Source of the DNA: Desulfosporosinus acidiphilus SJ4
GTDB taxonomy: Bacteria; Bacillota; Desulfitobacteriia; Desulfitobacteriales; Desulfitobacteriaceae
Assembly: GCF_000255115.2 (NCBI RefSeq)
Contig: NC_018068.1
Span: forward strand, 4,001,977-4,065,976
Direction of reading: 5' to 3'
DNA length: 64,000 nt
The first letter of the stretch is position 1. Each line of letters opens with the position of its first letter. Made by a program: the position numbers and the translations under genes. The notes under the pieces were generated by a model. That model saw nothing but the letters and a program-made list of their open reading frames with translations, had not been told where the DNA came from and did not search any database. Shown here piece after piece: positions 1 to 64,000 of the stretch.

Positions 1-975
1 GCGTATCTCATTGTTCGTAAGAACTTGTCCTTTTTCTGAGCTATAATTCCCCTCGGAGGCTTTGGAAGCCATATGCATGACCGTTCTACTGCCGCCGAAT
101 GGAGCAGGAATAGCATACATATGCGGGTATTCATATGCATTTTTAGATTCTTCAGTAGTCATAAGTTCTTCATACATCTTTTCTCCGGGGCGAAGTCCAA
201 TATGCTGGATTTCAACTTCACTTGTCTTAATTCCATATCTCTCACAAACCAGATCAATAATTACTTCGGCAAAATCGCCTAGACGAACAACAGGCATTTT
301 AAAAACAAATACTTCACCGCCGCCGGCAAGTTGCATAGCTTCCATGGTTAAACGAGTCGCTTCAGAGACGGTCATCATGAAGCGACTCATATCCGGCGAA
401 GTCAAGGTTATTCTGCGTTGCTTTAGTATTTGCTCCACAAATAGTGGAATCACCGATCCCCTGGAACCCATGACATTGCCAAAACGCACTGCCGAGAAAA
501 CTGTCGAGGCGGACCCTTTTTGGTATTCAGCCGCAACAATTAAACGCTCCGCCATCAACTTCGTAGCCCCCATCGCATTTGTAGGGCTGATTGCCTTATC
601 CGTACTTGTAAAGATGACTTTCTGTACTCTCGATTCCAAGGCAGCCTGTATGACATTTTGCGTACCGACAATATTAGTCTGAACCGCTTCAAAAGGATTG
701 TATTCACATGCTGGTACATGTTTCAAAGCTGCAGTATGAAATATATAATCTATTCCCTCAAAGGCTCGCAGCAGCCGAGAATAGTCTCTTACATCCCCTA
801 ATAAGAAGCGAAGATTAGAAGTTCCTCGATATTGTTGCTGCAATTCAAATTGTTTAAACTCATCCCGGCTATAGATGCGAATCACTTCTGGGCTTTCAGC
901 AAGCAACGTTTTTAGCAATGATCGTCCTACTGTCCCTGTTCCACCGGTGATTAAGATTCGTTTTCCTTTAAACAC
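1..975 (-). CDS. PseB/CapD-type UDP-sugar 4,6-dehydratase (3' end outside window)
   Basis: Extended short-chain dehydrogenase of the polysaccharide-biosynthesis (CapD/FlaA1/PseB) family, which removes water from UDP-N-acetyl-hexosamine as the first step to bacillosamine- or pseudaminic-type sugars. I see 325 codons; the frame stays open to base 1, so the C-terminus is missing. Residues 8-15 are the NAD(P)-binding loop ITGGTGTVG. A DKA..PTN segment at 126-132 leads to MGATK, with Met134 and Lys138 where most SDR enzymes have Tyr-x3-Lys; Met here is known in the WbpM/CapD branch. The start is taken as GTG at 975, just before FKGKRILITGG. It lies downstream of the Maf-type gene in the flagellar cluster, so flagellin glycan synthesis is the likely role (inference). 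Which stereoisomer it makes cannot be told. Confidence 0.85.
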   Translation of the reverse strand, partial: MFKGKRILITGGTGTVGRSLLKTLLAESPEVIRIYSRDEFKQFELQQQYRGTSNLRFLLGDVRDYSRLLRAFEGIDYIFHTAALKHVPACEYNPFEAVQTNIVGTQNVIQAALESRVQKVIFTSTDKAISPTNAMGATKLMAERLIVAAEYQKGSASTVFSAVRFGNVMGSRGSVIPLFVEQILKQRRITLTSPDMSRFMMTVSEATRLTMEAMQLAGGGEVFVFKMPVVRLGDFAEVIIDLVCERYGIKTSEVEIQHIGLRPGEKMYEELMTTEESKNAYEYPHMYAIPAPFGGSRTVMHMASKASEGNYSSEKGQVLTNNEIR

Positions 976-1057
976 TGCCCGAACTCCTTTCTGCCTTCTC
1001 AATAATCAAATAATCTATTCTAAAACTTTAATAATAATCTTATCTATATTATTATGC

Positions 1058-2923
1058 TTAACTGAGCTTTTCCTCTTGGTCCAGCTCCGGCACTTTATCT
1101 TCCAATATCTTCTTAAGTTTATTTAAAAAAGTTGTTAAATCCTTAAACATTTCCTGCAATAATATAGCCTTTTTAATTATCATTTCCTCATCATGGTCAT
1201 CCATTGAGCCATTATTTAAGTTGATATAAGCTCCCATCCTGCTGATATATTCAGGTCTGAACAGGGAGTATATCCATTCATCTGTGAGAATATCGTAAGC
1301 CGTCTGATACATTTGGTTTAAGTATCTTTTTTTAATTTCGGTAGACATATTAGCATCTTCTATAAAACTGTACATGTTCGCAGCTCTTGTATAAACCTGT
1401 TCAGCTATACTAAGCTTCTTAATGCGTGACATAAACGAGGTTTTGATCGTTTCAATTCGATCGTCGTACAGGATATCCTGAGAAACACTTGCAAGCCAAT
1501 CTACAAAAGAATCTTTCTCAGTCGAATCTATACCAACATATTCTTCCATAGCTTCCTGCAAAGTCATTTGAACAGTACCCTTAATCCTGACCCCGCCCTC
1601 AGTGGCATTAATAAGTAAAGTCGGGTAGCGTTCCAAGAATATTTCATACCAATCTCTAAACATTCTCCATGTCACTTGCGATGGAACCTTTTCCCCATAA
1701 TAGCCTTCTAGATAAACAATTTCTAATTCCTTTTCTATATCCACTTTAACTTTGTCGTAAACACTTCCCGAACTATGAGTTCGTCCTTCTTCGCCAAAAG
1801 CTAAATCCTGACCAATTAAGATTATGGCCGGGGCACCAATATGATAGGCAAAAGCAAAGGCAAAGTGGGTTACTGACAATCCCATAGACAAAACGCCGCT
1901 CCCCAAATCGTTAGCCAACTCGTGCTCAAAGGATTCTGCTGAACTGAAGATAAAAAGATGATGCTTAAACGCACTTGCACTGCGCGAATCAACAACCGGG
2001 TTAGCGACAAAGACAATAGAATCCGGAATGGGTTCATCCCGCATATAATGTTTCTCCGGAATAGTAGGGGTTCGATCCAAACTAAATGTAGCATCCGGGA
2101 TAATCCCAAAGTCCAATAATTTATTAAACACCGTATTCACGCAAAAAATCGTTACTCGATCTTGCCATTCTTTAAGCACCGCAATATTCTTGTTTAATGA
2201 TGGTCCCGCCAAAACTATTACCACTGGTTTATGCCATGTATCAAAAATCCGGTTGAGAGTTGGTGACTTGATGAGGTAAGGTAAATGTTTTACCAGGTTC
2301 GTTAAGCCTTGAACAGGCCAACCTAAATTCTTCCCTAATGCATGATGATGATATTGTACCTCTTCAAGTACTAGATTTCGCATTTCTTGTACAGATGGTA
2401 ACTCTACACGGTATTTTGGAGGAAAATATAAGAAACCAGTTCTCTGTAATTTAAGTATTACTTCTCCCATAACAAAAAGCCTGTCCAAAATCGCCTTGAT
2501 TTCCAATGGTTTGCCAAAAGCCAAAACTACTCTACCTGTTGATAAAATCTCCTCAAAATCAATGACTTTCATAGCTGCTTTCACAATATCCCAATCCGTC
2601 TCTAAGACGAAAATAAGAGTTGATTTTGGAGTTTGATCCAATAACTTAATCAGATGATAACCTAAGCCTAAACCAAAGAGAAAAATTGATTGATAAGAAG
2701 CGGTATCTCCTTCATCGATCAATACTGAGGCTTCTCCCAACGGATCATAAGCACTATGCAAGAGAATCTCTTGTCCTTCGGTAAGTTTCGTTGCCGTGTA
2801 GTACCCCGATTTGCCTTTTATAAGACTAACTGAGGAAGGTTCATATGGGTCCAAAACCTTTTCTTCGAAACCTTGAGAGATAAGATAGGCTAAGTTTTTT
2901 TCAAAAAAAGTCATATCAATCAA
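1058..2923 (-). CDS. Maf-type motility-associated glycosyltransferase (DUF115/MptE-like)
   Basis: A 621-residue protein of the motility accessory factor family, proposed to transfer nonulosonic acid sugars onto flagellin. The central DUF115/MptE-like domain starts near residue 228 with VVIVLAGPSLNKNI, followed by the CVNTVFNKLLDFGIIPD segment and a later IGQDLAF segment typical of the family. The N-terminal 200 residues match the accessory domain of longer Maf proteins, and the C-terminal 170 residues look helical. No signal peptide or membrane segment is seen, as expected for a cytoplasmic enzyme acting before export. It overlaps the upstream small gene by 8 bases, and a sugar-nucleotide dehydratase gene follows. 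The acceptor is probably the flagellin at 5.6-6.5 kb (inference). Confidence 0.85.
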   Translation of the reverse strand: MIDMTFFEKNLAYLISQGFEEKVLDPYEPSSVSLIKGKSGYYTATKLTEGQEILLHSAYDPLGEASVLIDEGDTASYQSIFLFGLGLGYHLIKLLDQTPKSTLIFVLETDWDIVKAAMKVIDFEEILSTGRVVLAFGKPLEIKAILDRLFVMGEVILKLQRTGFLYFPPKYRVELPSVQEMRNLVLEEVQYHHHALGKNLGWPVQGLTNLVKHLPYLIKSPTLNRIFDTWHKPVVIVLAGPSLNKNIAVLKEWQDRVTIFCVNTVFNKLLDFGIIPDATFSLDRTPTIPEKHYMRDEPIPDSIVFVANPVVDSRSASAFKHHLFIFSSAESFEHELANDLGSGVLSMGLSVTHFAFAFAYHIGAPAIILIGQDLAFGEEGRTHSSGSVYDKVKVDIEKELEIVYLEGYYGEKVPSQVTWRMFRDWYEIFLERYPTLLINATEGGVRIKGTVQMTLQEAMEEYVGIDSTEKDSFVDWLASVSQDILYDDRIETIKTSFMSRIKKLSIAEQVYTRAANMYSFIEDANMSTEIKKRYLNQMYQTAYDILTDEWIYSLFRPEYISRMGAYINLNNGSMDDHDEEMIIKKAILLQEMFKDLTTFLNKLKKILEDKVPELDQEEKLS

Positions 2924-3203
2924 CCTCGTTAGTCATTAATAATGGTTTTATTTCATAGATCAATATGTCGGTAAGCCGAACATAATCTTTTGTTTCCAAA
3001 CATTTTATAGATTGTATCAGTAATTGCTGGAAGGTCTTTTGCATTAGAGCAGACTTTTTTTGGGCAATATTCTCCAGTCCCTGCAAAACGTGCTCGATCT
3101 CTTGGAGAGCCTGACTATCCTCATTCCGTATAAATAGTTCACGAATATAATCTAGAGTAAGAAATAATTCTGCATTATGCGCAGAATTTTTAATCTTTCG
3201 CAT
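2916..3203 (-). CDS. small helical protein after fliS, FliT-like position
   Basis: A 95-residue, mostly helical, charged protein without a signal peptide. Its place immediately after fliS (2-base gap) and its size fit a FliT-type export chaperone for the cap protein FliD, but I see no diagnostic motif, so the assignment rests on position and helix content. Its 3' end overlaps the Maf-type gene by 8 bases, suggesting translational coupling. It could equally be an uncharacterised flagellar accessory protein. Confidence 0.6.
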   Translation of the reverse strand: MRKIKNSAHNAELFLTLDYIRELFIRNEDSQALQEIEHVLQGLENIAQKKSALMQKTFQQLLIQSIKCLETKDYVRLTDILIYEIKPLLMTNEVD

Positions 3204-3205
3204 TA

Positions 3206-3613
3206 TTATCTTTTCCCCAGTTCGTTATGTTGTTGATTCACTATCCTTGCGGCCTCTGCCCACGTTTCTCGAAAACTTCTCAAAAAATCTTCGACCGGTT
3301 GAAGACGTTCAACACTTTTTTCGACATTCGCCATGAGCACTTCGTTCTGATAGAATTCATAAAGCTTCCTTAAATTTACAGAGACTTCCCCTTGTTTCAT
3401 ATCCAGCGACAAATTTAGTTCCATAAAAATATCTTGAAGTTTCTGCAGCCACTTGTTCGTTGCTTCATGATTTTTTTCTTCCATAGCAACGCGGGCCTGA
3501 ATAAGGAAACGAATCGCTCCATCAAATAGCATTAATAATAATTTATCCGGAGAAGCAGTTGCCACCGAGGTTTGTCTATAGGCACTATAAGGATTGGTTG
3601 ATGTACTATGCAT
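3206..3613 (-). CDS. fliS: flagellin export chaperone FliS
   Basis: A 135-residue helical protein of normal FliS length. The N-terminus has the conserved NPYSAYRQTSV segment, followed by the family helix SPDKLLLMLFDGAIRFL at about 21-37. FliS binds the disordered C-terminus of flagellin in the cytoplasm, prevents premature polymerisation and hands it to the FlhA export gate. It lies between fliD and the FliT-like gene, the usual Gram-positive order. The start is preceded by an AGGAGG-like site (AAGGAGGATCGC on the minus strand). Confidence 0.95.
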   Translation of the reverse strand: MHSTSTNPYSAYRQTSVATASPDKLLLMLFDGAIRFLIQARVAMEEKNHEATNKWLQKLQDIFMELNLSLDMKQGEVSVNLRKLYEFYQNEVLMANVEKSVERLQPVEDFLRSFRETWAEAARIVNQQHNELGKR

Positions 3614-3645
3614 GATAGAGCGATCCTCCTTCGAGTTTAAGTGAA

Positions 3646-5163
3646 TTATTTAGAACTGCTTGATGAACTATAACTTGGCAATGAATTGATCTGGTTTGTC
3701 AACCAAGTTCCTTGGGAATTCAACTTAGATAATATAGTCTCTAAATTTGTAAACTTGGCATTTAACATGTTTTGATAGTTGGTTGATTGCTCTTGAAAAT
3801 CGCTGATCTGAGTCTCAAGATTCGAAATCTGGTTAGAATAATTGGTATTTATTTCAGATAGAGTTCCGCCGTATTCAATTAACGGATTGAGATAGGCAGA
3901 CAGGGTATTCCCCAGCCCTTGAATAGCAGTCCCACCCAGGCCATTCGATGGTGTTACTCCGTTATAAGGAGCACTAAAAAGATTTGCCACACTTTGAGGA
4001 TTAGCAGCATAGGCTTGTGCGAATTTTGACGTATCAAAGGTCAAAGCTGCACTTTCCCCAAAATTATCACTTGAGGTTGAAATACCAACTGTGCTTAAAA
4101 GATTGTCAGGAGACGTTTGATTTAAAAATGTACTGCCCATCATTTGTCTAAGCCGTGACTGAATATCTTCAAGCTGGGCATCCCCGAATAAAGCCCCCGC
4201 AGTCTTAGTCGTTGTGTCATAATTGAGATCACTGGCAATTAAACTTTGAGTAGAATTATAGGCATCCACGAAAGATTGCACTGCTTTCTGAGCTACCGAA
4301 GAATCCGCAGCTACGGACACTGTTGAACTGCCTCCGGCAAGCAAGTTTAAAGTTACACCCTGAATTGCCGAAGTTACAGTATTCGATGCACTAGAAATGC
4401 TGATACCATTCATCGTAAAGCTAGCATCCTGTGAATCTTGGGTTATTCCTCCTTGAGCAGAAGTCATTGCGCTTAGATTTCCCGTAAAATCATCCGAAGC
4501 AGCAACCTGTCCGGTGGTAGAATCAAGGGTTATGCCTAAGTTGGATATTGCACCATTAGGGTCGGAAAATTTGACATAATTGTTCGCCCCGGTCTGATTA
4601 GCTGTGATTGAAATTCGGTAATCATTGTTTGAATCAATCTGAATAAGGGTTGCGGTTACTCCCGCTTGTGCACTGTTGATTGCATTGACAATATCGGTTA
4701 AAGTGGGTGTCTGACTGCTAATAGTAACATTTTGAAGGGGATTGGTACCGACACCTATCTGAAAACTCCAGTTATTGCTTGACAAATTAGTATTTTGCAT
4801 AACCTTGGTGACAACATTCTCTGCTTTGGCAGTTTGAGTTACATTGACGGTATAATTACCCGCCATGGCTCCGCTTCCTCCGGTTGCCGTCACTGCGCTT
4901 GTATTGCTGGATGTAGCGGTTGTGGCATCCCAAGTATCAGCAGACTGCAGTGCCGTGATAGTATCGTTCAAGGCGGATAAGCTGGTGTTTATAGCCTGCC
5001 AGGCAGATTGCTGAGATTGCAGAGTACTTTCTTGGGTTTGCATTTGAGTTTCTGGAAGATCATAATTTTGCATCATTGCCGATATTACACCGGAAAAATC
5101 ATACCCAGACAAACCTGTTAACGCAGTTGAAGTCGAAGTTGAACTAACAGACATTGCAATCAC
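3646..5163 (-). CDS. fliD: flagellar filament cap protein FliD
   Basis: A 505-residue cap protein (HAP2) that sits at the filament tip and folds incoming flagellin. The N-terminal coiled region contains the LTGLSGYDFSGVISAMMQ segment typical of FliD_N, and the C-terminal FliD_C domain has the YNSTQSLIASDLNY region and ends in a heptad-rich stretch. The middle domain is rich in Ser, Thr and Asn, the variable surface part. The sequence gives two N-terminal Met residues; the second (at MSVSSTSTSTA, 5157) is the more likely start because an AAAGGATGTGATTGCA site sits at good spacing. It is flanked by flaG upstream and fliS downstream on the same strand. Confidence 0.93.
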   Translation of the reverse strand: MIAMSVSSTSTSTALTGLSGYDFSGVISAMMQNYDLPETQMQTQESTLQSQQSAWQAINTSLSALNDTITALQSADTWDATTATSSNTSAVTATGGSGAMAGNYTVNVTQTAKAENVVTKVMQNTNLSSNNWSFQIGVGTNPLQNVTISSQTPTLTDIVNAINSAQAGVTATLIQIDSNNDYRISITANQTGANNYVKFSDPNGAISNLGITLDSTTGQVAASDDFTGNLSAMTSAQGGITQDSQDASFTMNGISISSASNTVTSAIQGVTLNLLAGGSSTVSVAADSSVAQKAVQSFVDAYNSTQSLIASDLNYDTTTKTAGALFGDAQLEDIQSRLRQMMGSTFLNQTSPDNLLSTVGISTSSDNFGESAALTFDTSKFAQAYAANPQSVANLFSAPYNGVTPSNGLGGTAIQGLGNTLSAYLNPLIEYGGTLSEINTNYSNQISNLETQISDFQEQSTNYQNMLNAKFTNLETILSKLNSQGTWLTNQINSLPSYSSSSSSK

Positions 5164-5170
5164 ATCCTTT

Positions 5171-5539
5171 CTAAGTGTATTGATTAAGCAGCAAACCCGC
5201 CAAATTAGTGAAAGATCCCAATAAGTCCATAATACTCTCGGGTGGCACCTCTCCCAGGATTTCGCCTGTTTTGCTGTTTACAACCTTTACTGAAACTTTA
5301 TGAGTCTTCTCATCAATGACAAATTTCATATTCTTATCAATAATCCCCATCATACGATTAAGCTTTTCCGCCGTTTTTTCGATACTTTCTCGCGGAATTT
5401 CTTCGCGAGCTGACGGGACCTCTTGCTTTCGATCGACAATAGGCACTAATACTTCCTGTGTATTATCAGACTTCTGTCCAGGAAACACTTCTACAGGCGC
5501 AACTATAACCTCATTATTGGGCTGGATCGGATTAACCAC
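5171..5539 (-). CDS. flaG: FlaG family flagellar protein
   Basis: A 122-residue protein whose last 70 residues are the FlaG domain: a helix with KLNRMMGIIDKNMKF, then two strands with the conserved VKVVNSKTGEILGEVPPES segment. The first 50 residues are a polar linker. FlaG proteins influence filament length, but the mechanism is not settled. It sits between flagellin and fliD, the usual position in clostridia and bacilli. Confidence 0.9.
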   Translation of the reverse strand: MVNPIQPNNEVIVAPVEVFPGQKSDNTQEVLVPIVDRKQEVPSAREEIPRESIEKTAEKLNRMMGIIDKNMKFVIDEKTHKVSVKVVNSKTGEILGEVPPESIMDLLGSFTNLAGLLLNQYT

Positions 5540-5585
5540 GTTAGTCCCTCCTACTCAAACTCTGTGAAACAATTTTAATCTTAAA

Positions 5586-5626
5586 CAAAAGAGGCCGACC
5601 GGCTGACCGCCGACCGGCTCTCTTGA
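5586..5626 (-). terminator. flagellin terminator
   Basis: On the minus strand an AGAG-flanked stem pairs GCCGGTCGGC with the following GCCGGTCGGC (eight Watson-Crick pairs and two GU pairs) and is followed by CTCTTTTG. It lies 22 bases after the flagellin stop, which fits a strong intrinsic terminator that separates abundant hag mRNA from flaG-fliD. Confidence 0.75.
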
Positions 5627-5648
5627 AAAAGACTTGTATTTTGAGATA

Positions 5649-6467
5649 CTATTGTAAAAGTTTGAGAATCGTTTGAGGGGTTTGGTTTGCCTGAGCCAAC
5701 ATAGCGGTTCCGGCTTGAGCCAGAACTTGGTTTTGAGTAAAGCTGGACATTTCAGCAGCCATATCTACGTTTGTAATTTGAGAATTAGCAGCAGTTAAAT
5801 TTTGTGATGCTGTTGTCAAGTTGTTCATTGTATAGTTGAGACGATTTTGTAATGCCCCAAGTTTTGCCCGAGCTGAAGAAACAGTGTCAATTGCTTTACT
5901 GATTGCTCCAATTGCACCGCTGGCACCGGTTTGAGAAGAGACTGAAACCGTAGCTGCAGCTACCGACAGTGCAGTTGCAGACATATTGGATATTGCGACC
6001 GTAATAGTTTGACCACTATTAGACCCTATTTGGAGTTTAGCGCTAGACAAACTTCCTGTGAGCAAATTTTTAGTGTTGAATTGCGTTGTAGAAGCAATTC
6101 TGGTAATTTCAGATTGCAGAGCTTTTACTTCAAGGGCGATTTGACCACGGTCTGTAGTTGTGTTCGTGTCATTGGCGGACTGTACTGCAAGTTCTCTCAT
6201 CCGTTGAAGAATCGCTTGAGTTTGGCCCATGGCACCTTCAGCAGTTTGAATAAGAGAAATCCCGTCCTGCGCGTTTCTGTTGGCTTGATTCAAACCATTG
6301 ATTTGAGCTTGCATCTTTTGAGAAATAGCTAAGCCTGCAGCATCGTCAGCAGCCGAGTTGATACGATAGCCTGAAGACAGCTTTGCAAGTGAGCTTTGAA
6401 GTGCGTTCTCAGTTCTGTTTAAATTGTTTTGTGCAGTCAAGCTGCCCATGTTAGAATTAATAAACAT
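5649..6467 (-). CDS. hag: flagellin
   Basis: A 272-residue flagellin, short like Bacillus Hag. The N-terminal D0/D1 region ([18 protein letters not shown], then [19 protein letters not shown]) and the C-terminal D1/D0 region ([12 protein letters not shown], ending [17 protein letters not shown]) are complete, while the central variable domain is only about 60 residues and rich in Ser, Thr and Ala. The start is ATG at 6467, six bases after GGAGGG; an in-frame ATG at 6482 lies within this ribosome site and is unlikely. The leader has a probable CsrA-binding hairpin. Neighbouring glycosyltransferases make O-glycosylation of the Ser/Thr-rich middle plausible (inference). Confidence 0.97.
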
Positions 6468-6492
6468 TGTTTTTCCCTCCATGAATTTGATT

Positions 6493-6512
6493 TTCTCACA
6501 TCCGTGTGAGAA
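6493..6512 (-). promoter_or_regulatory. CsrA-type binding hairpin in the flagellin leader
   Basis: On the minus strand TTCTCACA-CGGA-TGTGAGAA forms a perfect 8-bp stem with GGA in the loop, about 25 bases before the flagellin start. A second GGA lies in the Shine-Dalgarno GGAGGG. In Bacillus subtilis hag, CsrA binds exactly such a pair (upstream hairpin plus Shine-Dalgarno) and FliW antagonises it; csrA and fliW lie 2 kb away here. Confidence 0.75.
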
Positions 6513-6561
6513 TTTAATCTTCCGCTTCCTCGTCGACTAAAGTAAAGCAGTTACATTTAAT

Positions 6562-6588
6562 TTATCGGATAATCCCAGTGCTTTATAA
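6562..6588 (-). promoter_or_regulatory. candidate SigD (sigma-28) promoter of flagellin
   Basis: Minus-strand TCCGATAA (6569-6562) matches 7 of 8 bases of the sigma-28 -10 element GCCGATAA. The -35 is less clear: TAAA occurs 12 bases upstream and TATA 14 bases upstream, against the usual 15. Transcription from here would give a leader of about 85-90 bases containing the CsrA hairpin. Confidence 0.45.
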
Positions 6589-6775
6589 AGGGTGTTTTAG
6601 GCTAAAATATTAGTATAAATTTAAATTATCTCCGTTTTTCTTAACTTTTCGCTAACTATTAATTGTCCCGTATTCTTTTCATTTTATCTTGGTTGGATAA
6701 CAGGCTTAGTTACACTAATAAGAAAACCCAAGTGGTTATTTAAAACAAACAAACCTACCTCTTCGGTGGGCTTGT

Positions 6776-7837
6776 TTAAGATAACTTGTTTAAATTCTGC
6801 ATATTCGCTAAAACAGCCGGATGATTAGGTTTATAAAATCCCGCTAATGTATTATGCTGTAATGCCTCCGTTAAATTCCCTAATTTAATAAAACACTGAC
6901 ACATTTGAACATTTGGTATAAAGTTCATATAATCAATGTTCAAATCTGCGCTTGCAGAACTAGAAGCCAAATAATACCAATATAAAGCTTCTTCGTAATC
7001 CTCCAAAGTCATGTAATAACTGCCTAATTCACAACATAACTCCGAGCTAACAATTCCATTCAAGGTTTTGGTTATCACCTTAAAGAAGTTATGAACATCT
7101 GATTTCAAGTGATAATACCTAGCCAAAACACAGCAAGACAGTCTTTTATCCTCGGGCTTCAAACTATCCGACATTAAAGACATATTAAAATAAGCAAAAG
7201 CCTTATAAAAGTCCTCATCATTACCGCAAATAAATAATTCCCTGGCGTACATCATATGCAATCTTGAATTTAATACCTGACCATTACCCGTACATTTGAT
7301 AAATATAGAAAGATCTCTTTGAGAGTGACTATCCTCAGGTTTATGAATTATTTTAATATCACTGGTTATAACATTATTACTACAATTAATGACTTCATGA
7401 ATCGGATCAATCCAGCGAAAAGTCCTTAGCCTTTTAAATAGTTTGGGTCGATTCTCAGTGTCAAAATTATACGTACTGCCCTTTTCTAATTGATTGGTAT
7501 ATTGCATCTCTACTATGTCAACATCGGGGTTAAGAGTATTTTTTAAAAAAAAGAATTTTTCAATATTTTCTTTGTCAATAACTTCGTCGGCATCGGCATT
7601 GTAAATATAATCCATAGTAGCCTTGGAAAAACAGAAGTTTCTTGCGGCAGCAAAATCGTCTATCCATTCGAAATCGTATATCCTTGAGGTATAATCACCT
7701 GCTATTTCCTTAGTTCTATCGGTTGAACCGGTATCGACAATGATAATCTCATCGACAAAATCTTTTACACATTCCAGGCAACGTTTAATTAATCTTTCCT
7801 CATTTTTGACGATCATACACAAGCTTATAGTTATCAC
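6776..7837 (-). CDS. family 2 glycosyltransferase with TPR-like C-terminus
   Basis: A 353-residue cytoplasmic GT-A fold glycosyltransferase. The N-terminus has the family signature ISLCMIVKNEERLIKRCL and IIVDTGSTDRTKEI, and NADADEV at about residues 85-91 supplies the DxD-type metal/nucleotide site. The C-terminal 200 residues are helical repeats resembling TPRs, a layout seen in SunS-like and related protein glycosyltransferases. The start is GTG at 7837, 9 bases after GAGGTG; the longer frame to 7948 has no good ribosome site. It lies directly upstream of flagellin on the same strand, so flagellin or cell-surface glycosylation is the likely role (inference). Confidence 0.8.
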   Translation of the reverse strand: MITISLCMIVKNEERLIKRCLECVKDFVDEIIIVDTGSTDRTKEIAGDYTSRIYDFEWIDDFAAARNFCFSKATMDYIYNADADEVIDKENIEKFFFLKNTLNPDVDIVEMQYTNQLEKGSTYNFDTENRPKLFKRLRTFRWIDPIHEVINCSNNVITSDIKIIHKPEDSHSQRDLSIFIKCTGNGQVLNSRLHMMYARELFICGNDEDFYKAFAYFNMSLMSDSLKPEDKRLSCCVLARYYHLKSDVHNFFKVITKTLNGIVSSELCCELGSYYMTLEDYEEALYWYYLASSSASADLNIDYMNFIPNVQMCQCFIKLGNLTEALQHNTLAGFYKPNHPAVLANMQNLNKLS

Positions 7838-8118
7838 TAAAGTTATCACCTCTATAGTCTTTTGAATCCAACATGCGTTGTGAACTTTTAATGTCAAAGA
7901 AACAAATATCTTAAGCAGAAACAATCGATTTCTAAAATAACTTTGCAACTAGGTGGGATTAATATAGCGAGATTAAAATTTAATGTTCCTTCATACTTGG
8001 TTTCCTCTTTTTCAATTTTGTTGTTCTTCTGTTCCATATCTACCTTTTAACTTTACTATCAATTCTTGTTGGTAAATTGCTAAGACCGGAAGTTCCAATT
8101 GATGTGATGTGATTTAAT

Positions 8119-8465
8119 TTAAATAACTTCATGTATAAATTGATTAATTACAGGGTTGGGAAACTCAAATTTTTCATTATAAGCTTCCGACAAAAGCTAG
8201 GGAATTTGATCTCTGGGATATGGGGTTGTCATAACATAAAGAAACCAATGAATCTTGATTTTGCCTGAAAACATATTGATTATCTTTTCCCTGAGTCATG
8301 AATCCATAAGCCAAAACAAAGTCTGGAGCACTGTATATTTTATCATAACTCCTTATGGTTTAATTCACGAAAAGCATGTATATAACCATCAATAACAAAT
8401 GGTACAATAACACCTATTGGTTTTATGATTCCTATATTCAATTGGGGAAATGAATCATTAGACAT
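8119..8465 (-). pseudogene. decayed gene between csrA and the glycosyltransferase
   Basis: From ATG 8465 (with AAGGATAATTAAG upstream) about 38 codons read MSNDSFPQLNIGIIKPIGV... to a TGA. A second frame directly continues with DKIYSAPDFVLAYGFMTQGK for about 50 codons to a stop near 8177, and a third frame continues with EAYNEKFEFPNPVINQ to 8119. Three abutting frames with protein-like composition indicate one gene broken by at least two frameshifts. The family is not recognised; position between flagellin-glycosylation genes suggests it once belonged to the same set (inference). A further 48-codon frame beginning MEQKNNKIEKEET near 8040 may be another remnant. Confidence 0.55.
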
Positions 8466-8527
8466 CTTAATTATCCTTCTTCCAGAATAGAAATAGAAAT
8501 ATGAACTATTAATACATAATTTTCTTC

Positions 8528-8776
8528 TTAACTATTTTCTTTTTTAATGATTTTAAAATCTTTTAAAATTTTAAGTGCCTGGCTAAATTCTTCCCCAGTC
8601 ACCGCTTCGCGGTTCTGTCTCTGAATCTCTCCGTAAACCTCACTTCTTAGAACCCGAACTTCCCGTGGCGCTTCAATTCCGATTCGCACAGTATCTCCAG
8701 ATATCGCCACAACCGTGATTTCAATGTCATCGCCAATTTTTATCGTCTCATTCAGTTTTCGTGTAAGAACCAGCAT
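8528..8776 (-). CDS. csrA: carbon storage/flagellin translation regulator CsrA
   Basis: An 82-residue CsrA, a dimeric RNA-binding protein. The strand order [39 protein letters not shown] is complete, including the Arg in the RVLR segment that contacts the GGA of its targets. The ATG follows the fliW stop without a gap, so the two are translationally coupled. In Bacillus, CsrA represses hag translation until FliW, released by falling flagellin, binds it. The hag leader here has a matching target hairpin. Confidence 0.97.
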
Positions 8777-9247
8777 TTAACCAACCGCTCCTTCCTGTTC
8801 CTGACTAAATGACTTATCCTTAATCAGCGGTTGCTTGGTGAGATATTTTTCATCCATCAAGATAAGCTGAATCCCTACCTTGTGAATATTATTTAACAGT
8901 ATTGGGGCCCTTAAATTAACCGTGTTCTGTGCGAAATCCTCTTTATTCATGGTTACTATTGCCCAAATATCTACATTGATATTTTGTTTTTCATCTAAGT
9001 TAGTGTTAGCGCTTCCTGCCTCGTTTGCCGCCGGATTAAGCTTCAAGGTCTCTGCACTTTTATCATCAACTTCCACACCGTAATCAGGGAATAGCAGTGC
9101 TGGTCGAATGAGGATAAATCCAATTCTTTCTTCCTCAACAGAAATCAGTCGAGCAAAGGGAACTCCTTCCTCCTCAACAAGGCGGAACCTTCTTAAGTCT
9201 TCAAAACCTGGCAAACCTTGGGCAAAATAGTAGACATTATTATTCAT
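8777..9247 (-). CDS. fliW: flagellar assembly factor FliW
   Basis: A 156-residue FliW, antagonist of CsrA and binding partner of flagellin. The segment GLPGFEDLRRFRLVEEE and the later LLFPDYGVEVDD match the family. Two departures are visible: the usual first strand before the GLPGFE segment is very short, and a polar insertion of about 20 residues (around AANEAGSANTN, 81-91) sits before the VDIWAIVTM strand. The start at 9247 follows GGAGGTCTAAGAA. It is coupled to csrA. Confidence 0.93.
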   Translation of the reverse strand: MNNNVYYFAQGLPGFEDLRRFRLVEEEGVPFARLISVEEERIGFILIRPALLFPDYGVEVDDKSAETLKLNPAANEAGSANTNLDEKQNINVDIWAIVTMNKEDFAQNTVNLRAPILLNNIHKVGIQLILMDEKYLTKQPLIKDKSFSQEQEGAVG

Positions 9248-9288
9248 TTCTTAGACCTCCACTTAAGCCTTTCCCAATAGGGAATTTA

Positions 9289-9846
9289 TTACTTACTTCC
9301 ATCGTAGATGGAGCCTACTGTATAGAACTGTATATAGGGATTCTGTTCCATATAAGCATGAGCAGACCCATATTGCAATTCTCCTTGTATAGTTCCCATA
9401 GTCGCAGAGACCGATACTCCGCCTGTCTCTACCTGACATTCAACTGGATTCTCGGTCACCGTTATCTGAATCGGCCGAATGCAGGCAATTTGAATCTTCT
9501 TTTGCTGCGGCTCATCATCTTTGGTAACTATCTTCGCCACCGATGCTTTATTACTTAGATCCCTAAATTGATCCCCTTCGGAGACAATACGGGATATCCC
9601 CTTATCACACGCCTCTTTTGCCTCTTGGTCATTCACCTGCTTTTGTGCCGCGATACCATAATACCCCAGCGATTCTCGCGCTGGGGTATTATCAATTTCC
9701 AAAGTCGCTGCCGGTTGTTGCAGGGAAATTTCCGCTGGCTTCTGTTGAATCTCCAAATCCGCATGCGTAATACTCAGGTCATAATGAAAAGGAGTAATAT
9801 CGAGCCCAATTGTTCCAAATTGTTGTTGGATTCGAAGATCAATCAT
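9289..9846 (-). CDS. DUF6470-type flagellar-cluster protein
   Basis: A 185-residue protein with the IDLRIQQQFGTIGLDITP N-terminus and alternating beta-strand/short helix pattern found in proteins encoded between flgL and fliW in Bacillus-like and clostridial flagellar clusters (DUF6470; YviE in Bacillus). No signal peptide, no membrane segment, no catalytic motif. Its role is unknown; conserved position suggests a function in hook-filament junction or FliW-CsrA-flagellin homeostasis (inference). Confidence 0.75.
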   Translation of the reverse strand: MIDLRIQQQFGTIGLDITPFHYDLSITHADLEIQQKPAEISLQQPAATLEIDNTPARESLGYYGIAAQKQVNDQEAKEACDKGISRIVSEGDQFRDLSNKASVAKIVTKDDEPQQKKIQIACIRPIQITVTENPVECQVETGGVSVSATMGTIQGELQYGSAHAYMEQNPYIQFYTVGSIYDGSK

Positions 9847-9878
9847 ATTTTGATCACCTCAGTCTCGTATTACAACTT

Positions 9879-10823
9879 TTATTTGAGAAAATCAACTAAT
9901 GACGGCGGAATAATCTTGGCCCCAACAGACAGGGCGGCCTCAAAGGTATTTTGTTGGGATTGGAAATCAGAGATAGCTCCCGCCATATCTATGTTCTGTG
10001 TGGTAGAGATGTCCGACGTTAAATTATTTTTTGAAGTATCCAGTTGGTTCGATATCGCTGTTACTCGATTCACATTAGCACCTAAGGCAGCACGAACGTT
10101 TGAAATATTATCAAGACAAGCGGAAATCTTGTCGACGGTAGCAGAGATAGAAGAAGAGTCACCGAACCTTAATTCATAGCTCAAAGTATCCAAAATGCCT
10201 GTTTGACCAGTAGTGGGAGCAGTACCACTCGATGGATCATACGCAGTACTGGAGAGCAATCCGTTGGGCGTACTGGAAGATGTCTCAAATACTCCCTTCC
10301 CATTAACTGAGATATTGACCATGGATCCATTGCCAATATCTAATTGGATCGGATTGTAAGAAGCAGAAAAGTGTGTACCTGTAGAATCAACCGGCAATTG
10401 GTCCGTCGCAGTACCATTAAAAATATATCTATCGCCAAATTTTGTATTAGCAAGAGTTCCGATCTGCTTTGTTATTTGATCTACTTCTGTGGCGATATCC
10501 TCCCGGGAAGTTGATGAGTTAGTATCATTAGCACCTTGTACAGCCAGTTCATAGGCTCGTTGAAGCATTGACTGTACGTCGGACAAGGTTGAATCCGTCG
10601 TGCCCATGAATGACGAAGCTTGGGTCACATTGGTCTGAGTTTGTGTAAGCATAGACAAACTAGTTTTGTACCCTAATACCTTGTTTGCCCCTGACGGATC
10701 ATCCGAGGGTTCTAGAATACGAAGTCCTGAAGACAGCTGATTTTGTAAAATTAATAAATTTTCTTGAGATCCATTGAGATTTTGAAGAAAATTTCTTGAC
10801 ATCATACCACTGGTTACTCGCAA
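9879..10823 (-). CDS. flgL: hook-filament junction protein FlgL
   Basis: A 314-residue hook-associated protein 3. The N-terminal flagellin-like coiled region starts RVTSGMMSRNFLQNLNGSQ and includes LSSGLRILEPSDDPSGANK; the C-terminal partner helix ends FEAALSVGAKIIPPSLVDFL. FlgL joins FlgK to the filament outside the cell and is exported by the flagellar type III system, so no signal peptide is expected. It follows flgK after 86 bases. Confidence 0.95.
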   Translation of the reverse strand: MRVTSGMMSRNFLQNLNGSQENLLILQNQLSSGLRILEPSDDPSGANKVLGYKTSLSMLTQTQTNVTQASSFMGTTDSTLSDVQSMLQRAYELAVQGANDTNSSTSREDIATEVDQITKQIGTLANTKFGDRYIFNGTATDQLPVDSTGTHFSASYNPIQLDIGNGSMVNISVNGKGVFETSSSTPNGLLSSTAYDPSSGTAPTTGQTGILDTLSYELRFGDSSSISATVDKISACLDNISNVRAALGANVNRVTAISNQLDTSKNNLTSDISTTQNIDMAGAISDFQSQQNTFEAALSVGAKIIPPSLVDFLK

Positions 10824-10909
10824 AATGCTCCCTCCTTTTAAGCGCTAGGATTTTTTATTATCCTCTGACAAGTGATTTTTTACTACTCAATTACAGAACC
10901 TTACTTATC

Positions 10910-12502
10910 TTATCTCGTTATTCCTAAGCCCGTCACAATAGTGTTAAGCATATCGTCTATGGTCGTAACCACCCTTGCAGCTGCGGTATAACTCTTTTGA
11001 TATTGGATCATATTGGTCATTTCTTCATCAATCGATACACCTGATACTGCATCTCTCTGATTCGTCAGATTAGTAACCAAAGCATCCTCTCCGTTTTTCA
11101 TTCCGGATGCTTCTTGAACTTTTACCCCAAATCCGGAAACAGCAGCATCATAATAACTCCCTAAGGAAGTTCCATAAGTAGATTGCAGGGAAGAAAGGTT
11201 AACACCACTGCTTGCGGGCATCATGGGCCACCCTGTCGCTAAATTGGCAATTTCAGAAGCGACAGTACCATCGCCTGAACCCGAAATCCCTGCTACAATA
11301 TTATTAATATTAGTGTCTGAAGAGGGGTCAACCGGGTAACTTCCACCGCTTTCCAAAGCTATGGTGCTGGCAGTAGTACCAGTACTATCAAAAAAATTAT
11401 CAGTTGGTGTCGGCGTCCCCGCCTGAGTATAAATAGCATTAACAGCCGAAACTATTCCGCTAGCTAAGCTATTATACTTTCCTACTAAAGTTGGCAGGTC
11501 AGTGTTGCGGATATCGATATCTGATTGAAGAGTACCTGTTTGTGCCCCCAGGCTAGGAGAGGTACCCGCCTGAGCATAACCGGGATCAGAAGAACCAATT
11601 AAAGACGACGTTCCATCCGGAAGATAATAAGAAGCATCCCACGTAATATTGGTGAAAGAATTCCCTCCGATGGATGGATTGTCTGTTGAAGTGTTTGTTG
11701 GCACACTTGATGAAGTCTTTAACTGATATGCCTTATCATTACTAACAAGTACTTGTGAACCACTTCCAATATCCAATTCAAAATCTGTTACCTTCGGATT
11801 AGCGCTGTCCGTTGATTCTTTCACGTTAACGGATACAATTTTAGATAAATTGTCTATAAGATTATCTCGGTTGTCCATGAGGTCATTCGGATTGTCACCC
11901 GTACTTTGTGCTTCCTGGATTTGCTGTGTGAGGGCAGCAATCTGCTTGGCATAGGTGTTAATCTGGCCCACTTGATCTTGGATGTCCGTATCAATGTTAC
12001 TTTGCTCTGTTTTGAGTTGATTATAAATAGAATGGAAAGTATCTGTCAGAGTTACAGCCGTTTCCTGAACAACGGCACGAGATCCGGAATTTTGAGGATC
12101 TGAAGAAAGATCACTCCACGCAGACCAAAAACTGTTCATATCTGAACTTAAACCCGAACCCGAACCCGAACTTGAAGCTTCATTCATAGCACTTTGAATA
12201 CTGGTCAAATTTGTTTCCCGATTTGTCCAATATTGCTGTTTTGAGGTTTCATTACGAAGCTGCAGATCCACAAACTTGTCCCGAGCACGTGTCACTGTAT
12301 CCATTGCTACACCGGAACCTAAGCTCTCCTCCCTGCCTGGGGCTTGAATTGTATAGGGGGTGGTTGCCGTTAAATTGGCAATCTGTCGCGAATATCCGGT
12401 TGTATTGGCATTAGAAACGTTATGGGCCGTAACATCTAAGGCACCTTGCTGTGCATTCAACGCTCTGCGCCCTATTTCCAAGCCGAAAAAAGTAGAAGTC
12501 AT
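10910..12502 (-). CDS. flgK: hook-associated protein FlgK
   Basis: A 530-residue HAP1. The N-terminus FGLEIGRRALNAQQGALDVT with HNVSNANTTGYSRQ is the rod/hook-protein signature, and the C-terminal domain ends with the SIDEEMTNMIQYQKSYTAAA motif shared by axial proteins. The central 250 residues are the variable Ser/Thr-rich part. It overlaps no neighbour; flgN ends 3 bases upstream, so the two genes are one transcript. Confidence 0.95.
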   Translation of the reverse strand: MTSTFFGLEIGRRALNAQQGALDVTAHNVSNANTTGYSRQIANLTATTPYTIQAPGREESLGSGVAMDTVTRARDKFVDLQLRNETSKQQYWTNRETNLTSIQSAMNEASSSGSGSGLSSDMNSFWSAWSDLSSDPQNSGSRAVVQETAVTLTDTFHSIYNQLKTEQSNIDTDIQDQVGQINTYAKQIAALTQQIQEAQSTGDNPNDLMDNRDNLIDNLSKIVSVNVKESTDSANPKVTDFELDIGSGSQVLVSNDKAYQLKTSSSVPTNTSTDNPSIGGNSFTNITWDASYYLPDGTSSLIGSSDPGYAQAGTSPSLGAQTGTLQSDIDIRNTDLPTLVGKYNSLASGIVSAVNAIYTQAGTPTPTDNFFDSTGTTASTIALESGGSYPVDPSSDTNINNIVAGISGSGDGTVASEIANLATGWPMMPASSGVNLSSLQSTYGTSLGSYYDAAVSGFGVKVQEASGMKNGEDALVTNLTNQRDAVSGVSIDEEMTNMIQYQKSYTAAARVVTTIDDMLNTIVTGLGITR

Positions 12503-12505
12503 GCG

Positions 12506-12988
12506 TTAAATCCTCCTATCCAAGAGATGCAGCACTTTGTTGGCATCCAGATCTTTGCGCTGCGGATGCGAATATACGTGACTTTCCTTATATGTGAACA
12601 AACCAACAGTAAACTCAACTATTCTCATGGCTTGCTTTAAAAGTTGGGTATTAAGACGATGAATATTTTGCAGCTCTCTTACTTCTTGTTCCAGCTCCAG
12701 GCGCACTTCCTGTAAGGCGGGAAACCAATCTGCGAGCACCGCCAGAGTGAGGTCCTTAGTCTCCTGACCTAATTCAGCGGCAATTTGTTGAGTAAACAAG
12801 AGACGGTCTTCTTCCAACCGATTAGTCAGGAGAAGAAGTCGTTCCTCCCGGGCCGTAAATTCATCAATTTTGCAAATATCATTTTCGATTAAGGCTTTTT
12901 GCTTATTCTTTTCTAAAACTTTGAGCTCTTCGAAATAGGCAACTTGCTGTTTTAAGTTTTCCTCCAAATTCTGAAGTGCTTTAGACAC
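12506..12988 (-). CDS. flgN: FlgN family flagellar export chaperone
   Basis: A 160-residue helical coiled-coil protein in the flgM-flgN-flgK-flgL order. FlgN-family chaperones deliver FlgK and FlgL to the export apparatus. The sequence is dominated by heptad-like Leu/Glu/Lys patterns and has no membrane segment. The family is weakly conserved, so position supports the call as much as sequence. Confidence 0.85.
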   Translation of the reverse strand: MSKALQNLEENLKQQVAYFEELKVLEKNKQKALIENDICKIDEFTAREERLLLLTNRLEEDRLLFTQQIAAELGQETKDLTLAVLADWFPALQEVRLELEQEVRELQNIHRLNTQLLKQAMRIVEFTVGLFTYKESHVYSHPQRKDLDANKVLHLLDRRI

Positions 12989-13015
12989 GGAATTCTCCTC
13001 CTCGCATATGCGCTC

Positions 13016-13288
13016 CTAGAAATTAGGCGGAAGTAATTTCTCCGCTATTTTTTTGGCATCCACTTTAAACTCGCCGCGTTCAATTTGCTGCGATAGCGCT
13101 TGGACGCGATCCTGCCGAATGTCGGGAGTGCCTATCGCTTTCTGCAAAAGAGTCTGAAACGCTTGAGCTTTGTCTGAAACAGCGACGTCGTCTGTTGGGT
13201 TGGTAGATCTATTGTTCGTGACCTGCTTCAAGCGATTAGCTGCTTGAACATTGCTCACTAGCGACATAAATGTTGGGTCAATCTTCAT
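13016..13288 (-). CDS. flgM: anti-sigma-28 factor FlgM
   Basis: A 90-residue protein with a disordered N-terminal half and a C-terminal helix region containing VQALSQQIERGEFKVDAKKIAEKLL, the FlgM signature that binds SigD. The start is taken as ATG at 13288, eight bases after GGAG; the GTG at 13297 lies within that ribosome site. It is the first gene of the leftward late-flagellar operon. Export of FlgM after hook completion would release SigD. Confidence 0.9.
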   Translation of the reverse strand: MKIDPTFMSLVSNVQAANRLKQVTNNRSTNPTDDVAVSDKAQAFQTLLQKAIGTPDIRQDRVQALSQQIERGEFKVDAKKIAEKLLPPNF

Positions 13289-13415
13289 TTCCTTCACTCC
13301 AAGATAGATATTCTTACTTTACTTATCGAAAACAACTGTTTAAAACTTGAGAAAAACTTTCACTGTAATCAATTTGCTGAAATTTATAAATTTGGTTCTT
13401 GCTAAATAGTGGGGC

Positions 13416-13443
13416 TAAAGTTTAGAGAGGATTTTGTCGATAT
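13416..13443 (+). promoter_or_regulatory. candidate SigD promoter of motAB
   Basis: TAAA (13416-13419), 16 bases, then GTCGATAT (13436-13443), which resembles the sigma-28 pattern TAAA-N15-GCCGATAA with 6 of 8 matches in the -10. The leader to motA would be about 170-190 bases and contains an AAAGGG...CCCTTT stem near 13516-13541; I do not recognise a known riboswitch in it. Confidence 0.4.
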
Positions 13444-13639
13444 AGATATAGGGAAAGGTTTTGTCTTTTCCTGATAGTATAAGATAAGTTTATGCGCTTA
13501 AAACATAAAAAACGCAAAGGGAGGTATGTCGCAGCCCTTTATAAAAAGCAATTAGGACGGCTCTGGTTATTCAAGCTTACCCATCACGATTAATCTTGTC
13601 TCTACATTGCTAAGTATAAAGGAGTACGTGGCAAGAAAA

Positions 13640-14455
13640 ATGGATTTATCAACTATAATTGGAGTCATCGCCGGTATTGGCGCACTAGTCATCGGATATC
13701 TTTTAGAAGGCGGTTCTCTAGGTTCCCTTTTTCAGTTTTCTGCTGCCATGATTGTTTTCGGGGGAACTGCCGGGGCGGTGCTGACAAGTTTTTCGCTTTC
13801 GGATCTTAGAAACGCGCCTTACTGGTTAAAGGTTGCTTTTACCTCCCAAACGTTTGGTACTGCTGAGGCCTATGAAGCCCTTGTGCGTTTCGCAGAGAAA
13901 GCCCGTCGCGAGGGATTGCTCAGTCTCGAACAAGAACTCTCGACCGTTGATGATCGTTTTACTCGTCAAGGACTGCAGCTTGTTATTGACGGAACTGACC
14001 CCGAGATCACTGAGGAAATCTTGGAATCTAATATTGCAGTCCTTGAGAAACGTCACAAGATTGGTATTTCCGTATTTGAGGCCGCTGGCGGATACGCACC
14101 AACTATGGGAATTATCGGAACAGTCATGGGTCTCGTCAGGGTGTTGGGGAATCTTACCGATCCTTCCTCGCTTTCCGAATCAATCGCTTCTGCTTTTATC
14201 GCAACACTCTATGGTGTTTCCTCCGCTAACCTTCTCTGGCTTCCCATTGCTACTAAGCTTAAAATGAAAGACAAAGCAGAAGTTGCCGCAATGGAAATGG
14301 TTCGAGACGGTATCCTCTCGATTCAGGCCGGCGACAATCCGTCTATTTTAAAAGAGAAATTGAAAACCCACGTCGGCTCTATGCTTCTCACTGAGGAGAA
14401 TTCTGACGAAGGTGCAGGGGCTCCGGGCCGTCCTGCAGTAAGTGAAAGCCGATGA
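13640..14455 (+). CDS. motA: flagellar stator protein MotA
   Basis: A 271-residue (from ATG 13640) stator subunit with four membrane segments: about 3-22, 33-53, 148-168 and 181-202. The cytoplasmic loop between TM2 and TM3 carries the charged residues that touch FliG. The signature GGYAPTMGIIGTVMGLVRVL opens TM3, and ASAFIATLYGVSSANLLWLP is TM4. The start is uncertain: GTG at 13628 lies only 3 bases after AAGGAG, while ATG 13640 lies 15 bases after it. Ion choice (proton or sodium, MotA or MotP type) cannot be decided by eye. It overlaps motB by 4 bases (ATGA). Confidence 0.93.
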   Translation: MDLSTIIGVIAGIGALVIGYLLEGGSLGSLFQFSAAMIVFGGTAGAVLTSFSLSDLRNAPYWLKVAFTSQTFGTAEAYEALVRFAEKARREGLLSLEQELSTVDDRFTRQGLQLVIDGTDPEITEEILESNIAVLEKRHKIGISVFEAAGGYAPTMGIIGTVMGLVRVLGNLTDPSSLSESIASAFIATLYGVSSANLLWLPIATKLKMKDKAEVAAMEMVRDGILSIQAGDNPSILKEKLKTHVGSMLLTEENSDEGAGAPGRPAVSESR

Positions 14456-15300
14456 GTAGAAAACGCCAACATGAAGCAGAAAAGGAGAACGGGGAACGTT
14501 GGCTACTTACCTATTCTGACCTCATTACGTTACTTATGATTTTCTTTGTCGTTCTCTATTCCATGAGCCAAGTTGATGCACAGAAGTTTCAGGCAGTCGC
14601 CGCGGCTTTGAATTCGGCTTTGAGCGGAGGCAGTTCCTCAAGGATACAGGTGTCAACAAACCCATCCGGGCCCAATATTGTAGCCCCCAAAACACCTCAG
14701 ATTGACGCTACCAAGCCTAGCAATTCCACAACAAAAAACAACCAAAAAACCGGACAAGGAAATACAGATGCTGACAACTTGAATATAGAAGCCATTAAAG
14801 CTAAGCTAGACAAATTTGCCTCTGATAATAACATTCAATCAACCTTAGTTACTTCTATTGAAGAACGCGGTCTTGTGATCAGAATCCAGGAGACACTGCT
14901 TTTTGAAAGCGGCTCTGCTGATATCACACCTTATGCCCGCAATATTCTTGAGAAGATCTCCACGGTTCTGGCGGCTGCCCCTAACCAAATCAGAGTTGAA
15001 GGGCATACGGATAATTTGCCAATTAACACAGCGAAATTTCCCAGCAACTGGGAGCTTTCCGTAATCCGTGCCACCAATGTCGTGCAGATCTTACAGAATG
15101 ATGGTGTTTCCCCTGAGCGCCTCTCCGCAACAGGTTATGGAGAATATCGGCCCATTGCTTCCAATGATACTGAAGCCGGGCGATCAAGAAACCGTCGGAT
15201 CGATCTAATCATACTCCGTTCCAAATATGATGTTACCGAACCCAGCGCTGGTGCTTCATCTACTTCAGCAAATTCCGCTCCGGTAACAGGAAATCCTTAG
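14452..15300 (+). CDS. motB: flagellar stator protein MotB
   Basis: A 282-residue stator subunit that anchors MotA to peptidoglycan. One membrane helix near residues 18-40 contains the ion-binding Asp in WLLTYSDLITLLMIFFVVLY (Asp23). A Ser/Asn/Thr-rich linker follows, then the OmpA-like peptidoglycan-binding domain with RVEGHTDNLPI, NWELSVIRA and RNRRID. The gene starts inside the motA stop. Its last 4 bases overlap the end of the convergent M28 peptidase gene. Confidence 0.95.
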   Translation: MSRKRQHEAEKENGERWLLTYSDLITLLMIFFVVLYSMSQVDAQKFQAVAAALNSALSGGSSSRIQVSTNPSGPNIVAPKTPQIDATKPSNSTTKNNQKTGQGNTDADNLNIEAIKAKLDKFASDNNIQSTLVTSIEERGLVIRIQETLLFESGSADITPYARNILEKISTVLAAAPNQIRVEGHTDNLPINTAKFPSNWELSVIRATNVVQILQNDGVSPERLSATGYGEYRPIASNDTEAGRSRNRRIDLIILRSKYDVTEPSAGASSTSANSAPVTGNP

Positions 15301-16340
15301 AATGCCAGAATGTGGACAGCCTCATAGATGATTTCTGAAGCCAAATGTATCTGTTCCGGTTTTAATATGGCCGGAGTATCTTCCGGTGTATGATTTTTAT
15401 CCAACCAGTCTCGTGTCATAATCGTAACCGCCGGAATACCGGCCGCAGCAAAACTTACCGAGTCGCTGTTATGTCCGGCAGTTGGAGTTATTGGGGCACT
15501 CGCCCCACATATAGCTGCTGCTTGCTGAATAGCCTTAACAGCGACATTTTCACCATTACCCCAAAGGGCAAAGTCGCCCATTACGCCATTTCCTACTGTA
15601 TCAACATTTAATACCGCTTTGATCTGATGAAGGGGAAACGGCGGATTATTGACAAACGCCTGTGACCCAACAAATCCCATTTCTTCTGCGCTCCAAAAGG
15701 CGATCACAATCGTCCGTTTTGGGATCTTTCCTTCACGAAGAATTCTCCGAATGACATCAAGGATACATCCGACGCCTGAGGCATTATCATTGGCCCCAGG
15801 ATAGAGATGCCCTTCAAATATACCCAAATGGTCATAATGGGCGGAGATAAGGATTATTTCGCTCTCCTTCTCTCCCCTCAATCCTCCCACAAGGTTAGCA
15901 CTTGGAATCCTTAAGTCACTATACCTTCCGGGTCTGAAGGTCAGCCGCCCGTTAACCTTGGTTTCGGTTACAGGGGGTATGGTAAACGCTTGCGCAAACC
16001 CTGCTTTTGGAATTCCCATGGGCTTTAACCCCAACAAGCTTAATTGTAACGTCAGATACTCTGAAGCTTTAGCTTCCCCTACCGATCCTGCTCTACGCCC
16101 TTGCATCACAGGTGCAGATAAAACAATTATATCGTCCATTGCTGTCCGCCTAAGGCTCTCTGAATTACTTTCCTTATTAATCTTAGTTTTAATCTCGGGA
16201 GGCAACTGCAGCTCTGCAGAAGGATGCCCCAACTCCGTTTTCACAAATTCCCCCATGCGAGCCGGAAAGATACTCCATGGAAATAGGACCGCCCCTAACC
16301 CCAGTAAAGTTTTTAAAAAAGTTCTGCGTGTCTGCACCAT
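15297..16340 (-). CDS. Tat-exported M28 family metallopeptidase
   Basis: A 347-residue aminopeptidase-like zinc enzyme. The start ATG 16340 follows GAAAGGAATATTT and gives the N-terminus MVQTRRTFLKTLLGLGAVLF, a twin-arginine signal peptide (RRTFLK). The di-zinc site residues are visible: HYDHLG, GANDNASGV, SAEEMGF, NVDTVGNG and a late NHTPEDT. The family removes N-terminal residues from peptides outside the membrane. It overlaps motB by 4 bases tail to tail and is divergent from the YaaR-type gene, 29 bases apart. The substrate is unknown. Tat export implies folding with metal before secretion. Confidence 0.9.
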   Translation of the reverse strand: MVQTRRTFLKTLLGLGAVLFPWSIFPARMGEFVKTELGHPSAELQLPPEIKTKINKESNSESLRRTAMDDIIVLSAPVMQGRRAGSVGEAKASEYLTLQLSLLGLKPMGIPKAGFAQAFTIPPVTETKVNGRLTFRPGRYSDLRIPSANLVGGLRGEKESEIILISAHYDHLGIFEGHLYPGANDNASGVGCILDVIRRILREGKIPKRTIVIAFWSAEEMGFVGSQAFVNNPPFPLHQIKAVLNVDTVGNGVMGDFALWGNGENVAVKAIQQAAAICGASAPITPTAGHNSDSVSFAAAGIPAVTIMTRDWLDKNHTPEDTPAILKPEQIHLASEIIYEAVHILAF

Positions 16341-16369
16341 AAATATTCCTTTCTTAAAGGAGAATGACA

Positions 16370-16807
16370 ATGTCTATTCGTATTGAAACCGCAAATCAAT
16401 CCTCCGCTCCAACTCTTGACTCACAAAGCACCTCAGAGCGCACGAGTGGTTTCAGCGGAATCTTATCCCAAACTCAAAATATCCAACGAGTTGAACTTCA
16501 AACCTTTCTTGATCGTCTTGGAGCCCAAGGCAAAAAACTGGCTCAATCCCTCTCTATTAGTGACTTAAAAGATTTTCGGGATATGGTTAAATCGTTTCTG
16601 CGTTCCACTTTCGGCCAAAGTCGAAAAATGCAGGAGGATTCCTCATGGGATTTTCATGGCCGTCCAAAGGTCATGGCACGAATCTCCAAAATCGACCATG
16701 CATTGGAGGATTTAGGAAAGCAACTTCTCGATCAACAAGCCAAACCCCTGGAAGTATTGACCAAGATTGATGAAATTCGCGGATTGATTGTTGATCTTTT
16801 TGCTTAG
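16370..16807 (+). CDS. YaaR/DUF327 family protein
   Basis: A 145-residue helical protein of the YaaR (DUF327) family. The recognisable region is SGILSQTQNIQRVELQTFLDRL and the later LIDKIDEIRGLIVDL-like end (here LTKIDEIRGLIVDLF). No signal peptide or membrane segment. The start is ATG 16370, seven bases after AAAGGAG; the ATG at 16364 is too close to that site. The family is uncharacterised and sometimes lies by flagellar or DNA-metabolism genes. Confidence 0.75.
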   Translation: MSIRIETANQSSAPTLDSQSTSERTSGFSGILSQTQNIQRVELQTFLDRLGAQGKKLAQSLSISDLKDFRDMVKSFLRSTFGQSRKMQEDSSWDFHGRPKVMARISKIDHALEDLGKQLLDQQAKPLEVLTKIDEIRGLIVDLFA

Positions 16808-16913
16808 CTTTTCGTTGTATCAGCTTTATAATTTTATTCATTACTACGTTTTTGATGTCAGAACCCTTAAATCATTTCATAATTTTCAGTTTTAGAGGAG
16901 AGGTGTCACCCTA

Positions 16914-17702
16914 TTGGCTTTAACATCTATTTCTAATACCTATGAAGACTTTATTAAAGCCTTCCATCCCAAAAGTGGACTTGACCTTAAATTTTATAAG
17001 CAAAATCAAATGCAGCGTCGAATTCTCAGCTTCATGAATTCCCACGGCTATACAACCTTCCCCGATTTCTTTAAAGCCTTAAATTCGAATCAAGTCTTAT
17101 ATGACGCCTTCTTTAAACATCTAACCATTAACGTTTCTCAATTTTTCCGAGACGCGAACCAGTGGAAAACCCTTAAAGATTCTATTATACCACAGCTTCT
17201 TCAAAGCAAAAGCCCGCTAAAACTTTGGAGTGCAGGATGTTCGAGCGGACAAGAGCCCTATTCCTTAGCAATGACATTCCTTGAATACTTCCCTAATGCC
17301 AAATTCACCGTCTTAGGGACTGACATTGACATCAATGTACTAAACCAAGCTAAAGAAGGCCTTTACAAGCAAAATGATTTTGCCAGTACTCCCCCGGAAT
17401 TTCTGCAAAAATATTTTACCCCATCTGACAAAGGGTATCAAATCAAGGAAAATGTAAAACGACTTGTCACCTTCCAACATCAGAACCTTTTAACGGATCG
17501 TTTCCAGTCAGGATTTGACTTTATTGCCTGTCGCAATGTGGTCATATATTTCACGGATGAAGCAAAAGAATTGCTTTATACAAAATTCACAGAAGCTTTA
17601 AGACCGGGAGGCATCCTTTTTACCGGCAGCACGGAACACCTCTTTGGGATGAAAAACCTTGGTCTCAAGGCTGTTTCCTCCTTTTTCTATCAAAAGCAAT
17701 AA
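16914..17702 (+). CDS. cheR: chemotaxis receptor methyltransferase CheR
   Basis: A 262-residue SAM-dependent methyltransferase that methylates Glu residues of chemoreceptors. The N-terminal helical domain spans about 1-75, then the SAM fold with LKLWSAGCSSGQEPYSLAM (about 101-119), LGTDIDINVL and FDFIACRNVVIYF. There is no C-terminal pentapeptide-binding extension. The start is TTG at 16914, ten bases after the GAGAGG site; the only nearby GTG is out of frame. The chemoreceptor at 61-62.7 kb is a possible substrate. Confidence 0.95.
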   Translation: MALTSISNTYEDFIKAFHPKSGLDLKFYKQNQMQRRILSFMNSHGYTTFPDFFKALNSNQVLYDAFFKHLTINVSQFFRDANQWKTLKDSIIPQLLQSKSPLKLWSAGCSSGQEPYSLAMTFLEYFPNAKFTVLGTDIDINVLNQAKEGLYKQNDFASTPPEFLQKYFTPSDKGYQIKENVKRLVTFQHQNLLTDRFQSGFDFIACRNVVIYFTDEAKELLYTKFTEALRPGGILFTGSTEHLFGMKNLGLKAVSSFFYQKQ

Positions 17703-17714
17703 CAAAGCAACAGT

Positions 17715-17820
17715 GAACTCGTTCAGCTAAAGCTGAACATCGGGGCTTCGGTGGGGGACTCTACCTACACCGAAGCAGAGACCGGGAACCACTCCCACTT
17801 ATAGAAGTGGGAGTCTCACG
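17715..17820 (+). mobile_element. orphan IS200/IS605-like right-end palindromes
   Basis: Three hairpins in a row follow cheR: GTTCAGCTAAAGCTGAAC (17721-17738), CTTCGGTG...CACCGAAG (17746-17775) and ACTCCCACTT-ATAG-AAGTGGGAGT (17791-17814). The arrangement, with the last CCCACTT...AAGTGGG stem near the end, resembles the right end and guide-RNA scaffold of IS200/IS605 (TnpB) elements. No tnpA or tnpB is present, so it would be a solo remnant or a non-autonomous derivative. It could instead be an unrelated structured RNA. Confidence 0.4.
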
Positions 17821-17884
17821 ATTGGATAAATTCTCCCTAGATAAATGATACCTCACAGGGGGAATAGGGATCTGATAGCACTGA

Positions 17885-17926
17885 AAAGAGGAGCTTTCTC
17901 ACATGAAATGAGAAAAGCTCCTCTTA
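17885..17926. terminator. bidirectional terminator between cheR and the 62-residue gene
   Basis: AAGAGGAGCTTTCTCA and TGAGAAAAGCTCCTCTT form a long stem with a short loop, placed between the convergent cheR and the small minus-strand gene. Confidence 0.7.
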
Positions 17927-17948
17927 ATTATGCCTAAACAAGTTACGA

Positions 17949-18137
17949 TTAGGTAATAGGGCAGATTCTTTCGTATTGCTGGATAAATTCCTCTAAGGGA
18001 TAAGTAACTCCTTTGCCGTGAATCTCAAGGGATACCTGTTGATCCTTTGGATTATACCCGATAAACTTCATTCCTAGCAGTTTGGCCATTTTGGATAACT
18101 CGATCCGTGCTCCGCGCCCAAAATCTTTGAATTGCAT
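17949..18137 (-). CDS. small conserved-looking hypothetical protein (62 aa)
   Basis: A 62-residue acidic/basic mixed protein without signal or membrane segment: MQFKDFGRGARIELSKMAKL and then two predicted strands around VSLEIHGKGVTYPLEEF. The start is ATG 18137, ten bases after AAAGGGG; an in-frame GTG at 18146 touches that site. I do not recognise the family. The strand pattern could suit a small SH3-like or regulatory fold. Confidence 0.6.
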   Translation of the reverse strand: MQFKDFGRGARIELSKMAKLLGMKFIGYNPKDQQVSLEIHGKGVTYPLEEFIQQYERICPIT

Positions 18138-18334
18138 CCAACACACGCCCCTTTTCTAGTCTTATGTCTCCGAATATGCTTAGGGTTTAGACTATCTTAT
18201 CCTATTCGTATTTCTCTTGCAACTTTCATTTTCGACAATATTTGCTCTTTTTTATTCTGATGCAAGGGCTTTCTTATTAAGAACTTTCTTGCACTCCAAA
18301 TACCTAAGACTTTTAACTTTGAATTGCTTTATTT

Positions 18335-18718
18335 TTAAGCAGTCCACAACCCAAACACACTAATTCCCGCTAAAATAAGAATACTTCCTAAAATTTTAGG
18401 CAATGTAAGGTGCTCATGGAGTATAAATGTACCATAAATGATGACCAAAACATACCCTAAAGATACCAAAGGGTAGGCATAGCTTAACTCCCACCTGGAG
18501 ATTACAACAAGCCATAGAAAAGAACTTAAACCAAAGCACAAAAATCCTAAGAAAATGGCCGGTGTAAAAATAATGGCTCCCAGTTGACGCCAAATCCCGG
18601 TAACTGTTACTTTACCATAGGCTAGCATACCTAATCGAAATAGAAATTGTCCAGTTGCCCCCAAGATGATAGAAACTAAGGCCACGACCATTGGAGAAAC
18701 TTCTGAAATAAGACCCAT
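18335..18718 (-). CDS. EamA/SMR-type small membrane protein
   Basis: A 127-residue protein with four predicted membrane helices (about 8-28, 40-62, 68-88, 97-118), one EamA half-unit like small multidrug resistance proteins and the ArnE/ArnF flippase subunits. The second half WELSYAYPLVSLGYVLVIIYG resembles ArnE-type proteins more than EmrE, and the Glu14 typical of EmrE is not apparent. It probably works as a dimer moving a lipid-linked or cationic substrate; the substrate is unknown. Confidence 0.8.
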   Translation of the reverse strand: MGLISEVSPMVVALVSIILGATGQFLFRLGMLAYGKVTVTGIWRQLGAIIFTPAIFLGFLCFGLSSFLWLVVISRWELSYAYPLVSLGYVLVIIYGTFILHEHLTLPKILGSILILAGISVFGLWTA

Positions 18719-18965
18719 TAAAGTACTCCCTCACTATATCATTATCAGCCTTGCTCACTCCCTACCTAGTAAAGAGTTCATTCATAACTACAAGTTGGCT
18801 TATATAACAATTCAAGTTTTCTCGCAAGCAAAGAAATTTATACTACACCTACCAGATAAATCGTAAGAGTAACCCCTACTTATAAACTGGCGATCTTAGC
18901 AGGGGATTGGGATAAAACTTCTGTCTAATTTGCCGATATTCACGTAAATTGATTCAATTCTTAAT
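18719..18965. other. intergenic stretch without recognised gene
   Basis: Between the EamA-type gene start and the terminator at 18966. It is A+T-rich and likely holds the promoter of the EamA-type gene. The short open frames here have no ribosome site or protein-like composition. Confidence 0.4.
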
Positions 18966-18999
18966 ATAAAAGCGGAACGTCTAAAAAAACGTTCCGCAG
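18966..18999 (-). terminator. intrinsic terminator between rnpB and the EamA-type gene
   Basis: GCGGAACGT-loop-ACGTTCCGC hairpin followed on the minus strand by TTTTAT. It lies after the rnpB terminator and before the EamA-type gene, insulating the two. Confidence 0.65.
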
Positions 19000-19063
19000 G
19001 ATAATTACTCTCTTTTGTGAACTTGAGCCAATAGACTCAGCATTTAAACATTCCCTTATTATT

Positions 19064-19114
19064 TAAAATTTGATGGGAAACGGCTATGTATAACTACACC
19101 TCCAGTTTCCCATA
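19064..19114 (-). terminator. rnpB terminator
   Basis: On the minus strand TATGGGAAAC pairs with GTTTCCCATC, followed by AAATTTTAAA. It starts 2 bases after the mature 3' end of RNase P RNA. Confidence 0.6.
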
Positions 19115-19115
19115 A

Positions 19116-19500
19116 GATAAGCGAAGTAAACCTATAAGCCGAGTTCTGTCCCTCCAAAGGAGGCGATGATCATCTATCTCGAACTGCCGTTACCGACAGC
19201 CTCTAGCGACCTTACCCGGGAACATAAACGGGCCGTTCATCGTTCCCCTATTCAGTCTTGCTCCAGGTGGGGTTTACATGGCCAGCCAGTCACCTGACTG
19301 CCGGTGAGCTCTTACCTCGCCTTTCCACCCTTACCCATTCTTCATTAGAAGAATGGGCGGTATATCTCTGTTGCACTTTCCTTGGGGTCACCCCCACTGG
19401 GCGTTACCCAGCACCTTGCCCTATGGAGCTCGGACTTTCCTCAGAGGCGACTTTTCAGTCCTTGCCCCCGCGATCATCTAGTTTACTTCGCTCAGTTATC
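19116..19500 (-). ncRNA. rnpB: RNase P RNA, bacterial class A-like
   Basis: The catalytic RNA that trims tRNA 5' ends. Minus-strand 5' part has GGGGGCAAGGACTGAAAAG-type P4 strand and GAGGAAAGTCCGAGCTCC, the universal 5' core; the 3' part has ACAGAACTCGGCTTATAGG, the universal 3' core. The two ends pair as P1 (GCGAAGTAAAC with GTTTACTTCGC). The internal GGTAA...CCCACCTGGAGCAAG region (positions about 19255-19275) is also as in class A. All conserved cores appear intact. Confidence 0.95.
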
Positions 19501-19512
19501 TTACTAAAAAAA

Positions 19513-19683
19513 TCAGTTTTGGTCAAATGGAGAGTTTTGGTTCTTTTCCATTTCTTCTATCTCATCGTCAATGTCCATTAAGGCAGCCAACCATTTAGCA
19601 CGATTTGCATTATCTTCTTTAAAATTAGTTAAAACCTTTTCTCGTTCCATGCGGAGAACTTCTGCACGATTCATAATGCTCAT
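19513..19683 (-). CDS. small charged hypothetical protein (56 aa)
   Basis: A 56-residue helical, highly charged protein (MSIMNRAEVLRMEREKVL...) ending EEMEKNQNSPFDQN. Start at ATG 19683 just after AAAGGGG; a second ATG at 19674 is possible. It is encoded directly upstream of rnpB on the same strand with no gap for a terminator, so it may share a promoter. Not a family I recognise. Confidence 0.55.
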   Translation of the reverse strand: MSIMNRAEVLRMEREKVLTNFKEDNANRAKWLAALMDIDDEIEEMEKNQNSPFDQN

Positions 19684-19891
19684 CAACCCCTTTCGCAAAC
19701 TATTCTAAAACATCTCAGGTTTGAAACAATTCAAAATTCGGGTGGAATTTTCCTTTAAATTGTATTTTCTGATTATTTTTTATATACCTACAATACATGA
19801 TTACTGTTTCAGTGTCAAGTATTTATTATCACATTCACAAATTTTTTTTAGTAATTCTAAACTTTAATTCATTTCGATATAGCTAGTTAAA

Positions 19892-19918
19892 GTTAAAAAA
19901 ACCCGGCTGTTAACGCCA
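19892..19918 (-). terminator. terminator at the end of the Nif3-like gene
   Basis: Minus-strand CCTGGC-GTTAACA-GCCGGG followed by seven T. The stem overlaps the last codons of the Nif3-like gene. Confidence 0.75.
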
Positions 19919-20779
19919 GGGTGACGAATTAGATTTACTTACTTTAAATTCGACACGTTGCAATGCTCTTTCCGAGGATAAATAATAGTTTAATGCTTGA
20001 AGCATAGGAGCCTCGCTTAGAAAATGGCCAAGATCTCCCACTGCCATTCCTCCTTCAAGAGCATCAAGAACAGCATGATGGTCAACATCTCCTGTAATCA
20101 GCAAATCCACTCCTTTAAACAGTGCTTTGGGTACGAATCGTCCTCCGCTTCCGTTGACGATGGCCACTTTGCGTATTTCTTTCTGAAGCGACCCGGCTAA
20201 TCGTACCCCAGTCAAATCATAAGGATGAGCATAGATATTAGACTTCTTTAACCGTTCTAAAAAGTTCTGCCAGACAATCTCCAATTTTTCCGGGCGCTCT
20301 AAGTAGCCAATAACTCCATACCCTCGGGCCTCATCTGGAAGATTAGATGGAATTATGTTTGATTGGAGATTTTTAGTGCCTTCTGACACTTTCTCTTCAA
20401 GCAGCTTTATTTCTTTTAAGTCTAAGATCTCCCCTAAGGTAAAGCTTGAAGACAGCCTCGACTGATCGAGATTTGTATGTACCGCATAATAGCCAATCTG
20501 GTGGTTGAGTAAAAGCAGGGGAATCTTTGCCGCCGCATTGTCCGATCTTAAATTTTTCAACGGCCGAAACATAATCGGATGATGCGCAATAATAAGTTGA
20601 GCTCCAAATTCCCTTGCCTCCTCGACAACTTCTAAAGTTCCATCTAACGCTATTAAAATCCGTTCAACCTGCGCTGAGCCGGACCCCACCAAAAGTCCAA
20701 CGTTATCCCATTCTTCAGCCCAAAATTTTGGGGCAAGTTTCTCTATAAGTTGGGCAACTTGACCTATTGTTACTGCCAT
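19910..20779 (-). CDS. Nif3-like dinuclear metal-centre protein (YqfO type)
   Basis: A 289-residue member of the NIF3 family. Metal-ligand segments are visible: IIAHHPIMFRP, YAVHTNLD, and later LLITGDVDHHAVLDA and DLGHFLSE. It lacks the PII-like middle domain of the longer YqfO, so it is the short form. The family structure holds two metal ions; hydrolase activity has been proposed, and the physiological role is unclear. The start overlaps the end of trmK by 10 bases; trmK-nif3 is a conserved Firmicute pair, normally next to sigA, which is not seen here. Confidence 0.9.
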   Translation of the reverse strand: MAVTIGQVAQLIEKLAPKFWAEEWDNVGLLVGSGSAQVERILIALDGTLEVVEEAREFGAQLIIAHHPIMFRPLKNLRSDNAAAKIPLLLLNHQIGYYAVHTNLDQSRLSSSFTLGEILDLKEIKLLEEKVSEGTKNLQSNIIPSNLPDEARGYGVIGYLERPEKLEIVWQNFLERLKKSNIYAHPYDLTGVRLAGSLQKEIRKVAIVNGSGGRFVPKALFKGVDLLITGDVDHHAVLDALEGGMAVGDLGHFLSEAPMLQALNYYLSSERALQRVEFKVSKSNSSPWR

Positions 20780-21564
20780 TCTATGATTCCCTCCACCAAA
20801 GCCAACTCCTCAGATACTTCTTTAATTCTTTCAAGAGTTTCCGATTTATTGGATTGTTTCATTTGTTCTAACCGTCTCTTAAGCATTACACAGTAATCAG
20901 CAAGATTTTCTTGCAAAAGATTCGAATGTTCCTCTAAGATCAAAGGACCGAAATGCCAGACCAACTTATCTATAATCGTCTGATACTCTGCCGACCTGGT
21001 TCCTTCTAAAATTCGAGAGGATAACCGCTGATACCAGACATCTTTCATGAGCGTTAAATCAGCTAAATTACAGCCTTCCTCTCTGGAAAAAGCCATTACA
21101 GTGTAGATGCGTTCTTCTTCCTTTATAAGCTGTTCAGTCTTTAATAACCACCTGCTGTTTAAGAGCGACAAGCGTACCGCTCCTTCCCCTCCTTGAGGTT
21201 GAACAATCAAGTCCGTCACGAAGTCTAATACCTCAGGTCGAGCTTTAAATATTTCCAGCATGGTTTTTCCACCCATTCCGGCCAGGGTAAGTACATCTAC
21301 CTCCCCAGCTTTGAGGGGCTTCAGGCCATCTCCAAACCTTACGTCGATAACCTCTTCTAATCGCCGCAACTTAACCGCAGCCAAGGCAGATTGAAAAGGC
21401 CCTTCGTGAACATCAACAGCAACAGCTTGAGTAATTTTTCGTCCCTCCACAAGAGCGATAGGCAAATAAGCATGATCCGTCCCTATATCGCCGAGCCTGG
21501 CTCCCAAAGGAACTAGTGATGCTACCGATTGAAGACGTGGACCTAACGTCAAAGAAAAGGTCAT
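20770..21564 (-). CDS. trmK: tRNA (adenine(22)-N1)-methyltransferase TrmK
   Basis: A 264-residue SAM-dependent enzyme that methylates N1 of A22 in the D-loop of tRNAs. The SAM fold begins LGDIGTDHAYLPIALVE; further motifs are AVDVHEGPF and LTLAGMGGKTMLEIF, and the LIVQPQGGEGAVR segment is typical for TrmK. The C-terminal 80 residues are a coiled helical domain. The start is ATG 21564 following GAGGTGTCCT; the frame extending to 21645 lacks a ribosome site. Confidence 0.93.
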   Translation of the reverse strand: MTFSLTLGPRLQSVASLVPLGARLGDIGTDHAYLPIALVEGRKITQAVAVDVHEGPFQSALAAVKLRRLEEVIDVRFGDGLKPLKAGEVDVLTLAGMGGKTMLEIFKARPEVLDFVTDLIVQPQGGEGAVRLSLLNSRWLLKTEQLIKEEERIYTVMAFSREEGCNLADLTLMKDVWYQRLSSRILEGTRSAEYQTIIDKLVWHFGPLILEEHSNLLQENLADYCVMLKRRLEQMKQSNKSETLERIKEVSEELALVEGIIEWQ

Positions 21565-21671
21565 AGGACACCTCAATTTAAGTAATATGTTCTCATTTCT
21601 ATGGTTTACCATTTCCAATTTTATTATAGACAAATAGCCGATCAAAAAAGAAAGCCATTGGAGCTTACAAT

Positions 21672-21854
21672 CTATTTTCTAAAAAAGTTTATAATCGATA
21701 CGCTTGTTCCAATTAAAAAAGAAACTATACAAAACCAAGTCCATATTTTCTTCAACCTTCCGGATTCGTTGGCAGAGAAAATATAAGTTTCTATAAATGG
21801 ATTATCTGCAACAGATTGATCCGGTTCTTCAATGTGATCTAAATCTTCCTTCAT
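21672..21854 (-). CDS. small single-pass membrane protein (60 aa)
   Basis: A 60-residue protein with an acidic N-terminal tail (MKEDLDHIEEPDQSVAD) and one membrane helix at about 38-57 (TWFCIVSFLIGTSVSIINFF), ending RK. AGGGTGAT lies upstream of the ATG. Family not recognised. It precedes trmK on the same strand, and might be co-transcribed. Confidence 0.6.
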   Translation of the reverse strand: MKEDLDHIEEPDQSVADNPFIETYIFSANESGRLKKIWTWFCIVSFLIGTSVSIINFFRK

Positions 21855-22134
21855 TATATCACCCTGCCTTTCACTTAATCATCATAACTTCGAACTAAGC
21901 AAAGGTATTTAACGAATGATAAATCCCCATTGCGTTTTCTGTGAGAGTTACGATGAGAATCGGAGGAGAAACGGAATAATTGGTAATCTAAAATTAAACA
22001 AAACTTAGCTGGCGCTAAGCCTCCTGCGAAAGCGGCAGGTTAGTTGCACTTATGCTAGAAGACGAAGACACTGTCTTCGCACGAATTAGCTCTTCTTGCA
22101 GTATACAACCAAAGGTTATACTTTCTGATAGTAC
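21855..22134. other. gene-free stretch with several short hairpins
   Basis: CCTGC-GAAAGC-GGCAGG (near 22024), GAAGAC-ACT-GTCTTC (near 22062) and AACC-AAA-GGTT (near 22109) are short inverted repeats. No open frame with a ribosome site. I see nothing diagnostic; it may contain the promoter for the 60-residue protein. Confidence 0.4.
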
Positions 22135-22164
22135 GAAAAAAGTATCCTCGAAGAGAGGATACTA
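22135..22164 (-). terminator. terminator downstream of tRNA-Val
   Basis: Minus-strand AGTATCCTC-TCTTC-GAGGATACT followed by TTTTTTCG. It lies 98 bases after the tRNA 3' end. Confidence 0.75.
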
Positions 22165-22261
22165 CTAAATAATCCTTTTGTAAACGCGTAGTAAACTATA
22201 GGTACAATTTAACAACGGCATCCATTACCGGAGACAAAAAAAAGCCAGTCACCAGTAAATC

Positions 22262-22336
22262 TGGTGGGCGATATTGGTCTCGAACCAATGGCCTCATCCG
22301 TGTGAAGGATGCGCTCTACCGCTGAGCTAATCGCCC
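22262..22336 (-). tRNA. tRNA-Val(CAC)
   Basis: A 75-base tRNA with CCA encoded. Acceptor GGGCGAT pairs with ATCGCCC; D-arm GCTC/GAGC; anticodon stem CATCC/GGATG with loop TTCACAC, anticodon CAC at 34-36; T-arm ATTGG-TTCGAGA-CCAAT. The adjoining IS110-type remnant and defence genes upstream of it make it a possible island boundary, but I did not find a duplicated tRNA 3' end. Confidence 0.95.
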
Positions 22337-22562
22337 CAATCGATATTTAATGTTCGTGGTTCGAGCACTATAAAGCTAGAATTTTGCCCTTCACGTTAAG
22401 AATCTTTTCCACCATTCGAACCTCGTTCCTCGAACTTCAAATGTGGTGGGACTACCAGTATAAATGTTAACACGATGTTCTTAATGTTCGAAATGCTCGT
22501 TATTTACATCTTATAAAAAATACCACAGTTTTTGGTGATAGTCAACATTAATCACTTATAAA
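22337..22562. other. gene-free stretch next to tRNA-Val
   Basis: Contains repeated TTCGA(A/G) words and an imperfect inverted repeat (CCACCATTCGAA near 22410 with TTCAAATGTGGTGG near 22437). This should also hold the tRNA promoter. No gene. Confidence 0.35.
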
Positions 22563-22741
22563 TCCGTACTCTCTAAGGCAACATGGGAACATTTCTTGCT
22601 CTTGACCCACTCACTAACAATAGAATATCTTCCGCCATGATGCCAAACTCTCGATTTTCTTTCCTTCCGAGATAATGCTGCAAGCAACGATTATCTTCTT
22701 ATGAATATCTAATCCGCAGCATTTTTTGGCACGACTTGCAT
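22563..22741 (-). pseudogene. IS110-family transposase, N-terminal fragment with frameshifts
   Basis: Minus-strand ATG 22741 opens MQVVPK, then a one-base loss in an A-run shifts frame to CCGLDIHKKIIVACSIISEG, the N-terminal RuvC-like DEDD start of IS110 transposases (GLDIHK carries the first Asp). A further frameshift leads through MAEDILLL and EWVKSKKCSHVALEST, after which the homology stops. Only about 60-70 of about 400 codons remain. It is clearly dead. An AAGGAG ribosome site (AGAAGGAGC) is preserved upstream. Confidence 0.75.
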
Positions 22742-22960
22742 ATTACTTAGCTCCTTCTACGGCAATAAATTAGCTAGCAACCGCAAGGGAAATTGTCTAC
22801 CCTTAGTTCTCTGAGAGACAATATGTTGAGCAATTGCTCAAAAGTCCGTCTAACTGATGGGCTTCGAAGCACCACGATCTATCGACCTCAATCACTAGCC
22901 GTACAAAGTAATTTCCAGCACAAAGGTTAAATCATTTCTCACTCCGCTTAATATCATTTC
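22742..22960 (-). mobile_element. upstream end of the IS110 remnant, possible bridge-RNA region
   Basis: In IS110 elements the non-coding left end before the transposase encodes the bridge RNA. Here the equivalent 200 bases on the minus strand contain GCTTCGAAGC (10-base palindrome), TTGAGCAATTGCTCAA (16-base palindrome) and ATTGTCT...AGACAAT. That is consistent with a structured RNA, but the match to a known bridge RNA cannot be made by eye. The outer end of the element is not identified. Confidence 0.35.
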
Positions 22961-23103
22961 CCCATTTTTTGGGTGTATACCCAATGTTATTTTTTGCTTA
23001 TTTCTCTAAATTAATGCCAAACTTACTGAACTAATCAATTCAAAAAAACTGGTAAGAGTGACGGGCTACAATAACGTTATATCTTTAGAGTAGTTAAGGA
23101 AAA

Positions 23104-23784
23104 TCAAATAATAATCCCTGAATTTGAAACATCAAATGTTTCCAAATTGGACGGTAGCTCGAAATAAATATAGTCGTAATCATCAAAGTCAAATCTGAGA
23201 TTTGGATAATTATTTTTGAGTATAAAATTAATAAACCTATTGAAACATAATGGCTTTTCCACATACATCCTACAATCCTTATGCTGCATATGAATATGAG
23301 TTGCTGGGTGAATTTCACTAGCTACCTTTGGATCAAAATCAATTCTTACTGGACTACGCATATTTAAAACTTCATGCCATGTTAAATCATTTAGAAATTC
23401 TTCCATTAATTCAGAAGGCGAAAAATCGTCTATAGTAACATTTGGATAAGCATATGGGGCAGGCCACCAAAGTAAATTATGACCTAGCAAAATATTATTT
23501 TGGAAAGTATAACTAACTCGAATTAGTGAACCATCATATAAAATACATAAATAGCTATTATTTCTTATAATTTTTTTATATTGTTCTAATTTAAGAAAGT
23601 ACTCTCCTGTATTAAATTTGCCAGATTCGTGATTACTCCACGAGAGAATCCATTTGTTGTTCTCTCTTTCTTTTTTATAAATATAGTTAAACGTATAAAG
23701 CAGTTTCCTTGAATTAAGAGCATCTAATGTAGTATTGATTTGTGTTTCTATTTGGTTTACAGATGAATTTCGCTGTTTTTTCAT
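23104..23784 (-). CDS. DUF2290-type protein, partner of a UvrD/RecD-like helicase
   Basis: A 226-residue soluble protein. The segment HPATHIHMQHKDCRMYVEKP followed by the NRFINFILKNNYP region matches what I remember of DUF2290 (HP-x-sH-l...CRiPv...P...F..FIL.nfY). The function of the family is unknown. It starts 4 bases after the helicase stop, so the two form one transcript and probably one module. A+T-rich like the other genes of the island. No signal peptide, membrane segment or obvious catalytic triad. A nucleic-acid or substrate-recognition role for the helicase is inference. Confidence 0.65.
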   Translation of the reverse strand: MKKQRNSSVNQIETQINTTLDALNSRKLLYTFNYIYKKERENNKWILSWSNHESGKFNTGEYFLKLEQYKKIIRNNSYLCILYDGSLIRVSYTFQNNILLGHNLLWWPAPYAYPNVTIDDFSPSELMEEFLNDLTWHEVLNMRSPVRIDFDPKVASEIHPATHIHMQHKDCRMYVEKPLCFNRFINFILKNNYPNLRFDFDDYDYIYFELPSNLETFDVSNSGIII

Positions 23785-23788
23785 ACTA

Positions 23789-25903
23789 TTAACTTCTCTT
23801 ATTTATGACATTTAGAAGAGTCTTTAATTCTGGAATTAATTCGGGATCTAGTTCGCCTCTCTCTAACTGTTCTATTAATTCACTAACACTTGTTTTAGCT
23901 TTTGTTACCTTTTCTTTTTCTTCAGTACTACGCTCTCTATTTAATCTTCGTGTTCTTTCCATTTGCTCAGCTGTTGGAATTTTAAATACCAATTCAAAGT
24001 CATTATCTATACATTTATTTATTTCATTTTCAAGGACATCCATATCTTCTCCCACTCCGCAAATACGAACCCACGCTCTTGATCTTGTAACTGCGGTAAA
24101 GATTATATTCCTTAATTTAATTAATTCCATTCCAGTTGCACAAAAATTTGAATTTAAAATATATACCATAGGAGACTCATTTCCTTTTGCTCTATAAATA
24201 TGGGAACAAGTAATACATCCGCTCTCCCTAAAGATATCTCTTTCAGTGGTAACCCCTGCCAAAACTGAATTAATATTTTTCTGGTTTAAATATTTCTCAA
24301 AGTTTTTATAGTCCCTTTTGGCAAAATAAGTATCTGGAAATATAACTAAAATGTCATCCGGATCTAATTCGTCGTCATGAATATTTTTAAATATTTCTTC
24401 TGCAACCCATAAATATTGTTTTTCATTCGCAACAAAATTTTTAACTATTATGCTATCTTCCTTCTTTAGCAAATCTTCAAAATACTCAGGAGTTGCTGCA
24501 TTCTTTCTTGCTAGTTTTACAGAATTATTTGGCTTCAATTTTCCGCTTTTAACTGTATAACCTATTTCCGTCCAAATTTTCAATGTATCAAACATCTGAA
24601 CAATAGGTTTGTGATATATTCCAAATCCTAGGGCATGAGCTAATGTTAACATCCAGGGTGGATTTCTATAGCAAATAGGTAGAATGATATCTCGTTTTGC
24701 TTCATCCTCTTGATTATCTATATTAATTTTCAGATTACCAGCTTCATCTATTCCAAACATTTCTTCAAGCGAAGGCATTTCTACTTCTGATAAATTTTGC
24801 AATTCATCATACGCCCATACTATCCTTTTGGGTTCTTTCGTATCACGATATACCAATTTGAAAAATTCACTCGGCATGTCTTGTGCTTCATCAATTAAAA
24901 CTGCGTCATATGTTGGTTTGTATTCACTATTAATAAAACCTAGTAATTCATTACATGCTCCACTAAAGGCAGTTTCTCTACCAAACTTATTCATGGCTGA
25001 CGTCAAACTATATGGAGTAATATTAACATTTCTAGCTACTTTTGAATAAATTCCTTTTTCGGAATTGCTTCCCCATGCATGCAATATATCAAGATTTTCC
25101 CATTCAACTTTTTCACCAGAAAGCTCTTTTACAAAATCAGAAATCAAATTTATATATTGTTGATGTAATGACCTCGTAAAAAAAGTAACTGCAATTTTCA
25201 TATCTGGATACTGCGTGTGAAGATATGCTGCTTTTAATGCTAATACTATTGTTTTTCCAGAGCCAGCTAATCCTCTGATTCTCTGTGGCCCCTCAGGTAT
25301 TTCAAATGCAGCTTTTTTTTGCCATTGATCCAAATTAGCAATTTCTTTTTCTATCTTTTTTATAATTCCTCCATATGAAGAATTCGACTTAACATTATTA
25401 CGTTTCTTCCTTGGCTTAATTTCTGATACCTTTTGAAGCACTTCACATAATCTTCGATATAACGAATTATTAAATGCCTTTAATCCTTTAATAGATTCAA
25501 CAACCTCATTATTAGTAATAAAATAGTACTGAGTATTATGAACATCAATTTTTGTAGGTAATATAGTGATAACGATGGGAGAAAAGGCTAAATTTCTTCC
25601 TTCTCTCAAATTATTATATTTTTTCAGGTAATAATCGATATGGTAATATAAAGAATCTTGTTGTTCCATTAAAATGTCTTCAGACTCAGAGCTATCTCCA
25701 AAAATAAATGCCGTCATCCCTCTATTGACTGTAACTAATAATGCATCAATAGTTACAGCTGAATCACTGCTTGCTGTCAATGGATATCCTAAATATAGCG
25801 TACCTTCATCATTTTGTTCAACCATATATTTTGAAACTTGTTCTATTAGTTGTTTAGTCTGTTCTGGTTTTGAAATCTTACCTCTAACAATATCAAAACT
25901 CAC
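23789..25903 (-). CDS. superfamily 1 (UvrD/RecD-type) helicase with N-terminal extra domain
   Basis: A 704-residue ATP-dependent helicase-like protein. Motifs: Walker A RGLAGSGKTIVLA (about 210-222), motif II LIDEAQD (about 337-343), motif V-like HIYRAKGNE and motif VI FTAVTRSRAWVRI (about 618-630). The first 170 residues form a separate alpha/beta domain with DALLVTVNRGMTAFIF, reminiscent of nuclease-related (NERD-like) domains but without a clear catalytic Glu-x-Lys. The C-terminal 60 residues are a charged coiled region. It forms a two-gene unit with the DUF2290-type gene and lies beside Hachiman; anti-phage function is inference. Confidence 0.8.
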   Translation of the reverse strand: MSFDIVRGKISKPEQTKQLIEQVSKYMVEQNDEGTLYLGYPLTASSDSAVTIDALLVTVNRGMTAFIFGDSSESEDILMEQQDSLYYHIDYYLKKYNNLREGRNLAFSPIVITILPTKIDVHNTQYYFITNNEVVESIKGLKAFNNSLYRRLCEVLQKVSEIKPRKKRNNVKSNSSYGGIIKKIEKEIANLDQWQKKAAFEIPEGPQRIRGLAGSGKTIVLALKAAYLHTQYPDMKIAVTFFTRSLHQQYINLISDFVKELSGEKVEWENLDILHAWGSNSEKGIYSKVARNVNITPYSLTSAMNKFGRETAFSGACNELLGFINSEYKPTYDAVLIDEAQDMPSEFFKLVYRDTKEPKRIVWAYDELQNLSEVEMPSLEEMFGIDEAGNLKINIDNQEDEAKRDIILPICYRNPPWMLTLAHALGFGIYHKPIVQMFDTLKIWTEIGYTVKSGKLKPNNSVKLARKNAATPEYFEDLLKKEDSIIVKNFVANEKQYLWVAEEIFKNIHDDELDPDDILVIFPDTYFAKRDYKNFEKYLNQKNINSVLAGVTTERDIFRESGCITCSHIYRAKGNESPMVYILNSNFCATGMELIKLRNIIFTAVTRSRAWVRICGVGEDMDVLENEINKCIDNDFELVFKIPTAEQMERTRRLNRERSTEEKEKVTKAKTSVSELIEQLERGELDPELIPELKTLLNVINKRS

Positions 25904-26168
25904 TTTTTACACCTTCCAAATCATATGTATTATGCAAAATAGTCACATTCATCTTATATGATACCATGTTTCTAAAGCCCCTGCTTATCTGCATTTATTG
26001 GACTTGGGTTCGATAATTCACTAATGACAAGTTCATTAAAACAATTTCCCTTTTTTTGCCCTATATTAGAAAATAAAACCCTTTATTAAGGTTAATTTTT
26101 CGGCATTACTTTTCCTACTATTTGTTGGGAATTTCCAGGTCAATAGAATAACTGCAAGAAATGAGATG

Positions 26169-28373
26169 TCAAAAGCACTGCTTCAGTTTCTCTCTTTCAT
26201 ATTCAATCAAGCTCCGGGCCAATACGCTTTGTTGACTTTTAATATATTGAATAACACCATCCTCATCTAAAGTTTCAGGAATCTTCGATTCTAGAAATCT
26301 TATAGTGCTAGAGGGCACTCCAAGTTCAACAAGAATAGATAGATTTTCTCGAATAAAATCATTTTCTAACTGTTGGACGAAGTAACTATAAGAGCCCGCA
26401 TGTTTTCGGTGTCGTTTACACACAAACCTTTGCAGACTATCAACAACACTCAGTGCCTTTGGAACTGTAAACTGAAACCAATGCCTATATATGTGAAAAG
26501 CCTGTTCAATGGCTTCATCAAAATACTTTATCTTTCTCTCATCCGTTACTTGCTTTACTCTTTTTAACTTACTCTGGTAAATTTCATCTACAATGTCCAT
26601 TATACTTTTATTCTTTCTATACTGATTGATATACCTTACAAGCTGCTTTACTGAAACTACACCATGTCTACTCTCAAAATCAAACAGATTCTTTTCCGCA
26701 AGACCTAAAACATAACATAATTTATCCCAATTTGGAGCTTGAGACCATGCAATATTGTAATACATCGAAGTATTAATATCTCTTTCTAATGCATAGTAGA
26801 TGTTCATTTGCCCATAAATTGAAACACCATTACGTTTAATTATTTCTAATAATTCTGGCATAATGCTATGGAGCTCTTTATACCTTTCAAAAGTATCGTT
26901 TTTTACATCAGTAGATGGTATATTGACAAGGATTTCATCAGTAATAATGTTAGGGTCTTGCTCATGAAAAGGTATATCAATAACGATAGTTTCCTTCTCA
27001 GGAGGCACACAGAAATTAAATATTTTACCTATGTAATGTACCATTAAGCGTCCCGAACGACCTTTTATATTGCTATAATCAAAGAAGTCAATATCCTTAC
27101 CACCCTTTTTACCGTCAAACAAAACCACGTTTTTTGCACTTGTATTAACTCCTTCTATAATAGTAGAAGTGCAAAAAATACAGCGCAACTTTCCTTCGTT
27201 AAAATACCGAATAATAGATGTTGCAATATGCCTTTGTAACGAACCATCATGAATAGCTATTTTTTGCTGCAGACCCTTTGATAAACTCCATTTTGACGAG
27301 ATATTCTTATCTATCCATTCTATTAATGGAAGTGAATTTTGAGTCAAATCACTACTTTCTATAAGATGGTCTAAGTAAGCCTTCGCAAATCGCCTAGCTC
27401 TTGCAGGGGTAGAACAATATATTAAGGTTTGTTCATCTTTAAGACTATCCAGTAGGTTACATAATAGTTTTATTTTCTGTTTATCATTCTGCTGATCTGA
27501 TGTTGTCCAATTTATTTTACTATATAAATTAATCACATTGCAGTCAACTAACGAAAAATCAGACTTATAAAATACAGCATTATATTTTTCGGCAAAACCA
27601 TTCGAAATAGCATCAATATTTGGACCAAGAAAATAAAATTTACAATTATATTTATTTACAATTTTTAAAAACGCATTGTTTAAGGTGTTAGCTCGATCAT
27701 CTACTCTTCTAAGGCTTAATTTATAAAATTCATCAATTATTAAAAAGTCAATATGTGGGAGTTCCTCGTATTCCATTACCCGTTCAGCCGTAAGCAAAAA
27801 AATATTTCCCTTGTCTTTAGAAGGCGGCTGAGATGTTCTAAGAATCATTTTATACCGACCATTGTACTTTAGCATCTTTAATCGGGTCTCATCAAGTAAT
27901 GCAAGCGTAGGTTGTATAATTACAATGTTCTTATACTTATTTGAAGCTACTACCTCTTCTATTAATAGGCTTTTGCCAAAGCTTGTAGGAGCACTAGCGA
28001 TAACATTTTTTCCCGACAAAATATAATCAGAGAGCCTTTTTTGTTCTTTATGTAGGTATGTATCGCCCAAAAATTCAGACTGATAGTATTTTCCCCTAAT
28101 ATGGTCAGCAAAAGAACTAAGTGAAAGATTCTCCTTGTTTTTTTCAATGTAAGGGTAAAATCCTAAGGATTCAATAATATCTGCCCATAAGGGGTAAGTG
28201 TCCTTACATACCTTCCCCCAGTTATCCAACACATGAATAACAACTCTACGAACCTCACTTTGATCTGCACTTGAATCAGAAAATAGTAATTTTGCGCATT
28301 GATTGGCTATATCAAAGCTATCCTCATAATCAAGAATCTTCGAATTGTCAATTTTATTAAATATAGATTCCAT
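26169..28373 (-). CDS. hamB: Hachiman defence helicase HamB
   Basis: A 734-residue superfamily 2 helicase. Walker A is SAPTSFGKS (127-135), motif II is IIDEFYKLS (213-221, DEFY rather than DEAD), motif V region ends STIIEGVNTSAKNV, and motif VI is the KGRSGR segment. The protein length and the pairing with a DUF1837 gene match HamB, the helicase of the Hachiman anti-phage system, which senses damaged or unusual DNA and releases the HamA nuclease. hamA stops 9 bases upstream. Base composition is more A+T-rich than flanking housekeeping genes, consistent with transfer. Confidence 0.88.
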   Translation of the reverse strand: MESIFNKIDNSKILDYEDSFDIANQCAKLLFSDSSADQSEVRRVVIHVLDNWGKVCKDTYPLWADIIESLGFYPYIEKNKENLSLSSFADHIRGKYYQSEFLGDTYLHKEQKRLSDYILSGKNVIASAPTSFGKSLLIEEVVASNKYKNIVIIQPTLALLDETRLKMLKYNGRYKMILRTSQPPSKDKGNIFLLTAERVMEYEELPHIDFLIIDEFYKLSLRRVDDRANTLNNAFLKIVNKYNCKFYFLGPNIDAISNGFAEKYNAVFYKSDFSLVDCNVINLYSKINWTTSDQQNDKQKIKLLCNLLDSLKDEQTLIYCSTPARARRFAKAYLDHLIESSDLTQNSLPLIEWIDKNISSKWSLSKGLQQKIAIHDGSLQRHIATSIIRYFNEGKLRCIFCTSTIIEGVNTSAKNVVLFDGKKGGKDIDFFDYSNIKGRSGRLMVHYIGKIFNFCVPPEKETIVIDIPFHEQDPNIITDEILVNIPSTDVKNDTFERYKELHSIMPELLEIIKRNGVSIYGQMNIYYALERDINTSMYYNIAWSQAPNWDKLCYVLGLAEKNLFDFESRHGVVSVKQLVRYINQYRKNKSIMDIVDEIYQSKLKRVKQVTDERKIKYFDEAIEQAFHIYRHWFQFTVPKALSVVDSLQRFVCKRHRKHAGSYSYFVQQLENDFIRENLSILVELGVPSSTIRFLESKIPETLDEDGVIQYIKSQQSVLARSLIEYEREKLKQCF

Positions 28374-28382
28374 TTATACACC

Positions 28383-29324
28383 TCACATACTTTGCATATG
28401 CCACAGTCTTTCATGGAGTTTAATCATTAGTTCTTTTTTGCTTTTAACAGGGAAAAGCAAGAGTACTATATTTAGGCGACTCTTTAGGGGATGATCATTA
28501 TTATCATCAAAATATTTCTTTAATTGCCGGATATTATTTTCGTGATAAACTGTTGCTTTCCGGTCATTCATATCAGAGTATAGTTTATAAACATCATGTG
28601 TATATGTACATAACAAAGGAATGTTCACAATGTTGATTTTATCACTCAGCTTATTACAGGAACATAACTTTTTAATCCATTCATCTCTTTGTGGAATATT
28701 GTTGTTTTCAAGATTTTTCTTAACAATAATAAACTGTTCGTCTAAATAATCTTTTTTGAAATGATTTGATAAGTCACCTAGTAATTCCTTGATACCTCTT
28801 TTACCATCAGTGTAAAATTTACTTTCGCCTAGCCAGAGAGTGCTTTCATTTGGTGATATATGCACAGAATCAAACCCATGAGCAGGGACACCATGTGAAT
28901 CTTTGAAAAACACTTTGGATATAAGAGGTACTGTTCCCTTGAAATCCCTTAAAATCAAATGCAATAATAATTCTCCAAACTCTCCTCGTGTTGCATTCTT
29001 TGATTTTTGTATCTCATTTAGAACACTTTTATCTTGTTCTAAGTAGTATTTTCTCATTAGTTCATATTCTTTTATCTTATAAATACATTTAGCGGCCTCG
29101 CGCAACTTATCAACTGTGTCATTTTGGGGAATACTAGGATTCTCGTAATGAGCAAAGACATATTCTGGTATAGTATTTATAATAGCTCTCGATAATTCAT
29201 CTAGCATGTATATGGGGTTGCCAAAATCGTCAATATCCATGTCAACAAGAAATGAATTAAGTTCGCATTCATTAATTTTAAGTAGAATTATATTCTTCTT
29301 ATCGAAATTTCTTGTTGCCATCAT
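28383..29324 (-). CDS. hamA: Hachiman defence nuclease HamA (DUF1837)
   Basis: A 313-residue DUF1837 protein. The PD-(D/E)xK nuclease core is visible: RGEFGELL (Glu115/Glu118), HGFDSVH (Asp152) and WLGESKF (Glu167-x-Lys169). In characterised Hachiman, HamA is held inactive by HamB and degrades DNA when released. The first 105 residues are the helical N-terminal part. ATGATG start follows AGGATGTGAA; either ATG may be used. It is the first gene of the hamA-hamB operon. Confidence 0.88.
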   Translation of the reverse strand: MMATRNFDKKNIILLKINECELNSFLVDMDIDDFGNPIYMLDELSRAIINTIPEYVFAHYENPSIPQNDTVDKLREAAKCIYKIKEYELMRKYYLEQDKSVLNEIQKSKNATRGEFGELLLHLILRDFKGTVPLISKVFFKDSHGVPAHGFDSVHISPNESTLWLGESKFYTDGKRGIKELLGDLSNHFKKDYLDEQFIIVKKNLENNNIPQRDEWIKKLCSCNKLSDKINIVNIPLLCTYTHDVYKLYSDMNDRKATVYHENNIRQLKKYFDDNNDHPLKSRLNIVLLLFPVKSKKELMIKLHERLWHMQSM

Positions 29325-29780
29325 TTCACATCCTTAGCTATTTCTACGCTTATTTCTGTTGCTACTAATTAGCTAACGCCATGCTAGAAAATTCGCACAG
29401 TAAATGTCGTGTCCAAAATATCTAAGTTTTTGTATATAGAACTCCAACGTTCCCTGTGCTGCAAATTATTAATCCAAATAAAATTCAAGTTTCAAATAAA
29501 GATTCACATTTCTCAAGGGAGAGAGCGGTTTTCTCAATATCCAGATTAATTATCCGCTTTATTGTTTCCACATCTTTCCTCCATTTCCTCCTAGGATTGT
29601 GGAATTAACCCAAGAAAAAACATAAAGAGCCAGATTATACAATGAACCTAGCAATTTTCGTAAAAATTTATTAAACGCACAAAGGATTGTAGACGGCACA
29701 GAGCATTGCGACTCTCCAAGAGATTGGCTACACTTATCCCACTATAGAATATCCCCTCAAAGTACACCACTAGGGTTAAC
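29325..29780. other. gene-free stretch between hamA and the controller gene
   Basis: A+T-rich divergent promoter region for hamA (minus) and the controller gene (plus). No open frame with a ribosome site is convincing. Confidence 0.4.
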
Positions 29781-29810
29781 GTGACATATAGTCCGTTGAT
29801 ATATAGTCAT
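29781..29810 (+). promoter_or_regulatory. double C-box operator of the controller gene
   Basis: Two near-palindromic 11-mers, GACATATAGTC (29783-29793) and GATATATAGTC (29798-29808), start 15 bases apart, 50-76 bases before the controller gene. The spacing and the TATAGTC cores resemble the tandem operators bound by restriction-modification C proteins such as C.Esp1396I. The second site probably overlaps the promoter, so high protein levels would shut the gene off. Confidence 0.65.
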
Positions 29811-29858
29811 CATTCCGTATAAACTAAACCAAATCATGATCTTGTGGAGTGTTGATGA

Positions 29859-30074
29859 ATGGACATTAAAATCGCTGTAGGTCAAAGAATTAAAGAGTTA
29901 AGAAAAATACGTGATATTACACAAGAGCAATTAGCATATATTTCTGAACTTGATAGAACATATATTAACAGCGTTGAAAATGGAAGAAGAAATATCTCCA
30001 TTGTTAACCTTGAGAAAATCACAATAGGACTCAAGGTGAAGTTGGATGATTTCTTTGATGATAAACTCTTTTAA
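29859..30074 (+). CDS. XRE-type regulator resembling an R-M controller (C) protein
   Basis: A 71-residue single-domain helix-turn-helix protein: VGQRIKELRKIRDITQEQLA (helices 1-2), then the recognition region ELDRTYINSVENGRRNISI and the C-terminal dimer helix NLEKITIGLKVKLDDFF. This is the pattern of C proteins that time restriction-modification expression. GTGGAGTG lies upstream of ATG 29859. No restriction or methylase gene lies within reach on either side. It may instead control hamAB, which is divergent, or be left over from a lost R-M system. Confidence 0.85.
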   Translation: MDIKIAVGQRIKELRKIRDITQEQLAYISELDRTYINSVENGRRNISIVNLEKITIGLKVKLDDFFDDKLF

Positions 30075-30492
30075 GTCATGATTTACGTTTATCGGGAATG
30101 TAAATTATGGTATGGATCTTAGCTACATTACACTCCCTCTTTTTTGTTTTGGGGACAGTTACTTATTTCCCTGAATTATACACACATGAACTTTGAGCTC
30201 CTAAAGTGACGTGAAAACCAGTAAACCCTAGAGCTAAAGTTTGTGCATTTACCTTGCTTGTAATGGAGTGCATTAAGGTACAGTACAGGAGTTCGAGCGC
30301 CAATTTTTCGGATTTACTTAGCTACTTTTCCGACGTAACAGCCACTCGATTGTTGGCTTGTTATAGTTACGAAGGAGTAGAACTAATGGCTGGCAAGAAG
30401 GAAGACCTGAAACGGTGACCCTTATTGATTTATTGCAATATAATGCAATTATTTTACTTCACCGAATCATCACTTAACACAATAATAGGGAT

Positions 30493-30542
30493 ATAAAAGC
30501 GCCTGTTGCTATGTATAAACTACAACTACAGGCGTTTTTACT
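30493..30542 (+). terminator. intrinsic terminator
   Basis: AAAGCGCCTGT, a 21-base loop, then ACAGGCGTTTTTAC. It could end the transcript of the controller gene 420 bases upstream. Confidence 0.5.
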
Positions 30543-30791
30543 TTATGAAAAATTAGACGGGAGGACACACCTCAGATGATATCCCTTTCTTGTCTTGCTC
30601 GCATAGTAGGAATGATTACTCATGTAACTTGTTGAAAACCAAGTCAAATCAAATCGTTAACACTTACTTAGGTAATTGAACAAGGTCGATTGTAGATTCG
30701 TAAGGGCTACCTTTGGTAGGTTATTATTCCCCGGCAGTACACGAGCTTTTGCTCTTTTTCCTTTCCACCTAGTTATTAGACTTTTACCAAT

Positions 30792-30826
30792 AAAAAAACT
30801 ACGCTAGCCCGAAGCGCGTAGTTTCT
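30792..30826. terminator. bidirectional terminator-like hairpin
   Basis: AAAAAACTACGC and GCGTAGTTTCT flank an 11-base loop; A-run on one side, T-rich on the other. Confidence 0.5.
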
Positions 30827-31049
30827 AAAAAGCTGTTAATCACTGTTTGAAAATCCCCCCTAGATTAATTCAGCGTTATGTGTCTTATAGCTCACAATAA
30901 AAGACTCGTTTCAATAAAATAAAGCAGAAAAAATAGGTTTAAGAATTTTTTCTCAATGTTAATTGAAGAATCTTTTTAATACATTGGATAAGCTAGGTCA
31001 ATATATGAATTTTGGCTAAAATTGATACCTGTAAATATCAAATGTCTCT

Positions 31050-34000
31050 TCAACAAACACTCATTACTTGTTCTTTATCAATAAAGTAAATTTCTCCACT
31101 ACAATTTTCTCCAGTAATGTCTTCCCAAACATGACAATACGTCTTGACTTGCTGTGAGTAATACTCAATTATAGTACTTAAATCACTAACGTCTTGTACC
31201 CTGTCAGCTTTGTAATCTACGATCACCCAACTCTCATGTTCTTTAAAGACTAAATCTATGACTCCGGAAAGAACAACCGCTATGGCGTCTTCTTTCTCCA
31301 TAGTTAGCTGTGCAAAAAACGGATCGTTTGGTGTAACTTTCAACGAGAACGGTACTTCCGTATACCTTATATCTGCCTTAACGATTCTCTTCCACAAATC
31401 CGATTTCCTAAAGGATTCTACTACTTGAATCACTTCGTCTTTTCTGTCTGGTGGCTCACCATTTTCTTGAAGAGCCATCAGAATGATTCGATCTAACTCA
31501 TCTTCTCCTTTAACAAGTTCCTCGAAAACTTTGTGGATCACTAAACCCCACGAAATTCCTCCACCACTTCCCCTTTTTATTTCATGAGTAAACAAATTTC
31601 GTTTTAGTCCAGTGGGTGATTCCGTACGATAAGTTGGTATTGATGAATTGGCAATCCAATCGTGAAAGTGTTCATTTGCTTCTATGAAATGCTGAGGCTT
31701 GAACTCTACCGTGAGATCTTCCTTGTCCAACAGTTTAACGGCTTGTTCCGGTACTATTAGTTCTTCAGCTGCCCCTTCGAGCAGTAAAGCCCAAGGGTTT
31801 TTCCTCATATCCTTATCTTTAAGACTTCGACTCACAATTAGCAAATTTTTGCTACGTGTTGCCGCAACATATACGAGTCGGTCTTCCTCCGCACTGAGAT
31901 ACCTTAACTCATCGTCTTTGTAATCTTCCCACCCCAAAGGTTGGGCAAGACACTCTGTCTGAAATCCCTTCTGGCGGGTGAATGCAAAATATCCCACGGG
32001 CTCTTGCCCTTGTCGTCGGATATGAATCTCTACCCGTTCCGGCACTTTCTTATACGGTTGCGCCAAAAAAACAACCGGTGCTTCTAACCCTTTAGCTTTA
32101 TGCAGGTTCATCAGACGTACTACGTTTTCTTCCTTAGCAGATAAGTTCAATTCCTCTTCATTCGACGCGGATAATAGTGACCCCAGAACTATAACCATCT
32201 GATCAAAACGGGTCTTACCACTTCTTTCTGCATGACGTAAAAGTTCAACAGCTTGATAAAGATACGCACAGCGACTTTGACTCCCATTTATGCCTATTGT
32301 AAATGGAACAAGGCCAATGTCAGCAATAATTTTGCTCAAAACAACGGTAGGCATTGACTGTCCAATCAAGTTAAAGTAATCTCTTAGCTTATTAAGCGCG
32401 TTGCCATACTTATGTGTCAACTCTGTATCAATTTCCTCTGGGATGGGGCTAAAGATGTTAAAATTCCCTCCAGCCCTTTTGATTTGATAGAGATCATCGT
32501 CGCTTATCCCAAAGAACATCCCTTTTAGAACTCCAATCAACAATACTTGATTATCTGGGTCGTCTAATACCCTTACCAGCTTATATAGTTCTATCAGCTC
32601 TCTTGAGTTCTTTAACGAACTTGCACCAGTAATACCAAAGGGAATTCCATGTTTCTCCAAAGCCCGTGCATAACAATCCATGCTGTCCTTAAACCGGAGA
32701 AGAATCAAAAAATCTCTCGGCTCGGCCTTTAGGGTCTGTTCACCACTTGAATGACAGTCCGGTTGAATTTGGGAAATGCCCTTATCCAGTGAATGACGTA
32801 TGTAGCGGGCAATTAAGTCAGCATCCGCAGAGAAAATCTCATCTTTATTGGTATACTCCTCAGGGATGTTCAGTATACGAACCCCAACTGCTGCATTCCC
32901 ATTCGGTCTTAAGGCTTGTAGCGGGCTAAATTCAGCTTGATAGGGACTTTCAAGTTCTGGGAAGATCCTTCTAAAGATTGGATTCAGAAAATCTCCAAGC
33001 GCTTCAACCGAACGAAAATTGGAAGTAAGCTTTAATACTTCTCCGCCACCAGCTACGATAAGCCGCTTTACAAGGTTGTAGGTCTCAATGTCTGCCCTAC
33101 GGAACCGGTAAATTGACTGTTTCTGATCACCTACCACGAAAAGCGCACCTCTTTTAGGTATAAGTTTGCGCCAATCTTTTTCGTCAGTATCTTGACCGGT
33201 TAAATAGAACAATATCTCTGCTTGTAGAGGGTCAGTATCCTGAAATTCGTCAACCAATATGCGTGGGTATTTGCCCTGAAAATAAGTTCTTACCTGCGGG
33301 TGGTCACGAAGCATGTTTCTCGTAATGAGTAACAGATCCTGAAAATTCAAGGTTGATCGTTTGAACCTTTCTTGTTCGTACAAGCGTACTGCAGGGATAA
33401 TAAATTCAATGAGGATGTGGTGACAGTATTCTCGCCATGTTTGCATGAGAGGAGTAACATTCCCTTCGGCAAAATTATTAAATTCATCCCGGAACTGTTT
33501 TGCCTCCCCCGCTGTATTCCAGCCCTTTTGAGTTACTTTAAACTGCCTATCAAAGATTTTAAGCAAAGAGATCATATTAGATTCTATAGTGAGGTCGAAA
33601 TATTCAAGCTGCCTATTAGCTTTTAAGATCGCTTTTTGAAGACTGTCCCAGCCCTTTTCAGGTTCTTGAGAAGGGAGAGTTTGTTTTGCTCGTTTAACGA
33701 GAAGCGTCAGCCTTTCAAAAGCTTGCTTTATGTCAGGCTTTAGTACTTCTGTATATGCCATTAATACATCGGGATACTGACTTAAGTAACCGAAGGCTGG
33801 TTTTAACTCGGTGACCTTGATTCCAATATTATTCAGACTGTCTAGAAGTTGAGGAGAATCAAACTTAACATTTAGGAGATAACTCTCCCACACATTGTCC
33901 TGTAATTGAGTTTCTTCAATAGAATTCAATTCCTCAAATTCCGGGTCCAGCCCAGCTTCAACAGACCTTTCCCGTAATAGAGAAGCACAGAAAGAATGTA

Positions 34001-34319
34001 TTGTACCTAAAAAGCTCTCGTCTAAATCGATGAGCGCTTGTTGTAATCTTTCTTTAACCTCAGAAACTTGTTCTGTCCGACAAGCTTCTTCGAGCTCTGT
34101 TTGAAAACGCTCCCTCAGTTCGGTTGCAGCCTTGCGAGTGAATGTAATCGCTGACATTTGCCCTACTGTTATTGCGCCACTCTTTACTAAACTTAACATA
34201 CGCCGAATCAGACAAGTAGTTTTTCCTGCTCCCGCACCAGCTTCTACTACGTAATTAATTTGAAGACTTTTTTCAATTTTTCTTCTTTCAAGAAGATCGG
34301 AAGGCTTGTTTTTAGGCAT
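31050..34319 (-). CDS. AddA-like helicase-nuclease subunit
   Basis: A 1089-residue UvrD-family helicase with C-terminal RecB-type nuclease. Motifs: Walker A VEAGAGAGKTTCLIRR (about 26-41), LVDEFQDTDPLQAEI (motif II), GDQKQSIYRFRRAD (motif III), LMNLHKAKGLEAPVVFL (motif V), VYVAATRSKNLL (motif VI), and a nuclease core LSGVIDLVFKEHESWVIVDYKAD near 1030. Such pairs resect double-strand breaks and feed recombination. It is shorter than Bacillus AddA (about 1230). The ATG lies in the last codons of the upstream AddB-like gene (8-base overlap). Confidence 0.85.
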   Translation of the reverse strand: MPKNKPSDLLERRKIEKSLQINYVVEAGAGAGKTTCLIRRMLSLVKSGAITVGQMSAITFTRKAATELRERFQTELEEACRTEQVSEVKERLQQALIDLDESFLGTIHSFCASLLRERSVEAGLDPEFEELNSIEETQLQDNVWESYLLNVKFDSPQLLDSLNNIGIKVTELKPAFGYLSQYPDVLMAYTEVLKPDIKQAFERLTLLVKRAKQTLPSQEPEKGWDSLQKAILKANRQLEYFDLTIESNMISLLKIFDRQFKVTQKGWNTAGEAKQFRDEFNNFAEGNVTPLMQTWREYCHHILIEFIIPAVRLYEQERFKRSTLNFQDLLLITRNMLRDHPQVRTYFQGKYPRILVDEFQDTDPLQAEILFYLTGQDTDEKDWRKLIPKRGALFVVGDQKQSIYRFRRADIETYNLVKRLIVAGGGEVLKLTSNFRSVEALGDFLNPIFRRIFPELESPYQAEFSPLQALRPNGNAAVGVRILNIPEEYTNKDEIFSADADLIARYIRHSLDKGISQIQPDCHSSGEQTLKAEPRDFLILLRFKDSMDCYARALEKHGIPFGITGASSLKNSRELIELYKLVRVLDDPDNQVLLIGVLKGMFFGISDDDLYQIKRAGGNFNIFSPIPEEIDTELTHKYGNALNKLRDYFNLIGQSMPTVVLSKIIADIGLVPFTIGINGSQSRCAYLYQAVELLRHAERSGKTRFDQMVIVLGSLLSASNEEELNLSAKEENVVRLMNLHKAKGLEAPVVFLAQPYKKVPERVEIHIRRQGQEPVGYFAFTRQKGFQTECLAQPLGWEDYKDDELRYLSAEEDRLVYVAATRSKNLLIVSRSLKDKDMRKNPWALLLEGAAEELIVPEQAVKLLDKEDLTVEFKPQHFIEANEHFHDWIANSSIPTYRTESPTGLKRNLFTHEIKRGSGGGISWGLVIHKVFEELVKGEDELDRIILMALQENGEPPDRKDEVIQVVESFRKSDLWKRIVKADIRYTEVPFSLKVTPNDPFFAQLTMEKEDAIAVVLSGVIDLVFKEHESWVIVDYKADRVQDVSDLSTIIEYYSQQVKTYCHVWEDITGENCSGEIYFIDKEQVMSVC

Positions 34320-37300
34320 AACTTCTTAACCTCCTAAAAGCGTCAACCATCATTTTCTGAAGACTTTGCGGCTCCCGTGATGATCGGTTACAAGCTTCAG
34401 CGTAATCGCAGAACGTGCAATCATTATCATCTTCTGTCATGACATAAATTCCTTGGGTAAGTAACACAAGAAGTTGATCAAGAATCTCGTAAAAACTATC
34501 CCGTTTTACTTGACTCCGAAGGACTCGTTTACCTTCGCCTTTGACAGTTGGGAAGATATACCCGCTTTCAATTACCTTCGGGTTAGAGGAAATTCCTTTT
34601 TGTAGAAAGATCTGCTCCACAGCAAGAGGATATAAAGCATGTTGCAGCTGCCTGCCCCCCTTGAAATGCTCCCTGTCTGAGTATCCATAGGTACTGCCCG
34701 TCTTATAATCCCAAACTTTGTAACCAGCAGACGTTTTGTCTACCCTGTCAATCTTACCTTTTAAATAAAATCTTCCCCCATTTGGCATGGTAATTGATAT
34801 TGCTTCCACTTCACCAAGTCCAGCATTATCTCCCGACATACCAAATGTTAATTCGAAATACTCGGGGTGAGAGTTTTGTGCCTCAACTTCTTCAGATCTT
34901 AAAAACACTCTGCAAGAATCAAGTAGATTTCGTCGATCCTGCTCAAAAACTAACTCATTTGGCGGTGGTACTTCCGACCTCTGTAGTGTAATAAGTTCAT
35001 CGGCAAGTTCAAATAGATAATTTTGATGTTTGACCAACCCCGGCTTAGCACCCAATTCTTGTAGTTCTCTATAGAATTTATAAAAAATTGCATGGAACAA
35101 GCTCCCTTTAGTTTTACTGTCGAGCCATCTATTCGGATCATACGTTAGTTCTTCCCGAGGTACGACCCTTAAGACATAGCGTAGAAAATACGAATAGGGA
35201 CATTTAGCGAGAGTTTCAAGTTCGCTACAAGACAAAATAAGATTATGATTTACAGTCGGGTCTAACATCGCACCGTCAATTTTAACTAACCCATCATGCA
35301 CAGTTAAGCCGACCCCTTGTTTTTTTATGTCCGCTTGTAATCCGTTATAAAGAGCAGGATAAAGTGATTTTATTGAAGTTAAATCTAATTTCTTTCCAGA
35401 AGTAAGTTGGTATAACCACCATTCCGTCGCCCCCAAAGCTTCCTCGGGCTCGTATGGGATAAAACCTTTTCTTTCACCCAGAGATTTTATGAGGTCGCTA
35501 TAGTCTTGGGTCTCATCACCCGTTAGCAAACGGTACAGTTGCAAAAGAACAGCCGCCGGAAAGACTACTCTGTTTTCGGCTGTATCAAACGCCGTATAAC
35601 TGGCGGTAAGTGATCCAGAAACTGTGCCTAAGAATTGGACTAAATCATAAGTCTTTTCTTTATATCTAAGACCTCGTAGCGGGAGTTCATAACCTAAATT
35701 CTCGCGTTCTACATCTAACAGAATGGGATCTTCTATTCTTGATCCTGGGAAACGGTTTGCATCGAGCCCGACAACAAAAACATGAGGTCGATCAATATAT
35801 ATACCCGCACGGTAGTGGTCTACATGCAAATAACCGGGTTTAGGGTTCGAAGCGTTGACCTGTTTTTCACTTATGACTGAAAGCCTACTGTAGATTTCTT
35901 TAAGTTCCATGCCTTCTTGAAACCAGTCTCTAATCATGAGTAAATGTTCACATATAACTTTCTTTGCATCACCATCAGCAATGTTTTTAACTAAACTAAA
36001 GTTATGCATCAACTTAAGAAGCCATCCAGCAAATTTGCCATAAGAGAAGTTGCCCACTAAATTCGGTTCTGGAAACAAGTCAAATATATCGACGAAAAAT
36101 TCTTTCAGCCATTTAAGACTTAGCAATTTACTTTGCATGAAGGAATCACTGTCCCGTACCTGCTTACCCGTGTCTTCAATTTCTTGTTCCAACAGAGATA
36201 TTGCTTTTTCCAACTCCGTAGCGTATCGTTCCTTCCCCCATCCAATGCTACTATTCCTTAGCAATCGTATAATGGATAACTTTGATGGAGCATCTTGATC
36301 GGAGAGGTTGAGTCCTCCGTTTAAGAGCAAGGGGATAAAATCGGACACACGAAATCCGTTTTCTGCCCAGGTCAGGAGTCCGTGATACAGTCGTCCAGGA
36401 CTTGTAAAGCGGATATTTATGCCCGATCCGAATGTTACAGGTAAGTTCAATTCCTGTGTCAGGGTAAATGTCAAAGGGGCATAAGGACCTTCGGTTGTAT
36501 AATAAATCGCGGTTTGGTCAAACGGAAGTTCCCGTTTCTTTATCTTTCTTAGTACTTCATTCAGTTCGTTCGATTCCCCGTAAGATCTGAATAACTCCAC
36601 CGGTAATACTTGCTGGTTGGCTGATGCATTCGGCAGATCATACAACCATAGCAACTTATTAAGTGCACTAATATCCTTTTCAACAGGTAGGATATTGTTT
36701 TCTAAAGGAGCATACGCTGCAATGCCCTTTGGTCGGGGCAAGTGAAAAACTTCATAATCACGTTTGGTAAGCAACTCTAAAAAGTCTCTTTCGAGTGAAG
36801 TTAGCTTAAGGTTTGATAGAACAATATATGTGCGTGATGTTGCACTCATTTTTGGGGTGATGGCTTCAGTGTAGAGGTCCGATAGGTCTAAAAAACCTCG
36901 GCTCTGAAGCTCCTTTTCGTATTCTGCCCATATGTGTAGAATATCTTCTCCTTTAGCAGTGTTAACAAACTTGGTCGGTGAAACTTTGTCCATCGTCAGT
37001 TCTTGCATCTTTAACTCGTTAATTGCGTTGTAGATGACCCTACTGACCCCAGGCGTCACCTCCAAACAGTTAAAGTATGTTAGTTTGCCCGTATCGCTTA
37101 AATTCTTTAAAATTCCGATGAACAGCTCTTGGCCCAATGCAGTCGGTATAATTGAGCGCTTACTCCTAAAAAGCATTTGCTTGCAAACTTCTTCTGCCAG
37201 GCCTGACAAAGTCATTATTTTGAGGTTCAACGGCTTTAACCCACTTTTGGTACAGCCATCTATTAACTGCCTACCCGCAGAAAATTTAGGGACTATCAAT

Positions 37301-37362
37301 ACCTTTTCGCCTAATGGGTTTTTCTTAAAAATACTGTCTAACTGGTTTATCAATGCTTTCAT
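34312..37362 (-). CDS. AddB-like nuclease subunit with Fe-S cysteines
   Basis: A 1016-residue protein with an inactivated helicase-like N-terminus and a C-terminal PD-(D/E)xK nuclease: GSLFHAIFYKFYREL, then YLKGKIDRVDKTSAGYKVWDYKTGS with the catalytic Asp and Asp-Tyr-Lys. One Cys in SELETLAKCPYSYFLRY plus three in DCTFCDYAEACNR would bind the 4Fe-4S cluster that staples the AddB nuclease domain. No Walker A is obvious. Start ATG 37362 or TTG 37386; GGGAGG sites precede both. It forms an operon with the AddA-like gene. Whether it is the cell's main AddAB or an extra copy with the island is open. Confidence 0.82.
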   Translation of the reverse strand: MKALINQLDSIFKKNPLGEKVLIVPKFSAGRQLIDGCTKSGLKPLNLKIMTLSGLAEEVCKQMLFRSKRSIIPTALGQELFIGILKNLSDTGKLTYFNCLEVTPGVSRVIYNAINELKMQELTMDKVSPTKFVNTAKGEDILHIWAEYEKELQSRGFLDLSDLYTEAITPKMSATSRTYIVLSNLKLTSLERDFLELLTKRDYEVFHLPRPKGIAAYAPLENNILPVEKDISALNKLLWLYDLPNASANQQVLPVELFRSYGESNELNEVLRKIKKRELPFDQTAIYYTTEGPYAPLTFTLTQELNLPVTFGSGINIRFTSPGRLYHGLLTWAENGFRVSDFIPLLLNGGLNLSDQDAPSKLSIIRLLRNSSIGWGKERYATELEKAISLLEQEIEDTGKQVRDSDSFMQSKLLSLKWLKEFFVDIFDLFPEPNLVGNFSYGKFAGWLLKLMHNFSLVKNIADGDAKKVICEHLLMIRDWFQEGMELKEIYSRLSVISEKQVNASNPKPGYLHVDHYRAGIYIDRPHVFVVGLDANRFPGSRIEDPILLDVERENLGYELPLRGLRYKEKTYDLVQFLGTVSGSLTASYTAFDTAENRVVFPAAVLLQLYRLLTGDETQDYSDLIKSLGERKGFIPYEPEEALGATEWWLYQLTSGKKLDLTSIKSLYPALYNGLQADIKKQGVGLTVHDGLVKIDGAMLDPTVNHNLILSCSELETLAKCPYSYFLRYVLRVVPREELTYDPNRWLDSKTKGSLFHAIFYKFYRELQELGAKPGLVKHQNYLFELADELITLQRSEVPPPNELVFEQDRRNLLDSCRVFLRSEEVEAQNSHPEYFELTFGMSGDNAGLGEVEAISITMPNGGRFYLKGKIDRVDKTSAGYKVWDYKTGSTYGYSDREHFKGGRQLQHALYPLAVEQIFLQKGISSNPKVIESGYIFPTVKGEGKRVLRSQVKRDSFYEILDQLLVLLTQGIYVMTEDDNDCTFCDYAEACNRSSREPQSLQKMMVDAFRRLRSYA

Positions 37363-37547
37363 TTCCTCCCAGACCTCCCACCGCAAACACCTATTCAGCC
37401 ATTTTACCCTTGTTTAAAAAACCTGATGAATGTTATGAACTAACGTAAAATCTAAAGTATTAGTGATATAGTTCACCTCCAGTTTTAAGTTATAATAATA
37501 CTTAACTTTATTGACGATTTATAAAATACTAGCAAAAATAAACAATA

Positions 37548-37583
37548 AAAAAGACCAGCTCAGTGTAAGCTAGTCGTCTTTAA
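37548..37583 (-). terminator. terminator after small orphan genes
   Basis: Minus-strand stem with CTAGCT/AGCTGG core and flanking AAAGAC/GTCTTT, followed by TTTTTTATTG. Confidence 0.5.
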
Positions 37584-37690
37584 AGCGTAAGCATCATAGT
37601 TCTTTCTTTTTGGGGAAAAGAAATCCAAAGGCACTCTATTCACTCTCACTTATAATAATATCATTCAAGATATTTTAATATATTTTTATC

Positions 37691-37873
37691 TTAATGTAAA
37701 ATTTTTACTAAAAGAATTGTTTTAAGAGGTTCACCATTCTCTATACTCTTGAGAAACTCGCGGTACTCGAATCTGAATCGATTTATGCCTAATGGAATTT
37801 TTAGATAGACTTCGTCGTGTGAAACATATGATTTGACGTAGCATTCGTCAAGCATATGTTTCTCTATGCCCAC
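37691..37873 (-). CDS. short hypothetical protein or fragment (60 aa)
   Basis: A 60-codon frame starting GTG 37873, MGIEKHMLDECYVKSYVSHD... with beta-rich, plausible composition and ending in ILLVKILH. It begins 2 bases after the stop of the preceding 56-codon frame. No family recognised. Either a short gene or one half of a broken one. Confidence 0.4.
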   Translation of the reverse strand: MGIEKHMLDECYVKSYVSHDEVYLKIPLGINRFRFEYREFLKSIENGEPLKTILLVKILH

Positions 37874-37875
37874 TT

Positions 37876-38046
37876 CTAATACATAATGATCATGAAGTCT
37901 CTTTGGGCTGTTTCTCTTTTTGACAAAGCAATTTTAGAGATTTCACTCTGTTCTTCCTGGGTTAAAAGTTTAATTGGCAAGTCGCTAACTGGCTTCCGGT
38001 CGATGTCAGACGCCAGCGAATTTTCGATAAAGCCTTTTTTGACCAT
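37876..38046 (-). CDS. short hypothetical protein or fragment (56 aa)
   Basis: ATG 38046 preceded by AAAGGTG. The frame reads MVKKGFIENSLASDIDRKPV, then an acidic helix with LLTQEEQSEISKIALSKRE and the end FMIIMY. Helical and protein-like. Together with the next short frame it may be an intact two-gene set or a frameshifted single gene. Confidence 0.4.
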   Translation of the reverse strand: MVKKGFIENSLASDIDRKPVSDLPIKLLTQEEQSEISKIALSKRETAQRDFMIIMY

Positions 38047-38091
38047 CACCTTTAAAAATTAGTGAAGGATGATTTTCTTTTCAGTCTTCAA

Positions 38092-38775
38092 TTAAAGCTT
38101 TAAAACTTGTTCATACAATAGCCTATGTTTTTGATCAACTTGTCTATCATCGTGATAATGACCGAAATACCATTGCCTATAGTCTAATTTCTCTTCTAAA
38201 ACTTGAAAATACATGTTGATATCTGTTAAACCTTTCGTCCATAACCCTGCCATCAATTTCTCAAATACATTTTGAGAACAATCGTGAGTAATTACATAAT
38301 CGACTTGCCAATTATTCTTTTCTAAATTAATCATTCCTTCTTGATATTCTGCAATGGAAGGCATTTCTCTCTTCCACCATGTCTTACCTGCAATTCTACG
38401 CCCTTTATCTATTGAATCTGCCCCACCAAAAGCAAATAGTTTATTACCTTCAATAGTATAAACCTGACCCCTCATTAAATGAATAATACTATCGTTAATA
38501 AAATGAACCTTTCCACCATTCCACTCTGAAACAGGTAGAGAATCAAGAAAATCGTAATTTTCATGGTTCCCATCTACGAAAAGAGTAGTGAAATTTCTAT
38601 TCGTCAGCCAATTTTTCCAATATAAATCCTCATTGCTGTTATCCCACCCAATTCCAAAATCTCCCGCCACAATGACAAAATCGTTCTTTGTCATTGTAGC
38701 TTGTTTAGGGAATTTTACTGTATTAAGCTTAGTTATGTCTATTTCACGGTGTGTATCACCTGTGATGTAAATCAA
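38092..38775 (-). CDS. calcineurin-like metallophosphoesterase
   Basis: A 227-residue soluble phosphoesterase. Metal-ligand motifs: ITGDTHREID (GDxH), IVAGDFGIGWD (GDxxD-type), FVDGNHENYD (GNHE), and a late WYFGHYHDDRQ (GHxH-type). Start chosen as TTG 38775, since AAGGAGGC lies 7 bases before it. Substrate unknown. Such proteins hydrolyse phosphodiesters, and in accessory regions are sometimes phage or defence related. Confidence 0.85.
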   Translation of the reverse strand: MIYITGDTHREIDITKLNTVKFPKQATMTKNDFVIVAGDFGIGWDNSNEDLYWKNWLTNRNFTTLFVDGNHENYDFLDSLPVSEWNGGKVHFINDSIIHLMRGQVYTIEGNKLFAFGGADSIDKGRRIAGKTWWKREMPSIAEYQEGMINLEKNNWQVDYVITHDCSQNVFEKLMAGLWTKGLTDINMYFQVLEEKLDYRQWYFGHYHDDRQVDQKHRLLYEQVLKL

Positions 38776-39301
38776 GCATCGTGCCTCCTTTAAAAACACT
38801 TAGGTGTAGCTGAATCGTTGTCCTTAACAGGTGAGATGAAAATCTGCAATCTCTTTCTTCTCCATAATCCCATTGATTCACCCATAAATAGGTATTTTTG
38901 TGGTAAGGTAAATAATCTTCTTCAGAGGTTTTTAGAGGGATATCTTCCACCTTGCATCCATCAATATCCAGACAAATCGATCGATCACAATTGTCAATGT
39001 CATCTCATGCTATGCTAAGGTCCAATTCAATACTGAAAAGAATTTTGAATAAATCAATGGCACGTAGTGGCCTCAAAGGCTTTGCATTATTTCTTAAAAA
39101 CCTACTGACTTATTTTTTAACTATATTACCATACATGGCAAACATATTTTTCTCCTTTCTCAAATAATAATATTTTACCTCTATAAAGCAGCATTGTATA
39201 TAAGTCACAATATACACAACAAATTAACTTAATAAGTAAGTACTATTTATATGCTATTTTTAAACTCTATTTTAAAACATGGCTTGGATATTACTTTGTA
39301 A
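38776..39301. other. gene-free stretch, A+T-rich
   Basis: Short frames occur on both strands but lack ribosome sites and recognisable motifs. I see no RNA gene. Confidence 0.35.
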
Positions 39302-39520
39302 CTAAGCGGTTATTCTAAACAATGTCTTGAGCGCCATATCCATATATGTCGTTACGATCATAATCTGAGTGAACAGTTTGTTCTTATGTTCGAGAGCAAA
39401 TTTCAAATACCGCAACGGCTGCTCCACTTTTTCCAAAGTAAATTTTGACTCATAAACCTCAACTTTCTCAAACCCCTTTTCGCAAGCCCAGACCTCTACT
39501 GCCTTCGTTACTTACCATCA
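39302..39520 (-). pseudogene. C-terminal remnant of an unrecognised gene
   Basis: A minus-strand frame of about 70 codons without any start codon: begins right after a stop with VTKAVEVWACEKGFEKVEVY and ends MDMALKTLFRITA. The composition is protein-like and helical, so it looks like the tail of a lost gene. It lies just downstream of the sensor kinase. Confidence 0.35.
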
Positions 39521-39544
39521 TAGATGCGACTTATACCCCACTTT

Positions 39545-40717
39545 TTAACGGCTACGTAAGCCGCTAATTGTGATGGCCTCATGCATTCCTCGTTCAGAAC
39601 TTAAAGGCAGCAATATCTCTAGCTGAACCCCTCGTTCTCTCCGATTCTCAGCGGATATCTTCCCCCCATGCTGATCAAGAATGCGATGCACAACGGATAA
39701 GCCCAATCCGGTCCCTTTTTCCTTTGTCGTAAAAAACGGGTCATAAATATAGGGCATGGCGTCTGGCAAAATACCGGGTCCCTCGTCACTGACGACGAAA
39801 CCTACAAAACCTTTCTGTTGAACTCCCTCTAGTCGGATAACACCACCTTCTCTCTGAGCATCAATGGCATTAAGCAAGATATTCAGGATCACTTGCTTCA
39901 TCTGATCTGGGTCCACTTCAACCTCTTGATCGTTAACCTGGCTACGTGCTTGCATTAACTCAATATTGTGTTGCCGCAGGGCGGGTTGGATCAAGGTAAC
40001 TCCTTCGTCCAAGAGTTTTCCTAAAGTGACCAGCTCTCGTACTGGTTCCCTCGGACGGGCAAAGGTCAGAAACTCGCTCACCAAGCGATTTAGCCGTTCA
40101 CACTCTTCCAGCATCACCCTGCAGTATTCCGAAACGACTCCATCGTCGCTTTTTTCCTGAGCTAGGAGTTGAATACTCACTTTCATAATCCCCAAGGGAT
40201 TGCGTATTTCATGAGCTAGCCCGGCACTCATATGCCCCAGCGCCGTTAATCGCTCAGTTTGTCGGATTTCGCCCTCTAATCGTTCGCGTTCCGAACCTTC
40301 TTGCTTTAACTTCTCTACTAGTTCCTTTTGAACAGTTAAGGCGATATGATATTTGCGTTTTGCCCTTCGTTCCTGTCCAGTTAAAAATCCTGTCAACCAG
40401 CCGATGACATTGATTAAGCAGATTTCTACCCATTGCGTATAAATGGCGGATGGATTCATGGCATGAAAATGCGTCATAAACGGTAAGATGAGGAGAGTAA
40501 TTAGCAAGCCTGATAGGATTCCCCCAGTTGGACCAAAACGCATGGCTGCATAGATCACCGGAAGGTAGTACGCGAATTGCAATAGAATGTGGTAATTGGT
40601 TTCATAATGGTAATTCGTATAATGAATTGCCGTCAAAATCGCCACAATAAGTCCGATCGCGATGAGGTCAAACAGCGTTCGAGCTTGATTTTGATTGGGG
40701 AATTCGTGATTCAACAT
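39545..40717 (-). CDS. NtrB-type membrane sensor histidine kinase
   Basis: A 390-residue kinase. The first 110 residues hold four to five membrane helices (from LFDLIAIGLIVAILTAI onward) with short loops, so the signal is likely sensed in the membrane. Then a coiled linker, HisKA with phospho-acceptor His in GLAHEIRNPLGIM, and an ATPase domain with NILLNAIDA (N box), SDEGPGI (G1) and KGTGLGLSVV (G2). AGGAGGTTAGCTT precedes the ATG. It pairs with the sigma-54 activator encoded 15 bases upstream, in the manner of NtrB/ZraS/AtoS. Confidence 0.92.
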   Translation of the reverse strand: MLNHEFPNQNQARTLFDLIAIGLIVAILTAIHYTNYHYETNYHILLQFAYYLPVIYAAMRFGPTGGILSGLLITLLILPFMTHFHAMNPSAIYTQWVEICLINVIGWLTGFLTGQERRAKRKYHIALTVQKELVEKLKQEGSERERLEGEIRQTERLTALGHMSAGLAHEIRNPLGIMKVSIQLLAQEKSDDGVVSEYCRVMLEECERLNRLVSEFLTFARPREPVRELVTLGKLLDEGVTLIQPALRQHNIELMQARSQVNDQEVEVDPDQMKQVILNILLNAIDAQREGGVIRLEGVQQKGFVGFVVSDEGPGILPDAMPYIYDPFFTTKEKGTGLGLSVVHRILDQHGGKISAENRRERGVQLEILLPLSSERGMHEAITISGLRSR

Positions 40718-40732
40718 AAGCTAACCTCCTTT

Positions 40733-42091
40733 CTAAATACCCCAGTGAGAATCTATTCCGTATTTTTCCAGACGGTAAAAAAAGGCATGCCGAGAAAGCC
40801 CTAAGCGTTTTGCCGCCTGACTTTGGTTTCCCCCCGTTTGTTCCATGGCTTGCTGAAGGAAGGATTTCTCAATCTCTTCGAGGGAAACCCCTTCTGGCGG
40901 TAATACAAAAGATTCAGGGTTCTTTGCCGACTTTGAAGAAGTGTCCAAGAGGGGTAAACTATCCATCCCAATCACTGCCCCTAGAGAAATTATGACCATA
41001 CGTTCCACGACATTTTCCAGTTCGCGTACATTTCCCGGCCAAGTATAGGTCATGAGCTGAGATAAGACTTCTGGGGTAAGGGTCTTGCTTCCCCCATAAG
41101 TCCTAAGTTTTTCCAAGAAATATTCGGACAAGCCAGGAATATCCTCCCGACGTTCCCGTAGGGGGGGCACGAAGATTGGAAACACATTAAGCCTGTAATA
41201 TAAATCCTCTCGAAAGCGTCCTTCTTGAGCCTCCTTGAGTAAATCTCGATTCGTCGCCGCAATAATCCTCACGTCCACCTTAATGGTTTTTTCTCCACCC
41301 ACTCGCTCGAACGTCCGCTCCTGGAGTACCCGCAACAATTTGGCTTGAACGTTGAATGACAACTCGCCGATCTCATCAAGGAAGAGCGTCCCACTGTCGG
41401 CTAGTTCAAACCGACCTGTCTTGCGGGCATTGGCCCCCGTAAAAGCTCCTTTCTCGTGTCCAAACAGTTCACTTTCCAATAGGGTCTCTGTCAATGCTGC
41501 ACAATTCACCCGAATAAAAGGTCCACCAACACGCGGGCTTAGGGTATGAATGGCGTTGGCCACCAGTTCTTTTCCCGTGCCCGACTCACCTTGAATAAGT
41601 ACAGTTGCAGGCGTTGGAGCAACACGTTCAACTAGATGTTTAACGGTTTGCATCTTCACACTATTCCCCACCAACTGCCAACCACCATTTTGAGCTTCTC
41701 CTTTCAAATAATCCACTTGCTCACGCAAGCTTTCTACTTCAAAGGCCTTGGCAACCGTAATCAACAGTTCATCTATATCAAACGGTTTCATCAAATAATC
41801 CTGAGCTCCAGCCTTCATGGCTTCAACTGCTGTGGAGGTGTTTCCGTGTGCAGTCATCATTACCAATAGTAAATCTGGATAATACTCTTTCAACGTGTGC
41901 AGGACGCTTAAGCCGTCAATCTTCGGCATTTTCAAATCCACAAGGACAAGATCCGGACGTTCAGCCAATGCACAATCTATGGCGAGTTGTCCATCCTCCA
42001 CTGTTTCCACTTCGTAACCAGCTTTTGTCAAGGCCCGTTCTAGAACCCAGCGCATATTTGCTTCGTCATCAGCCACTAAAATCCGACGCAC
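40733..42091 (-). CDS. NtrC-type sigma-54-dependent response regulator
   Basis: A 452-residue activator in three domains: receiver ([12 protein letters not shown], phospho-Asp in VLVDLKMP), AAA+ with Walker [16 protein letters not shown], the sigma-54-contact loop KGAFTGA, and [11 protein letters not shown]; then a Fis-type helix-turn-helix at the C-terminus ([20 protein letters not shown]). It must act with RpoN, whose gene is outside this window. Start likely GTG 42091 (nine bases after AAGGGA); GTG 42100 abuts that site. A sigma-54 promoter with paired palindromes lies in the adjoining divergent region, a likely target. Confidence 0.93.
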
Positions 42092-42243
42092 TTTCCCCAC
42101 TCCCTTGAAATGTTACATATTAAGGATGTTCGGTCTTTAGCCGTGATCAAACACAGAAAGAGCATTCTCAACGCTTGCGAGAGTAACATCCCAAAAAATT
42201 TCAGTCTCACTTCTACGTCTAAGGAACTTTGGTATTAGAAGCT

Positions 42244-42285
42244 GGTGTGGGATAAGACACACTACACTGTGTTTTATCCCACACC
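42244..42285 (+). promoter_or_regulatory. paired enhancer-like sites (two TGT-N10-ACA)
   Basis: TGTGGGATAAGACACA (42246-42261) and TGTGTTTTATCCCACA (42268-42283) are each TGTG-N8-CACA and together make a 42-base near-perfect palindrome. Centre spacing is 22 bp, two helical turns. They lie about 165-205 bp upstream of the sigma-54 promoter, the usual place for enhancer sites of NtrC/NifA-type activators. No T-run follows, which argues against a terminator. Confidence 0.7.
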
Positions 42286-42448
42286 ATTGTCAATTATCGA
42301 CCTCTTAAGAAAATTTCGAAGTACCCTTTCAAGACTTTTGAAGAGCATCAATAAATTTTTTCATAAACGTCGGAAGTGCACTTGTATCCTGACTAATCAC
42401 TTCTCGACTTTTTCTTTATTACATCATAATCACAAACTAATCGCAACT

Positions 42449-42464
42449 TGGCATTGCTTTTGCA
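42449..42464 (+). promoter_or_regulatory. sigma-54 promoter of the redox/cytochrome-maturation operon
   Basis: TGGCATTGCTTTTGCA matches TGGCAYR-N4-TTGCW at all fixed positions except the purine at position 7. The -24 GG and -12 GC are correctly spaced. Transcription would begin near 42475, 30 bases before the first gene. Confidence 0.8.
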
Positions 42465-42504
42465 AGCTGATTGTTCGTCAATAATTTTTACAGGAGTGTG
42501 TTAA

Positions 42505-43095
42505 ATGAATTACCCAACAAAACAAATGAAGAAAATCCTTCTTTCCCTATCCCTTATACTCTTAACTTTCTTGTTTGCTACAAATGCTCTAGCAGCATCT
42601 GCAGGACTTGAACAAGACACTGGCCCTTACCATGTAACTATGCAAACCAACCCAGAAAACCTTATGGCTAATCAAGCAGGAACCATGACTATGATCATTA
42701 CAAATAAGGCTACCGGACAACCAGTGACTGGTGCCAAAGTAATGATGATGCCATCAACAATGATGGGTAGTAATGCTGGTAATGGCGGTAACATGGCTGG
42801 GATGGACATGTCTTCCGGAATGAACAAGCAGGGTGGCACGCCTATGCAAGAACAATCTAACATGGGTGGCATGGCTATGGCCTCTGGTTCTTACATGATG
42901 GAAGGGATGATGTTTAACCAACCCGGGCAATGGAACCAAGCTATTACTATTACTTCTCCTTTGGGTGAAAGCACTGTTAATTTCCCAATAACGGTCGGTA
43001 AATCCGGACCGAATTTCGTTCTTATTGGTAGTGTCGCCGGTGTTGTTGTGATCGCTGGAATACTCGCTGCAATCTTAAAGAAAAAGAAAAACTAA
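42505..43095 (+). CDS. Met-rich YtkA/FixH-like membrane-anchored extracytoplasmic protein
   Basis: A 196-residue exported protein. Signal peptide 1-31 (ILLTFLFATNALAA), an Ig-like beta domain starting GPYHVTMQTNPENLMANQAG, a Met/Gly-rich insertion at about 75-132 (MMMPSTMMG, MAGMDMSSGM, MGGMAMASGSYMM), return to beta strands, then a membrane helix 171-191 and KKKKN. YtkA/CopC-like domains bind or chaperone copper, and Met clusters bind Cu(I) or Ag(I); metal binding here is inference. RBS AGGAGTG. First gene of a sigma-54-driven operon. Confidence 0.75.
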   Translation: MNYPTKQMKKILLSLSLILLTFLFATNALAASAGLEQDTGPYHVTMQTNPENLMANQAGTMTMIITNKATGQPVTGAKVMMMPSTMMGSNAGNGGNMAGMDMSSGMNKQGGTPMQEQSNMGGMAMASGSYMMEGMMFNQPGQWNQAITITSPLGESTVNFPITVGKSGPNFVLIGSVAGVVVIAGILAAILKKKKN

Positions 43096-43119
43096 GCAAG
43101 AAAGTTGAGGTTCATTGTA

Positions 43120-44472
43120 ATGTCTTCTAAAAAACAGCCCATAAACTTACTCAATATTCCTATACTCAAACGCTTTTTTAAAAGTCCTTTATATCCAAGA
43201 ATCTTCCAATGGATTACTGTTTTAGTTTTTGGATTAATCATGTTCGAAACTTTAGCAGGTCCAACCAGCGTCGGCGAAAACTTTGGTTCCGCCGCCACTT
43301 GGGTTCTTTGGTGGCCATTAATCCCTTTTTTCTTCTTTCTGCTGGGTCGGTTTTGGTGTGGAATTTGCCCTTTTGCCTGGGTGAGCGATCTCACCCAAAA
43401 GTTATTTGGGGCTAACCTTAAGGTTCCGAACTTTATCCGCAAGAACGGTCTCTGGATCATCGATATTACTTTCATCTTTATCACCTGGTCGGATCACATT
43501 TGGGGGATTGTAGAATCTCCCCGAGGATCTGGAACCCTCTTACTACTTATCTTAGGTGGCGTAATGGTAACCGCTTTGCTCTTTGAACGCCGCACCTGGT
43601 GTCGTTATCTATGTTTTCTTGGTAGTTTGTCCGGCAACTATTCCCGGGCTGGTATGTTAGAACTCCGGGCTGACAAAGAAACCTGTAAAACCTGCAAAAC
43701 GAAAGATTGTTATAAGGGAAGTGCTAAAGCCCCTGGTTGTCCGATGTTTGAGTTTCCGATGACTATGGAAAACAACGCCAATTGTAATCTCTGTGGTAGC
43801 TGCATTAAAAGCTGCCCAAATGATTCGATCCGCTTAACCCCCCGTAAACCGACCAGTGAATTTTGGTCGATGACTAAGGCACATTTTGAAGAGTCTTTCT
43901 TAGCGATTGTCATCGTCGGAATTGTGTTTGTCCAAAACATTACTATGTTAGACTTATACCCGTCCTTCCTCAAGTGGGTAGAGCTGACCTTGGGTATTGG
44001 TAATGAAAATATCGCCTTTACGATCCTCTTTATCTTTGCTATGACTACTCCGGTATTATTACTGTTCGCAGCCACCGCAGTTTCTAAGCGTTCAACCGGT
44101 GAGACTCTACGTAATGCCTTTGCGCGTTTTGGCTATGCAGTCATTCCACTTGACCTTGCTTCCCACATGGCCCATAACTTGTTCCATCTTCTGGCTGAAG
44201 GGAAAGCAACTTACTATACTTTTATGGGGCTGTTCGGGGTGCATGTTGAAGGGTCAACCTCATTCATTGCTGACCCAACAATTCAAATAATGCAATACTT
44301 CTTAGTCATCGTCGGAACTCTCGGTTCCATGTACGCGGCTTATAGAATTGCCAAACGGAACTATGGTGTAAGTAAAGCCTTATCCGTCTCCATGCCGTAT
44401 TTACTTGTCATCTTGCTCTTCGGTATCCTAAACTTCCTTACCTTTACAGTAAGAATGGCAATGCGTATGTAG
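43120..44472 (+). CDS. membrane polyferredoxin (NapH/CcoG-like 4Fe-4S protein)
   Basis: A 450-residue membrane protein with about eight helices and several Cys motifs: FWCGICPFAW in an early loop, RYLCFLG, then a cytoplasmic ferredoxin region with CKTCKTKDCYKG...GCPMF and CNLCGSCIKSCPNDSI for 4Fe-4S clusters. NapH-like and RdxA/CcoG-like proteins pass electrons between quinol and extracytoplasmic or metal-handling partners. Start ATG 43120 after GAGGTTCATTGTA. A decayed second copy of its 3' end lies at 50.8-51.1 kb. Confidence 0.85.
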   Translation: MSSKKQPINLLNIPILKRFFKSPLYPRIFQWITVLVFGLIMFETLAGPTSVGENFGSAATWVLWWPLIPFFFFLLGRFWCGICPFAWVSDLTQKLFGANLKVPNFIRKNGLWIIDITFIFITWSDHIWGIVESPRGSGTLLLLILGGVMVTALLFERRTWCRYLCFLGSLSGNYSRAGMLELRADKETCKTCKTKDCYKGSAKAPGCPMFEFPMTMENNANCNLCGSCIKSCPNDSIRLTPRKPTSEFWSMTKAHFEESFLAIVIVGIVFVQNITMLDLYPSFLKWVELTLGIGNENIAFTILFIFAMTTPVLLLFAATAVSKRSTGETLRNAFARFGYAVIPLDLASHMAHNLFHLLAEGKATYYTFMGLFGVHVEGSTSFIADPTIQIMQYFLVIVGTLGSMYAAYRIAKRNYGVSKALSVSMPYLLVILLFGILNFLTFTVRMAMRM

Positions 44473-44540
44473 ATTCGGAAATCAGAAGTCGGAGGCCAGG
44501 CCAGATTAGGTACGACTAATAGCAATTTTAGGTTAAATTT

Positions 44541-44572
44541 AAGCGCACTCGCGAAATCGGGTGCGTTCATTT
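44541..44572 (+). terminator. hairpin after the polyferredoxin gene
   Basis: CGCACTCG-CGAAAT-CGGGTGCG followed by TTCATTTTA. The same hairpin is found after the decayed copy at 51194-51217. Read-through may still reach resB. Confidence 0.6.
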
Positions 44573-44726
44573 TAAATATGGGCGGCTTACTTAGGAAACC
44601 TTTAAAACGGGGAAACAAAAGGACACCCTTTTTGGGGTGGCTTCATATATCAAAGAAATTTGAATTGATTGATATTTTTTGTTTAAGGAATACAATGCAT
44701 CTTTAAAAGGCATGGAGGTTCAAATA

Positions 44727-46043
44727 ATGACGGAAGAGTCGCCAAATGTGACGGACAAGCTCTGGACATTTTTTAGTTCTATGAAAACTGGACTGGCTCT
44801 TTTAGGGTCAATTGCAATTATCTCAGGAATTGGTACCCTTATCCCACAAGAAGCTCAAGATCCCGAAAAGGCCAAGGCTGTAGGTAGGATATGGCAAACC
44901 CTAGGATTTACCCATCTTTTTAGTACTCCTTGGTTTCGGTTAATTTTGGGATTGCTTTGCCTGAATTTGATCGTTTGTAGTATTCAAAGATTTAGTGGGA
45001 TCTGGAATCTTACGTTTAAACCACAGATCCCTTTTAAGACCACCAATGTTCCACAAAAAATCGGAGTAGAAATTATGGGAGAAACAGCTTCCCTTCGCCA
45101 TTCAGTTGAAAAGGTTCTTGAAGGTAAGGGCTATCTATTAAAAACCCAGGAAAGCGATGAGGGTTGGGGCTTTCATGGTGTAAAACATCGTTGGGGTTAT
45201 TGGGGCTCTTTTATTACCCATCTTGCTTTTGTTGTTTTAGTAATTGGGGCATTATTAGGGAGCGCCTTTGGTTTTATAGGCTATTTTATGGCCGGCGAGG
45301 GAACTATGGTTCCCATCCAATCAATTCAGGTCAGTAAAGGTCGGATCACCCAGGATTTTAATATTTTTATTAACTCAGCACAGGATCGCACTTTGCCTAA
45401 CGGAGACAGGGATAATTGGTACACAGATTTAAGCATCATAGTTAAAGGTAAAGAAGTAGCTAGACAAACACTTTCGGTTAATCATCCTTTTAGTTACCAA
45501 GGCGTGACATTCTATCAATCTAATTTTACTAATGGTGCACGCCTCACCGCTGACATTAAGGGGCAGAAAAGTAAAGTCATCTTACAGAACCAGGGGCAAA
45601 ACTACTTTCAGGCTCCTGGTACGGATCTGTATTTGATTGTTGCTGACATGAGTAAGGACAGTCGTAATCCTGGCATTCATTATCAGGTGTATAAAGGTAC
45701 TGGACTACAACCGATCCAAAGCGGACAACTGACCACTGGGCAGACAGCGGATATTCAGGGTTCATATAAGGTAACTTTTGAGGGGAACTCCGGTTTTACA
45801 GGACTGCAAGTTAAGAAAGACCCAGGGGTATGGCTAATTTGGCTTGGTTGTTTTCTTTTGGTAGGCGGTTTGCTACTAGCTTTCCATTGGCAGCCGATGG
45901 TGGTTTCAGGAATAATAACCCAGAACGGGGCTCGGGGTAAATTATTTTTTGGGGCTGCTTCCGGCAAATACGTTTCTAGAGTTAAAGATGAGTTCGAGAA
46001 TTTAGTAAGTATGGTTAAGGAAAATATCAATCATTCAAAGTAG
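44727..46043 (+). CDS. resB: System II cytochrome c maturation protein ResB
   Basis: A 438-residue ResB/CcsB-type protein. Membrane helices lie near 22-42, 68-88 and 158-180, then a large extracytoplasmic domain and a last helix near 368-388. KTGLALLGSIAIISGIGTLI opens the family pattern. With CcsA it moves haem across the membrane and joins it to CxxCH motifs. Start ATG 44727 eight bases after GGAGG; the frame upstream to 44679 lacks a ribosome site. ccsA follows. Confidence 0.92.
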   Translation: MTEESPNVTDKLWTFFSSMKTGLALLGSIAIISGIGTLIPQEAQDPEKAKAVGRIWQTLGFTHLFSTPWFRLILGLLCLNLIVCSIQRFSGIWNLTFKPQIPFKTTNVPQKIGVEIMGETASLRHSVEKVLEGKGYLLKTQESDEGWGFHGVKHRWGYWGSFITHLAFVVLVIGALLGSAFGFIGYFMAGEGTMVPIQSIQVSKGRITQDFNIFINSAQDRTLPNGDRDNWYTDLSIIVKGKEVARQTLSVNHPFSYQGVTFYQSNFTNGARLTADIKGQKSKVILQNQGQNYFQAPGTDLYLIVADMSKDSRNPGIHYQVYKGTGLQPIQSGQLTTGQTADIQGSYKVTFEGNSGFTGLQVKKDPGVWLIWLGCFLLVGGLLLAFHWQPMVVSGIITQNGARGKLFFGAASGKYVSRVKDEFENLVSMVKENINHSK

Positions 46044-46094
46044 TTCAGCTTTTTGCGCATATCATTTGCGCTCTAAAGTACAAGGAGGTCGTTT

Positions 46095-46934
46095 ATGGGC
46101 TTGCAAGGATTGGAAACATCCATGTTTTACCTTATGTTAGCAGCTTATATTATTAGCATGGTGTTGTATTGGGTTTATTTAGGCAGCAAAGACGAAATGT
46201 TCGGGTATTTTGCTACTATTATTACGTTTATAGGGCTAATCGGTAACACTGCGGCGATTGTTGTAAGAATGATTATCGCACAACGCCCACCCCTTTCAAA
46301 TGGGTATGAATTTATCTTAACGTTTTGTTGGGGGATAGTCGCTGTCTATTTGTTCACGGAATTACGATTTAAGATTAAGTATTTAGGATCATTTGTGATG
46401 CCAGTACCTTTCTTGTTGATAATGTTTATCATAATGTCAATGGGACCAGAGGAACGTCTTGTCCAAGCGATTCCTCCTGCTCTCAAGAGCCAGTGGTTAA
46501 CGTTCCATGTAGTTACTGCTATGTTTGCCTATGGGGCTTTTGCAATCTCTTTTGGATTAGGGTTAATGTACTTGCTAAAATGTCAAACGCTCGCAAAGTC
46601 CTCCCATAACTCATCAAGAATTCCTTCCTTGCAAGTTCTTGATGAATTATCCTATAAAATAGTCGGGTTTGCTTTCCCACTTCTGACGCTTTGTATCATC
46701 ACGGGAGCAATTTGGGCAAATTACGCTTGGGGTACCTATTGGTCTTGGGACCCTAAAGAGACTTGGTCACTAATTACTTGGATTATTTACGCGGGATATT
46801 TGCACGCGCGCTTAATGTATGGCTGGAAAGGAAAAAGAGCTGCTTGGATGGCTGTCTTCGGATTTTTGGCCGTGTTATTTACTTTCTTTGGAGTAAATTA
46901 TTTCTTGCCTGGTCTTCATTCTTATGCTTCCTAA
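46095..46934 (+). CDS. ccsA: System II cytochrome c synthase CcsA/ResC
   Basis: A 279-residue membrane protein with about eight helices. The haem-handling WWD motif is present as WGTYWSWDPKETWSLITW (about 217-234), and conserved His residues flank it (FHVVTAMFAYG, YLHARLMYG). It acts with ResB. AAGGAGG precedes the ATG. Clients in this window would be the two triheme DsrJ-like proteins. Confidence 0.93.
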   Translation: MGLQGLETSMFYLMLAAYIISMVLYWVYLGSKDEMFGYFATIITFIGLIGNTAAIVVRMIIAQRPPLSNGYEFILTFCWGIVAVYLFTELRFKIKYLGSFVMPVPFLLIMFIIMSMGPEERLVQAIPPALKSQWLTFHVVTAMFAYGAFAISFGLGLMYLLKCQTLAKSSHNSSRIPSLQVLDELSYKIVGFAFPLLTLCIITGAIWANYAWGTYWSWDPKETWSLITWIIYAGYLHARLMYGWKGKRAAWMAVFGFLAVLFTFFGVNYFLPGLHSYAS

Positions 46935-47020
46935 AGTAAGTGCTAAGTTATTGCGGAAGTATGTTTTCACAACGATACTAGGCTGAAATCTAACTATGTG
47001 CTCAAATGAGGAGGATTTTC

Positions 47021-47836
47021 ATGCAAGGGCGACGCCTCTGGACCATCGTAGGTGCAGTGGGCGTGTTTGCAATCGTTATGGTGTACGTTTGGTTTGCTGC
47101 TCGGTATGCGTCCGGAATCAACACAGGTATCCACCCGACTCTTTGGCTGGCTTTTATTGCGGGGTTGCTTTCTTTTGTTTCCCCGTGTTGTCTACCACTG
47201 TATCCATCGTATATTTCCTATATTTCCTGAATTACTTTTTCTAGGAACGAAAAACAGCTCTTGGCTCACCGGTTAAAGGCGTTGACCCACACGCTTTTCT
47301 TCGTGATTGGGTTTTCGATGGTCTTTTTAGCGCTTGGGTTGTCGGCGACCGTGCTCGGGCAAGTCTTTATCACCCATCGAACTTTGTTACGAATTATTGG
47401 AGGCGGAATTGTCATTCTCATGGGACTGTCCCTGAGCGGATTACTAAACCCCAAATGGCTGATGATGGAGAAGAAGTGGGAATACCGCCAAACGAGAGTG
47501 GGCTATGGCTGTTCCGTTTTAGTTGGTATTAGTTTCGCTGCCGGGTGGACGCCGTGTATAAGGCCCATACTGGCGTCGGTTTTGGTCATGAGTGCTAACC
47601 AGCCCTCCGTAAGGTTGGCTTTGATTCTGGCCTACATTGCCGGGTTTTCAATTCCTTTCTTTGTTTTGGCGTTTACGCTGAGCTCAGTACGGAAATTAGT
47701 TCCCTATGGGGCACTGCTTTCCAAGATCGGCGATTATCTGATGATTGGGTTCGGAATATTGTGTCGGCTTACCACCCGAAACTTATACTATTTGGTAAGG
47801 TTCAAAAAATACTATAAACAATTTTCAGCATTTTAA
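47021..47836 (+). pseudogene. ccdA: ccdA interrupted by an in-frame TGA
   Basis: CcdA carries electrons across the membrane to keep apocytochrome Cys residues reduced. The start ATG 47021 follows GAGGAGG. Residues up to [18 protein letters not shown] are normal CcdA (PCC holds a redox Cys), then TGA at 47228-47230 stands where family members have Gly (GGA). The same frame continues ITFSRNEKQLLAHRLKALTH... through GWTPCIRPIL, the second Cys motif, to 47836. The last 30 residues (from GILCRLTTRN) do not look like a CcdA end. Likely a nonsense mutation plus damaged tail; selenocysteine or sequence error are alternatives. Confidence 0.8.
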
Positions 47837-47971
47837 TAATAGATAGTGTAGTATACTCCTCATAATCATCCAAATTGGTCACTTGTTTCATGTTGAAATG
47901 TAACTATTGTTAGATCTTTTTGGCAATATTAACGAATGTATCAGTATAATTTTACGAACAAAGGTGGGAAT

Positions 47972-48538
47972 ATGTTGAAAGAGAAAGTGTTGAAGAAATT
48001 TTATATCTTCGTAACCATTATGTTGTTAATGTTCTCTCTTGCCGGTTGTGCCAATAAACCTGTAATTCCAACGACACCTCAGACGGGCACATCTTTAAAT
48101 CCGCAAGATCATCCAGCTGAAACTCCTGCTCAACCAAGAGACAAAGTAAGTCAGGCTAACGTGGAAACTAAAACCAATGATATACTTAACAAAAAGTATC
48201 CCGGTGACTGGAAATTATCCGGAAACACATTGAGTAAAGGTGCTTATACTGAAAACGGAAAATTTAAGATGGTTGATGATGTCGCTGCGTTGTTCCCAAA
48301 TACAATGGGTGTGTCCATTTTCGTCGGCAATCAGAGAATCTCTTCCAGCGTAATCCAACAAAACACCGGTCAAAGAGTTCTAGGAGGGTATGCCACCCCT
48401 GCCGCTGTTGGCGACGTTCTGAAAAGTGGTACCACCACCAGCACCTTAAGCAGTGGGTATCAGAATGTCTATATTCCTCTTAAGGATAGTAACGCTAAGA
48501 CCGTAGCAGTTATGACTATCTCAATACCCAAACAATAA
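47972..48538 (+). CDS. lipoprotein with a Cache-like sensor domain
   Basis: A 188-residue exported lipoprotein: signal with lipobox LAGC (Cys near 26), a Pro/Thr/Gln-rich linker, then a globular domain with GVSIFVGNQRISSSV, GQRVLGGYATPAAVGDVLKSG and YIPLKDSNAKTVAVMTI. That order resembles the single Cache ligand-binding fold of chemoreceptors (IF...R..T.V...G.R..G......V..VL.G...Y.PL.D..G...). It has no transducing part, so it may be a binding protein for a receptor. ATG 47972 after AAAGGTGGG. Confidence 0.6.
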   Translation: MLKEKVLKKFYIFVTIMLLMFSLAGCANKPVIPTTPQTGTSLNPQDHPAETPAQPRDKVSQANVETKTNDILNKKYPGDWKLSGNTLSKGAYTENGKFKMVDDVAALFPNTMGVSIFVGNQRISSSVIQQNTGQRVLGGYATPAAVGDVLKSGTTTSTLSSGYQNVYIPLKDSNAKTVAVMTISIPKQ

Positions 48539-48591
48539 TTAACTTATAGCGCAAGCATTGTAATAACTGCCAAATATATAATATTTTCAGC

Positions 48592-48622
48592 CAGCAGGGT
48601 AAGTGTGCCCTGCTTTTTTATA
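48592..48622 (+). terminator. intrinsic terminator after the Cache-like lipoprotein
   Basis: AGCAGGG-TAAGTGT-CCCTGCT followed by TTTTTTA. Confidence 0.85.
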
Positions 48623-48757
48623 GCAGTTTTACAAAAAGGGTAATTTTGGTTTACAAATTACTTCTATAATCCGAGCATGGTCAGACGAGGCATATTCGGA
48701 CTTAAGTCAAAATAAATAGGCTGCCTTCAAATGAAGACAACCTCGCTCGCCTAATTA

Positions 48758-48804
48758 ACGTACCAAATAATGCACCAGAGAAGGAGGCATTTTATTTGGT
48801 ACGT
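48758..48804 (-). terminator. hairpin downstream of the first DsrJ-like gene
   Basis: ACGTACCAAATAATGC pairs with GCATTTTATTTGGTACGT (two-base bulge) across a 13-base loop. It lies 50 bases after the DsrJ-like stop; no clear T-run, so its function is uncertain. Confidence 0.4.
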
Positions 48805-48856
48805 CTCTAGACTCGGATTTTACTGAATAATCGATGTGATTATCTGCAGGGTCAGT

Positions 48857-49261
48857 TCACTTCGTTGACCCATTTGGCCAAGGATGACAACTCCAACAAG
48901 TCGGCTTTACTGATGCATAATCATGACATTTAACACAAAATTGATCAGAGGGACTTAAGGCCGGGTTATAATGACAGTTCAAGCACGTATCAATACCAAT
49001 TTTAAATGATTTTCCCTGACTATTTACATAAACTGTCTTACCCTCACGTACGTATTCATTCCTCCATTGATCGAGTAATTTCATATGATTAGCCCTCATC
49101 CACTCTGCTGGTTCGATACATTGCTTAGTAGCAAGTTGATGGATAGTCCCAGTATTTATTTCCGGCCCTTTATTGCTTTTCCCCCAATTATAAAGGAAAG
49201 GTATAGTAAGGATGCCAACAAAAATAATAATTGCAGCTATAATCCTTCGATTTTTAAACAT
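48857..49261 (-). CDS. DsrJ-like triheme cytochrome c, stand-alone
   Basis: A 134-residue membrane-anchored cytochrome: signal anchor 5-25, then three CxxCH haem sites (Cys93-His97, Cys109-His113, Cys122-His126). The segment KQCIEPAEWMRANHMKLLDQ matches DsrJ, where the Cys (here Cys48) can be an unusual His/Cys axial ligand, and CHDYASVKPTCWSCH matches the DsrJ tail. DsrJ normally works in DsrMKJOP, but no dsrMKOP gene lies nearby. A paralogue is at 63045-63452. Needs System II maturation, encoded 2 kb away. Confidence 0.82.
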   Translation of the reverse strand: MFKNRRIIAAIIIFVGILTIPFLYNWGKSNKGPEINTGTIHQLATKQCIEPAEWMRANHMKLLDQWRNEYVREGKTVYVNSQGKSFKIGIDTCLNCHYNPALSPSDQFCVKCHDYASVKPTCWSCHPWPNGSTK

Positions 49262-49475
49262 TACTAATCACCTTCCTTTTTTAATTCATCAAGCTTTATT
49301 TGAAATATTGGGCTAATTTTGAGTTAAAGGGACATCCTCTGATATCTATCAAGTGCTTATTTCATTTTTTCCAATCAGAAGAGATTTATCCTGACTAAGA
49401 TATAAGAAATACTTTTAGAAAAATATTAAACCCTTTTCAGCTCTTGGTTAAGCAAGCCCTTAGTACAAAATCACA

Positions 49476-49538
49476 TTGATAACAACCAAAAACCTTCCTT
49501 GCCAACTGATGTCAACGGAAGGTTTTGGTTGTTATCAA
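49476..49538. repeat. 22-bp inverted repeat in a divergent promoter region
   Basis: TTGATAACAACCAAAAACC at 49476 onward pairs with GGTTTTGGTTGTTATCAA ending 49538, extended by CCTTCC/GGAAGG; 22 pairs with one A bulge and an 18-base loop. It lies between the DsrJ-like gene and the cupredoxin gene, 15 bases before the ATTCAY boxes. It may insulate the two units or bind a regulator. Confidence 0.7.
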
Positions 49539-49552
49539 GATATCTTTAAGAA

Positions 49553-49607
49553 ATTCATCAGAAATTCACAACTCATTCACAGCAAAATCGTATTGATTCT
49601 TTATACT
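49553..49607 (+). promoter_or_regulatory. three 11-bp-spaced ATTCAY boxes and -10 of the cupredoxin gene
   Basis: ATTCAT (49553), ATTCAC (49564) and ATTCAC (49575) stand exactly 11 bp apart. TATACT (49602-49607) is the -10, and there is no good -35; box 3 covers that position. Direct repeats at 11 bp over a missing -35 are how OmpR/PhoB-type activators bind. The sequence TCGTATTGATT between box 3 and -10 is also shared with the other copies. Confidence 0.75.
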
Positions 49608-49671
49608 TTGAGACATAAAGACAGATTTGGAGTTAAACATATTCAAAATTGAATTTCAAGGAGGAAACATA

Positions 49672-50715
49672 ATGAAGACAAAATGGATTGTAGGACTCTC
49701 ATTAGCAAGCGTGATTGCGCTTTCAGGTACGGTATTCGCGATGAACTCTGGGTCAGTTGCCACCCAATCAGTCGGACAAACTCCTGGTATATCACTCGCC
49801 GTTTATAAAACTCCCAATCCAGAAACAGCTGCTAATACATCACAATCTACAGTTGACAACAATTCAAATGACGTTACTAATCCGGGTTCTTATGGTTACG
49901 ATGGAGAGTATGGCATGATGGGGGGTTACGGGGCTAACGGATACGGCGGAGGTTACGGCATGATGGGCGGTTACGGGGCTAATGGATACAGCGGAGGCTA
50001 TGGCATGATGGGCGGTTACGGGGCTAATGGATACAGCGGAGGCTATGGCATGATGGGCGGTTACGGGGCTAATGGATACAGCGGAGGCTATGGCATGATG
50101 GGCGGTTACGGGGCTAATGGATACAGCGGAGGCTATGGCATGATGGGCGGTTACGGGGCTAATGGATACAGCGGAGGCTATGGCATGATGGGGGGTTACG
50201 GTATGATGGGCGGTTTTGGCTACGGCAATGGCAGTAATTACGGTCAAAACATTAAAGATGATAATAGTGCGGCAAAGGATATGGAGACCTCCTTAACCAA
50301 CGCCACAGTCGACAAAAGCGCGAATACAATAACCTATACTGGCACAGCTGTGAACATTGTTATGTTTGGCGGACCAGAAGAAGCCGATGGTAAATTCGTT
50401 ATTGGCGGATTAATAAATCCAACCCTAAAAATCCCTCAAGGAGCAAAAGTAACGATGGAGCTAATCAATGAGGATACCGGTATGCCTCATGGAGTCGAGT
50501 TAACAGCCGCACCCCCTCCTTATGCTTATATGTCGATGATGCAAGGAGGGGTTTACCCGGGTAGCTTTATCCCTCCGATTCCGGAAGCCGCTACTAATCA
50601 ATATCCGTCGGCCCAGGTTTCGTTTACGGCGAGTAATAACGGTGAGTTTTACTATTTATGCCAATACCCAGGTCATGCTGCAAAAGGTATGTACGGGAAA
50701 ATTATTATTGGTTAA
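49672..50715 (+). CDS. exported rusticyanin-like cupredoxin with Gly/Tyr/Met tandem repeats
   Basis: A 347-residue secreted protein. Signal peptide 1-23 (VGLSLASVIALSGTVFA), a Ser/Thr/Asn linker, a repeat block at about 77-180 built from GGYGMMGGYGANGYS (15 residues), then a blue-copper domain at about 200-347. Type 1 copper ligands are His273 (MPHGVEL), Cys330, His335 and Met340 (LCQYPGHAAKGMYGK). PPPYAYM and the G-x-FIPPIP segment before the Cys match rusticyanin, the acid-stable iron-oxidation copper protein. Start ATG 49672 after AAGGAGG. A copper electron carrier in an anaerobe is unusual; the repeat may bind Cu(I) or form a fibrous matrix (inference). Confidence 0.82.
   Translation: MKTKWIVGLSLASVIALSGTVFAMNSGSVATQSVGQTPGISLAVYKTPNPETAANTSQSTVDNNSNDVTNPGSYGYDGEYGMMGGYGANGYGGGYGMMGGYGANGYSGGYGMMGGYGANGYSGGYGMMGGYGANGYSGGYGMMGGYGANGYSGGYGMMGGYGANGYSGGYGMMGGYGMMGGFGYGNGSNYGQNIKDDNSAAKDMETSLTNATVDKSANTITYTGTAVNIVMFGGPEEADGKFVIGGLINPTLKIPQGAKVTMELINEDTGMPHGVELTAAPPPYAYMSMMQGGVYPGSFIPPIPEAATNQYPSAQVSFTASNNGEFYYLCQYPGHAAKGMYGKIIIG
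49900..50208 (+). repeat. 45-bp coding tandem repeat array
   Basis: Units begin at 49939 (one variant), 49984, 50029, 50074, 50119 and 50164; copies 2-5 appear identical at the DNA level, with degenerate edges. Each encodes GYSGGYGMMGGYGAN in permuted form. Identity at synonymous sites points to recent unit expansion. Confidence 0.9.
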
Positions 50716-50845
50716 AAGTACAAAATCTAGACTTTGGCGGAATTGGTTATTTGCTTGAGGGTTTATTTATAGATTCGCGGTTCTCTTACTCTTACTCTTA
50801 CTATGGAAGATATTATGACTTTAGGAAAATTCCTAGATAATCTAA

Positions 50846-51133
50846 GCATCTTCTGGTGGAAGGAAAAGCTACCTACAATACTTTTATGGGGCCTTTCGGG
50901 GTGCATATTAAAGGATCAACATCATTCGTTGCCGACCTGACGACTCAAATTATGCAGTATATCTTAGTAATTGCCGGAACTCTTAGCTCCATGTATACAA
51001 CTTATTGAAACGCCAAAAGAACTATGGTGTAAGTAAAACCTTATCAGTTTCATTACCGCATATGGGTGTCATTTTGCTCTTCGGTATTTTAAACTCCCTC
51101 AGCTTTACTGTCCGTATGGTAATGCGGATGTAA
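50846..51133 (+). pseudogene. decayed 3' copy of the polyferredoxin gene
   Basis: Reads HLLVEGKATYNTFMGPFGVH... in parallel with residues near the end of the polyferredoxin at 43120-44472 (HLLAEGKATYYTFMGLFGVH). An in-frame TGA replaces the Arg codon after ..MYTTY, a one-base deletion follows, and the original stop context (ATGCGGATGTAA) is recognisable. Similarity continues past the stop into the shared hairpin at 51194-51217, so the 3' flank was copied too. Confidence 0.85.
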
Positions 51134-51193
51134 AATTCGGATGTCAGAGGTTAGCGGCCAGAGGTTATTAGATAATTTATTTTTAACAGCTTT

Positions 51194-51217
51194 GCGCACT
51201 CGCGAAATCGAGTGCGC
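51194..51217 (+). terminator. hairpin copied with the polyferredoxin 3' end
   Basis: GCGCACTCG-CGAAAT-CGAGTGCGC, better paired than the original at 44544. No T-run. Confidence 0.5.
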
Positions 51218-51318
51218 GAATCAGTTACAGATCAACACGTTAATTAATTTAAATAAAATTGCAGTTTTAGGAGATTATATGTATATCTCCTAAAAGATTT
51301 TTTTCGGGAGGGCGTGCC

Positions 51319-51924
51319 ATGAATGACACAAAGAAAACCCAAAAATTAAAAACCGTTATTATAGTAGTCTTGCTCGCCGCATGTTTAATTGGGGCTGGGG
51401 CCTATGGATTCTTTTCCAATAATAGTAGTTCAACACCCCTTTCGTCGACTTCTAGCAACAGTGACTACACTAATGCCAGGAACCGTGTAGATACTCTAAC
51501 CCAACAACTGAAATCAAGCCCTAATGATATCGGTTTGCAGCAAGATTTGGGAGATGCTTATTATGATTTAGGAACCGCTGCCCGAAATAATGCTCCGAAC
51601 GAAGCAAAAGAGGATTATAGTCAGGCAGTAAAAAATTATCAAGTTGTTCTCAAGAATAAACAAGACCTCAATGTCATAACCGATATGGCGACAGCTGCCT
51701 ATTATAGTCAACAATTTGATCTAGCTGAACAAAGTTACCAAAAGGCCTTAAGCATAAATCCAAATTTCACTCCCGCTTTGAATAATTATGGCGTATTTCT
51801 GTATGAGTATAAAAAAGACAATGCTTCAGCCATCCGAATGTGGCAAACTGCCCTGAACCAAGATCCCAATGGACCCAACTCTGCTCAACTTAAGTCCCTG
51901 ATTAAACAAGCTCAGAATCGATAA
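51319..51924 (+). CDS. membrane-anchored TPR protein
   Basis: A 201-residue protein with an N-terminal membrane anchor (TVIIVVLLAACLIGAGAYGFF, about 12-32), a Ser-rich linker, and three to four tetratricopeptide repeats (LQQDLGDAYYDLGTAA; ATAAYYSQQFDLAEQSYQKAL; ALNNYGVFLYEYKKDNASAI). The TPRs are outside the membrane. NrfG/CcmH-like proteins with this layout help cytochrome c assembly, which suits the neighbours, but the role is inference. GGGAGG lies upstream. Confidence 0.75.
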   Translation: MNDTKKTQKLKTVIIVVLLAACLIGAGAYGFFSNNSSSTPLSSTSSNSDYTNARNRVDTLTQQLKSSPNDIGLQQDLGDAYYDLGTAARNNAPNEAKEDYSQAVKNYQVVLKNKQDLNVITDMATAAYYSQQFDLAEQSYQKALSINPNFTPALNNYGVFLYEYKKDNASAIRMWQTALNQDPNGPNSAQLKSLIKQAQNR

Positions 51925-51983
51925 AGACTACTTGTAAGTTAACAAGATTAAGAACCAAAGGTTTAATCTATCATTTTTCGAAA

Positions 51984-52030
51984 AACACAAAAGGGAACTA
52001 AGTGCAATACTTCAGTTCCCTTTTGTGCTT
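51984..52030. terminator. bidirectional terminator between convergent genes
   Basis: CACAAAAGGGAACT pairs perfectly with AGTTCCCTTTTGTG across a 14-base loop. Confidence 0.85.
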
Positions 52031-52042
52031 CTGTAATCTTAT

Positions 52043-52570
52043 TTACCTTCCCATTCTTCCAGTGGAACCCATCATGGTTCTGACTCTTGAATATTGACCC
52101 GATTGTTGAGTTGTGCTAGAAGCATTCACCTTATTAGACCTGTATGTTCCACTCATTACTTGCTGGCTTTGTGAATTATTCATTGGTCCATTCATGGGAG
52201 TACTCACAGACTTTGTCTGCATTTGAGTATAACCGGGCATGTTTTGTATTTGATTATTGGGTTCGTTGGTAGCGATTGGAGTACTCATAGGCATCGTCTG
52301 CATTTGAGTATACCCCGGCATGTTTTGTAGCTGATTATTGGGTTCGTTAGCACTCGTTGGATTACTAGGGTTTGTCTGGTTAGTCTTCGGAGTTGTTCCC
52401 TGCAAATCTCCTGGACTTGTGACATTGCTAGGAGTCATATATGAAGTTGCGCTGGAAGGTTGCGACAATGTGTTGTGGGAATTGCTCCCCGTGGTAGCAG
52501 CATTCACGATCCCCGCCACCCCTAATACTAAAGCCATTGATAAAGTCGCCACTAATGCTTTCTTTTGCAT
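52043..52570 (-). CDS. secreted low-complexity protein with NEPNNQ repeats
   Basis: A 175-residue exported protein: signal peptide about 1-25 (LVATLSMALVLGVAGIVNAA), then Asn/Thr/Gln/Met-rich sequence. NEPNNQLQNMPGYTQMQT recurs as NEPNNQIQNMPGYTQMQT. The end RTMMGSTGRMGR is shared with the partial gene at the right edge. No known domain. ATG 52570 at 12 bases from AAAGGA; TTG 52582 is too close. A SigI-type promoter lies upstream, so it may be an extracytoplasmic stress or surface protein. Confidence 0.65.
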   Translation of the reverse strand: MQKKALVATLSMALVLGVAGIVNAATTGSNSHNTLSQPSSATSYMTPSNVTSPGDLQGTTPKTNQTNPSNPTSANEPNNQLQNMPGYTQMQTMPMSTPIATNEPNNQIQNMPGYTQMQTKSVSTPMNGPMNNSQSQQVMSGTYRSNKVNASSTTQQSGQYSRVRTMMGSTGRMGR

Positions 52571-52680
52571 GCTACAATTCAATCCTTTCTTAACAAGATT
52601 TAGATAATATTAAAATTCAACGCCCTTGAAATCCAGTTTAATTTTCCGTTTGTCTCTCACCTCCTGTTGTCACCATAGTA

Positions 52681-52709
52681 TTCGCAGTCCCTTCCGATTC
52701 TCGGGGGGT
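52681..52709 (-). promoter_or_regulatory. SigI-type promoter facing the secreted-protein gene
   Basis: Minus-strand ACCCCC (52709-52704), 19 bases, CGAA (52684-52681). SigI promoters in Bacillus and Clostridium have an ACCCCC-like -35 and a CGAA -10. After it comes AGGAGGTG (near 52665) with no start codon at the right distance. Confidence 0.55.
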
Positions 52710-52746
52710 AGGTTTACATCTTTTTTAAACTAAATTTTTTTAAGGT

Positions 52747-52776
52747 ACCCCCTAAAATCCAAGATATCTTTACGAA
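52747..52776 (+). promoter_or_regulatory. SigI-type promoter of sigI
   Basis: ACCCCC (52747-52752), 20 bases, CGAA (52773-52776), 27 bases before the sigI start. Autoregulation is usual for sigI-rsgI. Confidence 0.6.
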
Positions 52777-52802
52777 ACTTTCTACTAGGTGGAGGGGTTG
52801 AA

Positions 52803-53537
52803 GTGCAAGAACAAACAATTCAGCAGACTTTACAAGCAGCTAAAAAGGGAAACAAACTTGCTAGAGAAGAATTTATTGAAAATCACAAACCATTGATCTT
52901 GAAAATCAGCTCAAATTTATGTAAGCGGTATCTAACTTGGGGACATGATGAAGAACTAAGCATCGCCTTAGTAGCTTTTAATGAAGCAATTGATGACTAT
53001 GACCCTGTCCAGGGTGCCTCGTTCTACGGGTTTGCTAAAACTATCATAACACGACGATTAATCGATTACTTTCGCAAAGAGTCAAAACATCAATTACTCT
53101 CGCTTACCCCTTCAGAGTCTGACAACGACATCGATCACCATTATGCTTCCGAAGCGTCTTTGGATATATATAAAGAGAAAGAACAGCATAATGATTTTGC
53201 CGAGACGGTTAAGAGCTATATAATCGTTTTAGCCGAATATGGAATAACCTTAGAAAATTTAGTGGAAGTCTCCCCTAAACACCGTGACAGTAAAGCAACA
53301 CTATATAAAGTGGCCCAAAAACTATGTTCTCAACCCGATTTGCTGCAATACCTAACCAAGAATAAGTGCTTGCCTCTCAAAGAGTTAGAGCTTCTTACCG
53401 GAGTAAAACGCAAAGTCCTGGAAAGAGGGCGCAAATATCTGATTGCCACAGTTCTAATCCTATCCGATCCTGAATTCAGATCTTTAAAAAACTTTACACA
53501 AATAGACTCGATAACTACGCGAAAGGGGTTAGCGTAA
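52803..53537 (+). CDS. sigI: RNA polymerase sigma factor SigI
   Basis: A 244-residue sigma-70-family factor of the SigI group. Region 2 is clear: GASFYGFAKTIITRRLIDYFRK (about 77-98), preceded by EELSIALVAFNEAIDDYDP. The C-terminal region includes LKELELLTGVKRKVLERGRKYLIA, the SigI C-terminal helix-turn-helix. SigI controls heat, cell-wall or polysaccharide-sensing genes together with RsgI. Start GTG 52803 after GGTGGAGGGG. Its last base is the A of the rsgI ATG. Confidence 0.93.
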   Translation: MQEQTIQQTLQAAKKGNKLAREEFIENHKPLILKISSNLCKRYLTWGHDEELSIALVAFNEAIDDYDPVQGASFYGFAKTIITRRLIDYFRKESKHQLLSLTPSESDNDIDHHYASEASLDIYKEKEQHNDFAETVKSYIIVLAEYGITLENLVEVSPKHRDSKATLYKVAQKLCSQPDLLQYLTKNKCLPLKELELLTGVKRKVLERGRKYLIATVLILSDPEFRSLKNFTQIDSITTRKGLA

Positions 53538-54625
53538 TGGCCAAAACTAGAGGCATTGTCATGAAGACCTCCAAAAAAAACACTATTCTTTACACTGAAT
53601 ACGGGGACTATCTGAATATCAAAACACCGCTTGCTGCTCCCCTTCTCGGACAAGTTATGGAAGTGGATCTGCCTATACGGAAAGCTATTAGTCCAAGCTT
53701 CCTAAAAATAGCTTCGATTGCAGCTATGCTGCTTCTCGTTTTGGGTGTAAGTGTATTTAACATTGTCTCCGGCGTCAATACCGCCGTAGCAGCTGTTGTA
53801 ATGGATATAAATAATAGTAAGGAACTTTTGGTTAACTCTGATGCCAAAGTTCTTAAGGTGATTGATTTAAATCAAGGAACTCAAATTTCACCATCTGAGC
53901 TTGAGCTTCAAGGAAAAGACATTTATACATCTGTTGCCCTAATGGTAGATCAGGCCAATACTCAGGGAGGCTTTAAACAAGGCAAAAAACCGGTCATGGC
54001 AAGCATTATCCCCCTTAACAACCGTCAGGCAGATATCGTTGATCAAGCCAAACTCCGTGACTCTATTAGACGCCTCATGATTGAGAAAAATATTTCTTCC
54101 GACTTGATGGTAAGCACGACAGATGAAACCACACAAAAAACCGCTCAAAACCTAGGAATGAGTGTGAACAATTATCTAGTGTATAAGGGTTTAATGGCTA
54201 AAGGGTTCGTTGTCAATCCAAAAGGTTCAGGTAATAACAACACTCTTCATATGTTGACAGAGGCAAATACTACCTTAAACTCACTTTTCCCTAAAGAATG
54301 TGTAACAATAAATCCTCAAAGCGAGACACCTCAAGAGACACCCAACGCGATGGAAACTCCGATGACTGGCCAAAATATGCCTTCTAATGGTACCCAAAAA
54401 GCGAGTTTGAATCCAAGTCCGACTCCGAGTTCGGGTCAAAGTCAAAGTTCTAGTCCAAGTACAAGTCATAATCCGAGTTCACCCAATATGACTAACACCT
54501 CGCCACCTACCGGTTACCCAATGCCCAGCAGTTCTCCAAAGAACATTACACCCTCGTTCCCCATACCCAAGCAAGATAATATGCCTGCTAGCTCAGGCTC
54601 CGAGAGTCATAATATGATGCCTTAA
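53537..54625 (+). CDS. rsgI: membrane anti-sigma factor RsgI
   Basis: A 362-residue protein: cytoplasmic RsgI N-terminal domain about 1-50 (RGIVMKTSKKNTILYTEYGDY), one membrane helix about 58-80 (IASIAAMLLLVLGVSVFNIV), an extracytoplasmic middle domain that starts AVVMDINNSKELLVN, and a Ser/Pro/Thr-rich tail. No carbohydrate-binding module or hydrolase is fused. It would hold SigI until an external cue frees it. Coupled to sigI by 1-base overlap. Confidence 0.9.
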   Translation: MAKTRGIVMKTSKKNTILYTEYGDYLNIKTPLAAPLLGQVMEVDLPIRKAISPSFLKIASIAAMLLLVLGVSVFNIVSGVNTAVAAVVMDINNSKELLVNSDAKVLKVIDLNQGTQISPSELELQGKDIYTSVALMVDQANTQGGFKQGKKPVMASIIPLNNRQADIVDQAKLRDSIRRLMIEKNISSDLMVSTTDETTQKTAQNLGMSVNNYLVYKGLMAKGFVVNPKGSGNNNTLHMLTEANTTLNSLFPKECVTINPQSETPQETPNAMETPMTGQNMPSNGTQKASLNPSPTPSSGQSQSSSPSTSHNPSSPNMTNTSPPTGYPMPSSSPKNITPSFPIPKQDNMPASSGSESHNMMP

Positions 54626-54632
54626 ATTCATA

Positions 54633-54669
54633 CAAGAGTCTTTTACACACAAATAGTGAAAGACTCTTG
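54633..54669 (+). terminator. terminator-like hairpin after rsgI
   Basis: CAAGAGTCTTT...AAAGACTCTTG, 11-bp stem. It stands directly before the ATTCAY boxes of the next gene. Confidence 0.6.
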
Positions 54670-54671
54670 AA

Positions 54672-54726
54672 ATTCATCAGAAATTCATAACTCATTCACA
54701 GCAAAATCGAATTGATTTTCTATACT
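54672..54726 (+). promoter_or_regulatory. three ATTCAY boxes and -10 of the second repeat-protein gene
   Basis: ATTCAT (54672), ATTCAT (54683), ATTCAC (54694) at 11-bp steps; TATACT at 54721-54726, 27 bp after the start of box 3, exactly as before the cupredoxin gene. The sequence is nearly identical to that promoter from the boxes through GAGACAT. Confidence 0.75.
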
Positions 54727-54766
54727 TGAGACATGAAGCAAGGTTATAATTAGAGGAGGAAAAATG

Positions 54767-55294
54767 ATGAATAAGACAAAATGGATTGTAGGACTCTCAA
54801 TAGCTAGTATAATTGCCCTTTCAGGTACTGTGTTCGCTATGAACTCTGGGTCATATGCCACCAAACCTGTCGGACAAAATACCGTTTTATCAAATTCCGT
54901 TAATAAAACCGCCAATCTAGGAACAGGCACTGGCACTGATACCGACGGAAGCAGCGCGATTAATAATAGTTCGCCAACAACAAGACAAGCCACAAGCACA
55001 TCACCATCTTCAAGTGACAGTAGGCCAAATAACGTAATTACGCCAGGTTCTAATGGATTCGCCGGAGGTTATGGAATGGGTGGTTACGGTACTAATGGAA
55101 ATGGTGGAGGCAACGGTATGATGGGCGGCTACGGTGCTAACGTAAACGGTGGAGGCTACGGAATGATGGGTGGCTACGGCGCTAACGGAAACGGTGGAGG
55201 TTATGGTATGATGGGCGGTTACGGTTCTAGTGGATACGGCGGAGGATATGGCATGATGGGCGGTTATGGTTCTAATGGAAACGGTAATAAGTAA
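54767..55294 (+). CDS. secreted Gly/Tyr/Met-repeat protein without copper domain
   Basis: A 175-residue paralogue of the first half of the cupredoxin protein. The signal peptide (IVGLSIASIIALSGTVFA) is nearly identical, followed by a Ser/Thr linker and imperfect repeats of GGYGMMGGYGANGNG in the last 80 residues. DNA-level repeats have diverged. No cupredoxin domain follows; the protein ends at NGNGNK. GGAGG precedes ATGATG (54764/54767). Role unknown; metal sequestration or a matrix protein are guesses. Confidence 0.75.
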   Translation: MNKTKWIVGLSIASIIALSGTVFAMNSGSYATKPVGQNTVLSNSVNKTANLGTGTGTDTDGSSAINNSSPTTRQATSTSPSSSDSRPNNVITPGSNGFAGGYGMGGYGTNGNGGGNGMMGGYGANVNGGGYGMMGGYGANGNGGGYGMMGGYGSSGYGGGYGMMGGYGSNGNGNK

Positions 55295-55386
55295 TTACTC
55301 AAGTACGATACATTCACTGTTGGTTTCTTTGTTACAATGATGTACCATGTACCATATTCCCAATAAACAGAAAAGGAGTTTGTTTC

Positions 55387-56082
55387 TTGATGAGAATCTT
55401 ACTCGTTGATGATGAAAAGAAAATCATCACAGTTCTTAAAGCCTACCTACAACAAGAAGGCTTCCAAGTAACTACCGCCCTTAACGGGCTAATTGCTCTG
55501 ACGCTATTTAAGGAGAACACTTACGATCTAATTATCCTCGATTTGATGCTTCCCGGTATGTCCGGTATAGAGATTTGTCGTGAAATCCGTAAAATATCCT
55601 CCGTCCCTATCATAATGCTCACGGCAAAAGTCGAAGAAGAAGACCGTATTCAAGGCTTGGGCATCGGTGCAGATGATTACATTACCAAACCCTTCAGCCC
55701 ACGCGAAGTAGTCGCTCGGGTTCGTGCTGTTTTACGTCGGGTGAATAACGAAACCACTCCACTTGCAGACATGATTTCCTATAACAACGGTCTGACTATA
55801 GACAATATTCAACATGAGGTTCGCCTTCATGATCAAGTAGTTCCACTCACTCCAACCGAGTTTAAGATTCTGGGGGCCTTGGCTAAGCATCCTGGACGGG
55901 TATACTCCCGTGGACAGCTGGTTGAAATTGTTCAAGGACATGACTTTGAAGGAGATGATCGCGTGATTGATGCTCATATTAAAAAAATCCGGCAAAAAAT
56001 CGAGCTTTCCCCAAGTGACCCGCGTATTATTCTCACTGTTTACGGAGTGGGCTATAAGTTCAATCCCAATCCGGAGCTGTAA
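55387..56082 (+). CDS. OmpR-family response regulator
   Basis: A 231-residue regulator: receiver domain (ILLVDDEKKI; phospho-Asp in LIILDLMLPGMSG; Lys in YITKPFSP) and a winged-helix DNA-binding domain (LTPTEFKILGALAKHPGRVYSRGQL; DDRVIDAHIKKIRQKI). Start TTG 55387 (8 bases after GGAG) or ATG 55390. It is coupled to a sensor kinase. The 11-bp direct repeats at four promoters in this region are the type of site this family binds. Confidence 0.95.
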   Translation: MMRILLVDDEKKIITVLKAYLQQEGFQVTTALNGLIALTLFKENTYDLIILDLMLPGMSGIEICREIRKISSVPIIMLTAKVEEEDRIQGLGIGADDYITKPFSPREVVARVRAVLRRVNNETTPLADMISYNNGLTIDNIQHEVRLHDQVVPLTPTEFKILGALAKHPGRVYSRGQLVEIVQGHDFEGDDRVIDAHIKKIRQKIELSPSDPRIILTVYGVGYKFNPNPEL

Positions 56083-56083
56083 G

Positions 56084-57475
56084 ATGCGCAAAAAACTATT
56101 TTTGTCCACAATCATCATCGCGCTGATTACCGTTACCCTTAGCATGCTAGCCGTTGAATTTGTCTTTCAGCAACAATTTAGTAACTATCTGACTACGACG
56201 AATGAGAATACTATAGAGCAGCTGCCTTCACGCCTAAGCGCCCTCTATCTGAGTAAGGGTTCTTGGGATTCTGCCTCTTTAGAAGAAATCAGCAATACCC
56301 TTCCGGCTGGCACGACGGTAACATTGAGCGATCCCAATGGCCGACTCATTGCCACCTTAAATGATTCTATGGGATCAATGATGCAGGGACAAGGTAATGC
56401 GGGAATGATGGGTATGATGGGCTCATCGGGCATTATGAGTTGGAAAACGAAAACTCTCCCAATTTCCGGAGCAAATGGAGTTATAGCAACAGCTCTAGTT
56501 CGCTACCCGTCCACAGCTCAAATTCTAAATCCTCAAGATGTCCTCTTCCAATCCTCAGTATTTCGTTCGCTTTTATTTGCCGGAGGCTTGGCCCTATTAT
56601 TGGGGATGATCCTCAGTTACTTCACAAGCCGCCGCCTTGTTGCTCCTCTTCAGAGCTTAACCCGAGCTGCGGAACGAATAGGACAAGGACATCTCAAAGA
56701 ACGAGTTTCGACACGATCACGTGATGAAGTTGGACAATTAGCGAATGCCTTTAATATCATGGCCGACAGCTTGGAGCGGCAAGAAACCCTGCGCAAACAA
56801 TTCACAGCCGACATCGCCCATGAGCTCCGTACTCCTTTAACTTCCATCAAGAGTTTTATTGAAGCCTTTCAGGATAACGTTCTGCCGGCCAGCCCGGAGA
56901 ACCTCACCTCCATTCATGAGGAAATTGACCGTTTAGTTGACTTATCCAGTGACCTAAAAGACTTAAATGTGGCGGAAATGGGTACTTTAACACCCATCTT
57001 CGAACCAGTAGACTTGAATCATTTGCTAGAAAAAGTGATTAATAGCCTTTATCCGCTGATCCAAGAAAAGCAATTAGCCCTGAATTGGAACGCTTCGCCG
57101 GAGCCTGCGACTATATCGGGAGACGGGCGGCTTTTAACCAGGCTCTTTTACAATCTCATTCACAACGCCTATCGGTACTCAAATGATAGCGGTAAAGTGA
57201 TCGTTAGGCTTACATCAACACCGGATTCTGCGGTAATCGCTATTAAAAACACAGGCCCCGGCATTCCGGAAAAAGATCTGCCTTATATCTTCGAGCGATT
57301 CTACCGCGCCGATAAATCCCGTACCCGGGAAACCGGAGGAACAGGAATTGGTCTAGCCCTAGTCCAGCAGATTACAAACCTCCATAAAGGCACCATCACT
57401 GTGCAAAGTAAAGTCGGTCAAGATACTGAATTTATTGTCCAACTTCCTAAAGAGATAAAAGTGGCAGAGGAATAG
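56084..57475 (+). CDS. sensor histidine kinase with Met-rich extracytoplasmic loop
   Basis: A 463-residue kinase. TM1 about 5-27, extracytoplasmic domain 28-158 with a Met/Gly patch at 96-118 (MGSMM, GMMGMMGSSGIM), TM2 about 160-182, HAMP about 183-235, HisKA with His246 (ADIAHELRTPLTS), ATPase motifs (LIHNAYRYS, KNTGPGI, GGTGIGLALV). Start ATG 56084, one base after the regulator stop. A Met patch in the sensor loop suggests Cu(I)/Ag(I) or oxidant sensing, by analogy with CusS-type kinases (inference). Confidence 0.93.
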   Translation: MRKKLFLSTIIIALITVTLSMLAVEFVFQQQFSNYLTTTNENTIEQLPSRLSALYLSKGSWDSASLEEISNTLPAGTTVTLSDPNGRLIATLNDSMGSMMQGQGNAGMMGMMGSSGIMSWKTKTLPISGANGVIATALVRYPSTAQILNPQDVLFQSSVFRSLLFAGGLALLLGMILSYFTSRRLVAPLQSLTRAAERIGQGHLKERVSTRSRDEVGQLANAFNIMADSLERQETLRKQFTADIAHELRTPLTSIKSFIEAFQDNVLPASPENLTSIHEEIDRLVDLSSDLKDLNVAEMGTLTPIFEPVDLNHLLEKVINSLYPLIQEKQLALNWNASPEPATISGDGRLLTRLFYNLIHNAYRYSNDSGKVIVRLTSTPDSAVIAIKNTGPGIPEKDLPYIFERFYRADKSRTRETGGTGIGLALVQQITNLHKGTITVQSKVGQDTEFIVQLPKEIKVAEE

Positions 57476-57493
57476 ATCCTCGGCCACTTTTAT
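57457..57493 (+). terminator. terminator of the regulator-kinase operon
   Basis: AAAAGTGGC-A-GAGG-loop-CCTC-G-GCCACTTTT, then ATTTTC. The stem includes the kinase stop codon. Confidence 0.85.
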
Positions 57494-57585
57494 TTTCAAG
57501 TATTGCTTTAGCCTGACGTTAGACTTTAGCCTGCAGTTAGAATAATAAAATTAATAACAATTGATCTTATCATATCCCCAAAAAC

Positions 57586-58026
57586 TTATTTTGAACCAAG
57601 TGCTTCCTTAACAAGAGGTTGTAGGGCTGGATCTTTTAGCATGGTTTCAAAGGTCGTTTTCATCCGAGGATCAGCCATGATCTGTACCATAGGCTTATAC
57701 ATAGACGGATTAGACATAATACTTACCATTGCATCCTGGTTTTGGCTGCTCCCCATGAAACCAATCATATTCTTTTGGACATTGCTGTCCTTCATCACAT
57801 CTGTCATCACAGGTAACATTTGAGATGACCCCATGATTTTCACCATAGACTGACGCGTATCAGGTGAGCTTAAAATATCAACCATAGCCGAGGGATTGCT
57901 GGTCATATATTGGGTCATATTGCTGGTATTCATCATACCATTGCTTTGACTGCTACAACCGGCAAGGACTAATGTAGCAGTCGAGATTAAACCTACAATT
58001 AGAACTGATCTTATTTTCTTATTCAT
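57586..58026 (-). CDS. Met-rich helical lipoprotein
   Basis: A 146-residue lipoprotein: signal peptide with LAGC lipobox (Cys near 23), then an all-helical domain made of short repeated units rich in Met and Asp/Ser (MVDILSSPDTRQSMVKIMGS, DAMVSIMSNPSMYKPMVQIM). The pattern resembles GerD, the spore germination lipoprotein scaffold, but Met content is much higher. ATG 58026 chosen for spacing to GGAGA. Two ATTCAT boxes at 11 bp lie 255 bp upstream, the same motif as the repeat-protein genes. Confidence 0.65.
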   Translation of the reverse strand: MNKKIRSVLIVGLISTATLVLAGCSSQSNGMMNTSNMTQYMTSNPSAMVDILSSPDTRQSMVKIMGSSQMLPVMTDVMKDSNVQKNMIGFMGSSQNQDAMVSIMSNPSMYKPMVQIMADPRMKTTFETMLKDPALQPLVKEALGSK

Positions 58027-58280
58027 AACCCTCATTCTCCTACATTCAAATTAGCTTTTTCTTTAAATTTTGTCTAAGTATAAGTAGTTTAGAATCAACT
58101 AAAAATATGTTCACGAAATCAATCATTGGCAATGTCTTTGTTTTGCTACCATTCCTCATATTACTTCGGGAACAGCAATACCACTTTCATTTTTCTTTAA
58201 TTCATTCCTCCCTAAATATTGTTTAACAGCATCAATTTGTTTTATGCTGTATTGTTATATCTTTAGTGTACCTCTTTAAT
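58027..58280. other. long leader or promoter region of the Met-rich lipoprotein
   Basis: A+T-rich, no gene. A TATAAC-like -10 on the minus strand occurs near 58259-58254. Confidence 0.35.
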
Positions 58281-58297
58281 ATGAATTTCTCATGAAT
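58281..58297 (-). promoter_or_regulatory. two ATTCAT boxes at 11 bp upstream of the Met-rich lipoprotein
   Basis: Minus-strand ATTCATGAGAAATTCAT is identical to the first two boxes before the chemoreceptor gene. The third box and TATACT at the standard distance are absent. Confidence 0.5.
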
Positions 58298-58399
58298 TCG
58301 GGCTTAGATATTTGATCTGGAGCCCTTTTTCAATTAGGAAATAATAGAATTATTAAAGAGCCTACTGGATCATCAGAAAAATCTTATTTTCAAAAAATA

Positions 58400-59077
58400 T
58401 TAATAAGCGATAGCACAATTCTTACCGCTTTGTTTAGCCATTAAGAGTGCTTTATCGGAGGCCACTACAACATCGTGAATATTACTCGCATCGTCGGGAT
58501 AACTCGAAACCCCAAGGGATACTGTAATTTGGGGATATGGAGTGTTAGCCAATCGACTAATTTCAGTTCTGATCTTTTCGGCCAACGTTATGGCGTCCTT
58601 TTTATCACAGTCTATTAGCAGCAAAACTATTTCCTCTCCACCGTATCTATAAACTCGATCAGTCGCACGGACACAAGATTGAATAGTCTGACCTACTTTT
58701 ATGAGAATCGCATCTCCAACATCATGTCCAAACTGATTGTTAAAATTCCTAAAATTATCAATGTCAATGAATATTAGTGACAATACACCATTGTGTTCTA
58801 CATTTTTCATATCGATATCGAACGCCCTGCGATTGAAGAGGCCCGTCAAAGAATCAGTCATAAGCTTTGATCTTAATTGCCGATTGATATCTTTTAATTT
58901 TTCAATCCTTCTGTAAAACAAATCGACCGCAATAAAGTTTACTGTCCCAATCAAAGCTCCCAGAGTGATACAATGCACAAGTATATTATTAAAAAGTGGC
59001 GTAGCTAAGAAATGTAATGAAGCTACACAAATTATTCCAACAAACACCAATGCTAAAAACAGCCACGATATAATCAT
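58400..59077 (-). CDS. membrane GGDEF diguanylate cyclase
   Basis: A 225-residue enzyme making c-di-GMP from two GTP. Two membrane helices (about 3-25 and 35-55) are followed by a short coiled linker and a GGDEF domain (DSLTGLFNRRAFDIDM; IDIDNFRNFND-like FIDIDNFRNFNNQFGHD; YGGEEIVLLL). The active-site loop is GGEE with Ile in place of Phe. The inhibitory I-site RATD lies five residues before it, so product inhibition is likely. It is the second gene after a HD-GYP phosphodiesterase, 22 bases apart. Confidence 0.93.
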   Translation of the reverse strand: MIISWLFLALVFVGIICVASLHFLATPLFNNILVHCITLGALIGTVNFIAVDLFYRRIEKLKDINRQLRSKLMTDSLTGLFNRRAFDIDMKNVEHNGVLSLIFIDIDNFRNFNNQFGHDVGDAILIKVGQTIQSCVRATDRVYRYGGEEIVLLLIDCDKKDAITLAEKIRTEISRLANTPYPQITVSLGVSSYPDDASNIHDVVVASDKALLMAKQSGKNCAIAY

Positions 59078-59099
59078 TTTTTAAAATCACACTCTCTTG

Positions 59100-60752
59100 T
59101 TATGTGATGACTACAAGTTTTTCCTCACATTCTAAAAATGCTTCAACAACTTCCGGATCAAAATGCTGATTTTTATCCGCTACAATTCTATCTTTAGCCT
59201 CTTGATGAGATAGACCTTCTTTATAAGACCTTTTAGAACGAATTGCATCGTACGCATCGCAGAGAGCAAATATCCTAGCTTCTATGGGGATCTCTTGACC
59301 TTTTAACCCTTCAGGATATCCTTTCCCATTAAACTTTTCATGGTGATAAGCACAAATATTCATCCCCATTTCGAGGAAAGACTCTGTCAGATCATATTTA
59401 TCAATCGTTTCTTTAAGGATATTTTTACCCGTTAGAACATGTTTCTTCATTTCGGTATACTCTTCATCTGTCAATTTACCATTTTTCAGCAAAATAGCAT
59501 CAGGTATAGCAACTTTTCCTATGTCATGGAGTGTGGCTGCATAATAGAGATTATCTATAAACTCGCTAGTTATGATTTTTTCGTACTGCTTATGTGTCCT
59601 TAATTGCTGAGCTAAAATTATGGCATAATCTCTTGACCTTTCTAAATGCATCCCAGTCTCTGGATCGCGTCCTTCTGCAAGTGTTGCGAGAGAAAAAACA
59701 ATCGCCTTTTGTGTACTAAATAACTTTTTGAAAATTGAAAAATTCATGAAGATGCTATACATAACTAAGCTCAAAAATAAGAGGAGTAAAGCTTCGAACA
59801 TATATACTAATTTACCTAAGGTTACTTTCAATAAAGGTAACTGATGGTATTCCGCGAGGATAAATGGTTGTTGGTCAAAGATATTAACCCTTGAATAATG
59901 AATCCTTTCCATTTCATTTACCGGATACCAATTAGAACTGTCGTTTAATGGATAGCTAATTTTCTTAATATCCAAGCTCCCATCTGTTTGATTCACAAAT
60001 ATGTCCAATCCATCATTCGTTTGAATAAATAATTGAGTATTAGGGAGAATCTTAAAAACGTTTGATAAATCAAGATCAATGAACAATACACCTTTTAATG
60101 CTTGATCATCCATTAACGGCATAGCTAAGGTCATTACAACCCTTTTCCTTAAATCAGATCCTTCTTTTTCTGTTGCAAAATATACTGGAGAAAGAGATGC
60201 TTGACCTTTCTGCAATTTCATGGACTTTTGGAATAGATTCCTATGTACATCACTGTTACTTAAACCATTAGTCCAGGAAAGTAAATTTTCCGTTTTACTG
60301 TTTACTTGTAGCATCTCAAGCTCCGAAGCATTCATCACCGTCATCTGATAAAATTGTTTACCCTCCAAGAAACCCGTTAGTACATGCTCTGCCTCCATTT
60401 TCTTTGATGGGGCAAAATTTTGTGAGTAATAATCTTTTAGTTCAGGCAACGCTATGGTAAAGTCCAAATCCCGCTGAAGATCAGAAAAATAATTGCTTAT
60501 ATTCGTTTTCCCGGAATTCACTTCAGCCATTGTTTTTTGACCTCTCCATTGTTCTTCTTCATTATATACTTGTCTTGAACCAAGATATAATGAGATTCCA
60601 AAAACAATCAGTAAAAGGAGAAGGACTAAAATAAACATTAAATTCTGTCGTATCAACTTTCTAAGCGAGGATAAATCTCCCCTTGGGCGAGTTGAGAAAC
60701 CCTTCATGATCGTATGCAGAGAATCAGTTTCATGGTTCCTTTTAAGTACCAC
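59100..60752 (-). CDS. membrane HD-GYP c-di-GMP phosphodiesterase with Cache-type sensor
   Basis: A 550-residue protein: TM1 about 33-54, a large extracytoplasmic domain of about 270 residues with Cache-like strands (KGVLFIDLDLSNVFKIL), TM2 about 320-342, and a C-terminal HD-GYP domain (AATLHDIGKVAIPD; HHEKFNGKGYPEGLKG; ALCDAYDAIRSKRSYK). It would cleave c-di-GMP to GMP. Next to a cyclase in one operon, so local control of the second messenger is likely. Confidence 0.92.
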   Translation of the reverse strand: MVLKRNHETDSLHTIMKGFSTRPRGDLSSLRKLIRQNLMFILVLLLLLIVFGISLYLGSRQVYNEEEQWRGQKTMAEVNSGKTNISNYFSDLQRDLDFTIALPELKDYYSQNFAPSKKMEAEHVLTGFLEGKQFYQMTVMNASELEMLQVNSKTENLLSWTNGLSNSDVHRNLFQKSMKLQKGQASLSPVYFATEKEGSDLRKRVVMTLAMPLMDDQALKGVLFIDLDLSNVFKILPNTQLFIQTNDGLDIFVNQTDGSLDIKKISYPLNDSSNWYPVNEMERIHYSRVNIFDQQPFILAEYHQLPLLKVTLGKLVYMFEALLLLFLSLVMYSIFMNFSIFKKLFSTQKAIVFSLATLAEGRDPETGMHLERSRDYAIILAQQLRTHKQYEKIITSEFIDNLYYAATLHDIGKVAIPDAILLKNGKLTDEEYTEMKKHVLTGKNILKETIDKYDLTESFLEMGMNICAYHHEKFNGKGYPEGLKGQEIPIEARIFALCDAYDAIRSKRSYKEGLSHQEAKDRIVADKNQHFDPEVVEAFLECEEKLVVIT

Positions 60753-60940
60753 ACGTTAATGTCCATGAATATGTTCATACCTCTTCCCTCTCTCACTATT
60801 TTGACTATCTTTATTCATCCTTGTAGAGATATCTAATTAAATAATTCAAATTAACACTTTGAAGAATGGAAAATCATCTAAACATTTGCTTTCTAGCACT
60901 ATCAATATTTTACTTAAGGAGCCCGCTTTAATTGAAAAAT

Positions 60941-62680
60941 CTACAGCCTAAATTTTGAGACAAGATGTAATAAACTTTCGCCAAGCTTTGCCAGGGCTTC
61001 AGCTGATTGGCTCACCGTTTCCATTGTGGCGGCTTGTTCCTCCGACACAGCGGAAACCTCTTCTGCACTTGCTGCAGTCTGCTCAGCTATCACACCAATA
61101 CTTTCCACTGATTGGACCGCATGGGTTGTACCTGTGGCCATTTGGTGAGATGCTTCCGAAACCTGATGAATTTGCTCTACGACAGTGTTAACTTCTTCTA
61201 CTATGGTTCGGAAGGAATGACCTGCCAAATTCACAGCTTCTACTCCCGCAACCACATCACCTTTACTATTCTCCATCAGTCCTACCGCACGTTCCGTCTC
61301 ACGCTGGATATTATCAATTAGGGTTGCGATCTGAACTGTGGAAATCGATGATTGCTCCGCCAACTTACGGACCTCTTCAGCAACTACAGCAAATCCTCTC
61401 CCTTGTTCGCCCGCCCGTGCAGCCTCAATCGCTGCATTAAGAGCCAGTAAATTGGTTTGCTCTGCGATTCCTTTGATGACATCCACAATTTGCCCGATCT
61501 GTTTGGATTGATCTCCCAACTGGAAAACGGCTTCGGCTGTATGAACAGACGCTTGTCGGATTTGTTCGATTTTGTTCACGGCATTTTCGGCTTGAAGCGC
61601 TCCTAGGTTAGCAGCCTGCGCTGCCTTTCCACTCCTTTGGTTAACCACCCCAGCATTTTCCGCCACCTGCAGCGCATTAGCTGACAGCTGTTCAATGACC
61701 CTACTGGTATCTCTGACTGATATTGCTTGATCCGTTGCCCCGGACGCAAGTTGAGCTAGAGTTTCAGATATTTGTCCACTGGCAGCTGTCGCTTCCTCTG
61801 AAGCAGCCGATAATTCTTGGCTAGTTGCCGCAATACTCTCAGACTGAGTTAATACTTCTCTAATAACCTCTCGCAACGAATGGACCATCGCACTAACCGC
61901 TTGGGCTAAAACACCAATTTCGTCTTTATTTTTAATATCAGGCATTTTAACGTTTAAGTCCCCATCAGCCACTGACTGAGCAACCTTCGTCACCTCAGTT
62001 AGAGGACGGCTAATATGTCGTGCCAGCATAATTGCCAAACCCGCCCCCACAATCAAGGCCATTAAAACAAATATAATCAGGAACCTCAAAACAGAACTAT
62101 CTGTAGTCCGCGCATCTACAACGGCTTGAGCCCCTCCTTGATCCTGAAAATTCATTTGAGCATTCATATCTTTGATCACCTGGTCAAAACTTGCTTTGCT
62201 CTTATCCATTATTATGGAACGGGCCTCATCATCCTTACCTTCCGCTATCAGTTTCCATACTTCATCAGCATCTGTCATATACATGCTAAAGGATTTCTGC
62301 ATGGTTTGACTTCGTGCTTTTCCATCTCCACTTGTTACATATTTATTATACTGGGCAAAATCACTTTCCCATTTGGTTTTAAAGTTCATGAATTGAGCTT
62401 TTTCGTCCTGTAACATTTTTGCATTGGCACGCATCGTAAATCCTATCAAAAGAGTACGCCGAGTGTCTTCTGTATCCTCAACCACTTGCGCCAAGGACGT
62501 TGTTGCTTTTAACCAATGCCCGCCTAGATCTTCCGCTCCCGCATTGATCTTATAAACGCCGAAATAGCCCACACCCCCAACAAGCAACGTTAGTAGCAGT
62601 ACAACCAAAAAGCCTAAGAGTAATTTAATTCTTATCCCGTAACTTATGACAGACTTTGAGGTATCTATCTTTTTATCCAT
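60941..62680 (-). CDS. methyl-accepting chemotaxis protein
   Basis: A 579-residue chemoreceptor: TM1 about 17-37, a four-helix-bundle ligand domain 38-205, TM2 about 204-225, HAMP about 226-280, and a signalling domain whose hairpin tip reads [20 protein letters not shown] with [16 protein letters not shown]. No C-terminal CheR-docking pentapeptide. The 4HB domain ([13 protein letters not shown] region) may bind small ligands or metals. Its promoter copies that of the two repeat proteins, which links taxis to the copper-protein regulon. Leader of about 200 bases. Confidence 0.95.
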
Positions 62681-62883
62681 GTCTTAGCAACACTCCATTT
62701 CCTTAATAAGTTCAATTCTCCGGTCTACACTACCATACTCCGCCCAGTGCCGAAATAACAGCTACTGCTATGTAATTCTTGCCATTTATGATTTATGGTT
62801 TGCTTTTCGACAAGAACACCAAGATAACCTCTATTTTCTTATGTCATTTTAGATTTTAATGATGCAACCTTGTCTATGGTCAA
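62681..62883 (-). other. 200-base leader of the chemoreceptor gene
   Basis: The predicted start site near 62875 gives a long untranslated leader. It includes GCACTGGGCGGAGTATGG and an adjacent GTAGACCGGAGA (about 62715-62755), G-rich against the A+T-rich background. No c-di-GMP riboswitch core is recognised. Confidence 0.4.
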
Positions 62884-62938
62884 AGTATATTGAATCAATA
62901 CGACTATGCTGTGAATGAGTTATGAATTTCTCATGAAT
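62884..62938 (-). promoter_or_regulatory. three ATTCAY boxes and -10 of the chemoreceptor gene
   Basis: Minus-strand boxes start at 62938 (ATTCAT), 62927 (ATTCAT) and 62916 (ATTCAC), 11 bp apart; TATACT lies at 62889-62884, 27 bp after the start of box 3. TCGTATTGATT between them is identical to the cupredoxin promoter. Confidence 0.75.
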
Positions 62939-62999
62939 TTACCTTTTTCTTTGAAGGTTTGAATTCGTTCAGGCTACTGTTCACCACAATGAAAGACAA

Positions 63000-63043
63000 A
63001 AAAATGACTGGGCTGACTCTCATTCGTTAGCCCAGTCATTTTT
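63000..63043 (-). terminator. terminator of the second DsrJ-like gene
   Basis: Minus-strand AAAATGACTGGGCT, loop, AGCCCAGTCATTTTTTTG; perfect stem with T-run, 2 bases after the stop. Confidence 0.85.
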
Positions 63044-63044
63044 A

Positions 63045-63452
63045 TTATGTAGCGCCCTTCGGTAAAATATGGCAAATCCAACAGTTAGGATTCACGGCTG
63101 TATGATCATGGCATGAAACACAGAACTGATCAGATGTTTTTAAAGCCGGATCATAATGACAATTTAAGCACGTTTGAAGATTATTTTCGAATGACTTGCC
63201 TTGACTATTAATATATACCCTTTTGCCTTTGCGTACGGCTTCATCTCTCCATTGGTTCAGCAGAATCATATGATTAGCCTTCATCCACTCTGCAGGCTCA
63301 ACACACTGCTTAACCGCTAATTTCTGGATAGCTGGAGTATTCAGATTTATTACAGGTCCCTTGCCTGATTTCCTTATGTTATAGAGGAACGGTAAGCTGA
63401 CTATAGCAACAAAGACAACAAGTGACGCAATGATTTTTCCCCATTTGTGCAT
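63045..63452 (-). CDS. second DsrJ-like triheme cytochrome c
   Basis: A 135-residue paralogue of the gene at 48857-49261, with the same anchor helix, the same KQCVEPAEWMKANHM segment (Cys50, possible axial ligand) and three haem sites (TCLNCHYDP, FCVSCHDH, NCWICH). Residues between motifs are largely conserved, so the pair arose by duplication. GAGGAGG lies upstream of ATG 63452. No other Dsr subunit is adjacent. Confidence 0.82.
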   Translation of the reverse strand: MHKWGKIIASLVVFVAIVSLPFLYNIRKSGKGPVINLNTPAIQKLAVKQCVEPAEWMKANHMILLNQWRDEAVRKGKRVYINSQGKSFENNLQTCLNCHYDPALKTSDQFCVSCHDHTAVNPNCWICHILPKGAT

Positions 63453-63854
63453 TATCCATTAGCCTCCTCGTATTTAGGTTCACACTTAGTCATTAGTCGA
63501 TGCCTCTCTTTCTAAACCCACAATAGAAATTAATGTCTCAGCGCTTATATTTCCTTACTTTACATATTATCTCTGACTATGAGGCCTATTATGTGGAATT
63601 AGCTTTCTAGATGCGATGGCCTACAAATAAGTTCTCAGCCTCTGTACGGATACGCACCTGCCTTCTGTGATCTTGATCTCCACAATAACGGACTATAACT
63701 TTTACAATTAATGACTTTGTTTTCATTACACTCTGTCGGTAGTGGTTTACACCATGGAATGTTTGGCATTCGTTTAAGTAAAGCTATTGGTAACCAAGTA
63801 TTAGTCGCTTATGGGTATGCCTGGAATATTGTTAAACAACGCTGTGGGCAACTA
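63453..63854. other. gene-free stretch between the second cytochrome and the edge gene
   Basis: A 48-codon plus-strand frame (63711-63857, MTLFSLHSVGSGLHHGMF...) has no ribosome site; it may be a remnant. The promoter of the cytochrome gene should lie here, but I see no ATTCAY boxes. Confidence 0.35.
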
Positions 63855-63900
63855 TAAATTAAGGGACACTGATAAAGAAATCAATGTCCCTTAATTTATA
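63855..63900. terminator. terminator of the edge gene
   Basis: TAAATTAAGGGACA...TGTCCCTTAATTTA, long stem with internal mismatch; A+T-rich flanks serve both strands. Confidence 0.8.
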
Positions 63901-63908
63901 AATACAAC

Positions 63909-64000
63909 CTAATTTTGATCTCTACCGGATAAACTAAATTTACTACCCATTCTTCCAGTAGATCCATCATTGTGTTGACGCTTTATGGTGTAGCTAGGAT
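63909..64000 (-). CDS. 3' end of a secreted-protein paralogue (starts outside window)
   Basis: Only 29 codons plus a stop are visible: ...YTIKRQHNDGSTGRMGSKFS and then LSGRDQN. The core GSTGRMG is the same as at the end of the secreted NEPNNQ-repeat protein (MMGSTGRMGR at 52043). Both genes are on the minus strand near a DsrJ-like gene, so a block may have been duplicated. Confidence 0.55.
   Translation of the reverse strand, partial: PSYTIKRQHNDGSTGRMGSKFSLSGRDQN

Follow-up and report, generated by a model that had tools for sequence, protein, structure and literature searches.

A role in copper resistance has been proposed for the rusticyanin of Acidithiobacillus ferrooxidans, and the accessible part of the source reports that Acidithiobacillus rusticyanin is induced by copper and conferred copper resistance on E. 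coli (PMC7463520). A rusticyanin-related protein of Desulfosporosinus is already in print, and the available text of the same paper calls the role of rusticyanin-like proteins in Gram-positive acidophiles unclear (PMC6803676). In the case of Sulfobacillus thermotolerans, what is accessible of the published account leaves a role of the rusticyanin-like protein in metal resistance possible. Among the literature matches listed, no title or abstract described either the protein architecture or the regulon presented below.

Desulfosporosinus acidiphilus SJ4 comes from acid mine drainage. We analysed a 64,000-nucleotide stretch of its genome (the window, to which all coordinates refer unless a locus handle is given; L and G numbers are our own handles for loci and genomes); the whole genome has 4,991,181 bases, including a contig of 4,926,837. 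A first-pass annotation of the window, made from its letters, had proposed that a rusticyanin-like cupredoxin joined to a tandem repeat serves either an outer-surface electron route or copper defence. Our analysis leads us to think it probable that the protein, an exported blue-copper protein with a Met-rich tail, belongs to a metal-defence regulon of the envelope, with copper as the most likely metal.

A rusticyanin-type domain on a repeat stalk

The gene (49672-50715, + strand) starts with ATG, has AAGGAGG immediately 5' and encodes 347 residues. By ORF analysis, Pfam and structure comparison these comprise a signal peptide (recognised by eye), a linker, a Gly/Tyr/Met repeat stalk and a rusticyanin-like cupredoxin domain. 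A 45-bp tandem array (49909-50201, +; TRF period 45, 6.5 copies, 97% matches, score 544), the sole TRF array within 48-52 kb, codes for the stalk, and the 15-residue units read at first are indeed there, residues 93-167 being five perfect GGYGMMGGYGANGYS units. The cupredoxin domain (residues 191-347; 50242-50712, +) is placed by alignment, predicted fold and structure comparison. Pfam Copper-bind matches the protein at 23.1 bits against a cut-off of 21.2, and a sequence search against solved structures returned rusticyanin at 5e-21. His273, Cys330, His335 and Met340, the ligands named in the first-pass annotation, stand where it put them and align, as predicted ligands, in register with the copper site of rusticyanin. 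By the rusticyanin numbering in the accessible part of PMC10654088, Ser86 lies beside the first His ligand; the window protein has Gly274 at this position.

An AlphaFold2 model built on an 8-row alignment (the window protein and homologous loci) has pLDDT below 50 for residues 1-187, that is, the stalk is predicted to be disordered. From residue 191 onward pLDDT is mostly above 90, with dips at 231-240 (69) and 281-300 (62-71), the latter being the PPPYAYM stretch. The nine solved structures nearest to the model are all rusticyanin (Foldseek E 9.6e-16 to 1.1e-12, target TM 0.84-0.87; VIA-align Z 20.9-23.1 over 149-153 residues, with the next structure at Z 13.2), and model residues 187-347 superpose on rusticyanin chain 1-155, N-terminal extension included. 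The match of the modelled, rusticyanin-like fold is far beyond chance, and the kinship first read from the letters, together with the cupredoxin fold expected from structure prediction, is borne out: most of 191-347 is confidently modelled, with the ligands in rusticyanin register. The protein falls short of the NCBIfam cut-offs for the rusticyanin equivalog (TIGR03095, 108.5 against 146.7 bits) and for sulfocyanin (TIGR03094, 17.7 against 168.4 bits). It is a new variant of rusticyanin-type protein, real and not an artefact.

Five of the 60 relatives have a close homologue. One of the five is the own genome, and the other four carriers are Desulfosporosinus sp. FKB, D. acididurans M1, Desulfosporosinus sp. 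I2 and Acididesulfobacillus acetoxydans; there are further homologues in Alicyclobacillus sp. SP_1 and in a Bacillota MAG, and no plasmid matched the cupredoxin domain. FKB, I2, SP_1 and the MAG are likely to come from acidic sites. The I2 homologue is without the repeat, a point against the metal-defence reading. The contrast initially drawn between an acidophile-type rusticyanin and a sulfate-reducing host has faded, because two of the other carriers, D. acididurans and A. acetoxydans, are described as acidophiles in the accessible text on them. An even draw across the phylum gave a homologue in 4 of 398 genomes, and with weaker cupredoxins counted in, homologues were present in 24 of 42 genomes of the order of G214 and 11 of 15 of the order of G419. 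In a 38-row tree the window protein clusters with the four other carriers and two Alicyclobacillus-type sequences (99/89), and A. ferrooxidans rusticyanin is distant, on a long branch; judged by this tree, the window cupredoxin sits in a Bacillota branch separate from A. ferrooxidans rusticyanin. From 58 ORFs of the phylum we drew 36 rusticyanin-like proteins with a score of at least 90 and a near-full domain (L106 is cut by a contig end), leaving 19 that scored below 90 and 3 partial ones. MM is found in the stalk of 31 of the 36 and GMMG in 26; 4 of the 19 lower-scoring ORFs have MM within the last 60 residues before the domain.

Type-1 ligands on a rusticyanin fold would also suit a high-potential electron carrier of the envelope, one that exchanges electrons with c-type cytochromes (DsrJ, NorC-like) or with a terminal reductase and is tethered flexibly to the wall by the repeat. 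ResB/ResC and DsrJ are encoded within the window, and the polyferredoxin and triheme cytochromes that the first-pass annotation had seen nearby are confirmed. The polyferredoxin is NapH-like (43105-44472, +), and the cytochromes are stand-alone DsrJ copies, one of them divergent from the cupredoxin gene (48857-49261, -; NF038038); the two in the window score 164.9 and 155.6 bits against a cut-off of 100. Moreover, the one COX1-family gene of the genome (G000:C3:997767, L029) lies beside a small membrane c-type cytochrome, the pair being NorB/NorC-like by eye and unnamed by NCBIfam at 1e-6, and all 4 carriers searched have this gene. However, so do 12 of 18 non-carriers of the genus, and the NorB-like gene (16 of 22 genus genomes in all) was rejected as a partner. 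NosZ was rejected too: it has matches in 10 of 60 genomes (9 over cut-off), and A. acetoxydans is the sole carrier with one, the other four lacking it. No redox partner is found near the cupredoxin in the other carriers, where neither polyferredoxin nor DsrJ lies in the surrounding 12.7-20 kb, and the feature common to all five is the promoter element described below. We therefore regard an electron-carrier function as unlikely, and the electron route proposed at first is left with no specific partner.

A promoter element and the genes behind it

Two further genes of the own genome have the leader and repeat of the cupredoxin: a repeat-only paralogue (54767-55294, +), with GGYGMMGG-type repeats, no C-terminal domain and no Pfam match, and a gene elsewhere with a PepSY domain. 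Among the 36 relatives searched, the leader/repeat module was found in 13 genomes, all of the genus, a count that is too low because G003 has two such genes (L156) that the search missed; outside the genus, G034 (L149) has a PepSY-type gene with short repeats. Across 15 loci the module genes end in a PepSY-type region (12), a cupredoxin (1) or nothing (2), with PF03413 over cut-off in the own PepSY copy, L031, L046 and L156 and below it in L035, L149 and L049. The promoter and leader DNA of the three own module genes can be aligned, which suggests that a resident promoter-leader-stalk acquired the blue-copper domain as an addition. The second cupredoxin of Alicyclobacillus SP_1 has three similar GGYGxMGG units; collagen-like loci L005-L008 matched in composition only and were dropped.

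The leader and repeat that the repeat-only paralogue and the PepSY fusions have in common, and the low sequence complexity of the repeats, could be taken to indicate a structural or mineral-surface role, in which the Gly/Tyr/Met repeats would assemble with one another at the cell surface and carry the cupredoxin along as a passenger. Against this stand the predicted disorder of the stalk (repeats of this kind are poorly predicted anyway) and the range of GMMGG motifs among the five carriers, from 0 in I2 to 8 in the window protein, and we give this possibility very little credence.

The promoter element is 36 bp long and consists of 11-bp direct repeats of TTCAYA. Upstream of the cupredoxin gene (49554-49589, +; -10 TATACT at 49602-49607) it reads TTCATC-agaaa-TTCACA-actca-TTCACA; a second copy precedes the repeat-only paralogue (54673-54708, +; -10 TATACT at 54721-54726) and a third (62902-62937, -) lies 257 bp upstream of the gene for a methyl-accepting chemotaxis protein (60941-62680). 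The search pattern TTCAYNNNAAATTCAYAACTNNNTCAYNNNNNNATC was drawn from seven sites (those of the window cupredoxin, the repeat-only gene, the own PepSY-repeat gene and the cupredoxins of the four other carriers) and fits these by construction, so that the remaining sites constitute the test. With up to 3 mismatches there are 14 sites across the 5-Mb own genome and none for the reversed control; 33 of 60 relatives have sites, and the controls gave 0 in all 60. The -10 box lies outside the search pattern. In 59 de-duplicated sites, from loci selected because they have the module or the element, TAnnnT stands at one fixed offset in 56 and at a second offset in 14, with at most 4 at any other of the 32 offsets tested. 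Direct repeats near -35 with a -10 box at a fixed distance characterise operators of the OmpR/PhoB type, and the 11-bp repeats have just this arrangement.

Fourteen own sites lead to a varied set: (i) the cupredoxin, the repeat-only protein (with the two-component system of the window next in line) and the PepSY-repeat protein; (ii) three Met-rich exported proteins of 146-148 aa with 11.5-12.3% Met (L140:14076-14522, -; L141:5623-6063, -; L143:4813-5256, +), the one examined having no Pfam match, and two sites at SHOCT-type small proteins; (iii) PspA (2 mismatches), an exported protein together with DsbD/CcdA in an operon, and a 1164-aa wall-binding protein (3 mismatches); and (iv) the chemotaxis receptor, a second copy of the two-component system and a Gln-rich ORF. 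Overall, an ORF that has a ribosome site follows 52 of the 59 sites, and 29 of these 52 ORFs have at least 5% Met, a group that excludes the cupredoxins of the other carriers (4.2-4.8% Met). The element stands upstream of the cupredoxin in 4 of 4 other carriers, sites that helped to draw the pattern. In 13 distant loci with rusticyanin-like proteins it was not found at up to 5 mismatches, so this regulation is not common to the whole cupredoxin family. On these sites, the element-bearing genes look like a new regulon, and we are highly confident that the cupredoxin gene is a member; as the promoter is conserved, membership can be read from genomes.

Met-rich genes are concentrated around the cupredoxin. 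The window has 49 ORFs of at least 120 aa, 17 of them between 42 and 58.5 kb, and the six richest in Met all belong to these 17 (probability by chance 9e-4, from counting with a crude ORF caller). Met-rich genes of this stretch include 42505-43095 (+), for an exported, weakly YtkA-like protein that has a membrane helix at its C-terminus and 11.7% Met; 52043-52582 (-), also exported, with 8.4% Met; and 57586-58035 (-), lipoprotein-like, with 14.1% Met and a GerD core domain over the Pfam cut-off (33.2 against 29.5). The first two have no element upstream here. At three loci outside the genus (L148, L149, L151) the element is followed by a Met-rich gene and a relative of the polyferredoxin gene; a decayed copy of the 3' end of the window's polyferredoxin gene (50847-51216, +; 75% DNA identity) lies behind the cupredoxin, the trace of a local duplication.

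Other features of the window are recorded here in their own right. SigI (52803-53537) and an RsgI-like anti-sigma protein with a Pro/Ser/Met-rich tail (53537-54625) form a pair (52803-54625, +; Pfam, NCBIfam). Comparable pairs are found next to repeat or Met-rich proteins in several genomes (L015:14890-16706, L143, L155), in some cases with a Met-rich RsgI tail; given this position, SigI was considered as a possible regulator but not adopted. Four DsrJ genes of the genome exceed the NF038038 cut-off (48857-49261 and 63045-63452 in the window, L140:16647-17117 and L142:3755-4141, all -), with no dsrMK/OP neighbours within the regions examined; DsrJ is found near the PepSY-repeat gene in several genus genomes, often with an NrfD-like gene. 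A CcdA-like gene (47006-47836) is apparently broken, in two pieces in different frames with an odd C-terminus. HamA (PF08878) adjoins a DEAD-type helicase, an arrangement seen in Hachiman defence, near AddA/AddB-like genes; the region (26169-29324 and 31050-37386) is likely a defence island.

Candidate regulator and probable metal signal

The likely regulator of the element, which we propose from its type and distribution, is the window's OmpR/PhoB-type response regulator (55387-56082, +; Pfam, NCBIfam; start probably ATG 55390), encoded next to a sensor histidine kinase with a Met-rich extracytoplasmic loop (56084-57475, +; Pfam, NCBIfam and loop reading). Close relatives of the kinase occur in 31 of 60 genomes and the element in 33, with both in 30, neither in 26 and 4 discordant (Fisher p 1.6e-12, not corrected for descent); outside the genus the split is 5/0/1/25 (p 3.5e-5, likewise not corrected). 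The discordant genomes are G005 and G009 (79% complete) and G025 (complete genome), with the element and no kinase match, and G035, which has the kinase and sites with 3-5 mismatches around it. All 12 of the 12 kinase outer loops caught by regex have 5-9 Met per 42 residues. The system misses the heavy-metal kinase and regulator cut-offs (TIGR01386, 203.0 against 292.55; TIGR01387, 170.9 against 279.2), and the best kinase model is BaeS, at 265.9 against a cut-off of 500.

The two-component system lies directly 3' of the cupredoxin gene in D. acididurans, with one gene between in FKB, and after the repeat-only gene, 4.7 kb on from the cupredoxin, in the window; in I2 and A. acetoxydans the kinase is elsewhere in the genome. 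D. acidiphilus also has a counterpart of the D. acididurans cupredoxin locus (L145), with flanks 64-90% identical, the system at 94/85% and no cupredoxin. In 8 of 13 distant loci (L115, L116, L117, L118, L121, L123, L022, L023) the cupredoxin has an OmpR-type regulator at a distance of about 6 kb or less, a count with no base-rate control and only a lead.

In the mechanism that we favor, the membrane kinase would sense Cu(I), or envelope damage caused by Cu(I), through its Met-rich outer loop, and its OmpR/PhoB-type partner would bind the 11-bp direct repeats, which overlap the -35 region. This would switch on the cupredoxin, the repeat-only and PepSY-repeat proteins, further secreted proteins rich in Met, PspA and a gene for disulfide/cytochrome maturation. 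In the envelope the disordered GGYGMMGG tail may gather Cu(I) loosely via thioethers, and the folded domain may hold one copper tightly. Thioethers are not protonated at low pH and keep binding Cu(I) there, unlike His or Cys, a property that would make the stalk an acid-proof copper trap.

Part of the evidence for copper comes from relatives. At three genus loci the element is followed by a CsoR-family gene and a copper ATPase: L059 (exact), L056 and L057 (3 mismatches). The CsoR-family assignment is by the RicR model at 62 bits, below its cut-off of 175; TIGR01511 is over cut-off in L056 and L057, and the L059 region ends past the copper-binding domains of the ATPase. CopA-like matches of at least 90% are present in 5 of 12 genus loci (L052 being a fragment, and those in L060 and L062, 33% and short, left out of the count), and a copper-type ATPase in 2 of 13 distant loci (L116, L122). 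The copper-defence half of the first proposal is thereby strengthened, through regulon membership and through three relatives in which this element also stands before CsoR-family and CopA genes. In the own genome, however, none of the 14 sites has a copper ATPase behind it within the regions examined; one adjoins a Zn/Cd-type ATPase (L142), and at 4.8 kb from another there is a heavy-metal ATPase of no assigned type, accompanied by an ArsR-type gene (L141). Metals in general, or general envelope stress, may accordingly be the signal. A multicopper oxidase gene lies 11 kb beyond the window end (L140), with no element on its strand.

PspA, the chemotaxis receptor and the wall-binding protein also count against copper specificity. 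With DsbD/CcdA and the kinase's closeness to BaeS, they would fit a general regulon for envelope stress or oxidant buffering, with Met in a sacrificial role and the cupredoxin as one wall protein among many induced by stress, not a device specific to copper. Such a regulon would not readily account for the type-1 ligand set, retained in 36 of 36 rusticyanin-like relatives (33 by regex, 3 by eye), or for the CsoR-family and copper ATPase genes behind the element, and we consider it quite improbable. Copper remains, from gene content, the likely metal of the regulon.

We extend the metal-defence reading, with about as much belief as doubt, to an undescribed Met-based regulon in Desulfosporosinus and its kin, made up of a Met-loop kinase with an OmpR-type regulator, one promoter and a secreted Met-rich set. 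Part of this set would be built on a modular stalk, the acid-proof copper trap, with swapped end domains: much of the genus would have a PepSY region there, some stalks nothing, and acidophiles a rusticyanin-like blue-copper domain gained by transfer. Mardanov reportedly wrote on copper-resistant Desulfosporosinus in 2016. Acidophilic sulfate reducers are useful for mine-drainage treatment.

Comparison with described systems

Like A. ferrooxidans rusticyanin (PDB 2CAK, 1RCY), the window protein has a cupredoxin fold with the N-terminal extension and His/Cys/His/Met ligands. It differs in being 28-30% identical and below the TIGR03095 cut-off, in having Gly for Ser beside the first His, and in its Gly/Tyr/Met stalk and Gram-positive host; no iron-oxidation gene cluster was seen within the window. 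Of an aerobic iron-oxidation chain with aa3 oxidase, the setting of rusticyanin, the genome offers a single COX1-family gene, the NorB-like one. The Sulfobacillus and Alicyclobacillus rusticyanin-like proteins (including S. thermotolerans Kr1, G473) fall on the same side of the 38-row tree and most have Met-rich stalks, but these are mostly shorter and less regular, and none of the 13 distant loci examined has the Desulfosporosinus element. A rusticyanin-like protein of a Gram-positive acidophile tied to a regulon, and apparently not to an iron-oxidation chain, offers a testable answer to the question of its role.

There is also a parallel in Synechocystis CopM-CopRS, where a secreted copper-binding protein is encoded with, and controlled by, a two-component system; the accessible text mentions no cupredoxin or GGYGMMGG repeat, and the export partner is an RND system (PMC4335983). 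CusRS/CopRS and BaeSR, finally, resemble the window system in pairing an OmpR-type regulator with an outward-facing sensor, but the window system misses their curated cut-offs and has a Met-rich loop of its own.
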